In this document: positions 1-64,000 of the stretch, piece after piece
Layout of the letters: each line of letters begins with the position of its first letter
Numbering within the stretch: the first letter of the stretch is position 1
Assembly: GCA_027946365.1 (NCBI GenBank)
Contig: JAPEUQ010000012.1
Coordinates: 1-64,000 of the forward strand
DNA from: Kalmusia sp. IMI 367209
Taxonomy: Eukaryota; Ascomycota; Dothideomycetes; Pleosporales; Didymosphaeriaceae
Direction: 5' to 3'
DNA: 64,000 nt
Position numbers and translations under genes: made by a program
The notes under the pieces: generated by a model
Seen by the model: only the letters and a program-made list of their open reading frames with translations
What the model was told of the DNA's origin: nothing
The model's database searches: none

Positions 1-2216
1 ATTATCCATTCTAATATTAAGGCCACTGTGAGCTGAGATGGCTAATACCTTATAGGCTAAATATTCTAAGATTAATAAATAACTATTTACCCTATTTAAT
101 ACTATTAATCATCCTAAGTAGAATAAATACTAAACCTATTAGAGACCTTAGGAAGCTAATAAAGTAGCCTTCTAGATAATTAAGGATAGATACATACCCT
201 ATTAACGCTTACGTATAGTTCATCACGAGCCAGTAGTCTTAAATTAAATATAAAAGATTATTAATTATCTATATAAAAGAGTTCGTAAAGAACACTAAAA
301 TATTAAAAAATATAAATAGTATAAAGGAGTAAAAGAGATATATATAACATTATAACTCTTTAAGAAAGAAATATATTAACTAAAGATAAGAGTAAGAATG
401 GTGGAGAAGCTCCGCCATTTTTATTAGTCTTAATATCTATGAGAGCACCTACTCTATCCTAAAGATATACTCTTTCTTTTAAATAGTCTATCTAATGCAC
501 TACTTATAAGTAAAAAGCCTAGACGTTTAGGGTTATTAGGCATTAGCTATCCTTTTAAATATTTATAGGAGGCGATTCTACTTTATTACCACTTATATAG
601 ATAGTACTTTATTATAATTAGAGAGTACTAGCGCCACGATTATAATATCTTAGTAGTAAATAGATTATTAGGCTATATTAGATGCTCCTTTTAATATTAG
701 AGTATATCTAAAAATATTTATACTTTAGTATATTTACTCTATTATACTAGTAGCTTATATTCTCCTATATAACTATAAGGAGGTTATCTATAAGGAACGC
801 TAGTAACTACGCCGACGAGAAGTTACCATAGGCTAGATAAAATATAAATGGGTAGAAGATAAAGTCTTAACGCCCTTAATATTTTCTAAGAATCTTATTA
901 TAATTAACTAGGAGATAGCGTACCAGTCTATTATCATATAAGTCTAGAGACTATTTATTTAGATAATTAATATCGACCGCTAGTATATAGAAGATAGTCT
1001 TAATATTATTAAAAATATATTTTTATTCTAACTCTATTCGTAGCTAGTTAAGTCTACTAATAAAGAGACTTTAGTAGTTATAATTAATATAAGGATTACT
1101 AGCCTCTAGTACTTTACTCCCAGCCAGCTTATTAGACGTAATAATATCTTTCTATTTTATAGTCTTTCTAGTCTCTTCGTCTAATGAGTTGGATTCATCT
1201 TTTCTAAATTAAAGTTAAGTCTCCTTTAATACTAATTATAGCTATTTTATTACCTTAATCTTAATGTTTATACCATAGTTATATACGTGGAATGCTGGTT
1301 TATTTTTTTTTTTTTTAACTAGAAGGCGTCTCATATACTTCATCTAATATATATGGGCCACTCTACTATAAATTTCTCTTAGAATAGTATCCACTTATTA
1401 ATAATTATTTTCTATATATATAAATTATCTAGTCTTTATAATAACTCTATACCCTCTAGTACAGTTCGCTGATGAGAAAGATCTACTTAATATATAAGAT
1501 TAAGAATTCTATATAGTAGTCTTTTAGAATACTATATTAAAATATCTTTTTATAATATCTTCGAAGCTCACCTCTTATTAAGAACTTCTTAGGCAGGTTA
1601 GTAATTAGGTGTATAATAAGGTACTAGGCCTCCCTTATAGTAGTAATTATTAGCTAAAACGTCTAGTATTTTAGATTAAATAATAGTCTATAGATATACT
1701 TATGGCTATATAGGGCCCTCTAGTTCTTAAAACTTATTATTATATTATTAAAGAATTGGCTTAACTATTATATAATTGGCCTTAGCGGCTGGCCGACGAT
1801 TATAAGAAGGTTAAGAAAAAAGGAGGATATATAGTTATCCTCTAGTATTATAGCTTATAAGTTAGCTTTTTAACTTTTATAGTTAAGCGTGTATCACCTT
1901 TATAGTATATTAGTAGTATGATTATTATTAAAAGAGGTACGCTTTATTACTATGATGAAGTCTTATACTACTATATAGTTAGTAGCTATATAAGTTCTCC
2001 CCATATATCTATTACTTATCCTTAAACTTATGATCCCCTTTATATAGTTAATCTTCTATATATATTACTTAGATATTATAATTATTTATTTTTTTATTAC
2101 TAAAACTATCTTCGCTATTATCCTACCTTAATTTATAAGGCGTAATATTATTCTAGAGTTTAGCGTTATTTTTAGAAGTATTAAATAAGCTATTATTACT
2201 CTCTTATTTATATATT

Positions 2217-2412
2217 AGGTATGTTAAATACGTTGTAGGTATAGATATTATAGATATATATATTATAGGTATAGATGTTATAGGTGTAAGTATTACAGGT
2301 ATAGGTATAGATGTAGGTGTTGTAGATATAAGTATTATAGGTGTATATATAGGTATAGATATTATAGGTGCAGGTATAGGCGTCGTAGGTGTAGGTGTAG
2401 GCGTTATAGGAT
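2217..2412. repeat. Microsatellite-like hexamer tract
   Basis: A tract built from imperfect copies of a six-base motif (TATAGG/TATAGA/TGTAGG variants). It produces a 76-codon reading frame on the minus strand with a monotonous Pro/Thr/Ile pattern, which is an effect of the repeat and not a gene. Confidence 0.8.
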
Positions 2413-5269
2413 AATAGATAAAAAGTTTAGCCACTAGTCTACATCGCCGAGCGGACCTAGGCCTACCTTATTTAATAATAAATTTATTATTAATAGAATA
2501 GTATAGAGGAGGAGCTACTTTTAGGGGTGAAAGACAGTAGAGTAGGTACTAAGTCCTACCCCTTATCCTTAGGGGTAAGCTGTAAGGAAAAGGAACTTTA
2601 AAGTAAAATATAATATATATTTATTTAATACTAAATCGCTAGCCACACTACCGCTGAACATATAAAGTCTAGAAGATAATATATAGTCTAGATAGTTTAT
2701 AGGGACTAGCACTCTTTATCTATATAGTAACTTTATACTATTTAGGCCGTCTAGACTAGTGAGGAACCACGCTAATTATCTAAGATTAGTAAACTTACTT
2801 TATACTATATTTTACTAATATCCTTTACCTCTAATATCATAAGCCTATAATAGTCTATATAGGGCTAGCTTACTTAGAATCTATGGGCCGGTAGAGTCTA
2901 ATAGTAGTTATTAGTCTAGTGGTGACTATTAAGGAGACTTAATATATTAGGTTCTTCTACTAATAATATTACTTATAAAGGCTGCGTAGCTTATCTAGAA
3001 TAAGGCTACTTACGTCATTATATGGCGACTCTCTATCTAGTACTACTTATAACCTATATTATAAGGTTTAGGTAGCGCCTTACTCTTTTATAAATCTATA
3101 CTTATATAATACCGTCTATATTCTAGGAGATAAAGACCTATACTATTAATACGCTATAGATACTCTTTATCCTTAGGTTAAGGTAGGTGTACTTAGCTCT
3201 TTAGGGAGTATCTTAAGTATTACCTCCATCCCCTCAGCCGTCTTAAGCGTTATCTTCATCCTTTTAGTTATTAATGACTACTCCTCTTTACTAGGACTAC
3301 CCAGCGTTTCTATATATTATTTAGAGATCTACTATTAGATTACTAACTATATTATTATAAATAGCTTTTAATCTACGCATTTTAACTAGAGTACTAGGTC
3401 GTTAATAACTTCTAGGATTTAATAGATAAATATATACGCGATTTAGGTAATTATTAATAAAAGATCTATACTAGTTATATATATCTCTCTAAAGGAAGTC
3501 GGCCAGGTATTTATACTAGAGAGCTGGCCCTATAAAGTCTATAATAATAAATAGCGTCTCCTCTACACCTTATACTTAAAGTATACGCTATAGGTATTTT
3601 TATATCTAACTAGATATTTATAGAGATAGTGCTTAAGCATTATACTAATATACTCCTTTTATTTTTATATATATAGTTAAGGACCCGTTACTAGAGGATC
3701 TATAAAATAGTTTCTACCTCTTCTTTATACCTTTCTTATAGTGTAGACACTAAGTCCTTTTATAATATAGGCTTGTTATTCTTACAGTTGAGGACCTAGT
3801 AGGCTCCTAGTTTAACTACTAGCTAATATATATTATTAAGATGCTTATGAGCTTCCCTTCCTACTTCCTAGTCTTAAGGAATACCTAGATGTTAATAAAG
3901 CGTCTACCTAGCTCTATAGATATCTATCTATATAAGCCATAATATATATCATTATTTACTATTAAGAAGAAGCCTCTTTAGTAACTACTAAATAGGTGAG
4001 GCTCCGCGTCGCGCTTAAGGCTAGGATAGAATAGGCCCTATACGTCACCTCTACTATATGTCTATAGTAAGCTGATTAGCTTATTTTAATTAGCTAATTG
4101 GACCACTAGTCCCCACCGGTCACGAATTTCTAAGATAAGCTTAATAACCTTATTAAAGATAGTAAATCAATACTACTAGTATCACTTAGTATAGGATAGA
4201 TAGGGGATTTTAGGCTAGGTTTACGCTTATATTATCTATCCTATAGCTTACCATCTATTTAAACGTAGAGATATTAAAGATTATCTATCTAATTGAGTAT
4301 AATACTATCTTATAATTATAGGGCTCCAATTGGTGTTCCGTCATAATATAGTTAGTTATTATATAGAAAACTTTACTTAACTACTAAGTCTAAGTTACTC
4401 TAGTATCTCCTACTTAACTAACTAGTTTAACCCTAGAATAGCTAGCTATTATTTAAGGATAGACTTACTAATTTGGTCCAGATCTAGCTATAGTTATCTA
4501 GAAGTATAGTATTCTCTTAATTAGCACGGAGCTTAATTCATAGGTATAATAAAAGTATATCTATCTTTTAGGATTAGCTTACCTTAACTAATATAAATAG
4601 GGGTGAAACTAATCTTTATTATAGATATTATATACCCACTAACGCTCTTCCTCTAGTAATTAAAAAATGTTAGAGATACTTTTAAAAGCTTCTACTTAAT
4701 AATAGCCTATAATAAGCTCTACCTTTTCTCTAATTATACTATTCTAGCTTTTAAATAATAATTACTTTATATTATCCTCATTACCACTCTCACCTAAAGC
4801 GACGGTAGTCTAAGTCTAGCCCTTCTAATAAAGATAGTCTAGTATCTACTATACTTACTTAAAGTAAGTAACCTATAACTAATAACTTATATCTTACTAA
4901 AGAATATCTATCTCTTTAAAAATCTTATAGAGGTGATACTTATGCGCTTCATTAATAGGTTGGTTAATACTAAGGCTTTAATCTAAGTTAAGCGCGTTAA
5001 TTAGAAATCTAGCTATTACTAGTTCATATAACGCAGCTTAATCATAGAGGAATCTACCTCTTTAACTTTCTTAATCATTATATATTACCTTTTTATTACT
5101 CTTATATTATTTATGTCTTTACGCTTTATGATAGGTAGCTCTAGGTACGATTAGATTAGAAGGTAAAGGGAGAGTGGGGTCTTTTTAAAATATAACGTTA
5201 ATTTTATAGAGTTATCATCTACTAAACTAATTAGGAGTAGGTTTAGTATTTATAAATCTATAGGTCTAG

Positions 5270-6110
5270 TTTAAATCTTTTACTCCTAAGGATAGTCTTC
5301 CGTAAAGTCTTTACCCTTAGGGGTAGTCTACTAGAGTCTTTACCCCTAGGGGTAGTCTTCCGCAGAGTCTTTACTTCTATGGTAGTCTACTAGAGTCTTT
5401 ACCCCTAGGGGTAGTCTTCTATAGAGTCTTTATTTTTATAATAGTCTACTAGAGTCTTTGCCCCTAGGGGTAGTCTTTTATAAAGTCTTTACTTTTATGA
5501 CTCTACTAGAGTCTTTACCTCTAGAGGTAGTCTACTAGAGTCTTTACCCCTAGGGGCAGTCTTTTATAAAGTCTTTACTCTTAGAGTAGTCTACTAGAGT
5601 CTTTACCCCTAGGGGTAGTCTTTCATAAAGTCTTTATTTTTATAGCTCTACTAGAGTCTTTACCCTTAGGGATAGTCTACTAGAGTCTTTACCCCTAGGG
5701 GTAGTCTTTTGTAAAGTCTTTACTCCTAGGGCAGTCTACTAGAGTCTTTACCCCTAGGGGCAGTCTTCCGCAGAGTCTTTACTTCTATAATAGTCTACCA
5801 GAGTCTTTACCCTCAAGGGTAGTCTTCTATAGAGTCTTTACTTCTACGATAGTCTGCTAGAGTCTTTACCCCTAGGGGTAGTCTTTCATAAAGTCTTTAC
5901 TCCTACGGCTCTACCAGAGTCTTTACCCCTAGGGGTAGTCTTTTATAGAGTCTTTACTTTTATGGTAGTCTGCTAGAGTCTTTACCCTCAGGGGTAGTCT
6001 TTTACAAAGTCTTTACTTCTATGGCTCTACTAGAGTCTTTATTTCTAAGGATAGTCTATCAGAGTCTTTACCCCCGGGGGTAGTCTTCTATAGGGTCTTT
6101 ACCCCTATAG
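5270..6110. repeat. Minisatellite, about 30-bp units
   Basis: Roughly 28 imperfect tandem units of about 29-30 bp, each holding the core AGTCTTTAC. Two alternating variants, one with the palindrome CCCCTAGGGG and one with TTCTATGG or similar, give a higher-order period near 60 bp. Its C and G content is higher than the surrounding RIP'd DNA. The repeat is degenerate at many positions. Confidence 0.88.
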
Positions 6111-7349
6111 GTCGTCCTTGCACTACTTTTTTCGCCTCTGGGGGGCAACCTAACCCTACCTTACTAGCACCGTTTCACCCCTAAGTATATAATTTAATAA
6201 GGGATTATAATAGGGATATTATAATAACTACTATTATATTAGTAAAAATAACACGTACGTACTATATAAATAATATAGTTAAGTTATAAGATAATTAGGT
6301 ACTAGAGGCGCTGTTTCAATAGTAATAGAAAGTAGGTATATATATATATTATAGATAAAGGGTTACTAATTCCGTATATATTTTAATATAGTAGTATTAT
6401 AGCTAATTATTTTTACTAAGAAGGAAAGTCTTCTATTAGAAAAGACTAGCCTCTAGACCGATGCTGGCACGGGGGTCTATAAATAATTATTTAATAGAGA
6501 TATAACTAAGATATATTCTAATAGTCTAGGTAGTAAGGACTATAATAAAAATAAATAACCTCCTACTTATTATATTAATATTTTTAGGAGATATCTATTA
6601 TATAGATATCTTAATTAATATAGGGTATAAGTGCTTCATGTGATTAGTCTAGAGATAGTAAAGATACTTACTATAAAGTATATAGTAATTCCCCTAAATA
6701 CTAGAGTAGATAGCTAAGGTATTACCTAGAGCTAAAATTATAGAGATAGTTATAATCTTCTATAATATTATAAGATGGTGCTAAATATTATATATATATA
6801 TAATATTAGAATTATATAGAGACTTAATATTAGGCTCCTATAACTAAATTAGTCTTAATTAGTAATAAATATCTATAAGGGAGAGATCTAGATCGGAGTA
6901 GTAGGGGACTTATAATTCTAAATATTAATATCTTAATAAGAAGATCTCTATATTAAGATATCCTTAAGGACGTAGACTATAAGCCTAACCTAAATCTAAA
7001 AGGAGAAACTATACTAAAGTAAACTTATCCTAATATTAATCTAAAATATTACTAAGATCTTAACTATTCTTCTACCTCTAGACGCTAGATATAGGAGACC
7101 TCTATTAAACCCTAAACTTACTAAGGATAGATAATATCTATTACTAGAGCTAATGACGTTTTAGAATCTATTTAATAAAAGAAGGCCTCTAGTTTATCCT
7201 TATATTAAGGATAATCTAACTATTATATCTATCTAAAAGTAAAGATAGATGAATTTATACTATCTTTACTATGGGGTCCCCTCTACGGTATATCAAGAAA
7301 ACAATTAATAGAATTATAAAAATAACTTATAGAGCTAATAGATAAGGGT

Positions 7350-9450
7350 TAGATAAGGGTCTCTTCCTCCTCCGTAGGGTGCCGGTCCTACTTATATCTA
7401 AATTTAAAAAAAAAATAGTAACTATATATTAACTATTATAAATTTAATATAATTTTAAAACTAGATTACTATCTACTTTTATTTATTAAAGAGACACTAC
7501 GAACGCTCTCTAAAGTAAGATAATTTACTAAAGTAGATATTTAAGTAGTATTTTATAAACTTTATATAATTAAGGAGAAGGAGTATAGAATAGTATTCTA
7601 GATTCAGTTTAGTCTATTTAAATAACTAGTTATTTTATTTAGACTTATAAGAGCTCCTGCCATGTTTTAATGATATATTAATAGAATCCTTAAAGGAATT
7701 CTAGGTATTATATATATAATATACCTAGATAATATTTTAATTTATATAAAGGGGTCATTATTAAAATACTAGAAGTATATCTAGAAAATCCTTTAATAGC
7801 TCTATAAAGTAGGCCTTAATCTAGATCTAATAAAGTATAAATTTACTATAAAGAAAGTTAAGTACCTTAGTTATATTATAATGGCGGGAGACTTCATCCA
7901 TCTAGATTTTAAAAGATTTAAGTTATATAACTATAAGAATATTTTATAATAATATAAGGAGTTTAACGTTTTATTAGATTTATAAATTTTTATTATAACT
8001 TTCTATAGAACTTTACTAAATTGGTAGAACTACTTTACTATCTTATAAAAAAGATACCCTGTTCCATTAGATAGAAAGGAGGATAAAGCTTTTCACGTCC
8101 TTAAGATAGTATTTATTATAGGCCTAGTCCTAGTACTCTAGAATCTTAAAAGGGATATAAGACTAGAGGCGGACTACTCTAGAAGGATAATAGAAAATTA
8201 TCTATTATAATTAGAAGAAGGGATTTAGCATCTAGTTACCTACTACTTAGCTAGCCTTACGTAAGTATAATAGAACTATATAATCTATAATAAAGAATTA
8301 TTTACTATAGTATAATATATAGTAGCGTAGAAACTAGAACTTATTAGTATATAGAATCTATTTATAATCCTTATAGATTATAAGAACCTAGAATACTTCA
8401 CACGTATTTATAAGTTAAGTGAAAGGTAATATTAATAATTAGAGATATTATCTACTTTCTAATACCACCTCTAATATTATCCTAGCTTATAAGTAGGATA
8501 ATTAGATGCCCTAAGTCAATGAGAATAAAATAAAGAACGTAGAGAATAAACTAAAGAACTACTTATATATTTATAAATTATCTATATTTATATAATAAAA
8601 ACTTAGGAGTAAGTTAGACTATATAGAATTTAACTCTTTACTAACATCTATCTTTAATAACTATAGAATAGGGCTATAATAATGGACGATAGGTACTACG
8701 TCTAATATAAAATAGTATTTATAGAAGATTATATCTTTCCCTAGCCATAAAAACGTAACGCTAGATTAGTGACTATATAATTAACGTATATAGGAATATA
8801 CTCTAGAGAGGAGTACTCTAGGTCCCTAAATAGGAACCTCTAACCACTACCCTAATCTAGAGGATACACGAATTAATAATAGCTAGTTATCTAGAAAAGA
8901 ATATAATATTTAAGCTACTATAATAGAACTATCACTAGGATAATATATTATAGGATATAGTAAAATATATATAGAACTATTACTACTTTAGAGTATATAT
9001 TAACTATAAAAAATAATAGAGACTACTATAGTCACTTCTAATTATAGACTAATATTAGTCTTAGATCTTTATAAACTTTATAATAGACCTACTATATATC
9101 TCTACTATAACTCTATATCACCTATTTATAATAACGAATCGGCTGTCTAAATTTATATAATTAGAGATAATAAAATTAATAAAGACTAAAGATTATATAG
9201 AATATTTCTAAGATATATAGTAGTAATTCTATAAATTTTCTAATTTAATTATTACTAATAGAGGATTAGACTAGTTAGGAAAATTCTAGACTATACTCTA
9301 TAAAAAAGTAGATATTAAATAGCTATTATCTACTACCTACTACCCTAGACTAATGGCGGCATGGAACGTTTAAATTAAAAGATATAAATAGTTTTATAAA
9401 TAATGGTAAACTTTAAATAAAATAACTAGATAAAATACCTTCTAGTCTAC
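7350..9450 (+). mobile_element. Ty3/gypsy pol remnant (RT, RNase H, integrase)
   Basis: Conceptual translation through many stop codons gives recognisable retroelement pieces in pol order. Reverse transcriptase lies at about 7,370-7,760, including the catalytic-motif relative YLDNILIY (family YxDDILIYS). An RNase H-like stretch at about 8,270-8,410 contains NYTIYNKEL and DYKNLEYF. An integrase C-terminal-core signature at about 9,330-9,370 resembles STTYxPRTNG. The order RT-RH-INT is that of Ty3/gypsy (Metaviridae) elements. The copy is dead: stops occur every few codons. I did not find its LTRs. Confidence 0.75.
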
Positions 9451-12140
9451 TAACTTATACTTAATAATTAGAATTTTAGTATTACTAGGATATCTTTAAT
9501 ACTACTACTAAACGGATATTATATAGACCTACTTAAATATATCCCTATAGAAGATAAATCCGTTACATATCTATAGAATAAATAGTCTAGTTTCTTAACT
9601 ATCTAAAGTAAAGAATAGTATTAGCCTAAATTATAATTATATTTACCTAATAATAAATTATAGAGTGGATAGACTCCTTCCATAGATTAGTAGAATAATT
9701 CTAAAAAGGTAATAAGGTCTAGTTCTTTATATATAATATTAAAATAAACTAGTTTAAAAAAGTTAGACTAGCTTTAGATAAAATATATAGTAGTAGATAT
9801 ATTTTTACTATTTATAGTAACACTAGACCTTCCTAGAAACCTCTATAAACTATATATATAAATCTTTTAGAGTGGGCCGTAACCAACCCGCTCTTAAGCT
9901 AGATATAATATAATCTATAACTAGACTTAACTCTAGGACTAGAGGAGGAAGATCTAGACCTATATAAATAGGAGGTAAAAAAGATACTTAGAATATAAGA
10001 TATATAAGGAGGAGGCTAATAAGCTTTAGTAAAATAGTTAAAATAGATTATACTAATATAGATTCTATTTAATAATATAATAGATATGAAAGCGCTAGAC
10101 CAGTTTAAAACCCTATAAAAAGATGTCTAGAATAATAATAGCCTAAAGAGGAGATTAAATAATATATTATAATATTATAATAGAAATATTAAAATATAAT
10201 AAGAAATTAACTTAGTATTTATATGGCTATAAACCAAAAGAGGGTATCTACTCTAAAGATAATAATAAAGATATCTACTTAACTACTAAAAAACTAAAGT
10301 AAAGTCATAGAGGTACTAGTTTAAAAAGTATAATAATTATAATAATAACTAGAAAGATATAATAGTAAAGTGTAATTATTATAATAATAATTTTAAAAAT
10401 ATATTAAAATAATATAAGGATAAGATAGACTAAAGATAAGATGAGGACGTAATATCTTTAGTATATCCTTAATTTATAGATTTACTAGTGTTACCCTAAG
10501 GTGATCCGCTAGACTAGATAAAATAATTATAATTTATAACTAAATATATATAATCTTATCTATACGCTAGTTTATATCCTTATTAATATAACGTAGCTAC
10601 TAAGAGATATTATATATTTAACCTATAATGCCCTAGGCGAAGTAGACTATATTATAATTTTAATTATTATAATTTTAAGCTAATATAATAGTAAGAGATA
10701 ATATAGTTAGAGCACTACTAGGTAAATTATTAATAGAAGACACGGAGTGACCAGAATGGGGTATATAAATTTAAAGAGAATCTAGGGTTTAATTAAAAAG
10801 GAGATTATATAAAGCTATATTAAGGTAAGTATTATATTAATATAAATACTTATAAAACTTAAATATAAAAATGGGTAAAGTATCTTTAATAGATTATAAA
10901 GAATTAGTACTAATAATACTATATTTAATAATATAAATATTATTATTATATTAAGATAGATATATATATTCTAACTACTATTAAAGAACGCAACGTAACT
11001 TTAAAAATTAATATATATCTCTAAATTATAATGGTAAGTGGCCTTAGAGATATAATAAGCCTTATAGGACTTATCTTATAACGACTTATAACTGGAATCA
11101 TTAGTATAATACTATAGCCTAGAAATAAAAATATTTACTTAAACGTCTCAGTACGCTTTAAATAATTAATATACTTAGTATAAAGATTACTAGATATAAT
11201 ATTAATAAATTTCTCTTTAGAGTTATTCTCTTATAGAATTAACTTTTATATAATACGACGCCGCTTCGTTAAATAGCTAATAAATAGAGTAGATAATATA
11301 GAGTACTAAAAAGGAGTAAGGATAGAGTAGGGTAGGAGTAAGATAACTAGATTAAAGATAGGTTCTATTACTAGACTAGGGTATTAAATAATCTTAGATA
11401 TAATTTTATAGATTTATTAGAAGATTTACTTTATAGATATAACGTCTAAGATAGACTTTATAATTATAGAGATCTTATACTACTCTATAGATAACTTAGA
11501 ACTAAACGGAGGCTTATCTTCTATAGAAATATAATTAAAGAGTTTATCTAAAGAGTTATTAGTATTAAGCTTATAAAAGTAGAGTAGATAGATATAGTAT
11601 CTAGATTAATCTAGATTATTATCCTCATTACTACTACCATAACTCCTAAGACCTACTAAAGTAGTATTATTAGTAAGCCTATTTAGATTACCTAAAGGAT
11701 GAGAAGAAATCGTAATACTAGAGATTTAAATATAAAGTAAAGTAGGACTAGAAAAAGTAAAAAATTAATAAAAAGAGTTAAGAAATAGAATAGAAGAGGA
11801 AACTTTATAGTATAGAGGTGGAACCGACATAAAACGAAGTAGTTAAAGAGATAGATTAAAAAAATAAAAACTAGAGAAAATATAAAAAGGGTGTGGTGAG
11901 AAAAAAGAGAAAGTTAATAAAGTAGAGGGTATCCTAATATCTTAAGTATAGTATTATAATAACTTAATTATTATCTATAATAATAATATAATGGATCACA
12001 ATATATTTATAAAATAAAAGGCATATAAGATAGATATATAATTACTTAGACAACGTTATAAATAATTAAGGAAAAGAGAAATATTATAATAAAATAAAAT
12101 AATATACCACCATAATAATAAAAAGGATAAAAGACGTAAT

Positions 12141-12335
12141 TAAATAGATAATATTATATATATTAAGGTAAAGATAAAGAACGCTATAGTAAATAAGCTT
12201 ATATACTAGTATAATGAAATAATAGTAAAAGACTTAGTTAGATAAATAATACTAAATATATTAAGGTAAAAGAAATGAACGCTACAGTAAATAAGCTTAT
12301 ATACTAATATAAGAGAGTAATAAATACTATAAAAG
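12141..12335. repeat. Two-copy tandem duplication, 98-bp period
   Basis: The segment with TATTAAGG, then AACGCTAYAGTAAATAAGC and TTATATACTA, occurs twice, with matching points at 12,161 and 12,259. The two copies differ mostly by transitions, as expected after RIP. Confidence 0.7.
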
Positions 12336-12707
12336 TAAATATTAAAGAAAGAGAAGGGATAATAATAAATAATTTAAGAATAATATTATATAATTTAAGA
12401 GAAGATAAGGAGGATATATAATAGGCTAGGCTACGCCCTAGCCTTAATAAGGATTAGTAAGGAGAGAACATCTACTTAAGTAGAGAACCTCTTCTTTTTT
12501 CCTTTTTCTACCTCAGCTAGAATTTATATCTTTTAATTAGTATCTATAATATAATACTTTTAGGACTAGCCTATAATAGACTAGATAAAGAGATAATCTA
12601 TTAAATATTTACCTTTTTTTTCTTATATTTATGCCTATTACTCTTATAGCGATTAATAAGAATTTTATAATATTTAAGATCTTCTTTAAATACCTTTATT
12701 CTACTAT

Positions 12708-12902
12708 TATTATATATTAAGGTCTATAGTATTTAGTAAGCGTTATCTAGTACTATTGGGTGCTATCAGGACCTATTATATAATATAGGGCTATATATTA
12801 GAAAAGTTAACCAGCTCTAACCGTTAGCGATTCGTCTATCCTATAATCTATTATTAATTTTCTAAAGTTAAGGCTATACTACTATATTTAGTAATATAAT
12901 AT
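12708..12902 (+). repeat. 5' LTR
   Basis: About 195 bp, matching 20,241-20,435 along its length. Shared landmarks include ATTATATATTAAGG at the start, TAGCTCTAACCGT-like and GCGATTCGTCTAT in the middle, and AAGTTAAGGCTATACTAC near the end. Differences are mainly C/T and G/A. Confidence 0.82.
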
Positions 12903-15900
12903 TTAAATTACTTAGAAATTCTAATAAGTAGTTTAGATTAACTTATCTTTATAAGCTTTAGATAACCTAAGTTTAAGAGCGCTCCTGTTACGTAGGATAT
13001 ATATACTATAATAGTTAAAGAAAGTCCTAATTTAGTAGATAAGGATTATAACTAATCTTATCTCTACTCACTCTATTAATTATTTATTATTAGGTAACGC
13101 CTTCCGCCAGTCGGCGCCCATTAGGCCTACTAATAATAAAGTAGACTCTAAATAACTACTATTATTAGTTAGAATATACTAATTAATAATACGTTTAAAA
13201 ACTTAGATATAGCCTAAAATAACTAAATAATTAAAGGAATACTATTAAACTTTAGCGTATTAACGAGATTCGACGCCAATATAATATAGATAATACTAAA
13301 GTATTTTTTAAGCTAATGAGGATCTTAGGAGTACCTATTATAACTTAAAAGCCCCTATCCTTACGTCCATTAACGTAGAAGTAATTATATAAATATATCT
13401 AAAAAGATTAACGTAATTTTAATCATTAGAAGAATAACTATAAACTCTACTTTTAAGCCTTAGAGGTCTACTTTATATATAAGTAATTAAAGGTTAACTA
13501 TACTTTATAGTTTATGACTAATATTCTCTATATAATATAAAAGACTAAGATTTAGTTCTAATAATCTTAGGATCTATACTAGTAAAAGATATAAGAGGTA
13601 TTAAAGGAAAAGATATTACGAGCTTTAGAATCTCTAATAAGTGACGCCAGTTAGTATATAATTAGCTTAAATAATACTAGTAAAAGCTAGAATAAGCCTT
13701 TTTAAATCTACTAGACTACCTTTAGGGCTATTAAGAGGAACTAGAAGTTACTAATATTAAATAGTAGAAATTAGAATTTATAGAATATCTAACTTTCTAT
13801 ATCCGCCAAAGCGACTACAGTCAGTTCCTACTAAGCTTAAAAAGATAATCTCTAATATAGAACTTTAAACATTAATTATCTTTTAAATAGAGAAATTTAT
13901 ATAAGTTTAGGGACCTCTTTAGAAAAGGAATGGCCGCCTAAGGACCGCCAGTAGAGGCCAGATTCTAAGGAAAATAAGAAAACCTAGAAAAAGGCTAAGA
14001 TAATTAATATATAGGGTAATAGCTTAAAAGGATCTAATTAGATATTATTAGATACTATTAAGAACTTTAACGTACTAACTTACTAATATTATAATAAATT
14101 AGGTATATATATCTAAATTACTCTATCTTAAATAAACTAACAGCTTGGGTTGAGGGATACTTAATCTAATAAGAAGAAAGCGCACCTATTAGGAAAAGAT
14201 AAGGGGTAAAAAGGACTAGTGGTAGTTCTATTTACCTATATTAAATTAATTATTAACTATATTAATCAAATTTTAGAGGTCTATAATATAGACTATCTAT
14301 TTAACTAGCTTTATAAGTAGCTAAAGGATGCTTACCCTTAAGGCTAGAGTTAAATAGAGCTTAATAGATATAGATATTTTTATAAATTTAGCATCTACGC
14401 TAAATCTATTATCCATAGAAAAGGCTAAATAGGCTAAGGTAGACATAATACCCTTAGATAATTTACTAGTAAAAGTGGTAAATGGGTCTAAGATGACGGT
14501 ATATAATACTATAGTGCTTAATATAGAGCTTATAAACTTAAGGAGACGTAAGTAGCTCTAAGTAATACCTTTTATAGTAGTAGACCTCTTAGGGTATAAT
14601 ATATTCTTAGGCTTACTATAGTTTAACTAGGTAAACCTAAGGTTAATATTATAAACTAATATATTCTTTTCTAAAAGAGATCGTAAAGCTATAACATCCC
14701 TTTAAAAGATTATTATAGAAGACGTAGAAGAGTTTAATCATATATTCTAAGATATAAATATAACTATTTACATCTATATTATATCTATAGTGGGTAATCT
14801 AGCGCTAAATAGACCTATTAGAGATAGAGAAGATTTAATACTAGATACCTACTCTAACTTTAATAACCTAGGCTCTAGTGAGGACTTTAAGGCTATACCG
14901 GATTATAATAAATATAACTTATATATAGAGTTTAAATTAGGCTAGTAACCACTACACTTTCCTATATATAATTTATTAATCTTAAATTAGAGACTCTCTA
15001 GAAGTATATTAAAAAATATCTTATAAGAGGTGGATTCGTCGCTTAAAGTTACTAGTAGGGGCGTTAATACTCTTTATAAAAAAAGAAAGATAGTAGTCTT
15101 AGACTATATATAGACTATAGAGGACTAAATAAGATTATAATTAAAAATCATGGGTTACTTCTATTAATTATTAAGTTACTAAATTAACTCTAATAGGTAA
15201 AAATTTTTATAAAATTAATCTAAAGGAGATATATTACTATATATATATTATAAAGGGGATGAGTAGAAGACTATATTTAGAACCTACTATAACTACTTTA
15301 AATACTTGGTGATACCTTTTAGACTTACTAATACCCTAGCATAGTTCTAGGGACTTATCATCTAAATACTAGTTAGATTAATAGATATAAGTTATATTAT
15401 ATACCTTAACGATATCTTAGTCTTCTCTAATAATAAGGAGGACCATATATATTATATATAAGAGGTACTCTAACGTTTACGATGCAAAGCTATTTATTAA
15501 TCTATAAAAATATAAATAGTATACTAGTATAATTAAGTATCTAGGCTTTATTATTACTACTAAAGGCCTCATGATTAACCTAGATTATATAGAGGCAATC
15601 TAGTTATAATATATATTAACTTATATATATAATATAAGGGTATTTATTAGCTTTATAAATTACTATTATAGATTTATAGCTAATTTCTTCTGAATCGCCC
15701 TTCCTTTAACTAGTCTAATAAAGAAAGGTCTAGATAGCGCCCATTAGGGGCCAGCTATAGAAGAGAAGAGCATCTACCTTAACTTAAGACTAAAAGGCTA
15801 ATAAGCCTTTTATAACCTTAAAAATATATTTCTTAAGATGCTAATACTTGCCTACTATAAAAATAATAGATGGATATACTTAGAGATAGATATATCTAGA

Positions 15901-18900
15901 GGGGTGATTAGCGCCATTTATAGCTAGTTAGTCCCTAATAGGCATCCGGATAGGCTATATGGTGACCTATTAACTTCTTTTTAAGGAAGCTTAATAATAC
16001 TTAGTATTATTATAATATATATAATAAGAACTACTTATTATTATTAAAAGTATAAAGTATTAGTAATAGTATTTATAAAAATACTATTTTAAGATCCTTA
16101 CGGATCATTATAACCTTCAGTGATTTATAGAGATGAAAATTCTTATAGCGCGCTATATTTAGTTATACTTAATCCTCTTAGAATATAATTTTATTATAAT
16201 CTATTATTTAGAATTTATAAATCTAATAGATGAATTATCTCATCACCTAGATTATATACTATGCTACTAGTAAGCCTAAGTAGAAAAATAATAAGGCGTT
16301 TATAAAACCCTTAGGTAAGTTACTAGCTTAATAGGATACTAAAGGGGCCCCATGTCTATAGTTATTATAAGAGTACGTAATATATAGAAACGTAATTAGG
16401 CTCTAAATAGCTAAATTCAATGCTTTTTAAGGAAAGGATAAAAGAAGATAGGATAACTTCCTATACTTAAAGACTAAGAGGGGCCAGAGACTAAGGATTT
16501 AAAATTATTAGGGGACGATACTAATGAATTGGCGTAAATAGACTTTAATAACTCCTATTTAGACCTAAAGGAGCCTATTTTACTTAAAATAATATAAGAA
16601 TGTATAAATATAATTAAAAGTTACTATAATAGACTACTTTAGGATATTTTAGTATAACCCGAACTCTTAAATAAGTCTAAAGATACTATTATTAGATTAG
16701 TATAATAAAGGACGTCTCCAACTACGTATATAACTATATATAATATTAAAGGGCCACCCTAAAGAAATATAAATTATATAGCCTTCTATAACTACTATTA
16801 GTCCCTAATAGGCCTTAATAGTATGTAATAATGGATTTTATTATTAATCTATCTCTAAGTTAGTTTATAGAAATTATATATAACTTAATTTTAGTTATTA
16901 TTAATTAATTTTTAAAGATGGCTTATTACGTTCCTATCTATATAGACTAGATGATACTAATTCAGCCTAGGCCTAGATTCATAAGATTATAAGGCTTTAT
17001 GGTAACCTAGAGACGGTACTATTAGATAGAGGACTAGTAATAAGATTATATTTCTAGAATATATTTTATTACTATTTTAATTTGAGGTAAGTCCTGATAT
17101 TAGCCTTCTATCCTAGATAGATAGATAGACTAAACGCTAAAATTAGACTTTTAAATAGTATCTTTATATTTTCTACTTACTTAAATAGGATAATTAGGCC
17201 TTATAGATCTCTTTAGTAGAGTTTATATATAATAATAGTTAATATTTATCTACTAAGTATATACCTTTTAAGTTTACTTCGGATATAACCCAACTAAACT
17301 AAACTGGCCCTATTAGTCTCTAGGAAATAGTAAAAGCCTAAAGGCTTCTAGATAACTAAAAACTATTTAGTATTAAAATAAAAGTATAAAAAAAAAGCTA
17401 AAAGTAGTATAAAAATACTAAAAGAAGATAATAAATAAGAAAAGACTACCTCTTAAGTTAAAAAAGGAGATAAAGTCTAGATATCTAATTAATATATAAA
17501 ATCTATAAGGTTAAAAAAGCTTAACTAGAAATTTCTAGAACTAGGAATAGTAAAAGAATATATTAGTTTACTACTAACTATCTATAGGATTAACCTACTA
17601 GAGTTAGACGAAGCCTATTTAGTATTTTATCCTTTTTACTAGAATTCTATAAGTCTTATAGATCCTTTTCTTATTTATAGAGATCTGTTAGTGACACTTT
17701 ACATAACTAGAAGATAATATATATAAAATTAATTATATTATTAATAGATAATAGAGAGAGTTAGGGACAATAGGAATACCTAATTAAATAGATATAGTTA
17801 TAATAAAAGTAAGAACTCTTAAGAGACTAGTATCTTAATCTCTAGAAACGCACTAAAAGAATATTGGAAAAAAATTTAAAGTCTCCCTAAGAAGATTAAT
17901 AATGGAAATTCCTATAGTAAAAAAGAGGCCGTAGACGTCCTCTAAAAAGAAAAGGATAAACTAGGCCCTACTAGAGACTATTAGCGCCTATTAAGATCTA
18001 TTAGGACCCTCTATAAAGCAACGAACCTTAATAAGTCTTATAGTATATAGTTATTTACTCTTTTATTCTAAAAATCCTTATATATTTTCTATAGGAGTTT
18101 GGTAGAGGATTGACCTCAAAAGAGATAGGGTATTTTAGTAGGGATAGATTATATAAAGTCACCCGTTATAAAGTATAAAGATAAATTATAACTAGTAAAG
18201 AAAGTTAGTAGAATAATTCTATTAGAAGACTTCTATATAGAGTAGCGCTAGATAGGTCTATTAGATCCTATTAGAGTCACTTAGCCCCTATAGAGCCCGA
18301 TAGTAGAAAAACCTTAGTTATAATAAATCTACTAAGGCTAAGTGAAAACCTAGGGTATTATAATTAGTTAAAAACTATAAATACTAAATCTAATACCTAG
18401 TAACTACTAAATTATTTACTAAAGATATAATTAGGACTTATCTAAGCCTAATAGTATTAGAGAATGTCTAAGAATATTTTCTAGATAGTTATCCACCACT
18501 TTAGGCTAAAGGTAGCTAAGATATTATTAATCTATTTATAAATCTAATAGTCATACTTAATAATCTATATTATATTATTCTCTTTAGCGTAGTGATGAAT
18601 TGCGGTATAAGCGTTTAAAATTTTAAAAAATTATTTAGTAATTTTAGACTTCTCTTTATCTTTAGTATTATTTTATAGATTATTAGAAGTGTTTAGCTGA
18701 AGACTCCTAGTGAGAAGATTAATAAGCTCTTTCTTCTTATAGACGTACACGGCACTATTATAAGCTATAGTAAAATCTATAGTTATATAGATAGACTAAG
18801 TAGTATCTCTAACCTAACTCTTCTTAAAAGATTAGTTAGCTCTATACGACGCTTAGGATCGTTTATCTATATCTATTAGCGCTAGTTAGGGCCCTATAGG

Positions 18901-20240
18901 CCCTATAATCCCATAAATAGCCTTTTATCTTATAAGGGCTAATATCTACCTTTAATATTATATATTAGTCTTAAATTTTCTTTATACGGCGCTGCTCGTT
19001 ATTTAAATACTTATAAATATACTTAATAATACCTAACTACGCGTAATAATTCTAGAGGTCTAACTAGCTATTATAAAGCTAATAGTACTTACTATAACTA
19101 CTATTACGCGAAGTACGGTACGCTTTCTTACTTAAGATCTAAAAGATATTATTTATAGTCTCTTTTATTTTATATCTAGTATTCTCTATCTTTTATTAAG
19201 CTAAGTGGGGACTGTCGGCGCTAGATTACGCCCGTTAAAGCTAGGTTAAGTTAAGTTATTACTACTAGGCGTAGAGTTATTCGCGTTATCTTTAATAGAT
19301 AAATATTTAAAAGGATTACCTTCTTTATATTAATTTTAGTAAGGTAGAGAAGATTAGCTAACGGGAACTATTTAGTATTAGTAAGGATCTAATAATATCT
19401 AATAGCATCTAATAGGCCCTTATAATTCCTTTTAAAATATAGAAAGTTTAAGGATACTACTTATTATATAATAAGTCTTCTTAGAGTCCTAATAAGTTTT
19501 ATATTATAGAAAGATTTTATCACCTACTAGGTTGGAGATATGGAATGGACGTCGATTAGTATCTAGAGTAGAAAACTTATAATAATTAGTCTAGAGGGTA
19601 CCTTTAGTAATACTATTTATATATTCTATATAATAAAGCGCTGACTTAACTAAATTATACTCCTTATAGGACCACTTACGTATAGTGAGGGTAGATATAG
19701 TTAGATTAAATCTATTAAAGATAGGGGATGACTAATTGGAACTAATGACGTCTATTAGTATTAGCTAGGGTATCTCTAGTCCCTATAATCCTAGGTATAC
19801 TTACCTAGAAATTAGAAAGTAAAAAGTGATAAATTAGGTTGTAGAAGTAAGCGCCTCCTATAAAAATATTAGTGATTTACACTACGTACCTATATAGATA
19901 AAGGAACTTACTAATAAATTTTAAAAGTAAAAGAAACTAGGGAGAAGATAAATAGGTTAGGGTAAGCTAGAAATATACGTGGGGGCTCATACGGGTGGCC
20001 CGTGCGACGCTAGTCTAAATTAGTATAGAGTAATAATAGAAGTAAGAGAAACTAAGGTAAATAAAAATAGAATAATATAGGGATACACACACTTAATTAT
20101 ACCACCTATAGTCATACCTCAGTACACACCTATAGCTGGCCCTATAAGAGAGGACCTATTTGGGACTACTAATGTTACTTAGGACCTAGTACGCCCTGGC
20201 CTACGCTCTTGAGATAAGAACGTACCTAGAAGGGGGATAA

Positions 20241-20435
20241 TATTATATATTAAGGTTTATAGTACTTAATAAGTACTATCTAGTACTATTAAGTATTATT
20301 AGGACCTATTATATAATGTGGGGCTATATATTAGGAAAGTTAACTAGCTCTAACCGTCAGCGATTCGTCTATTCTATAATCTATTATTAATTTCCTAAAG
20401 TTAAGGCTATACTACTATATTTAATAATGTGATAA
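20241..20435 (+). repeat. 3' LTR
   Basis: Direct-repeat partner of 12,708-12,902. It diverges by scattered transitions, fitting independent RIP of the two LTRs. Confidence 0.82.
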
Positions 20436-20708
20436 CTATAGACATCTTAGATTATCTTTCTAGTACGTTAATATTTACTATAGATATATAGTTAACTATT
20501 TATAGTATAAGGGATTTTAGTAATTTAAATAGTAATAGGATTAAAGCTATTAGATTAACTTTATCCTATATATTATATATGACGTATCTAGCTTTTAGTT
20601 AAGCCATTTAGGTAGTATAGTTTATATAGTCTCTTAGCTTTACTATAGGATCGCGTTGAGATTATTATATCATGTTGAATAATTAATCTAAGGTAATAAG
20701 ACTCTTAA

Positions 20709-21140
20709 TTATCTAATATTAATACTATTAGCTAATCTTTAAAGTTACTATAAATCACTATATTAAATAGGTAGTATATATATAACTATAAATCATAGTA
20801 ATAAAGATAGTTAAGAATTTTAGAGTAAAGATTACTATGATATTTTTTCTAATTACTATAAAGAACTATATTATATCTATCCTATATCCTCTCTATTTAA
20901 GATGCTAAGGTTTATAATCTAAGCTAATACTATATAAGTTATTAGCTTATTATTCTTTATTTCATTACTTAAGTAAACCTAGTTAACTCTACTTTATATA
21001 TAAAGCTTTCTTTGTTAATCTCGTTTATAAAGCCACGTTGAGATTTTTATAAATTACTATAGACTATTAGAGACTACTAGGGACTTTCATAGACTATTAT
21101 TAACTAGGATGAACTGGCATATATTACCATTTTATCTAAT
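20709..21140 (+). repeat. Left arm of 430-bp inverted repeat
   Basis: This arm matches the reverse complement of 21,975-22,410 from end to end. Anchor points include AAAGATAGTTAAGAATTT here against its counterpart near 22,300, and TCTATTTAAGATGCTAAG-like sequence at about 20,898. The arms differ mainly by transitions. The loop between them is about 830 bp. Confidence 0.8.
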
Positions 21141-21233
21141 AATAATATAACCCTATATTATATAATAGATCCTACTAGTATCTAATAATACTAGATAGTA
21201 CTTCTTAAATACTATAGATTTTAATATATAATA
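21141..21233 (-). repeat. Antisense fragment of the LTR
   Basis: About 93 bp match the first half of the 195-bp LTR in reverse orientation (AATAGATCCTA, TACTAGATAGTACTT and TTAATATATAATAT in order). It lies directly inside the left arm of the inverted repeat, so the inverted-repeat structure captured, or was built beside, an LTR copy. Confidence 0.7.
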
Positions 21234-21974
21234 TTTCTTTTATATATATAGTAGTTACTATAAGACTAAATATTACTTTTATAATCTTATAACTAGCTAG
21301 ATTTTTAATTAACCCTAGAAAAGAATATTATAATATAATAGATTAAGTTCTTTTATATTTATTATAAATAAGATTATAAGCTCTTTAACTAGAAGATAGA
21401 AAAGGTCTAGAGATTATAAATAATATTTCTTTTATAGATAATATCCTAGATTAAAAGAGTTTTTAAAGATATATAATTAAACTATTTAGTAGACTAATTA
21501 TATAAAAAGTAAATAAATAAAATATAATTACTATTTTAATAATAGAGACTAAACTTTTAACTCTATTTTAAGTAGTAAAAGAAATATTATTTACTATATA
21601 ATTACTTATAGAAATTATTATAAAACTACTAATATTAACTATTATAATTAAATATAATAATAAGTAAATCATTTAACTATTAACTAAAGAGATATCTTAG
21701 TTATAAATAAAGCTTTAATATATAGATATATATAATTACTAGCTCTAATAGGAAGTCTCTATAAAGTAAATAAATATTAAATATACTCTTAACTAAGATA
21801 TTATTAATAAATAAGTAGAATAGATTTCTAAATTAGATAAAACTCATAGATATATAAAATAAACTATTAGAAAGAAATATAAGTCTAGCTAAAGTAGAAG
21901 AATAACTATAAGTTATTAAAAATATTATTAAGGTAATAGTAATAGCTTAAGAATATTTTAAACTAAAGGGGTAT

Positions 21975-22410
21975 ATTAAATAAAATAATAATATATACTA
22001 GTTTATTCTAGTTAATAATAGTTTATAAAAGTCTCTAGTAGTCTTTAATAGTCTATAATAGTTTATAAAAATTCTAATATAACTTTATAAATAAGATTAA
22101 TAAAGAAAACTTTATATATAAAGTAAAATTAACTAGATTTACTTAAGTATTAAAATAAAGAATAATAAGCTAATAATTTATATACTATTAACTTATATTA
22201 TAGGCTTTAGGATCTTAAATAGAGAGGATATAGAATAGATATAAGGATATAGTTCTTTATAGTAAAAAAAAAATTATTATAGTAATCTTTACTTTAAAAT
22301 CCTTAATTATCTTTATTACTATAGCTTATAGATATATATATACTATCTATTTATTATAGTAATTTATAGTAACTCTAGAGATTTAATAGTACTAATATTA
22401 AATAAGATAG
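21975..22410 (-). repeat. Right arm of 430-bp inverted repeat
   Basis: Reverse-complement partner of 20,709-21,140. It ends about 210 bp before the edge of the RIP'd block. Confidence 0.8.
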
Positions 22411-22656
22411 TATACTAATTTAGTATTATATACTTACTTAGGGTGTATATTTACTTATAAAATATATTATATATTATAATATCTATTAATATTACTCTAG
22501 TAGTATAGATACTATTATAGATTTATAAAAATATTAAAGAAATAATATAAAAAACATGATATTTAACTCTATTAATAACCTTAAAGAATTGAGTAGTAAG
22601 TAAGGTATATTCATTCTAGTTAACGTGCCTAATTATATAGCGAGTATTCACGTAAT

Positions 22657-24005
22657 TTATACTTTAATCTCATTCGAATGTGCACGTTCCAAGCTTCGAG
22701 ATGGCTTCTCTCGTACTGCGTGGTTTTTATCCCGTGACCCCCCTGAGGTGACACTTGAGTTACTGCGGACTGAGAAGATTTTTGATACGTTTTGGAAGAA
22801 AGTTTGCACGCCGGGAATTTTCGTACTGCTCGACAGTGTGGGGAGACATATGGCGCAAAGCCCGAACCCGGCCTCCATAATCATGAAGTATGTAGTGGCT
22901 GTCAGAATGTCTGTGAAGATATATTAACGCCTGGAACACGCATCACCAGAAAATATTGCGATACGTACTTCCTGGTCCGACGTCTGGATTGCCCACAACT
23001 ATTGAAGCTTAAGCAAATGTATGAGACAGTACAAGCAGGCTTAATGCTCACCCAATTCTTTAGTAACCTTCACCGCTTGTAGCAGAACCTCCAGTCGCAC
23101 AGCAGACATCGCAATAGTACTTGGAATGTCAGCGAGAGTTTTCCATGAAGTATTGGGGAGCTTACGCTGAACCGAGTAGGAAGACGAACGCTATGGCGAC
23201 CTTCCGAGCGAGGCTTATTTGCAATCGCGCGACCTATACTTCAAGTCAGCAGTAATAATATGGATTGGAGAAGGGGATGCCTACAAAAGGCAAAGGATAT
23301 AACACGATAAGCGCATCAGTCACCACGTCTGATATAGCAAATGACTGTTGCAGCATGTATGTGTCAGTTGTGCATTTGAGGTAGTCGCCACCTCGGCTCC
23401 ACAACCACTCCAGATGTGACAGACTCCCGCAGAATAAGAGGTTCGCCACTGTGAAGGAGATGCCCCATATGACCGTGATTACCATAAGCGACCATAAGAT
23501 GGCCTCTGCTACTCTGTAAACACCCGTTCTGAAGGCTCTATGATAGAACGCAAGACAGCTGAGCTTGATGAACCCAAGGGTTGCGGCAAGAACGACGGCG
23601 CTGGACCAATAGATCTAGTAATGCAGTTGGCCTCTATAAGTAGCCAGAGCCTTTGGGTATTTACCTTTCGATTAATGGTTAGCGTGCGGCTCTGATACTC
23701 CACGTAATTGAAGTTGTAATTCTCATCCGGATAACCCAAAGACTTTGTCGCGACTCCATAGATGATAGCGGCTGATAGACCGTATAGACAAATCTACGAC
23801 GCAATTGTGTCAGCACGATATGTGTTAGTATGTTCGGCTTGTGCCCCACCAAAGCTGGTAGTGAAAGCCAGTCGTCCCAACCAAGTCGGCTGTAAGCTCG
23901 TCTAGTCGCAAAGCGGGCACCGACAACAACAGTGCAGACGATGGGCCATATGATGCCAGCGGACCATAGATGTCCAGGATCGATATTGAGTGTTACGACG
24001 TTCAT
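22657..24005 (-). CDS. Fungal rhodopsin-domain integral membrane protein
   Basis: Six exons give a 334-residue seven-helix protein of the fungal rhodopsin-domain family (the large ascomycete group related to the Pth11-type 7TM domain); its ligand is unknown. Exons: 23,850-24,005; 23,665-23,793; 23,285-23,614; 23,166-23,233; 23,052-23,119; 22,657-22,910. All introns are GT-AG (46-56 nt, the last 141 nt) and keep frame. Family landmarks appear in order: an Arg-rich turn then LGWDDW after the first helix, LGFIKLSCLAFYHRAF in the middle, the late motif FVFLLGS, and MIEAG-like MIMEAGFGLCAICLPTL before the Ser-rich cytoplasmic tail. The start at 24,005 was chosen because residues upstream do not look like the family. 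It sits at the edge of the RIP'd block yet carries no nonsense change. No link to the peptide genes is proven. Confidence 0.8.
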
Positions 24006-24890
24006 ATTGTAAGCAAAGCAAAGGTTTGGTGAAGTGGTTTGCAGGCTAGACTGAAAATGCGTGCCTTTGGACACGGCTCGTAATCAGCACGAGAGGGTGA
24101 GTGGAATCTGCGCCAACCTAAGCGCATCACGCTACAGGTGATATAGTGTGGAATGAATGGATGTGGCGGGTAGATCAGAGGTTCGCAGATGCAGGGCCCC
24201 ATTTTCAGTCGCTCAACTCAGAAGTCAGGTCAGATAGAAGGCAAACGCAGTACTTCATTTGTTACATGCGCCGCAGGCCGCGATTCGGAGGAATGGAGCC
24301 CCTGTTCTAATTCGCTTGTGTTATTAGGTACGAGAGGAATAATCGCTTACGAGAATCCGGCAGGGATTTGGCACGGATTCAGTTGACCCGCGCTGTCGGA
24401 GAGAGGAGCGGGATCTAACCCCCCGGCTATGCATGGTGAGTGATGGGTTGTTGACAACTTGACTAGTGGAGATAACGAGCCCTGCTTACCACCCTTTTTG
24501 GAAGGTGTGTGCACAAGAAACGAGGGTCATGGTGGTCAGCATATTACGCCCCTCTGCAACTTCTCTATGGGTAGACGATTATCATCGGGCTTCTTTCCAG
24601 CCGTATTCGCTGCATTTTCTGTGATATGACGACTGGAATTACCAAGCCGTCTATGCACTCTTGCTGTTGTACATCACGCTCATAGTCTTGCGACGTCTCG
24701 TAAGAAGTGTAATCCCCCACGTGAGCTGGAACGTTGGATACGGGATTCTGACGTGGGTACTTTTGAACCTGTGTCTCATTTATAGGGTAACGCAATGCCT
24801 GCAACTATTGTATAGAAACCTAGAAGAGACCACCGAAACAATCTGCATACTGACGCAGATGTTCTCCACGCAGATAGGTGGACAGACGCA
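24006..24890. other. Intergenic, no gene seen
   Basis: About 880 bp between the start of the rhodopsin-domain gene and the end of the peptidase gene. Short open frames here match no family and have no coherent splice partners. It should hold the promoter of the former and the 3' end of the latter. Confidence 0.6.
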
Positions 24891-25857
24891 TTACGTGTCG
24901 AGGAAATATTTGATCTGACTGAAGAACTTTTCCTTCTGTTCGACATGGGAAAAGTGTGCGGCGTTTTGAAACGTCACCCATTTAATCTTGGGTATACGAT
25001 CAAAGAAAGGCTGCATTGCGGCTTCTTGCACATACTCTTCTGATCCTCTTATTAGAAGTGTCGATGCATTGATCTGGTGAAGGCGAGGTATAATCGTCCA
25101 GTTCTCTAGCGAGCCTGATGGATCGAGTGTCGAGGGGCCGAACCTGATATTATACTTAAAATCTGATTCATATAACTTTTCTCAATATCTCGAACACTCA
25201 CATAGTGCGGTGCATCTCAGATGTAGCCATTCGAGACAGTGCTGGGGCTATCTCCTCGATCGGAAACGGCTTGCTAAGACTTAAGTGGTTTTGTGCGAAG
25301 ACAAGCATGGCGTTCTGGTACTCAGGGCTGGTGTATTCTTTACTCTCTAGTGCATGCCGCAAGGCTTCCTGCGCATCTTGAGGAAGGCCTTCCCGTACCT
25401 TGACTAACCCTTGGACATGACCCTCCATACTCGCGGGCACGCCGTATAGTATCAGTCGCCGTAGGTTTCCTGGGCGCGATGGTTCAGATGCCCATTCAGT
25501 CGCCAACATACCACCCCATGAATGTCCAAGGATGTCCAGGGGGCGGTCTGCTAAGCCGAGGTGTTCAATAAGATTGCTGAGCTCCTTGCAGAACAGTTCG
25601 GGGACCCAGAATTCTTTGTCTCCGTCTTTCTCTGGATACAGAGTAGAATTACCACAGCCCAGTTGGTCGTAAAAAATGACCAGGTCCGATAGAGTGTGTA
25701 ATGAGAGCAGGTATTCATGACCAGCTGCTGGTCCTCCGTGCAGAACAATCAATGGTATTTTGGTAGAATCTTTCAGGTCGCCAAAGACTTTGTACCACGT
25801 CTCGCACGGGGTCTCGATACCCTCAACAACGAACGGAGCTTTGCCTTCGATTGCCAT
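24891..25857 (-). CDS. Proline iminopeptidase-like alpha/beta hydrolase
   Basis: Two exons (25,202-25,857 and 24,891-25,143, with a 58-nt GT-AG intron) give 302 residues, the usual length of the proline iminopeptidase family (peptidase S33), which removes N-terminal proline from small peptides. Visible landmarks: the oxyanion-side HGGPAAGHEYL (about residues 40-50), DQLGCGNS (about 64-71), and the nucleophile elbow GHSWGG with the predicted catalytic Ser113. Exon 2 continues with the family-typical FGPS and a late region with SHVEQ, where the catalytic His is expected. Several acceptors are possible; only the one after ATATCAG keeps the family frame. No signal peptide, so probably cytosolic. 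It lies about 5 kb from the RiPP precursor. Trimming of a peptide product is possible but inferred. Family assignment is firm, substrate unknown. Confidence 0.85.
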
Positions 25858-26817
25858 GGTTGTTTGGGGTAGTTAATATCTGTCCGTCTGTGGGACGTAC
25901 AATGGAACTGCTGGCTGTCAGAACAGATAGACGCCCACAAGTCCCAGAGGCGGAGCAACAGGCACGTGACCGTAAGAAGGCAAACTGCCAACTGCCCCGC
26001 CCTTCACCTCCATTATGGCGCTAGCCATTTTTCGTATTGCGCTCACCCTCTTCAGAAGAGTAAAGGTTCTTTCATCCATATCGCCTTGCAGGTGGTCACG
26101 CAGACAGCTTGCAGGGAAGTCAATACGCATCGCTAACCAGGCAGACGGGAGCTTCCATGGCCCATGGGGCGTTTCGGGCTTACAAGGCTTACGCCGCAAT
26201 GCCCAGCCATTGGCCGGTGAATACTCTTGGCAAATGAGCCATAAATGAACTTTACCAGACATCTGGGACTCTATTTCATTGCGGCCCCATTGTCTTTATT
26301 GAATGATTTGTGCCTACAACTGACTGCCCTCAGATTGGCCGATAACAGATTCCCTGAGTACAACGTCCTGCTGTCCCATCAATTAATGGCCAGCGGCGCA
26401 GCAGCATAGTTTTTTCATTGCATGCAGCTAAATCCAGCCAATTACTTGCGATGTCACGTACGTCGATGATCAACGTCGCAATGTATGTGCGTGATGATCG
26501 AGCACAATCCGGAAAGGCGACTCAGTGACACCATCTTCATTAGGAACCATCACCACTCGACGCAAACGCGCTCGATTCGCCAGAGAGATATCATCGGGTA
26601 ACCTGTCTCTTTTCTCGGATATAGACGAACCGACCGGGCAAATAATGAAATTCAAGCTAGGTATAAACATGTGAATGCTTGAAAAGCTCATCACGGGCTT
26701 TCTTAGTCTCCATCATACCGCTATTCCCACTCACAATTCACATTGGGTGACCGTTTCACTGCAACAATACCTTTTTCAGTCATACTACGGTTCAATTCCT
26801 ACTTTATTATAAAAATC
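25858..26817. promoter_or_regulatory. Divergent intergenic region, peptidase / transporter
   Basis: About 960 bp separate the peptidase start (minus) from the preferred transporter start (plus), so both promoters should lie here. I could not identify a specific binding site. Open frames of 74-114 codons inside lack recognisable features. Confidence 0.5.
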
Positions 26818-28506
26818 ATGACAGACGAGGAAAGTTGCGCTGCTCCTCTGTCTTCTCCTCACGGAGAAATGTATGAGAAGGCAGCTTCTGAACAAGATTT
26901 CTCCCATGCCTCAGCGTCATCTACATGCCACCAAATGATGGATGAGTTTATACCACGACCACCGACAGAAGACGAGATTAAAGATTTACCTCATGTCATG
27001 ACGAATATACCCATTACTGCCTGGCTGCTGGTGTTTATTGGCTCCGCAGCAGCGTTTGCTAGATATGGCGTATCAACTACTTTTCGTACGTTTTACAGGC
27101 CTGATATATTGTACCCTCTAATTCGACCAGAAAACTATATCCAGAACCCACCCGGGAACTCGCAACTTCCTGGTGCTCTAGGCTTAGGCCAAGCAAAAGC
27201 CACGACTATCACGAGCATTTTCTCGGCTTTCGTGTTCCTCACACCACTCCCACTAGGAATTCTTTCAGACGGATGGCTTGGCCGATACAGAACGATGATA
27301 CTCAGTCTCGGGCTTCTACTCTTAGGATATAGTGTTTTAGTGGTCACGGCTATTCCAGCTTCCTTTCGGCATGGAGATAGCCTTGGGGGTTTGATAGCCT
27401 CTATGTTGCTCGTAGGCCTTGGTCAGGGCGGATTGTCCGCTGTCATGTTTGTTTTCATTGGTGATCAAATCCCAGATAATGGGATGATCGTCCAGAAAAG
27501 CCCCAAGGGAAAATCCGTGATACAAGATCGCAGCATCAGCATTCAATTCGTCTTCAACATTTATTTCTGGGCAACTAATCTGGCTTCTCTTTCAATTATA
27601 GGAACAACCATGATGGAGAGGGTCAGCTTTTGGTCCGCTTACTTGATGCCAACTGGTATTTTGGCTATCAGTATCGTACCTCTACTCTTATGGAGCTCGC
27701 GTCTTACCAGACCCCGACTTCAAAAGAACGTTCTGCGCGAAACCCTGCGAGTGGTGTATATCGCTTGTCGGAATAGGTTTCGTCTTTCTGCTGCCGTTCA
27801 AGCTCACCATTGCGACTCGGTCTTTGTAGACGAGCTTCGCAGCGGTTTAAACGCATGCCAAGTCATGATCGCTTTTGTTATTTTTTGGCTCTGCTACAAC
27901 CAGCTCTTCAGCAACATCGTCTCTCAAGCTGGTCAGATGGAACGAGTTGGGGTTTCCAACGACACAATAGTGTTTCTTAACGTCGCTGCCGTTGTTGTTC
28001 TGAGCCCTCTCATCCAGAGTTTACAAGCCTTACTCAGACGTTACAGGCTTTCATTCGGTCCTATACGGCGCATTACGGTAGGATTTGTTCTTACCGCAAT
28101 GGCCATTGCATACGCTGCTGGCTTGCAGAAACTGATCTATTCTCGCGGACCTTGCTACTCTCGACCTCTGGACTGTTCAGCAGCATATCAAAATGGTCAT
28201 TTACGGCCCAACAAAGTCAACATTTGGCTTCAGGCGCCAATTCATGTTCTTCTAGGCGCCGGAGAGATTTTGGCATATGTTTCAATGACAGAATATGCAT
28301 ATGCTCTATCTCCTCATAACATGAAGGCGTTTATTCAGGCACTGAATCAACTGACTGTAGCGCTAGGCTCTGCACTCTGTACAGCACTAGGACCGGCATC
28401 TCGAGACCCGTGGCTTATCACATTGTATAGTTGCTTGTCAGGCGTAATGGGGCTCAGTGCTGTACTCTTCTGGCTGGTGTTCAGGAGATACGACGATAGA
28501 GAGTAG
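26818..28506 (+). CDS. PTR/POT-family peptide transporter, atypical
   Basis: An intron-free frame of 562 residues with about 12 hydrophobic helices, a member of the PTR2/POT (SLC15-like) family that moves di- and tripeptides or related molecules with protons across membranes. Landmarks: a hydrophilic N-terminus of about 65 residues, then helix 1; LSDGWLGRYRTM; a GDQ segment followed by a long intracellular stretch, then FNIYFWATNLASLS, matching the family FYWxxNxGSL region; and near the C-terminus PIHVLLGAGEILAYVSMTEYAYALSP, matching the PQYxLIxxGEIFxSITGLEFAYxxAP region. The ATG at 26,818 is preferred over the in-frame one at 26,743 because the extra 25 residues are not family-like. Odd: the ExxER proton-coupling motif of helix 1 reads GSAAA. 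It may export or import a cluster product or its breakdown peptides (inference). Confidence 0.85.
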   Translation: MTDEESCAAPLSSPHGEMYEKAASEQDFSHASASSTCHQMMDEFIPRPPTEDEIKDLPHVMTNIPITAWLLVFIGSAAAFARYGVSTTFRTFYRPDILYPLIRPENYIQNPPGNSQLPGALGLGQAKATTITSIFSAFVFLTPLPLGILSDGWLGRYRTMILSLGLLLLGYSVLVVTAIPASFRHGDSLGGLIASMLLVGLGQGGLSAVMFVFIGDQIPDNGMIVQKSPKGKSVIQDRSISIQFVFNIYFWATNLASLSIIGTTMMERVSFWSAYLMPTGILAISIVPLLLWSSRLTRPRLQKNVLRETLRVVYIACRNRFRLSAAVQAHHCDSVFVDELRSGLNACQVMIAFVIFWLCYNQLFSNIVSQAGQMERVGVSNDTIVFLNVAAVVVLSPLIQSLQALLRRYRLSFGPIRRITVGFVLTAMAIAYAAGLQKLIYSRGPCYSRPLDCSAAYQNGHLRPNKVNIWLQAPIHVLLGAGEILAYVSMTEYAYALSPHNMKAFIQALNQLTVALGSALCTALGPASRDPWLITLYSCLSGVMGLSAVLFWLVFRRYDDRE

Positions 28507-29357
28507 AGAAGCTACGAATAATGCGTCGTCGCGTACTGTTTACAAGGAAAATTAAGTGAGGGGTAGTTTAGCAACGGGGATAGTTACTAGGGTCTGGACG
28601 GCGTGGGCAGGCCGCAGATCATCTCCATAACGTTTAAACAACTCGACATGAGTCTTTCCCGAACTGAAGAAACCTTATCGGACCAATCGCCCAAAATAAG
28701 TACATTTGTTCCCATGCGTGTTATCTGTGCGACCGGAAATTAGCCAGAGATCAGTGTGCGTGCAAATTCTACTTGTGGAAGGTATGAGCCCCATGTAGCG
28801 CTTGTATGAACGTTGTGCCACAGTGCAGCATTACGACCAAGACATGGAGACCTTGGCCACCCACCCACCCCACTGTGTCACCCCACAGGCAGAGACCGGA
28901 GACCGAAACTCACATGTGAGACGGCAGACATCAGAAGTCGAAGATCACATATGTGCAGCAGGTAATATGAAATTTGGAGAACACGTCAATCAAGTATGCG
29001 GCTGAGTGGCACTGCTTGATGAATAGCGGAACGTTGTTCGATACCGAATAAATTCACATATAACGATTAGCCCGGCCCTCTTGGCTGCAGAAAAAGGCAT
29101 ACGCTTGTATAGCTGCCTTTTGAAGGGAGTTAGAGCAACTAAGTGATTACTAGTCAATAGAGTAGCAAATTATAAGGCGAAATCATCTGAATCTAAGAGA
29201 GCTGGGCTGATCGTTATATGTGAATTTTTACGGTAACAATATGTCAATGCATTGGTTTGGAGCGAGGGCATGGTGTGTGGCGTGAAAATTTAAATACACG
29301 AAAGGGCGTTTCCCTGTTCAGGTCTGTAGGCGAACAAGGCGAACAAGGCAAACAACC
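28507..29357. other. Convergent 3' intergenic region
   Basis: The transporter and the UstYa-type gene end towards each other here. Apart from the MITE-like element at 29,042-29,235 and a short GCGAACAAG direct repeat near 29,330-29,345, I see no gene. Confidence 0.6.
29042..29235. mobile_element. MITE-like element with about 41-bp terminal inverted repeats
   Basis: The ends at 29,042-29,082 and 29,195-29,235 are reverse complements with few mismatches (AATTCACATATAACGAT on one side mirrors ATCGTTATATGTGAATT on the other). The whole unit is 194 bp with no coding capacity, fitting a miniature inverted-repeat transposable element. A target-site duplication is not clear. It is not heavily RIP-mutated, unlike the block on the left. 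A transcriptional hairpin/terminator role for the two converging genes is an alternative. Confidence 0.65.
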
Positions 29358-30351
29358 CTAGCTCTTATTGTCAAACGGCCCTGGCTTGACGAAATACTCC
29401 CCTTTGGATAACATGCGTTCACGAGCCCACTTGTCTAGCTTCTCCCAATTAGTGCAAGCCTGCTGGGAGTTGGACCTCAACTCTTTACTTGGCCAAGATC
29501 CGTCTGCTGCAATCCAATAACCTGCATACAAAGAAGAATCTGCCTTGCACATAAGCGTGCGTCGCAGCGATTCGATGCAGTGCACTATAATCGAAGTTAG
29601 CTTTGCGCATGTTTCAATGGTTGGGCATCTACCTTGATGGTAGGTGTTGAAAGCCTCCTGCTCTTCAGTCATATTTGGAAAATAATAATCCTTGTGCATG
29701 TTCTTTCGGAGCCCGTCCTGCAGAAGACATTAATTAATCTGCGACCCTGTTATGACGCATGGGTGCAATGCCGAGCACTCACTAGGCAATGGAGCTCATG
29801 GTATGTAGCCAGAACGGCGGGATGACCTCCATCAGAGAGTTCCACTAGGTCATCGCTGAAATCCGCATGTGCTTGCATCAGATCCTCTTTGCTGGCTCTG
29901 ACATTTGATGCTACCTGGATTAGCAGCGTTTCATGATTATAATTTCCATGCATAACCTACGTTGTAAAAGATGGTGCCAATGGGTGTCTATGTCTTCTGG
30001 CTTGCCGAAATATCTTTCATCAAACTCATGGAACAAGAGTGGGTGAAGTTCGTGTGCGATGGCATTGTTGGCAGGAGCTATGCGTTTGTTAGAATGATGA
30101 CGTTTCGCAAGATGGCTTCGAGATCGCAGATTACAGTAAGGCTTTGGTATGCGCCAGATACTCTGGTATACCAACAGAGGCAGTGTGATGAGAATATATA
30201 TCGATGCGAGAATATTGAAACCAAGTTGGAATCGACGAAAACGCGGTGATTGTTTGCTGCGGTTGACACTTAGGTCATTCAAGAGGGGCTGATAAGACTC
30301 AGAGGAATCCGTAGAGGAATCCATAGAAGCCTTCATGTAAATTTTCTCCAT
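29358..30351 (-). CDS. UstYa-family (DUF3328) oxidase
   Basis: Four exons (29,961-30,351; 29,783-29,910; 29,633-29,717; 29,358-29,584) joined by GT-AG introns of 50, 65 and 48 nt give 276 residues. UstYa-family enzymes carry out oxidative cyclisation of ribosomal peptides (ustiloxin, asperipin, phomopsin) and, in some NRPS clusters, hydroxylation, chlorination or rearrangement. The layout is typical: a short cytoplasmic tail with YQPLL, one membrane helix (FNILASIYILITLPLLVY), then a lumenal domain with both HxxHC motifs, YHELHC at the exon 2/3 junction and YHQVHC, which is only complete after the third intron is removed. Both motifs are intact. The start at 30,351 is a choice; ATGs at 30,336 and 30,324 are also possible. 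It is divergent from the repeat-containing precursor gene, the arrangement seen in fungal RiPP loci. Localisation is probably ER/Golgi membrane. Confidence 0.88.
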
Positions 30352-30934
30352 GATAAGAGGTATGATTAGCAAGAAAATTATTCGATAGTTTGGAGGGAAA
30401 GTACGATGGTGAAATATGGATTTTGAATGGTGAATCATGACTTAGATCCCCCGGCCATCGAGTGCCGCGGAGGATCGACAAACTGACCACGACTGATCGA
30501 AACCGGTGGCGAAGCATACCCAAGGCAACTGTCACTTTATCAGCTTCCTTTTCTGTCATTGAATGCTGGTGATTCATTACGCAGCTGCATACCGAGCCTC
30601 TCGACGCTCACGAAGAACCCTCAAGATCGGGACGATGCCTGTTTGCCCCGCCCTGATCGCGCTTCATGCAGAGCAGGCGCTCAATCACTTATTACTTTGG
30701 TCCCTACGAGGGTGGCAACTACGTGCGGCAGGCACAAACCAGTAAGCTAATCTAGTTGCGCAACGATGGGCGTAATCTAGAAATCAAGAATCACTACAAA
30801 TAGGCCCGAATCTTCCTCTACTGTAACATCTCAATTCTTTTCTCTACCATCCAAACTCAATAGTGTGCACCTATCCTCTGGATTTGGTACCCTTCACTTG
30901 TCGGTTCTTGTTCACGCCTAAGACATTCGGCAAG
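30352..30934. promoter_or_regulatory. Bidirectional promoter of the RiPP pair
   Basis: 583 bp separate the two divergent starts. On the precursor side a pyrimidine-rich tract (about 30,810-30,860) precedes the ATG, as is common for expressed fungal genes, with a TATA-like ACAAATAGG near 30,796. No transcription-factor site can be assigned. Open frames inside are not supported. Confidence 0.5.
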
Positions 30935-31308
30935 ATGCAGTCATACATACTGTTTGTGGTACTAGGGCTACTTCAGAGCAGCACTACTGCCTCTCCAATG
31001 GGTATTTTGCTACAAGAAACCACATGTCTTCTAACATGCGCTTATAGACCACAGACAATATCAACACTCGCACCTCTTCAGAGTTCATGCTATCCAATGC
31101 TGATGGTGCTAGTGTCCGACGTACGGCACCAGAGCTGATCCTACCCGATGCTGGCTTGGTTACGGAGTCAAAGGATCGTCGCGCTGCTCCAAAAGTGATC
31201 CTCCCCGATGCCGGCTTGAGTACCGGGGAGAAGCATCGTCGCACTGCTCCGGAGGTCATCCTTCCTAACGCTGGTATTAAGGAATCATTGAAGATGATAA
31301 GGGATTAG
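30935..31308 (+). CDS. Secreted repeat precursor peptide (RiPP/KEP type)
   Basis: Two exons (30,935-31,001 and 31,055-31,308, with a 53-nt GT-AG intron containing the branch-like CTAAC) give 106 residues. Residues 1-20 are a classic signal peptide (hydrophobic ILFVVLGLL, then small residues and ASP). A spacer of about 24 residues follows, then three imperfect repeats, each preceded by the dibasic RR: RR-TAPELILPDAGL, RR-AAPKVILPDAGL and RR-TAPEVILPNAGI, with variable acidic/polar linkers. This is the layout of Kex2-processed repeat proteins that feed fungal dikaritin RiPPs. It faces a UstYa-type gene across a shared promoter. The consensus core contains no Tyr, Phe, Trp or Cys, unlike characterised dikaritin cores. 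The alternative is an unmodified secreted peptide. No homologue is recognised. Confidence 0.85.
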
Positions 31309-33690
31309 CATTTGGCCTGTGTAGCTCGGCCACAGTTCGCTCTGGAGAACGTCCTCAATATCGCGTGGTTTTGATTGGACTATCTCTTCTTCGGGGATAC
31401 AGCGTTATGGACTTGCTGGGATCGATGAGTTTTGTGTCGAGTCTGTGGAAGTTGAGAAGGCGTAAGGCAAGCTGTGAGGCATACCCCAGTGACGCTTGAA
31501 TTGGGTGAAGTGCCTCGACAGGCAAATTTGACAAGTATGCCTTCGACAACATAAGTACTGAAGAATTTCGACTCGATGGAAATATCTTGATTGAATGATT
31601 GTGTTTCAGTGAGCAGTTTCATCAGTTAATAATGATATCTGTCGTTTCCGTTGATTCAAATTGCGTTAGTAGAATTGTACTTAAAAGGCGAGAGGATTGG
31701 ACTTCGTCTTGATGCCGTTTTCCCTTGGCCTGCTTCATGGCGGGGAAGGGTTGGGTTCGTAGACGCTTCCTTGGTCCTCCGGTCGATGTATGATTCTCAG
31801 GGTCCCGACTGCGCTTCTTTGTCTCGAGGGGCTCGTGAGTGGGCTTATCCAGGACTCGAGAAATTCTTCAACATACCTACTGCTTTAGTGAGTATCGAGC
31901 TTTCAGTTTAGTATCTGTCCGAGATTTAGGGCTCTTATCAGTCGCTGCTCGTATGCGATCACTGCGTCTCGTAGCTTTGCGGATAGCCTGGACTGCGAAG
32001 GTCAGAATGGTTGTGCGGCACGGTAGGAGTTGCGACGGTATACCCTCCTTCCTCTGGGTTGGGATACGGCGCCTCTTCTGAGCGGCCGGGGGTGATGAAC
32101 AACTGGCCATGGTGAAAAGGAATCGCGGGATCGAATCGTTTGTATGTTGCCGCCGAGTTTGAAATGGAGGATTTGCTAGCGTGGGATTCAGAATGCGAGC
32201 CCGCAGGCAGCAGTTGGGAAACGCCAAGCAAGCGAAACGCGCTAGTCCTAATACGTTTCCGTGACCGCTGGTCTCCTCCGACTACCACTTCTGGTTCTGC
32301 ATCGACATAGTCTTTTCAACAAAGATTCGCTATAGTAAAGCGGATTTAGTCACTGTTTTTTATTCGCAATATTACTTAGAAAGAATTCTTCTTCATGTGT
32401 AGCTACGTCGCCACACCTGCTTTCGCATCATACGGGATAGCTCTCAGATATGCTTGTCCCACTCATGAAATTGCCTTCACACATGCGGAATAATTTCCAG
32501 TGACTTCACCATGTTAGAGTGTAATATATGCTATATCGACAAACCGCACTTATCAGGCTAACAGTTTAGATCATCACCAACCTCTGTTCTACCCACCATT
32601 TCATCAACGATTCTTTCAGGTCAACATCACCAATATCATCAAACATTGTAAAGTTTATGAATTTCGCTACAGTTATGCTTTAGCCTACTGCACTCAGCAA
32701 GAAAAACGCTTCAAATTCTCCCTAGTGGACCCAGCTTCAAGAGAAAGCCCTTCGGCCGCGCTTGCGAGCCGAGTCTTCTTCGGAGCCCGTTCGCATGAAT
32801 GGCCATCACGCAGCTAGCCCATGTTATAGCCTCTATCATGAGGCCAAGGGGTAAAAGCCCTCGTGGAGTTACCGAAAGGACTCATCGAGCGGTCTCGAGC
32901 TATCCTAATTCTCGACTAGCAGCGTGGCGAGGATTCATGCGAGGAGCCCCAGAGGCGGACTCGCGATTGGGCGCAACCCGACTCCAACTCTCTCTAGTCC
33001 ATATGATAGGCTCTGCCATGAACTCCTGGAGCGAGGATACCCCCGCGGATCTGTTGATGAGACCTGTCAGCACGCAGTCTCGAGCTCTTATCATGATCCT
33101 CGCTGGACTGTATCTGTCTCATCAACGTATCCCTCATCTCTCATGACAAATCATGAATCGAGACCTCTCAATGTAGCCTGCTCACATGAATTTTTGCTGC
33201 GCTTTCTCTGTGACCGTCGCCTGCATAAATGCATCCTGCGATTCTTACACCGGACGTTGCCGCTACCACCCTCCAAACACCAGGTGAGGTGTGCCTGGAA
33301 ACTGCGCCTCCTGACTGAGGGCCTTACGGGAAATTGTTCTGGACACACTTCGTCAAGATTTTCCACGATACCCAGGGGAATGGCCGGCTTCGTCCACCTT
33401 AAAGTCGCAGTTGTTCCGGCATGCATGAATCTCCGCCGCCCAGTTCTACCGTCAAATTCAGCTACATCATCATCCGATCCAGCTCTTACTTGAATCCATG
33501 CATAATATACTCCAAAGATCTCTATATGACGTCTGCGCATGAAGTTGCCCCACTCCTATATACATCCTAAGCCGCTCATGAGGTCATGGCAGCGCCATGT
33601 TTGAGTCGAATTTGATCCTTCCACTTACTGTCAGCGCTCCATTAGCCAGAGACCACGTCATATCCCCTCTCTTGCCGACTTATAAGCGTA
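31309..33690. other. Unresolved region, no confident gene
   Basis: Roughly 2.4 kb of ordinary composition with open frames of 65-190 codons on both strands, none matching a family I know. On the minus strand 31,959-32,310 reads as a hydrophilic Ser/Pro/Arg-rich protein-like stretch, and 31,355-31,552 as a short Leu-rich stretch. They could be exons of one unrecognised gene or a decayed gene. On the plus strand 32,924-33,493 encodes up to 189 residues, but the frame upstream is broken by two stops. I see no convincing start, domain or splice chain. Confidence 0.4.
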
Positions 33691-34445
33691 GCATGTCGTA
33701 ATACCACGCCTCTTCGGCGGTTCAAGCTCCTCTTTAGTTATACTAGATGTTGGCTCCTATCTTAGTAGGTCAAGTAATTCGATGCCCTAGTATCTATTTT
33801 CGCATAAATATACCCTCACCCAACACAACCTTAATTCTAGGGTGATCCAATCCAGTCTCCTCGTGCGTGGACCCAGGCCAAAGTAATGGGTTCGGCGGTA
33901 AGGGTACGGAAATTACACTCTCTACTACGGCTATCACTCAGCTCGTCACTAGAGATGTAGGCTGATTTTTACCACCTAGACATGGCTCCACCTAGACATG
34001 GCTTAAATACTATCCAGTGTATTACTTATTACAGTTTTTGCCTTACTATCGAACGTAGAGGGAATAATTAGTACCTAGCTATATTTATCAATGATCTGGA
34101 TAAATGTTAAGGGTATATATAAAAGTAAGATATAGGTAATAAACTATACTACCTTCTTATCTCTCTACAAGGCTTTAAATACTTAGATGGTAGTTAGAGA
34201 AAGTGAGGTTTAGATAATAAGAGACGGATGGTTAATAGAGATGATTTAGCTAAAGCTTGTAGCCTTGGCCAAAATATAACTATATGTAACTAAGAATGTA
34301 TAGCTAAGTATTAAGTTTCCTAAATAGGCCCCTTTACTTATACTTAGGGGCTATATAGATTCAATTTTAGACCTTCTAATATATATTTAGAATTAGATTA
34401 AATATCTCTAAGAGTAACTTATTTTTAGTTTAGGCTAAAGTAGTG
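33690..34445. repeat. Second, smaller RIP-affected AT-rich tract
   Basis: Base composition turns TA-rich with few CpA dinucleotides, similar to the left block but less extreme. No coding potential is seen. It directly abuts the broken GH92 gene, whose N-terminal part is missing. Confidence 0.6.
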
Positions 34446-35319
34446 ATGTTGCGGTGTCTATCAATCGGTCTGCCGAGTGGCAGAAAACGTGGAGTCGCAA
34501 CACTACATCTTTGAACTTCACAGGCTTCCTGGCGCCTACATACAGGAATGGCAGCATCAAGGAAAACGATCCACTCTCGTGCGGCAGCTACGACTGGCAG
34601 TCAATCAGCTATGAAGGCGTTCCATGGGAGTACAGCTAGTCGATACCGCACGATATAGAGAGTGTGATCATGCTGATGGGTGATGCAGATATAGCTGAGA
34701 TGAGGCTAGATACAATGTTCATTCCTGGTCTGACTTAATCGAATCAAGGCGGTAACAGCGCAGGCTCTACGATCTTCAATCCTGGTAATGGTAATTTCTC
34801 CCCTATCCGGATAATGTACATCAAAAGCAAATGAACGGTGTTTCAGAACCATCCTTCATAACACCCCTCTTGTACAATTACTGGCCACAACGACAATCCA
34901 AATCCGCCAAACTATCCCGCGACCTTGTCGACCAGTACTACAACAACGGCCGCTCTGGTATACCTGGGAATGACGACGCAGGTGCAATGAGTAGCTGGCT
35001 GGTGTGGAACATGATTGGGCTGTACACTGTCGCTATTCAACCAGTGTATCTGATTCTCGCCCCACGGTTTGCAGATATTACAATAACACTCGGTAATGGC
35101 GGCGCGGTTCTGAGGATCAGCGTGAACGAAGTGGAGAGCGGGCCATATGTTCAAATTCTAAATGTAAACGGAAAACCCTGGAATAAGAGCTGCATCATTC
35201 GCGAGGATATTGTAAGGATTGATGGTCGCGATAGTACGTTGGAATTTAACATGGGTGCGGAGCCCGTGTCTTGGAATTCCGGTGAAGTACGACCTAGCCC
35301 TGGGCATGTAACGATATAA
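34446..35319 (+). pseudogene. GH92 alpha-mannosidase, C-terminal relic
   Basis: Only the C-terminal part of a glycoside hydrolase family 92 (calcium-dependent exo-alpha-mannosidase) survives. Visible signatures: SAEWQKTW and CGSYDWQSISYEGVPWEYS at 34,454-34,639, and the strongly conserved catalytic-loop relative GNDDAGAMSSWLVWNMIGLY at about 34,966-35,025, followed by the terminal beta-sandwich to a stop at 35,319. Between them the frame is interrupted by TAG at about 34,638 and TAA at about 34,737, and a frame change occurs near 34,790. About 500 N-terminal residues are absent, replaced by AT-rich DNA. The stops are C-to-T type, as RIP would make. It faces the 3' end of the NRPS. Confidence 0.85.
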
Positions 35320-35574
35320 TTAAACAGAAAGCGGAAATCATAGATTGAAAATAAAAGATAATATACTATAAAATGGTATGAGGAGAGTAATCACAGTTAG
35401 TTAAATTAAAATGATAGCAGACTTGTACTGGAAATATAATAATATTGTATGAAAAGGAATGTAGAGATTCATAAGTAAAGAATAGGTTAATTGACAAAAG
35501 GGAATAATTAATGAATGACTTAATACATATAGAAGGAGTAAATTAGTGAACGTAAACCACCAAGATTCAGCCCT
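35320..35574. other. Short 3' intergenic spacer
   Basis: A-rich 255-bp spacer between the GH92 relic and the NRPS stop codon. It should contain the NRPS polyadenylation region. No other feature is seen. Confidence 0.5.
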
Positions 35575-37200
35575 CTAGGCAATTAACAAGTACTGAAGAC
35601 GCTTCGTAGGCGCGTCTAGAATATCCTCCACATTAACCTTAAACCCCCTCTCCTTGTAGAAATCGACAAACTGCGCGGCTAGGATCCCTTCAACCCACGT
35701 CTCGAAGAAGGGGGTGTCCTCAGTGACGTTAAGTCTTCTTTGACCAAGGATGGCATCCCATGCTTCGTCGACGATTGCGACTGGGGATGGTTGATCCAGA
35801 CCTCGGTAGGTACGTTCCTCGGTAGTGCGAGCGAGAAGAGGAATTCTGGGCAGGTCGGTATGAGGAGCCGAAAGAGATGCAAGATCCACATGAGGATCGT
35901 TGCAAATACCAACCACCACATCGCACAATCTTGCGTGGACTTCGTCGGCAAACAGTCGAGTCATCAGCCCCTCTGTGAACGAAAGACTGACTTCTACCTC
36001 AGCGGATTCCTTGGGAATTGAGAAGATGAACATGTCGGAAGCGTACGTGGGCGAGCTTGAGCCACTAATTGTGCAGGTTGCGCCGTTTTCAAATGGAATG
36101 GATTCAACGACGTCATCCAAGTTCTGGTGCTGGACGATCGAGCTGAAACGAGTTGCACGTGGCCAGTTGGTGCATTCTTTGACAATCGTGGTGAAGTCTG
36201 TTGTCTCGTAGGAAAGCGCAGAAGCATAATTATTCTGGACCTGCTGAAGGAGGTCTAGGGCTGTTGTTATTTCGGCCATTGCGACGCGGACGGGGATGAT
36301 GTTCACGCAGCAACCTAGGATTCTTTCTGCCTGGTGAACGGGGACGTTTCTACCTGATACCAGTTGGCCGAAGACGACATCGTTTTCTCTTGAGAGTTGT
36401 GAGAGAACGAGAGACCACGCAGTTTTGATGACGGTGGCAAAGGTGATACCGTGCTGTGATAGCGAGCATGCCGGAACCGATCGTGAAAGTGTCCGAATAT
36501 TTTCATTGCCTGTAACAAATTGTGGTGTGGAAAAGAAGTTGGTCATATGAGATCCCTCCAGATGCTTCATCCAAAATGAATGGGCATCAGGAGTTTCGGC
36601 GGCCTTCGTGCCCTGGATGTAGCGTGAGAAACCAGGACTCTGAGATAACTCACCTCCCGCGTACGCAGCTTGGAGGTCATGGTAGATAATAGGTTGACTA
36701 ATTCCGTCGTATTGGGCGTGTGAGAGTCGCAGAATCAGGCACGATCCTTCGTCTTCTCCGCCGCTGATGTACATGAATTTGGTTAAGGTTTGGCCAAGGG
36801 AGAGATCGCGTTGCTTATCTTCCTCGATCAAGTCATCGATCTGGGTGTCGAGGCTATCCGTAGACTCGATGTGTATGAAGTCATAGGAAAGGGAGTGGAG
36901 AACAACGTTGAGGGTCTGCTGCTCATGGGCGAGGAATACAGTTCTCAAAATCGGGTGACGCTCAACGACCGCGTTACATGCAGCTGCAAGCCGACTGCTG
37001 TCCAGCAAGGTATCGAACTTGAAGGTAAAGTATGTCATGTAGCCTCGATGCTTAAGTAGATTGGAGGTAACAGCCCAGGCCTGGAACTCAGTCGCTTCAT
37101 AGAGGTCTTCAACGTTTTCCTCTGCGATGGAAGCGTGTACCAGTGTCTCGGCGAGAGAAGATGTAATATCATAGGGCATGACCAGTGTCGTATTGTCTAT
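35575..37200 (-). other. Terminal CT domain and degenerate carrier tail
   Basis: The CT domain has LSHAQYDGIS (about 36,697-36,726), the SHxxYDG form typical of fungal terminal condensation-like domains that release peptides, often by cyclisation. It is followed by about 70 residues with carrier-domain helices, but the core that should read LGGDS reads TWVEG (in FFETWVEGILAAQF, about 35,668-35,707). The attachment serine is replaced by Gly, so this carrier cannot be phosphopantetheinylated. Confidence 0.85.
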
Positions 37201-40200
37201 AAGCTCGACTCTGGAGTTCTCGAAGACCCTAATTTCGGCTGCGCTCGCCATATCGGAGAGTCTTGGCTTCTGGAGGATATGCGCCACCAGGAGATGAATG
37301 TTGACCTCTCTAGCCGCAGCGACAAGCCTCATTGCCAGAATGGAATCTCCACCCCGCTGGAAAAAGGTGTCGTCGGCACTGATGGAGATTGGCTCTAAGC
37401 ATAAAATCTTGGCCCATAGCTCACGGAGTCTGATTTCCATATCCGTAGTGGGTTCACGTTGCGACCGCTCGTTCAGAGAAGCCAAAGTAAGCTGTGAGCT
37501 GGTGAGATCATTTCCAAGCTGTACAAGCGTGCGACGATCAGTCTTTCCCGAGGCCGTCAACGGTATAGAGGAAACGGGAACGAAGAGCGTCGGAATCATG
37601 TATGCCGGTAGCTGCCTTTCTAGAGCGCGACGGACGTCCTGTGTAACATCCTGAATGGCCTCAAAGTCCGACACAACGTGGAAATCATTAGAGTCGAACC
37701 AGCTACTGTTGGTACAGATGAAAGCAGTCAAGGCTGGGTGGCTCTGGCGTTCCACAGGCTTAATCACATCGACCGCCACCTGCCAGTTTTTGTCCTGAGG
37801 GATAAATCGTTTCAGGTTGAACTCTACTTCCCCAAGTTCCAGGCGCTGGCCGCGCAATTTGATCTGTGTATCCTTGCGACCGATGAATTGAATCATTCCG
37901 GTCGACGGATCATATCGAGCCAGATCGCCAGTCTTGTAGAAGCGTTTGCGACGTCCTGGATCGAAGTCTTGAGCCCATGCAGCATTCTCGATAAACGCCG
38001 CATTAGTCTTGGCTTCATCGTTGAGATATCCTCGCGCCAGCACCGGACCTTCAATTACGAGCTCCCCAACGCAGCCGATTGGGACCAGCCGGTCGTGATC
38101 AGTTGGGTGGACGATCCAGGTCACTGCGCCGACTCCATGGCCAATCTGTTCAGGGCTCGAGTTCAGACTCATGGCCCCGAAAAATACACACCAGATGGTG
38201 CATTCAGCAGGGCCATAGATGTTTCCGAGGTATATTCTATCGGCCCAGTCTTTTATTATACTGCGTGTCAGTGCCTCACCACCGACAATAAGCTTTTCAA
38301 GCGTGGGGACTTCCTCAGGCTGAAGAAGGCGGACGACTGTTGGCGTGAGACAGGCCCAGGTAACATTGAACGAGGTGATGGTGCTCGCGAGGTGATTGAC
38401 ACAGTCATCTCGAGACGGGACGCAGACGCAACCACCCAGCATGAGAGTCGCAAAGATGTCGCTAAGACTGACATCGAAGGTGTACGCTGCGAACTGCAGG
38501 ACTCGGGACTGAGCATTGATACCAGCCAGTTTGCCATGGAGTATACCACTCGTTACGAGGGCAGAGTGCTCCACGACGACCGCCTTAGGGTTACCAGTGC
38601 TTCCTGAGGTGAATATGGCATACGCAGGAGCGGAAGGAGACACCTCCCGGGTGAAACCCAAATCAGCGGAGGCAGGTGGTAACTTGTCCATGGTGGATTG
38701 AGAAACTTCCAAGACGATCACATCACTACTACCTTGAAACAATTCGACATTCTTTGTGGAGGCTAGGATAATATGGGCGTTGGTCTGTTTAGCGATAGCC
38801 TGGCGTCGTTGGGTTGGGTGGGTAGGGTCAATTGGAACAAACGCTGCCCCGGATTTGAGGACGGCCAGCATGGCCACGATGGTCCACGCTGACTTTTCGA
38901 AACAAAGGGGAACAAACTGATCCTGTGAAGGGGTCACACCATGGCTGTTCAGAAGAGAAGCCAGTTTATCGGAGAGTTCATTCAGCTCCTGGTAGGTAAA
39001 TGAGGCATCCCAGCCATTCACAGCCGGTCGTCCGGACCGGCACCAGACTTGTCGTTTTATCACCTCGTGGACGCAGTCATGGGTTGTCTCGGGACATTTA
39101 GCGTTCCAGGCCTTGATCATCTCGTCATCGTGGCGGCTGAGGGATCGCACATGGCTAAGTGAGGTATTGGTAGAGGAGGTGACAAGCTGGGTCAAAACAT
39201 GCTCGAAGTGGTAGAGGACATGACCAAGGTGCTCGTCAGCTAGGAGGTTGCGGTCGAAGTGAGCATTGACTTTGATTCCATCACTCTGTATGAAGCACTC
39301 GATGGTAAGCGGGTTAACATAAAATCCTGTTTCGTTGTCGCCCATAGCGACAGGGGAGTTGAAGATGGTCGAGTTGCTCTCAATGTCACCCTGAACCACA
39401 AGAATATTTTGGAAGTCCGCTGCCTCCCGAATGCCACTGCTGAGGTGCCGGATGTCCTGGAGACCAGTTTGTTCAAAGGCGATCATAGCCACCGCTTGGT
39501 CCTGGAGTTGTCTCAAGAACTCCCCGACCGACATGCCAGAGTCGGAGAGGCAAATCCGGATAGGCACAGTGTTTAGCGTGGGCCCAACCATATGGTCAAT
39601 GCCGGGAATAGACACGGTACGGCCACTTAGGGTCAGACCAAAGGCGATGTCGTCACCACCGGAGTATTCCATGAGCGTCAGTGCCCACGCTGCTCGAATC
39701 AGGATTGAGCTAGTCACTGAGGAGTCGTTGGTCCAGGGCACGGTGGCATAGTGTTGCACTATCCCGTTGGCGCGGGATGGGAATGTTGAGCTTGGGAGAG
39801 GGGGATAGTGAGTGACATTAGCATCGGCGAACTCTGAACGCCAAAACCGCTCAGATGCATCTGTCTTAATCGCTTGGAGGTTATGAATGAATTGGTTGAA
39901 TGGGGCGAAAGGTACTGGGGATCGCTGGTGGTAGAACTGCTCCGCCGTGCTGAACAGAAGCGAGACGGTCCATCCATCATAGATTGCGTGGTGTGCAGTC
40001 CAGACAAAGTAGTTGGCTTCTTCTGCCATAACCAATCCACAACGGCTTAATCGCTGGCCGAGGCCCATTGGTAGAGCCTGGTCAGATGTTAGGAAACCCC
40101 GAAGATTTCCAGACACTGTCCAAGTCAGAGTCTCATCTACGACAACCTGGGCAAGACCGTTGTCTATCTCTATGATTCGAGTGCGCAGGGGGAGACGAGG

Positions 40201-43200
40201 CCGCCAGAGTGGACTCCCAAGCAGATTTGAGTCGGTCTAGATCGATGTCATCAGGCAGCTTGAAGACGTTCTGCATGACATATGCTCCTGGCTGCTGAAG
40301 AGAAAGTGCCAATAATCCCTGCTGAAGAGGCGTACAAGGGTAAACATCAACAATGGAGTCCATCTCAACATCACAAGCTGCCGCAGCAGAAGCCTTGAGT
40401 GTAGCAAGGTTGGTGCCGACATCTGCCATGAGGGAAAATGGCTCAATATCCAAAACCTTCGAGTTATCCGCCTTGGCACAAACCTCCGACATGGCAGATA
40501 AAGTAGCAGATTGGAATATATCACCTACAGTGAGGACGATATTCTCCTTCAATGCACGGGAAACGAGCTGCATGGCCTGGATCGAGTCCCCGCCTAATCG
40601 GAAGAAACTATCCTCTCGTCCGATCAAGCCATGGTCGAGATGTAGGACTTGACTCCATAATCGCTGCATTGTCTTCTCCATCTCAGTCACTGGAGCCGTT
40701 CTTTTTCTATTTTGGTTGGCGGAACAGGACACCAGCTGTTCTGCTGTGAGCTGGGCTCCGAATTGACGCAGAGCTCGACGGTCTGTCTTCCCCTGAAGTG
40801 TTGACAGGGAGGAAATTGATAGGGATGTAGACAGAGGGTATCATCCACTGAGCCAGGGTAGAGGCCAATCCAGCTTCAATCTTGACAAGTTCCCTGTGTA
40901 TATCTTCCAACCTCGACTCCCAGAACTCGAGTTCATTCTCGGCGCTGGTTTTGTCCTCGCAGGAGATGAAGCCTGCTAGAAGAGGGTCGCCATCTCGATG
41001 GAAAGGCTGGATGATTTGGACTGCCACCTGCCATTCACTGGGAGAGAGCTTTTTTAAGTGGTGTTCTACCTCACCTAGCTCAAGGCGCTGTCCTCTGAAT
41101 TTGACCTGGTTGTCCTTTCTCGCTACAAAGCTGATGGTCCCATCTGTATTGTATCGTACGACGTCACCAGTTTTGTAGAACCGCCGCCCTGGAGATGATG
41201 CCCACTTCAGGTCTGTGACGAAGGCCGCGGCGGTCTTGACAGGGTCGTTGAGATAGCCTCGTGCTTGGATCGGGCCCTCAATCAGCAATTCTCCAGGACA
41301 TCCAATAGGCATCAGGCGATGGTGATCTGCGACGTCTACAACCCACTGACGGCAGCCGTTGAGTCGACGCCCGATATTCGTCGGGTCTGCATCCCGGCCG
41401 ACGCCCGCAACCATGTTACTCCAGATAGCACACTCAGCGGGGCCATATGTGATGATGAAGCGGACCTTGTCATGCCAATGAGCGATATTGGTCACAGTGG
41501 CCGCTTCACCACCCACCGCAAGTGTTTTGAGTTGAGGGACGACCTCGACTGCGTCGAGGAGGTCGGCGACAGTAGGTGTGAGGAATGCCCAATTGACCTT
41601 GAGTCGATTGATTGCGCCAGCAAGGTTGTCATAACGATCATGCACAGATGGTACACAGACACAGCCGCCGACCATAAGGGTGGTGAAGATCTCGCCAACA
41701 CTAACATCATACACATAGGATGAGAATTGAAGCACTCGGGAGTCTTCATCAATACCGAGTGCGGGGGCGTGGCAACAAGCACTTGAACACAATGCGCGGT
41801 GTTCGAGGACAATACCCTTTGGAGTCCCAGTACTGCCACTTGTAAAGAGGACGAAGATTGGGTTCTCCGGTTTGACTTCGCATCTAGGCGGCTCCCTCGC
41901 CGATGCGCCTTCAAACAGGCTGGGATCAACGACTAGGACTGAGTCGACTAGCGGAGCAACAATGGCAGAGCACGATGGCGCGGCGAGCACAACGGGTGGT
42001 TTGCAGTCGCGGATGATACTCTTCAGACGATTCGTCGGATGGCGAGGCTCCAATCCCACGCATGCACCACCAGCCTTAAGGATAGCCAACATGGCCACCA
42101 CAGTCCATCCGGACTTTTCAAAACACAAGGGAACGAGGGTCTCCGGACCGACTCCGTAGCTTACTAATTGATGAGCTAAATGAGTAGAGAGGGTGTCAAG
42201 TTCTCGGTAGGTCAAGGTGACATCCCACGCGCAAATAGCCTCGGCCTCTGGTCTGCTACGGACCTGTTTGCGGATGATGTGGTGCACGCAGGAGTCGGTG
42301 GACTTGCTCAGTGGGATATTCCAGGTTTGCAGCTCTTCAAAATCTGCTGGACTGATCGTCCCAACAGCAGAAATTGGCTTGTCCCCACCAACCAGCATCA
42401 GCTGGCGAATGATATGCTCAAATTGTTGCAGGATTCGCTTCATCTGATCAGTAGAAATGAGTTGCGAATCGAAATACGCTGCCATCTCCAAAGTCTCCCC
42501 ACCTATGGTGCATTCGATCGTCAACGGGTGAGCGAAGAATCCCGCCGTTTGATTGGCCGTGGCGCTGATGTTGCTGAAGATGGAACTTTTGTTGTCTTGT
42601 CCATTCTCAGTTTGTGACTGGACCACCAGGAGATTCTGGAAATTAGTGATAGCCCGGTATGTCGGGCCTAATTGGTCTGCGATCTCCCGCAGACCCGTCT
42701 GCTCGAATGGCATCATTTCGATGGCCTGCCGCTGCACGGCCCGGAGGTAGTCCCGGACGCTCCATGTGCGATCAACTGAAACATGTACCGGCACTGTATT
42801 GATCGTCGGTCCCACGATTTGTTCGATACCAGGGACGGCACTGTTGCGGCCATTAAGGGTCACGCCAAAGACCGTGTCTGTCGATTGACTGTAGTCCATT
42901 ACAAGTAGAGCCCAAGCCGCACGAATAAGTGAAGACTGAGTCAGGTCCGGGTTCAGGCGCCAGGACCAGTTAGAAGGAAGATGAACCATCTTGCTGTCGG
43001 CGCTGACCTGATAGTGGCTGGATGGCAGGGCTGGGAATTGGATCGAGCTCGCATCCTTGAGATGTGCCCTCCAGAAGCTGGCCGTTGTCTCTTGATTCAT
43101 CTTCATGAGTCCTTGAATAAAGAAGCTGTAAGGCGGAGATGGGGTGGTGGATAGTTGCCAATAGTTCTTCTCAATTGTCTCGAATATTAGCTTCATGGAC

Positions 43201-46200
43201 CAACCGTCGTAGATGGCATGGTGCGCGGTCCAAATAAATTTACGCCCGACCATGACGAAGCGCTGGAGAGGCTTTGCCAGGCCCATGGGTTTCCCCTGAT
43301 CTTCCTTGAGGTAGGTGTCGATATCTGTAGCAGTAGGCCATATGATTTCGTCGCTGATAACCACCTGGTAGAAGCCCTCATCCTCCGTTCCAATGATTCT
43401 GGTACGAAGAATTGGCGTAGATATGATGGTCGCTTCCCACGCCCGCTGAAATCTCACAACATCTACCTCTTTTGGCAGCATATACGTGTTTTGCACGACA
43501 TAAGCACGGGACTGCTTGGCCGTCAGAGCAATGAGGCCCTTTTGGAGAGGAGTGCAGGGATATATATCCTCAATCACGGCCTCTGCAACGCCGCACGCCG
43601 ACGCAGCTTCCGACCGTAGACTCTGCACCTTTTTGGCGTCAACCTGGGAGAAGGGCTCAACGTGAGTCGGTCCACTTGAGACATCTCCAGCAGGTAGTTT
43701 GACCATCCGCGTCGCCATCTCCGAAAGAGTAGGATACTCGAAGATGTCAGCCACGGTCAAGGCCATCCCCTCCTCTCTCGCTGCTGCAACGAGTCGAATA
43801 CCTCCGATTGAGTCACCACCGAGCTCAAAGAAGTTGTCTTGGACACCAATTGACTTGGGCTCGAGCTGGAGACATTTTCCCCATAGACGCTGCAGCTGTT
43901 TTTCGGTGGGGAAGGCTGGCTCACTGTGATCATTTTCTTTCTGCAGCGAACAAGCCTTCACTTGATCCGCCGACAAGCTCGCACCAAACTCCTTGAGACT
44001 CTTCCTGTTTAATTTTCCGGGGCTCGTTAATGGGACAGCTTTGATAGGCACATAGAGACTTGGAATCATGTGTCTGGGAAGCACCTTGACGAGCTCCTTC
44101 TGTAGGGTCGGCAGAAGCAAGCCTAGAACACCCTTGGCGGTCAAATCAAGCTCGATCTCCCCTCCAGTTACTATCCGATCTGGCCAAATGCACAGGAAGA
44201 CAGTGAGAACGGGTCTGCGGCCACGAAGCACGATTTCAGCCAAGATCTTCCAGTCGTTCATCAAAAGCTTCCGCAGATGGTGTTCGATCTCGCCTAGCTC
44301 TAGCCGTTTGCCATGTAATTTCGATTGCGTGTCTTTTCGTCCGATGTAATGGATTGTTCCATCGGGATTATATCGGACAAGGTCCCCAGTCTTGTAAAAT
44401 CGTCGACCCGGTGCCCAGGAAGGACCGGTGATGAATGCTGCATCGGTCTTGGCCTGGTCATTGATGTAGCCCCGGGCGAGAATTGGGCCTTCGATGAGCA
44501 TCTCTCCTGCGCAGCCAACGGGGATGAGCTGTTGATAGTCGTATGGATCTACAATCCACGCTGTAGAACCGACGGAGCGCCCGATCATGGTAGGGGCGTC
44601 TGTGACCTTGACCTTGTTCGCCATAACGGACCAAATAGTCGTCTCAGTAGGCCCATAGAGATTGTGCAAGTCCAAGCAAGAGCTCCAGGTGTCCAGAATC
44701 TCCCGAGTTGGCGCCTCACCGGAGATGGCCAGTGCGCGGAGACTGGGAACTTCAGACGGGTGTATCAAACTTGCCATCGCTGGTGGCAGACAGGCCCATG
44801 TTACCTTTTTCGCTCGGATAAAGGCAGCGAGGTTGTTCATCCGCTCAGATTCGGGGGGAATACAAACACAGCCTCCGTATATCAGGGTCGCGAAAACCTC
44901 CGCGAGACTGACGTCGAAAGAATAGGCTGCAAATTGAAGTACCCTGTTGGACGGGGACAAGTGCAACAATTTGCCATGCTCCACGAGGCTGGTGGCGAAT
45001 GCCTGGTGGTGCACCATGACTCCCTTGGGAACGCCAGTGGAACCCGAGGTGAATATCACATATGCCAGATCATTCAAGGCGGGAGACTTCACGGTTTTTT
45101 GCGCTATCATCGGAGGCTCTTGGGTGAGTGTAGAGCGAGAAACCTCAATCACGTCCGAAAACTGGGTGCAGTATTTCTTCAACGACGCGGAAGTTAGAAG
45201 AACCCTAGCCTCCACAGCCTGCAGGATATGCTGTTGCCTTTCAATGGGATTGGAAGGGTCGAGAGGAACGAAAGCAGCACCGGACTGGATGATGGCCAGC
45301 ATGGCGACAACTGCCCACGCGGATTTTTCGAAGCAAATCGGGATACAGACCTCTGGTTTGATATATCCTTGCATGGTCAGCTGCTCCGCGAGCCTAGCTG
45401 AAAGATCTGCCACTTCGGAGTAGGTAAATTTCTCATCCCAAGCGTCAATGGCAATGTGAGTGGAGCTCTCCTGCACTTGGCGCATAAAAAGCTCGTCGAC
45501 GCAATCATTGACAGGCGCTATCAAACTTGTATTCCAAGCCTGAATATCCTGTTCATCAAGCCTGTTCAGCCGCTTGAGATCTTTGAGGGACTGTTCATGC
45601 GCAAGGCCAAGAACAAGCTCATTCAGGGTCAACTCAAGCTGAGCGATGATGCGGTCCATCTGCCGTGCAGACAAAATTTTCGAATCATAGTTGGCAACGA
45701 TATCGACCCCATGGTCCGTGATCGTACAGCCGATGACTAGCGGGTTCGTGAAGAAACCGGCTTCATCTGCTGCACTGGGACGGTTAAACAGAAAGGACTC
45801 ATTGACAGCAGCCACAGAAGCGTCCTGGATGACGAGGATATTTTGAAAATTGCACACATCTTGGAATTCGGATCCCAGCTGCTGGATCTGCTGGAGACCC
45901 ATGTGCTCATGGTTGATCATCTCCACAGATTGCTTTTGAATGCTTTCGATATAGTCCTGGACGGACTGTGAGCGCGGGCATTGGACCCGTAGAGGAACGG
46001 TGTTGATAGTGGGACCGGCTAGACGCTCGATGCCCGGTAGCGAGGCATTGCGTCCACTGATGGTCACACCAAAGACAACATCTTCCTGGGCGCCGGAGTA
46101 CTCTGCCACGACCAAAGCCCATGCCGCGCGAATGAACGTCGATGCGGTCAAACTCTGGTTTGTGGCCCACGGAAGAATCGCAGAGTGATGGCGGATAGCA

Positions 46201-49200
46201 TGTTCGCTGATGTGGGTGCCAGTGGGAGGCGATGGGAATGGCTCATAGTTATTGGCAGCCCCGGCCAGCTGCAGGCGCCAGAAGTCCTGGGTCTCGGAAA
46301 ACGAGGACTCCGTCACTGCCTTGATAAAATGACTGTAGGGCAGCAAAGGTAGTGATTGTGCTCCAAGATACGCAGCCTCGACGCTTTCCAGTACCAACCG
46401 CACCGTCCACGCGTCGTATACACTGTGGTGCGCACTCCACACGAATGTCTTTCCTTCTCCTGTAGCATTTTCAACAATCGCATAGCTGGTCAAGGGTCGG
46501 CCCAAGGTAATGGCCATGGTTCTATCCTCAAGGTTGGAGTCGATCCACGATATTGGTTCATCAATGATGACCTGGACGAGACCGCACTCTTCAGTATAGA
46601 CAATACGTGTGCGTAGAACGGGGGGTCTTCTTGACGGTTGCGGCCCAGGCTTGTTTAAATTGGGCGATATTGATAGTGATTGGAAGCTGGAATGATTGTT
46701 GAGCAACGTAGGCCCCGCCTTTTTTCGCAGATATTGCGATGAGACCTTGCTGGAGAGGGGTGGATGGATATATATCCTGGACCCGAGAGAAGGATGAACA
46801 CCGCACAGCTCAGCACAACGCTGTCGAATGGACTCAATAGACCCCGAAAGCTTCAACAAACTGAATGGTACCACGGCATTCTCAGTCTGCTCCTCGTCTT
46901 CTTTCCGACGCGTAGCAAGAGCTAGATCAGCTAGCGTCGCACACTTAAAGATGTCCGCGATAGTCAAGCTAATTCTCTGCCCTCGCGCGATCGCAACGAG
47001 GCGAATCGCCTTGACCGAGTTTCCTCCCAGCTGGAAGAAATTGTCATCGGCGGTAATATGTGTGCACTCGATCTGTAAGACCTGGCTCCATAAGTTGCGC
47101 AGTCGGAGCTCTGCTGGGCTCAACGCGGCACGCTTGTACTGGGCGTCATTGTCAGCTGAGGGTCTGTAAAGCACCAGCTCTTCGATGGCCAACTGTTCCC
47201 CGATGTCGCGCAGCGCACGGCGGTCGATCTTGCCATTACGCGTGAGAGGGAGCTGTGTAACGGGGATGTAAAGGGAGGGAACCATGTACGGAGGTAGAAC
47301 GGCCTTCAACTCTCCCTGGATCTGTTGGCAAACGGTGTTGATTCTGTCAGACTCCTCCTCCGCCGAGATGAATACAGCGAGGGCTGCATTGTCGTTGGTC
47401 AAGTTATTATTCTCGGATCTAGGACTGATTACATCCGATGCAAGACGCCAGGTATCAGGGAGGAGTCGGCGCATCTGATGCTCAACCTCACCCAGCTCCA
47501 GACGCTGGCCATGGAGTTTGACCTGACCGTCCTTCCTGCCCCGGATACTCAATGAACCATCCAGATTATAACACACCAGATCGCCAGTCAGGTAGAAAGG
47601 TTGATCGTGACGGAAGGCGGGATATTTGGCAGTCCACGATGGCGCCTGGATAAACGCCTCGCGGGTCTTCTCCTCATTCCTGTAATATCCCAGTCCAACA
47701 ATAGGACCTTGAATGAGGAGCTCTCCGGTACAACCAAGCGGCACAAGTCGATCATTGTCATCAACATCCACGACCCATGATATACATCCAGCACTGTAGC
47801 CGATGTTGTTCGACTTCCTTCCCGGGGACGTATCATCCTGCGGGCGGGAAGCATGGCTGACAACGGAGGTCTCAGATGGTCCGTAAGCGCATATGACGGT
47901 TGTATGCTTCTCCCAAGCTTCCATAACATGAGCTCCCACCGGTTCGCCACCAAATACGACGATTTTCAAAGTCGTCAGTCGACTGGGATCAATGAGCTGG
48001 GCGAACGATGAAGTGAATAGGGCCCAGTTCGCAGTCATCCGGTTGGCGACTTCCTCGATGTTGTTCAATTTTTCTTCTTCAGTCGGGATACAGACGCAGC
48101 CACCATGGGATAGAGTGGTGAGGATCTCCAGGATGCTGGCATCAAAAGCGTACGAGCTGTGTTGAAGAACCCTGCTGGACGAAGTGATCCGGAGGGCTCT
48201 ACCGTGTGCGAGAATACTGGATGCAATGGATTTATGTGGGATCATGACTCCCTTGGGCTTCCCGGTACTACCAGATGTGAAGATAAAGTAAGCGAGGCTG
48301 TCCAGCGGAATTTCTGGTAGGGCGCTCATAGTGGTATGCGACAGGCCACGGATGTCAGATGATGAGACGGATTCAACCTGGCTCACTAGACCCTCGACGG
48401 TATTGAGCAGGCTGGGAGAAGCTAGAATGACCTTTGGACCCAGCTCAAGCACGATACCCTTGCGTCGCTCGGCAGAATGGAGAGGGTCGAGGAATACAAA
48501 TGCGCCTCCAGCTTTGAGGACTGCCAATGCAGCCACAATATACCATGCGGACTTCTCAAAGCACAGAGGAATTGAGTCGTTTGCCTTGACGCCAAGGGAT
48601 ACCAAGCGGTAAGCGAGAGCTGTGGATAGTTGGTCGAGCTGGTAGTAGGAAAACCTGTCATCCCAGGCCTCAACGGCAGGTCTCTTGGAGTGCTGCTCAG
48701 CAGTATTTTGGATAAGGGATACTACCGATTCATTGACCGGGAGAGGGCATTCAGAGTTGTAGAGACTGATGGTAGAAAGGCCCTCGGGAGAGATCATCTC
48801 GATGTCTCGCATGGATAGAGAGGTGTTTTGAACCAGCTGCCGCAGTATATGAGCCAAAGTATACAAGATATGTTCCGCTTGTTGTGTAGCTAGGACATGA
48901 GAGTCAAAGTAGGCATTAACATCGATGCCAGCCTCGGTAATCGTACATTCTACCGTGAGGGGATGGGTGAAGAATCCAAAGCCCTGTGAATCCTGGGCAA
49001 CTTGGCTAGCAAACCAAGTACTCTCGGGCGAAACGTCAATCTGTGCTTGGACTACCAAGATATTGTGAAAGATACAGGCGGCACGCGAGGCAGGGTCAAG
49101 ATACTGCTTGATTTGAAGCAAACCTGTCTGTTCGAAAGGCATCATATTCACAGATTGTTGCTGCAAGGCATCGAGATACTCCGTCACAGAATGAAAGTTG

Positions 49201-52200
49201 GCAGTCTGGACCGCTATCGGAACCGTGGTCAGTGTCGGGCCAGCAATTACTTCGATTCCGGGTATCGAGACGTTTCGACCGCTGAGAGTGCTACCGAACG
49301 TTACATTCGTGGATCCCGAGTACTGGGCGAGGGTCAATGCCCAGGCACCACGGACGATATTCGAAGCCGTTACTGTCGATCTCGCATCCCACGACACTAG
49401 TGCGCGATGGCGGACACTTGAATCGGCAACAGGTTGGTATTGAGGGTGAGGTAGAGGCGGGAAGCTCTCATAGTTCGAGGTGTTGTTGATTATTTGGGAC
49501 TGCCAGAAACCTCGAGCAGCCTCGTCTTGTTCAGTCGCCCTCACATTCGAGATGAAGATGTTGTAATCCTGCAGCGGTGCGGGAGACATGTCTTCCTCGT
49601 AATAGCATTGGATTCGGTCAAAGATCATAGCAAGCGTCCAGCCATCATAGAGGCCATGATGCGCAGTGAAGACTAGGTAAATGCTCTCATTTGTGTTTAT
49701 GAGAGCATATCGGGCCAATTCATCGCCCAGACGAACTGGTGTTTGGCAATCGGCTGCCAGGTAACCATTGAGGTCGTCCGAAAATGACCACTGCATCTCT
49801 GTGCGAACCACAACCTGAAGGAAGCCATCCGTGCTAGCCTGGATGAAGCGAGTACGCAGGATACCCATATCCTCGCGAGTCCGGGCCCAGGCTTGTTGGA
49901 AACGAGAGACATCGAGGTTAGCAGAAAGCTTGTGGCAGCTTTGCATCATGTAGGCGCCATTCTCCTTCAGAGAAAGCGCCATCAGACCCTCCTGTAACGG
50001 ACTGCAAGGGTAAACGTCCTCGATCTGGTCCACCGAGATATTGCAAGCTGCGGCAGCCGCTGCTTGGACGTCGCCAACCAAGGGAGTACTCTCCGACCAA
50101 CGCATAAGGCTCGATAACGGTCGAGACGCCATCGTCGCTTTCCATAATCCGCTCGCAGCTCAAGGCCATCTTGGATAGAGTAGGGTTCTGGAAGATTGTC
50201 GCAACCGTCAGTCGTATACCCTTGTACCGAGCCATCGCTACGAGTTGCATCGCCCGGACGGAGTCTCCTCCAGAATTGATAAAGTTATCATCAGCTCCAA
50301 TTATACTACGATTTAGATGCAGTATGTCAGCCCAAAGCTCCTGGAGGACAACTTCCATTGGGCTTGACGGGGCACGCTTGGGGATCTTGTCGTTGAAGCA
50401 ACTCGTCAGTTCCTCGGCGGTCAATTGCTCGCCTAATTGGAGGAGCAAACGACGATCCGTCTTGCCGTTAGCTGTAATAGGGAATGCGCGCAAGGGAATG
50501 TATGCAGAGGGAAGCATGTACGGTGCCAACTGTGCCATGAGACCTTGCTCCAACTCAGGAATTCGCCTGGCGATGGTGGGCATAGCGGAAAGATGGAGAT
50601 CAACGCTCCCATTGACGCTATTTGAACCGGGGCAGATGAAGCAAGCGAGAACTCCTTCTCCTTGACGGTACTTTGGGTGGATGAGCTGGGCGGCCGATTG
50701 CCAGTGCGCGGGCAGCAGGCGCTGGACATGATGCTCCACCTCACCGAGCTCTAGGCGTTGGCCGCGCAGTTTAACCTGCGTGTCCTTGCGAGCGGCGAAA
50801 CTGATACTGCCATCAGGATTCTGTCGCACTAAGTCACCCGTCTTGTAGAACCGACGGGGCAGGGTCTGGGTCTGGGACGAACCCTCCGGGCAGGATTGTT
50901 GTCCAGGTGGGATTGGTGATGAAGGCGGCCTGGGTTTTGGTGGAATCATTAAGGTAGCCCCGAGCCAAAGTTGGTCCTTCTACCAGAAGCTCACCCACAC
51001 ATCCAATTGGCACAAGCTTGTTGTGGTCTGCGACGTTGGCGATCCAGAGCGAGGCTCCGACAGGATGACCTATATTCGCAGGGTCAGCGTCATGCTGTAG
51101 TCCGGGCCGGCACGAGCACCAGATGGAGCATTCTGCGGGCCCATACGTGTTGATCAAGCACAGTTTATCGTGCCACCTAGAAATATTAGTGTAGGTTGCA
51201 TGCTCGCCTCCTAGGGCTAGGGTCTTGAGGGTGGGAACTTCTCCCGCTTGTAATAACTCAGCCACCGTGGGAGTCAAGAAAGACCAGTTCACTTGCAGAT
51301 CGTTGATAGCCTTTGCCATATTATTAAAGCGGTCCTCTGGCGATGGGACACACACAGTCCCGCCCACCATTAATGTGGTGAAGATTTCGCCATTGCTGAC
51401 GTCGTACGTGTAAGCCGAGAACTGGAAGACACGGGAGTCAGGTCCGATGCGGAGCGCCAGAGCATGGGAGTGGACGCTAGAGCTCATCGCGCGGTGCTCA
51501 ATGATGATTCCCTTTGGCACGCCAGTACTACCTGAGGTAAAGAGTATGAATGCCGGGCTGTCTGGTTGCGCGCGGTGGTTTAGGCCTAGCGGCATGGTGG
51601 TAGAGGAGCCTTTCATATCCTTGAGGATGGCAGAATCCACGATGATGACTTGATCCACGATCCTTGATATTAATTCAGCATGCTCGGGAGCTGTAGCAGC
51701 AACTGTAGCTCTGCAATCACGGACAAGGCCTTCCAAGCGAGCTATCGGGTGTTTGGGATCCAACGCAATACAGGCGCCTCCTGCTTTCAAAACTGCCAGC
51801 ATGGTGACCACGGTCCAACCAGACTTGTCGAAGCACAGGGGAACGAAGACATTAGGCCCCACGGACGCGGCTCGGAGGCGCTGCGCAACGAAGCTGGAGA
51901 TGCGATCCAACTCCACGTAGGTGAAACGGACGTCCCAGGCGCAAACTGCTTCCTTGTCTGGGTTTGCCAGAGCCTGTTCGGCGATTATATCGTGGATACA
52001 GGTGTTGATCATTTCAGGACAGTCACCATTCCATGCTACCAACTCAGTGACATCGTGAGGATTGATCGAGCAAACAGAGTCAACTAGCTGGGTTCGGTCG
52101 CCCAATACTAAACAACAAAGTGTGTGCTCAAAGTGCCGCAAGATACGCTCCATCTGGGATGGGGCTATCACACTGGAGTCGAAGTGAGCACTAATCTTGA

Positions 52201-55200
52201 TTCCGCTCTCTGTAAGGCCACACTCGACCACAAGGGGATTTTCGAAGAAGCCGTTAGGAAGCTCGATACGAATAGGCTCTCTAAAAAGCAGGGAATCCTG
52301 GCTAATGTCCCACTGCTGCTGTATGACAAGGATATTCTGGAAGGCTGATGCCGCGCGAATCTCCGGGCTAATGTGCTGAATCTGCTGCAAACCAGTCTGT
52401 TCATGCTTCATCATTCTCGTGGCCTGTTCCTGGCAGGCCTGCAGATATTCATCAACTGACTTGGCCCCGTCGATCCGTGCACGGACTGGCACTGTGTTCA
52501 ATGTTGGACCCAGGATCCGGTCGACGCCTAGAAGAGCCATGTTTCGCCCATTGACCGTCAGGCCGTAGACGAAATCATCTGAGTTGGAGTACTGCGCAAC
52601 GACTAAGCTCCATGCTGCTCGGATAAATGTAGACTGAGTGAAGGAGTCTGACTTGGTTTGGTCCCAACCTGGTACTTGGCAGTGCCGATCGAGTCGCGAA
52701 TCGCTGGCTGGTTGATAGTTTTCAGAGGGGAGGCGGGGGAATTGATCACCGCTACCTCCAGATAGCTCTGAAGTCCAAAAGGCGTTCGATTCTGCTTCGT
52801 CACCGTCCTGAAGAGACTGGATGAAAGTATTGAAGGGTGTAAATGCAGAAGCCTGCCCAGTCCTATACTGATTCTCTACCATTTCTAGCACCAAAGGAAG
52901 CATCCACCCATCATAGATGGCATGATGTAGGGTCCACACGAACAAGTTCGCACCATCTGGCAATTTCACACACGCATACCGGGTCAAGGGGTCTCCAGTA
53001 CCCATTGCCGTCTCACGGTCCTCAGCTAGATAGGTGTCGAAGTCAGTACACAACTTCCAATTCGCGGGTTCATCGATGAGGACCGCTTGCAGTAGCCCAT
53101 TCTGAGGGCTTTCGAAGAGTCTCGTCCGAAGAATAGGTACCTCACGGATGACAGTGGACCAAGAACGCTGGAATCGCATAATGTCGATATCGGAGGGCAG
53201 GCGGAAGGGGATTTGGACAATGTATGCGCCCTGCCGTTTGACTGACAACGCCATCAATCCTTCCTGGAGGGGAGAGGATGGGTAGATGTCGTCAATAGCG
53301 GTGGATCCGCACAGAGAATTCATTGCCTGCCCCTTGATGCTCTCGATCTCGGAAGAAGGCAGGAGGGAGAACGGCTGGACATGGACAAACTCGCTGATAT
53401 GTCCCATTCGCAGCGCCATGTCGGCGAGAACGGGGTGGTCGAAGATTGCTGGCACTGTGAGGGTGATTCCTTGTTCTCGGGCAGCGGCAACCAGCCGAAC
53501 AGCCGCAATGGAGTCGCCTCCGAGCTCAATAAAATGGCTGTTTGACTTAACATGGGCAATATCTAGCCGCAGACACTTGACCCAGAGGCTCTGAAGCTGT
53601 TTCTCACGGGGATCGGTAATCTCCCGTCTCTCCTTGCCGCGGACAGAACAGGACAAAAGATCCTCCGCCGTGAGCTGGTTGCCGAACTCACGCAGCTTCC
53701 GACGATCTGTCTTTCCGGCTGCTGTCAGAGGCATATGCTCGAGGGGAATGTAGATGGTCGGGATCATATAAGATGGCATCCACTGGGCTAGATCCTTGGC
53801 GTATGTTGAGCAACCCTCCAAGACCATCTCAACGGCAAAAACGTCGAGCGCAAGGTCATCCTGGTACGTTTTATTATCGACGGAGACAAAACCTGCAAGC
53901 ATCGCGTCACCTCCCCGGTGCTTGGGCTGGATGACTTGCGCGGCGACCTTCCACTCCTTGGGCGCCAGTCTCTGCAGATTATGTTCTACTTCAGCCAGCT
54001 CAAACCGCTGGCCTCGCAGCTTAACTTGTTGATCCTTCCGACCAACATAATGCATTGTGCCATCCGCATTGAATTGCATCAGGTCTCCAGAGCGATAGAC
54101 ACGAGCTGGACCCGCCGCAAAGTCCTTCGCCCATACGGGTTTTTCAATGAACGAAGCATCAGTCTTCTCGCGGTTGTTCAGGTACATGCGGGCGAGAATG
54201 GGCCCGCCGATCAACAACTCTCCTACACAACCAACGGGGAGGAGACGTTGGGGGTCATTGATGTCCGCAATCCACGACGTGCACCCATAGCTGCGACCGA
54301 TGGTATCCGCCCGAAATCCCAGCTTCTGAACCGTGCTTCCATGACTGATGATGGTTGTCTCTGTTGGGCCATAGGCGACGACGATGGTGGTGGAGGAATG
54401 GCCCCAGATAGAAACTATATCCTCTCCAACGCGCTCACCACCGACGAGGATGTGCTTCAACGTAGGGACCTTGGTCGGGTTGATGTGACGAGCGACAGAC
54501 GGGGTCAACAGCGTCCAGGTGATGCGCATGCGATTGATCACGCCTTCAATGTCAGAGAGACGGTCCTCCTCCGAAGGCATGCAGACACATCCACCATGGG
54601 CAAGAGTTCCCATCATCTCGGTCAAACTAGCGTCGTATATGTAGGGCACGAACTGGAGAACACGCGAGTCAGAGTTCAGACCAAGGCCCTTACCGTGTTT
54701 CATGATGCTAGTGCAGAAGGCTTCGTGCTCGATCATAACACCCTTTGGTCGACCCGTAGTCCCGGAGGTGAAGATGATGTACGCCAGCGACCTTGGCTGT
54801 ACTCGTGGCAGGGGATGGGTAGAGCCCATCCGGGCAATATTCTGAGGAGATACTTCGACCATTGTCTCAACCAAGCCTTTACAAATGTCCATTTGAGCGG
54901 ATGATGCCACCAAGATCTTGGCTTGTAGATCCTCAATGATCATCTTTCTTCTCTCTTCCGGATGGGTTGGATCCAAGGGGACGAAGCCTCCTCCAGCCTT
55001 GAGGACCGCCAGCATTGCGATAATAACCCATGATGTTTTCTCGAAACAAAGCGGAACAGCTGTCTCAGGGCCGACTCCCAACTCAGCCAGATGGCGCGCA
55101 AGACTAGTCGACAAGTCATCTAGTTGTTTGTAGGTGAACTCACCATCCCAAGATTCGACCGCAGGAGCGTCAGCACGAGTCACGGCATGTTGAGAAATAA

Positions 55201-58200
55201 TATCATGTAGACATCCATCCACTGCCTGAGCGCCTTCTTTGTTCCACTCCTGCATACTTCTCTTATGAAACGAATCGACAAGATCCAAGTCACCAATCTG
55301 AAGGTGTGGTGTCTGGACTAGGGAATCGATTGCTTTGCTGAACGTACTGGCAACGTGAACAGCCAGGCCTTCACTAATATGTGATTCCCAGTGACTGAGA
55401 GACACTTGGACCTCTTCTCGACCGAACTGTCTCACATTGACAGAAACGTCATACTCAGTAGTTTCACGCCCAACAACACCCCTGAACACAATATCACCCC
55501 CTGACAGAGCTGCGGTCTTGGAAGGATAGACCTGACAGGAGACAATGGAGTTGAATAGATTCTGATTGCTCATGTTGAGAGCTTTTTGGATCTGCCCAAG
55601 TGAACATCCTTGATGATCCAGGCTTTTAGTGAAACTTTCTTGCAACTGTGCCATGACTTCCGCAAGGGTCATAGTGGGCGTCACGTCAAGACGATACACG
55701 AGCATATTGATGAACAGACCAACAGCCTCCTCAATGTCAGGGACAGGAATGTCACGGCCAGAAGTTAAATAGCCGAAGCACACCTTGTCGGTGGCAGCAT
55801 AGGCACGCAAAACCAAGGCCCATGCCGTCTGGATAAGGTTGGGCACCGTGACACCGCCGGCTTCGCAAGCAGCTATTAGTTCCGCAGAGCTGTCGATATT
55901 CACTGTGATTGTTTTCATTGTGCGAGGATTATTGAAGTTTTCGTTCAAAGTAGGGAAATGGCAAGGCTCAATTCCCCGAAGATAATCAGTCCAGTACGTG
56001 AGATCTTTCTCCGAATCGCGATTGTTGATATATTCGATGAAACCGCTGTATTTAGACCCAGGTGTTTCGGAGAGAGCCCCATTGTAGGCGCGGAGGAGCT
56101 CCTGTTGCAGAATGGGTAATGATGTCCCATCGATGACGACATGGCTGATTTCTAATTTACAGAAGACGGATCCTGCGTGGTTCTGGCAGAGAACAAGCTG
56201 ATGAGGGAGCCCAGAGCCGGTGAACTTCATGGGGTGTTGAGCTTCCAATGCGGAGAACGCGTCCTGATGAGCATCTAGCACGACGATGCGAGCTTTTGGA
56301 GTTCTGGCAACGACCTGATCAAATAGTCGATCATCGCACACGGCATCGACGATAGTGGTTCGCAGGATAGGATGGCGGTTAACGACCTGCTGCCAGGCAT
56401 TCGCGACCCGATCAACAGTCACTTCTGTCTTCTTGGATATCGGAGCAATCTCCCAAATTAGGCGTACTTCGTAGTTGCCCGTCCTCCTTGCTCCCCCGAG
56501 GAGCAGGTTTGTCTGCATAGGAGAGCACGGGTAAACGTCTTCAACTTCAGAGACATGTCGGATACCAATATGTGGCAACCGCTCGTCGACCAACGTTTTC
56601 AGATCGGATGAGGTCAACTCGAGCAGCGGGAAATCAGAGGACGTGAGCTCCAACTCCATATTCCCCAAGGTCTGAATAGTCTTACAAAGTACACGCTCAT
56701 ACGCAGCGATCCAGGAGCAGATCTGATCTTGGTACTTCATATCCTTGTTGTAGGTGACAGTAATCTGCATCTTGCCCTCCTCAACGACCGCAGTAATGTC
56801 AAACAGGGCCGTCCGGCGCATTTTTCCACTGACAACACCAATACCATTGGAGATGGATGCATCGACCCATTGTGGTTGCTGGAATATGCTCCTTTCGGCT
56901 TCATCGAGTCGATAGACACCTGCATAGTTGAACAAAACCTCCATATTCTCGTATTCGCCAGATACTTCTCGTCCATTGGGATGCAAGTACCGCGAAGCGA
57001 AGTATGACCAGCCATTAGTCTTGAGTGAGCGGCGAGCATCCTTCGTCCTTCGCACGGTTTCAATCAATGACTGTCCCTTCTCCACAGTCACGGCAATCGG
57101 GGCAATAGTGGTGAACCACCCGATAGTCCGAGGAAGGTCAATTGATTCATCCCATGCCTCGCGTCCATGTCCTTCATTGAAGATGGTTGGTGGCTGACGG
57201 TTTGTAAATATCTCCAGGAAGGAATGCGTCAGTGAGGATAGGAGGATATCGAGAGGCTGCGTCCGCAAAGCTTCGTTTGCAGGGCCAAGCAAGACGGCAG
57301 TTTTCTCCGCATCCAACGTGAATCGAGCAGTAACTGAGCCTTGGTACTTGTTCCCTGGACCATCTAGTCCCCAGTAAGAGTACGCTTCTACAGGGACAGC
57401 AAAATTCCCCGTGCCACTTGGAGGCAGGTGTTCGGAGGCATACTCGCGTTGCATATGTTGCCAGACCTGAAAGGAAATGGGTTTGTCGCTATGTAGGGAG
57501 CCGCTCTGGAGAACCTCACCCAGATCTTCCAGCAGGATGCGCCAAGAGACCAAGTCAATTACCAGGTGGTGAGCGGAGAAAAGGCATCGCTGTTCCTGGC
57601 CAATGCGAACGAGATCGACGGTGATCAAGGGTCCGGTTTCAATGTCCAGCTTGGTCTGACTCTCTGCAACCAGAGCAGGAATCTCCTCATCAGCATACAG
57701 TATCGACTCGATCACCCTGTACGAGCTCCTGACGTCACCCGTAATCATTTGGGTCCAGACCCCGTTTTTAGCCTTCTGGAATCGCGCTCGTAGCATTGAA
57801 TGCTGGCCGACCACAGCCTCCAAGGCCCTGTTCATGTCATTGAGAGTAACTGGCCTAGAAATGCGGAATAAGGCGCTCTGGTTGAAGTGGTTTTCACCCT
57901 CTGGTACGAGATCGAAGAAGAGTTGCTGAATAGGAGACAGCTGGAAGGGCTTCTCAACCGCCTCTTCAGCGAAGATAAACTGGTTCGCTCCGGTCTTTTC
58001 AATGCGCTCTGCAAGTGCTGCAATGGAAGTACTGTGCAGGACCTCGGCGAATGTCGTGGATATGCCTTGTTGCCGACTGAGGGCAACCACCTGCATGGCT
58101 GACATCGAGTCACCCCGAAGGCTCATGAAGGAGCGATTGAGGCAAATTCTGTCAGCTGGTGTATCCAGTACCCGAGTCCAAATATCCACCAGCTGTTTCT

Positions 58201-61200
58201 CAATCAGACTAAGAGGTCGGCCGAGGTCTTCCGATTCGCGGGTGGCGTGATCAATACCTTTTTCGGTCTCCTCATCGAGATTGTCTACCCATCGTAGGAC
58301 TTCCTTACGGTTTAACTTGCCAGAGACCAGCAGGGGGATGTGATGAACGAATATCCAGGCCGTGGGGACCATGTAGGGCGGCACTCTTGACGAAACATGG
58401 TCCTGGATCTGTGGCAGCAGTTCGGGCAGAGTCGATGACTGCACAAGGGTGATGGACTGTTCCTCAGATCCGATCACGTTGCTCGACTCAACATCCTGTA
58501 ATGACAGGACCGCAACAAGCTTATGGAGGTAGGGCCCGATTTTGGGAACAGTCACTACCGCATGTTGGACAAAAGCGCTAGTCGAGAGATGATGCTCTAC
58601 CTCCCCCATCTCAATACGTTGCCCGCGCAGCTTAACCTGATTATCACGACGGCCGGCGAACGCAATCGTTCCATCCGCGTTGTATCTAACCAGGTCCCCT
58701 GTCTTGTAAAACCGACGACCTTTACCACCAAAGCCCTGGCTCCAGGCAGGATCGTAGATGAACGAAGCGTGCGTCTTTTCCTCGTCGTTGAGATATCCCC
58801 TCGCAAGTATTGGCCCCTCAAGAAGAAGCTCTCCAATAGCACCGATCGGGGCGAGAATATCATGATCTTTCGTATCGACTACCCAAGACAATGAACCAAC
58901 ACCCCGTCCAAGGTTCTCTGGGGAGGTATCCGGCTTCAGGCCGCAAAGCGCCGAGGACCACACGGTCGTCTCGGCCGGCCCGTAAATATTGATAAGATGG
59001 ACGTTATCAGCCCATTTCGCAACTACGCCTTGAGAAACAGCTTCGCCCCCGAGAGATAGAGTCTTTAGAGACGATACATCGGCCGGGTTCAGCAAATTCG
59101 CCACGGAGGGTGTTAAATATGCCCAATTCACGTCCATGCGCATGATAGCTGATGCAAGATCATTCATTCGCTCCTCCTCGCAAGGGACGCAGACGCAGCC
59201 TCCGTACATCAAAGTGGTGAAAATCTCCCCGAGGCTCACATCAAAGGTGTAGGAAGCAAATTGAAGTGAACGAGAGTCAGGACCCAGTCGCATGACCGCA
59301 CCATGAGCACGAGCACTCGTGCAGAATGCTCTGTGTTCCAAGACAATGCCCTTGGGTACACCAGTGCTACCGGACGTGAAGACGATGAAAGCTGCGTTGC
59401 TTGGATTGACCGAAATCTTTTCGCTTGCTGAACTTCCCTGCTTCTTCCAAGCATCGGTAGATGGTCCAACCGGGATTATCTTCACGGAGCCACCATCAAG
59501 TAGACTCTGGTTGGCTTCGGAAGAGAGGATGATGGAAGCGCTCAGCTGTTTGATTATGCCCTGGAGACGCCCCTGTGGATGCTTAGGATTCAATGCAGCG
59601 CAGATTCCTCCTGCCTTGAGCGCGCCCAGCATAGCTACCACCGTCCACGAGGATTTCTCAAACAGTATAGGAATGGACGTCTCTGGCCCGATTCCGCAGC
59701 CTATTAGATACGCTGCCAGTTCGGATGATAGCCGGTCTAAATCACCATAGGTGAAAGTGCCATCCCATCCAGAGATAGCAACCTTCTGCGGATACTGCTG
59801 CACTTTTCTCGTAATCAGATCGTGGACACATGCATTCACGCTATCCGGGAGACTAGCGTTCCAGCACATAATATCTATCTTGTCAGCCGGACTGACAGTC
59901 TCAATCGTGCCTATTTTAATCGACTCGTTGGCGTCGAGCATTTGTGAAATGACGTGCTCTAGCTGGGCGACAGCCCTCGTAACCTGAGCCTCCTGGACGA
60001 TAGTCGAATCGAAACTAGCCCGAATCTCAATACTCGCGTCTTCCAGCGTGCATTCCAGAACGAGGGGAAAGGCCTTATCATTTGCCAGCTGCGGTGAGTA
60101 GTCCAAGGTAGCTGATCCTATGCCCTTCAACTCATTGCTCCACACTTTCGGTTGGATGATGAGGAGATTCTGGAATTGACACGCGGACCGTGTGGCAGCA
60201 TCAACAGTCATGATATTCTGCATACCGAATTGCTCGAAGGGGATCATTTCGGTCGTACTATCCTGCACAGACTGCAGGTATTCTTGCAGTGTTTTCTTTC
60301 GGTCGAACTGGACTCGAGTCGGGACCGTCGCGATAGTTGGTCCAAGGACATCCTCAATGCCCGGCAGCGAAGCATTTCGGCCCGCCACCGTGAGTCCAAA
60401 AGTGACTGAGTCGCCCCCCTCATACCGGTTCATGAGGAGCCCCCATGCGGCCTGGATGATTGTCGCTGTGGTGATTTGAGTGTTTCGTGGCCGGCGAGAC
60501 TCGATGCGGAGGGTGTAGACTGAATCCGCACGGGGCTGGTAGCGAGGAGCCGGAATGGCGGGGAAGACTGACGGGGCAGTGTCAGACAGTCGGCTCTGCC
60601 AGAAGTTTCTAGCCTTGTCGCCCTCGTTGGCTTGGGCGATGTATTTGACGAATCGGGTAAATCGGGGAGGGAGAGGAGGGACAATGCCTTGGTGGACCTG
60701 AACGAGGAACCGGGCGACGAGGGAAAGAGACCAGCCGTCATAGAGCGCGTGGTGAGCCGTCCACACAAGCTGACGCTGTCGAGTTACTGGGTTTTGGATA
60801 ATCGCGAAACGCATTAGAGCGTCTCCGAAGCCCATGGGGTACTGGCGGTCACTTTCGAGATGCTCTTCCAGGTTCGAGGCGCGTTGCCACTGCGGACGGT
60901 CCTTGACGACAACCTGGAGGAGACGTCCGCTGGACTCGGACTGCACGATGCGAGTCCGGAAGATAGGAACTAGCTGGAAGAGCATGTTCAGAGCAGATAA
61001 AATCTGATCCACGCGTGCGGAGGGTTCCAGAGCAATGACATGGCGGGCGACGTAGAGGTCGGTGCCAACAGAGATGCTCATGAGTCCTTCCTGCATCGGA
61101 GTGCAGACGGAGACGTCTTCGATGTCGTCCTGGTCCGTTTTACACAGAGCAGCGACTTCCACAACGAGTCCCTCCACGGAGATTCCTGCTGGGATCAATT

Positions 61201-62560
61201 CAAAAGGCCTTGGGTCCGAGATGCTGTCTCCATTTGAGCAAACTTTCGTTAGGCGAGCCAAATCGGCCATCGTCGAGCTAGTGAAGATGTCCATCACGTT
61301 GATCTCCAGACCTGCCGCGCGACCCTTGGCCACTAAAGTAACAGCCTGAAGAGAGTTGCCACCCAAGTGGAAGAAGTTGTCGCTGGTACCGATTTGCTCA
61401 GCCGGAATAGTTAGAACGTCAGCCCATAAGCGCTGCATCTGAGCTTCCTGTTCTGTGGAGGGTAGCACTCTTTCTCCCCCACTACGGGCGAAATGTCCAA
61501 GGGAAGCACTAATCCACATGTCCCGGAGTGCGAAAAGTGCCTTGTTCCAAAGAACCTTTACAGCAGCTGACAGTACGACCAAGTTTATACCATTAGTCAA
61601 GCCCTTATCCCCGGCTTTCTGGATCTGCTCCGCGCGCATCTCTATACGGCGTCTAACCGTGTGTATGAGTTTGCCGAGCCAGTAGATATTCAAAGCCTCC
61701 AACGTCAATATTGCCGAGAGGATACATATCACTGTGGTTGTTGATATTGGCCCTGTCACGTTAGCAAGTTCCTCAAACCTTACTTGTGAAGAATCGTTCT
61801 TGTCCTTCGCCGCGTACAGGACCGGGAGGGCCTGCAGCTGGCCACTCCGCGCAGTAATTACATCCACCAGCATCCTAATTGTTGCATACGTTCCTCCCCC
61901 AATGCGCGTGGTGAAGAACACTACGAGCAATACTATTCCGTTGTATACCTGGAACGAAGAGCCAGTCCAGCCAAGTGTATCGCAAAACCAGTGGATTTGG
62001 AGGAACGGGTTCGAGAGCTGGTACATTACGAAGTAAGGCGAGTAAAGGTTCAAGAATGGTCTCTGCAGGAAGCTTGACGTCAGTATCTGGCCTAGTTTGG
62101 GGAAAGTAGACTCAAGCCATACCGCCGATTCCGCCACTATCAGAAGCACCAGCGCGCAACAACAGTGGAGAGCCATCCCTTTCGAGTGTTTCGAATCCAG
62201 CAGGATAACCACCATCTCCCACAGAAAATACCCAATACAGCAAGCATTGACACGCGAAATTGTATCATTATAACCCCATAACCGTTGGTGGTAGGTCGCT
62301 GTTGCACCAGAAGTTACCCAGTTGGTGAGAAGAAGACAGATGCTCGCCAGGCTGACAGCCAACGAGTGGACGAGTCCGACTATGCGAATGACCGCACTTT
62401 GTTGGGTATCCGGGTTCATCTGGATGAGCTTTTTCGAAGCAGCGGCGTCGAGGATCCGCCGCGAGAAGTCGGTTTGGAGGAGATGGCAGCCCATGAGGAC
62501 CATGAAAATTTCCGGAAGGTGCCATGAGTAGGCTTCCGGTACGCGCAGGGCCATATCCAT
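35575..62560 (-). CDS. Giant NRPS with N-terminal TLC membrane domain; six frameshifts
   Basis: A nonribosomal peptide synthetase of about 8,970 residues, reading TLC-T0-(C-A-T-E)-(C-A-T)x6-CT-T*. Seven adenylation domains predict a heptapeptide. T0 without an A domain, followed by C1, resembles synthetases started by a fatty or polyketide acyl group. One epimerase in module 1, followed by a C domain of the D-accepting type (SHVVIDG), predicts a D-residue first. The end is a fungal CT-type condensation domain (LSHAQYDG), which usually cyclises or releases the chain, plus a dead carrier-like tail. The start at 62,560 has a good context (GCAATGG). The frame is shifted by one base at six places: 50,855-50,884, 50,084-50,098, 46,780-46,795, 46,620-46,625, 40,790-40,793 and 40,188-40,192. 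Five look like one surplus base and the third like one missing base. No premature stop was seen other than those caused by the shifts. Sequencing error or a recent pseudogene both fit. Confidence 0.88.
37230..40420 (-). other. NRPS module 7 (C-A-T), frameshift in C7
   Basis: C7 is split by one surplus base in the G run at 40,188-40,192 and has HHAIYDGW (39,974-40,000). A7 has FTSGSTGNPKAVVV (38,579-38,618), with Ala where Gly is usual after PK, and pocket DVSCIGIIWK. T7 has QRGGDSILAM at about 37,331-37,361, with the serine intact. Confidence 0.82.
40470..43640 (-). other. NRPS module 6 (C-A-T), frameshift at end of A6
   Basis: C6 has HHAIYDGW (43,201-43,227). A6 has FTSGSTGTPKGI (41,812-41,850) and pocket DVGFAGTIWK, the same ten residues as A3, with strong overall similarity (both share DLLx/ELLx-VP-LKTLA-GGE and YGPAEC-IW). 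A one-base excess in the C run at 40,790-40,793 falls in the A10 lysine motif. T6 has LGGDSIQAM at about 40,570-40,601. Confidence 0.82.
43680..46850 (-). other. NRPS module 5 (C-A-T), two shifts in C5
   Basis: The first about 55 residues of C5 are out of frame between compensating shifts at 46,780-46,795 and 46,620-46,625; the neighbouring frame holds the family motif DIYPSTPLQQGL. C5 has HHSVYDAW (46,407-46,435). A5 has FTSGSTGVPKGV (45,019-45,057) and pocket DVACASLIWK. T5 has LGGDSIGGI at about 43,799-43,826. Confidence 0.82.
46900..50110 (-). other. NRPS module 4 (C-A-T)
   Basis: C4 starts after a one-base shift at 50,084-50,098 in the T3-C4 linker and has HHGLYDGW (49,640-49,666). A4 has FTSGSTGKPKGV (48,247-48,285) and pocket DALLVGAVVK, close to that of A2. 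T4 has LGGNSVKAI at about 46,999-47,034. Confidence 0.82.
50150..53350 (-). other. NRPS module 3 (C-A-T), frameshift in A3
   Basis: C3 has HHAIYDGW (52,904-52,932). A3 has FTSGSTGVPKGI (51,505-51,545) and pocket DVGFAGTIWK, identical to that of A6. The A domain is split by a one-base shift between 50,855 and 50,884, just before RRFYKTGD. T3 has NSGGDSVRAM at about 50,248-50,278. Confidence 0.8.
53420..56600 (-). other. NRPS module 2 (C-A-T)
   Basis: C2 has SHVVIDG (56,127-56,150) and diverges from the other C domains, as expected for one that accepts a D-configured donor after an E domain. A2 has FTSGTTGRPKGV (54,737-54,775) and hand-aligned pocket DATLLGAIIK, a hydrophobic lining. T2 carries LGGDSIAAV at about 53,500-53,530. 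Confidence 0.85.
56620..61200 (-). other. NRPS module 1 (C-A-T-E)
   Basis: C1 has HHALYDGW (60,731-60,758). A1 has FTSGSTGVPKGI (59,345-59,385), and alignment to the GrsA pocket gives DVGYSGIVWK. T1 has SLRGDSMSAM at about 58,095-58,130, with Arg in place of a usual Gly. The E domain has HHLVIDLVSWR at about 57,545-57,580, so the first residue should be converted to the D form. All cores are intact. The pocket code is hand-aligned and I do not assign a substrate. Confidence 0.85.
61240..61470 (-). other. Loading carrier domain T0
   Basis: A complete peptidyl-carrier domain with the attachment motif FFHLGGNSLQ; the phosphopantetheine serine codon is at 61,352-61,354. No adenylation domain precedes it, only the TLC domain and a linker. 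In fungal lipopeptide synthetases such a domain is charged with an acyl group by a separate ligase or transferase. None is encoded in this window. Confidence 0.85.
61650..62560 (-). other. NRPS N-terminal TLC membrane domain
   Basis: About 300 residues with six to seven hydrophobic helices of the TLC (TRAM/LAG1/CLN8) fold, in the fungal TMEM56-like group. Landmarks: a GYFLWE element, LHCCCAL, then the diagnostic FLNLYSPYF and SNPFLQIHWFCD followed by a TGS turn, YNGIVLLVVFF and a last helix with LTLEALNIYWLGKL. The ceramide-synthase active-site HH pair is not present (LHC). A 60-nt phase-0 intron with GTATGG donor, CTGAC branch and CTGCAG acceptor probably lies at 62,063-62,122; removing it shortens the loop to family length. 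The domain continues in the same frame, without a stop, into T0 about 60-70 residues later. Confidence 0.82.
62063..62122 (-). other. Probable in-frame intron in the TLC domain
   Basis: On the coding strand the segment begins GTATGG, holds ATACTGACG 15-20 nt before its end and finishes CTGCAG. It is 60 nt, has no stop and is phase 0, so it is invisible to simple ORF calling. It encodes about 20 residues that interrupt the conserved link between the helix after LHCCCAL and the RPFLNLYSP motif. Confidence 0.7.
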
Positions 62561-64000
62561 TGCGAATTGCTATTGAAATCGAAATCTAATGTGAAATGTA
62601 GTAGTGGTACATGCAATAAGGATTGGTATATAACTGCACATATAAAACGTAGGGCTCTGTGGCGTGTCCTGAAGTTTCAGAATGAGATGGCTTCACTACC
62701 TGCAGTTTTCTGGAGAATTCCAGAGCCGCAAGCTGATATGCGAATCGACTTCAGAAAGACTGGAGAAGTTCGAGTATTCGAACATTCAACTGGTCAGGGC
62801 AAAGCATATATCAATGATATATCGACTCCATGGCTGGATCATAGGCTCATTTCAGCTTTGGTAGCCCGCGTAAGCAACGAGCTCAGACGGTGGACATTTG
62901 CAAGGCGTGCCCAAAGTCCCCCTCGTGTGCGGCGCGGAGTGAACCTAAACTATCTTGAGCAAACCTTAGCGGCGTGAATGCGCAGCTTAGACTCAGGTCG
63001 AGCATGCGCAGCTTAGACTTACGCACGAAACAGAGGCCACCAATATGAGCTCATCGTAGAGACCGAAGATATTGCTAACGAAGCTCCTCGGGCCGTAACC
63101 CCTCTCAGCCCCGAAGACCACGGACACGATGCTCCATACTCAGAAACCAATTCGCAGGTTTTTGTCACCAGCCACTATTGGTCAATTCGAACATGACAAT
63201 ACCTTGGGCTCTTACAACGCTTACGATTACGTACATTCCTCGCACCTCGCAATCACAGCAGTAGAGCTACAGTAAGCTTACCTAAGCTTGCGGAGCGGCA
63301 GAGCTACAGTAAGCTTACCTGTAGAAAATCTCGAGCTACCACCCTGCCGGGGCCGGCCTCGCTTCATTAGCCCCATTTTGACCCCATCCAAGCCTCCTCT
63401 GGCAAACATCGGAAACACGCTTTTTGCATTAGTTCGACGGAAAGGGAACTACCTTCACGCCTATCCCGGTGTCATCAAGAAATTGACGTATTGCAGACAT
63501 ACCACAGACAAGCATAGATACTAGACTTGCTCACAAAGGTGTCGCAACAGCGTTAAGATCAACTTCCTTTGCCCAGGATGCTCGAAGAGAGCCCCTGAAT
63601 ACGGTATCATTAGAAATTCATTGATGAGTAGGTTGACTTCTAATACGATTGCCGATGACACGCTTGTGCATAAGCTAACTGCATGCATAAAAGCTCTTAA
63701 GATGTCAGCAGGCTGACGATACCTAAGAAATTGGTCTGTATCAGGTAGCCTGACCAAAGTCCCATCACTCGGAAGGATTTTCACTAGGCTAGCTAGAAGT
63801 GACTTATGTGGTATCAGCCTTACAGTGCCTTAATATAGGCTAATTAGATCCCGTTAGGTGACTCAATTCAGCCTCTCCTTACATGAGTTTTATTACGTGC
63901 CGTGGCATAGCTATGTAGTTAGCTATTGGGAGACGAACAGTGCTGCTTGTTCATCAAGATATTAAACGAGATATCAAGTCTACTGCAGGTGGATCTGCTA
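62561..64000. promoter_or_regulatory. NRPS upstream region
   Basis: The NRPS promoter must lie here. A TATATA-like stretch occurs about 65-75 bp upstream of the start (62,625-62,632 on this strand). Two short direct repeats are present: TGCGCAGCTTAGACT at 62,979 and about 63,005, and GAGCTACAGTAAGCTTACCT at about 63,265 and about 63,302. Open frames of 60-136 codons on either strand match no family. No cluster regulator is visible. Confidence 0.45.

Follow-up and report, generated by a model that had tools for sequence, protein, structure and literature searches.

Tyr is the residue through which the ustiloxins, phomopsins and asperipin-2a form their rings (PMC7329392), and DUF3328, the family of UstYa, is reported as the class-defining dikaritin enzyme in the broad sense (PMC12048977). 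Secretory entry of the precursor and release of its repeats by Kex2 are known for the KEP class, and 1758 of the 7878 KEPs in the survey of Umemura 2020 are stated to have a neighbouring DUF3328 gene (PMC7329392). CctR, the DUF3328 hydroxylase of the cyclochlorotine pathway, is described as a binuclear copper, O2-dependent enzyme that requires the conserved His and Cys residues of its HxxHC motifs for activity and performs aliphatic C-H hydroxylation of a non-ribosomal peptide, and the same report credits the family with halogenation, hydroxylation and macrocyclisation at C(sp3)-H positions (PMC12435403). In phomopsin, the DUF3328 proteins PhomYc, PhomYd and PhomYe have been assigned to the formation of dehydro-Ile, dehydro-Asp and dehydro-Pro (PMC10880069).

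The locus considered here lies in a window of 64,000 bases, positions 1-64000 of contig C4 (1,400,169 bp), in the 42.8 Mb genome of Kalmusia sp. IMI 367209. This fungus belongs to the Pleosporales, family Didymosphaeriaceae. The preliminary description had placed a UstYa gene divergent from a three-repeat precursor gene at 29358-31308, and splicing, Pfam and homologues confirm this pair, whose gene structures were read from the sequence (Table 1). It had overlooked a hydrolase gene and a POT transporter gene beside the pair, as well as a paralogous cluster elsewhere in the genome, and the unit probably reaches as far left as 24891, beyond the interval first described. We consider it probable that these are a four-gene RiPP cassette in which peptides freed by Kex2 undergo aliphatic oxidation by UstYa, and in which the transporter and hydrolase handle the product.

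The locus resembles dikaritins in its signal-like start, its tandem cores between dibasic sites and its UstYa protein with two HxxHC motifs. Unlike the ustiloxins, phomopsins and asperipin-2a, it has a core without Tyr, a POT transporter and an iminopeptidase-like hydrolase, and none of the 37 tyrosinase (PF00264) matches in the genome falls on contig C4. Since the core contains no Tyr, Trp, Phe, His or Cys, classical Tyr-ether chemistry cannot apply. The earlier label 'dikaritin-type' thus holds in the broad sense, as a precursor with Kex2-type repeats adjoins a DUF3328 gene both here and at the paralogous cluster on contig C6, but not in the sense of a Tyr ether. Judged from its sequence, the locus is a DUF3328-associated RiPP cassette, and KEPs with a DUF3328 gene nearby form a known and common class.

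Bases 1-22000 of the window are AT-rich (22-34% GC) and have RIP-like indices (TpA/ApT 1.54; (CA+TG)/(AC+GT) 0.25), so that the cassette adjoins a contig end affected by RIP. The window also holds a fungal rhodopsin-domain fragment, probably decayed, at 23249-23614 (minus strand), and a remnant of a glycosyl hydrolase family 92 (GH92) gene at 34439-35319 (plus strand), between the precursor and a giant NRPS.

Table 1. Predicted features of the cassette and of the adjacent NRPS, in window coordinates
Feature	Position	Strand	Details
Alpha/beta hydrolase, proline-iminopeptidase-like	24891-25857	-	302 aa; proposed intron 25201-25144; GHSWGG
POT/PTR2 family proton-coupled peptide transporter	26818-28506	+	562 aa, one open frame; PTR2 E 8.8e-49
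UstYa/DUF3328 oxidase gene	29358-30351	-	exons 30351-29961, 29910-29783, 29717-29633, 29584-29358; 276 aa
Second motif, HQVHC	29577-29639	-	interrupted by intron 29632-29585; exists only after splicing
First motif, HELHC	29786-29800	-	read in spliced UstYa
Divergent intergenic region	30352-30934		583 bp, start codon to start codon
Precursor gene (KEP/RiPP precursor)	30935-31308	+	exons 30935-31001, 31055-31308; 106 aa
Precursor exon 1, signal-peptide-like stretch	30935-31001	+	absent from public model N0V90_009998
Repeat 1	31117-31176	+	RR-TAPELILPDAGL-VTESKD
Repeat 2	31177-31236	+	RR-AAPKVILPDAGL-STGEKH
Repeat 3	31237-31308	+	RR-TAPEVILPNAGI-KESLKMIRD, then stop
Giant NRPS	35575-62569	- (frame 50834-62569)	roughly 27 kb

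The precursor and its divergent oxidase

The spliced precursor has the signal-like start and the three repeats attributed to it earlier, and the repeats are of Kex2 type: a hydrophobic beginning (mean Kyte-Doolittle value 2.3 over residues 4-14, with P0001 and P0005 alike; the signal peptide was judged by eye) is followed by a short pro-region and three units spaced 20 residues apart, with the core consensus (T/A)AP(E/K)(L/V)ILP(D/N)AG(L/I). As in the DUF3328-associated KEPs described by Umemura 2020, there are at least three tandem repeats of at least 8 residues between dibasic sites (KR, KK, RK or RR; here three units after RR), a DUF3328 gene within 15 genes and, judged by eye, a putative signal peptide, whereas 65.6% of the repeated sequences in that set are reported to contain Tyr and the window core contains none (PMC7329392). 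The computed [M+H]+ of the linear cores is 1209.6725 for TAPELILPDAGL, 1164.6986 for AAPKVILPDAGL and 1194.6728 for TAPEVILPNAGI; with their linkers the values are 1868.9851, 1803.9963 and 2295.2740.

The only intron of the precursor gene (31002-31054; 53 nt, phase 1, GTATTT..CTAAC..ACAG) has exactly the coordinates proposed in the preliminary description, and the splicing is supported by a homologue from Periconia macrospinosa (P0001, 106 aa), which is 86% identical over its full length, signal-like start included. Two rounds of searching against about 5.8 billion proteins, the second of which scored at least 7992 candidates, yielded at least five homologues (P0001, P0003, P0004, P0005 and P0009) besides the locus's own record, P0002; among the matches listed, the second round (alignment A3) contributed P0009 alone, a 53-aa record with two repeats. 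The signal-like start is missing from P0003 and P0004, which seem to open with translated intron sequence. Across the five homologous proteins the core is maintained and leader and linkers vary: when the window protein is aligned with P0001, P0003, P0004 and P0005, all share APELILPDAGL in the first core, and P0005 has a much shorter and different leader as well as different linkers. The Arg-Arg said to precede each repeat does so in the window but not throughout the homologues, where His-Arg stands before repeat 3 of P0001 and Lys-Arg before repeat 1 of P0005.

The warning that such a precursor is easily missed proved apt. The public protein N0V90_009998 corresponds letter for letter to window positions 30666-30741 joined to 31055-31308, so that the model begins at an upstream ATG and omits the signal-like exon; it would be expected to drop out at the signal-peptide step of the Umemura 2020 survey (PMC7329392). 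The suggestion that the product may be undescribed is also supported, in that the string ILPDAG is absent from the literature searched, which comprised the main texts of non-subscription papers. Among the papers listed within the same scope none describes a cassette of UstYa, PTR2 and iminopeptidase; DUF3328 appears in two of them, one on lichen RiPPs and one on the transcriptome of a banana pathogen, the latter naming DUF3328 clusters and oligopeptide transporters separately in the text available.

The three 12-residue window cores are under purifying selection. Specifically, synonymous-site differences amount to 48%, 77% and 80% for pairs 1-2, 1-3 and 2-3, against 12%, 16% and 19% at nonsynonymous sites (Fisher P 0.024, 0.0006 and 0.0013, from rounded counts), and over Arg-Arg plus core the differences at codon positions 1, 2 and 3 are 3, 0 and 7, 3, 0 and 11, and 4, 0 and 9 for the three repeat pairs. 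The linkers differ heavily at synonymous and nonsynonymous sites alike. The repeats are old, and their peptide has been retained. Repetition of this kind is also rarer in shuffled sequence: among 5105 ORFs from 20 UstYa loci and the window, six have three repeats and 13 have two, two of the six being opposite strands of a single locus (L019), whereas 20 residue shuffles of the same ORFs gave none with three repeats and six with two. Away from UstYa genes, a small sample made up of the stretch L032 and the remainder of the window contained no repeat precursor. The antisense strand of the window precursor also scores as a two-repeat ORF, which was not counted as a precursor.

The divergent gene encodes a UstYa-family protein with both HxxHC motifs, as had been read from it before. 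The product matches Pfam UstYa (PF11807) with 129.5 bits against a curated cut-off of 25 (E 2.2e-37), HELHC is intact in the spliced reading, HQVHC is restored when the introns (29960-29911, 29782-29718 and 29632-29585 on the minus strand) are removed, and the N-terminus has, by eye, one hydrophobic, transmembrane-like stretch. Three relatives were returned at E up to 1e-5 from 417 candidates, none of them from Periconia. P0006 (253 aa) is 70% identical over 97% of the query and continuous across all three joints, in P0007 (Phaeosphaeriaceae sp. PMI808) the third intron is retained as coding sequence, and P0008 continues into the first intron. An alternative first intron, 29956-29898, was rejected, and the acceptor at 29911 preferred to that at 29898, because P0006 retains the residues in question (PSNIRASK, within LEPSNIRASK). 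P0006 matched no solved structure, and an AlphaFold2 model of it built from three aligned sequences was set aside (pLDDT 35.7).

A second cassette and the other UstYa loci

A search of the genome found the best paralogues of UstYa, the PTR2 transporter and the hydrolase each at one place, C6:215-219 kb. UstYa matches there in two pieces, C6:218760-218987 (50% identity) and C6:219174-219476 (48%), the hydrolase at C6:217820-218446 (51%) and C6:217502-217759 (52%), and PTR2 in four pieces inside C6:215195-216985 (49-58%). The lead of C6 over the next place is clear for UstYa (88.8 against 70.7 bits) and the hydrolase (212.9 against 145.9 bits) and small for PTR2, whose best piece scores 268.9 bits at C6, 262.3 at C30 and 256.7 at C11, with three further matching pieces at C6. 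In the C6 UstYa model, which has the motifs HELHC and HLTHC, the N-terminal part is uncertain and a further intron likely there; only the C-terminal part was relied on.

Divergent from the C6 UstYa gene is a precursor of 106 aa (C6:220387-220763, or 5888-6264 of stretch L033), with a signal-like start and, just behind it, a 56-nt phase-1 intron at the same position and in the same phase as that of the window gene. Its four units follow KR, KR, KR and RR and comprise GIPDPPLWDGEL once and SSPVPPLWDGGV three times; each pair of the three identical units shows six synonymous and no nonsynonymous codon differences. The question of whether relatives of the repeat protein lie next to UstYa genes is thereby answered once, by a diverged precursor in the same genome. 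The first window core and the main C6 core have 4 of 12 positions in common (P3, L7, D9 and G11), for which a permutation P of 0.007 was obtained post hoc, on a single core pair picked after inspection. The third window core shares only two to three of 12 positions with the C6 cores, and the cores of four further repeat precursors close to UstYa genes of the genome share none to two with the window or C6 core. As far as can be read from the gene models, precursor, UstYa, transporter and hydrolase are kept together in two diverged copies, and this recurrence of the whole set, in diverged form, suggests a joint function.

This arrangement bears on the giant NRPS, which begins 4.3 kb from the window precursor and whose product UstYa might tailor, as DUF3328 proteins are described to do with the non-ribosomal peptide of the cyclochlorotine pathway (PMC12435403), the adjoining repeat precursor then being a coincidence. 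We regard this as highly improbable. All four genes are kept at C6, a contig that holds none of the 52 condensation-domain matches found in the genome, so the NRPS is probably only a neighbour; the GH92 remnant, moreover, separates it from the precursor, and beyond it a weak match to a WelO5-like oxygenase and an MFS fragment could be its own partners. A recent recruitment at C4 is nonetheless conceivable. The two candidate partners lie at C4:65-68 kb, the MFS fragment at 1060-1659 of L032 and the oxygenase/halogenase match, below cut-off at E 0.0005, at 3637-4137. The NRPS frame 50834-62569 opens with a TLC (TRAM_LAG1_CLN8) domain followed by a carrier protein, an unusual fusion if real.

The genome contains 102 exon-level UstYa matches, from which 20 loci were read as 10 kb stretches, in addition to the window and to L033 and L034, which were picked for PTR2. 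Precursors with at least three units were present at four of the 20 (L014, L019, L024 and L026) besides the window and L033, with repeat types KRTNIYPGIKYLGDED ten times at L014, DEDAAKYGKR 17 times at L024, APTVDEGFSK six times at L026 and KRAAPVEFAGISYSRL three times at L019, where the hit is open on both strands. Two-repeat hits at L007/L018, L012 and L028, in two L019 frames and in one NRPS frame were not counted as precursors. The cores at these four loci contain Tyr or Phe and that at C6 contains Trp, so that aromatic chemistry is possible at C6; the window core alone has no aromatic residue. PTR2 matches in the genome merge to 11 loci, of which three (on C4, C6 and C30) lie within 10 kb of a UstYa match, and two of the three TIGR01250 loci above 100 bits sit in the C4 and C6 cassettes. 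By contrast, the L014, L019, L024 and L026 stretches contain neither a PTR2 nor an iminopeptidase (TIGR01250) match, which indicates that these are not general partners of such precursors. At L034 on C30, PTR2 and UstYa are present and the scan found no repeat precursor; a signal-peptide-like ORF without repeats near them (L034 5218-5577, minus strand) could be a single-core precursor.

Candidate chemistry and fate of the product

The precursor could alternatively give an unmodified linear secreted peptide, a hormone- or signal-like KEP, with UstYa acting elsewhere or not at all. Most KEPs (6120 of 7878) are reported without a DUF3328 neighbour (PMC7329392), the window core lacks aromatic residues, and X-Ala follows the Kex2 site in its repeats; according to Le Marquer et al., STE13 signatures (X-Ala/X-Pro) are tied to hormone-like peptides and absent in cyclic-peptide precursors (PMC6339444). 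The direct divergent neighbourhood with UstYa, seen again at C6, argues in the opposite direction. So does the Pro that follows X-Ala in the window repeats, since dipeptidyl aminopeptidases of the STE13 kind cut poorly before Pro. Annotated fungal pheromones, in addition, are described as almost never adjoining DUF3328 genes (PMC7329392), and we judge a linear, unmodified product to be quite unlikely.

In the four-gene RiPP cassette that we favour, the signal peptide would direct the precursor to the secretory pathway, where a Kex2-type protease would cut after Arg-Arg to give three peptides carrying the core. The membrane-anchored UstYa protein, with its HxxHC motifs in the lumen, would then oxidise the freed peptides, most likely through desaturation, hydroxylation or other C-H oxidation at aliphatic positions such as Ile, Leu, Pro or Asp. 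Like CctR, the window protein is a DUF3328 member with the pattern HxxHC(x)nHxxHC and a transmembrane-like helix (PMC12435403), and by this analogy it may use a two-copper centre. Finally, the POT transporter and the iminopeptidase-like hydrolase would process the product or its fragments, in recycling, self-protection or signal uptake. The gene structures, protein families, selection on the cores and paralogous cassette are read from sequence, and what we infer is the copper chemistry, by way of family members, the cleavage by Kex2, where and how the peptides are oxidised, and what the transporter and hydrolase do.

Oxidation of aliphatic C-H bonds, by desaturation or hydroxylation, appears more likely than a Tyr-ether ring because the core has no ring-forming Tyr and does have consecutive Ile, Leu, Pro and Asp, and because PhomYc, PhomYd and PhomYe, of the same family, set a precedent with Ile, Asp and Pro as their assigned targets, all of which occur in the window core (PMC10880069). 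The window core itself is presumably unrelated in sequence to that of phomopsin. Could UstYa instead macrocyclise the core by a backbone link or one between non-aromatic residues, or halogenate it? The reactions at C(sp3)-H positions credited to the family (PMC12435403) would encompass both outcomes, and the present data favour no one reaction. Nevertheless, either outcome seems unlikely. A core that lacks aromatic residues is not known to give rise to any characterised macrocycle.

The first exon of the hydrolase scores 124.8 bits against TIGR01250, under the model cut-off of 167.65, and the protein matches solved proline iminopeptidases with E 1.5e-35; as no signal peptide is evident, it is probably cytosolic. 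POT transporters import small peptides. Together with a hydrolase that has no obvious signal peptide, this makes uptake and cleavage of proline-containing pieces the simplest role for the pair. A bolder version would see a distinct RiPP subtype, defined by a positionally fixed, largely aliphatic core (x-x-P-x-x-x-L-x-D-x-x-hydrophobic), a dedicated UstYa branch and, in both copies, a POT transporter and a probably cytosolic proline iminopeptidase, which would take the product up again and cleave it. The core pattern is common to the two diverged clusters of this one genome, and we hold the subtype to be doubtful; if it were true, production and uptake or self-protection would be encoded together.

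The wider significance is threefold. A wrong gene model, like the public one here, can conceal a precursor from surveys based on signal peptides. Paired paralogous cassettes suggest which genes belong to a cluster, a frequent uncertainty in fungal RiPP mining. Lastly, while the best-known UstYa products are Tyr-crosslinked, a conserved core under selection that lacks aromatic residues and adjoins one UstYa gene offers a clean test of other chemistry in this family.
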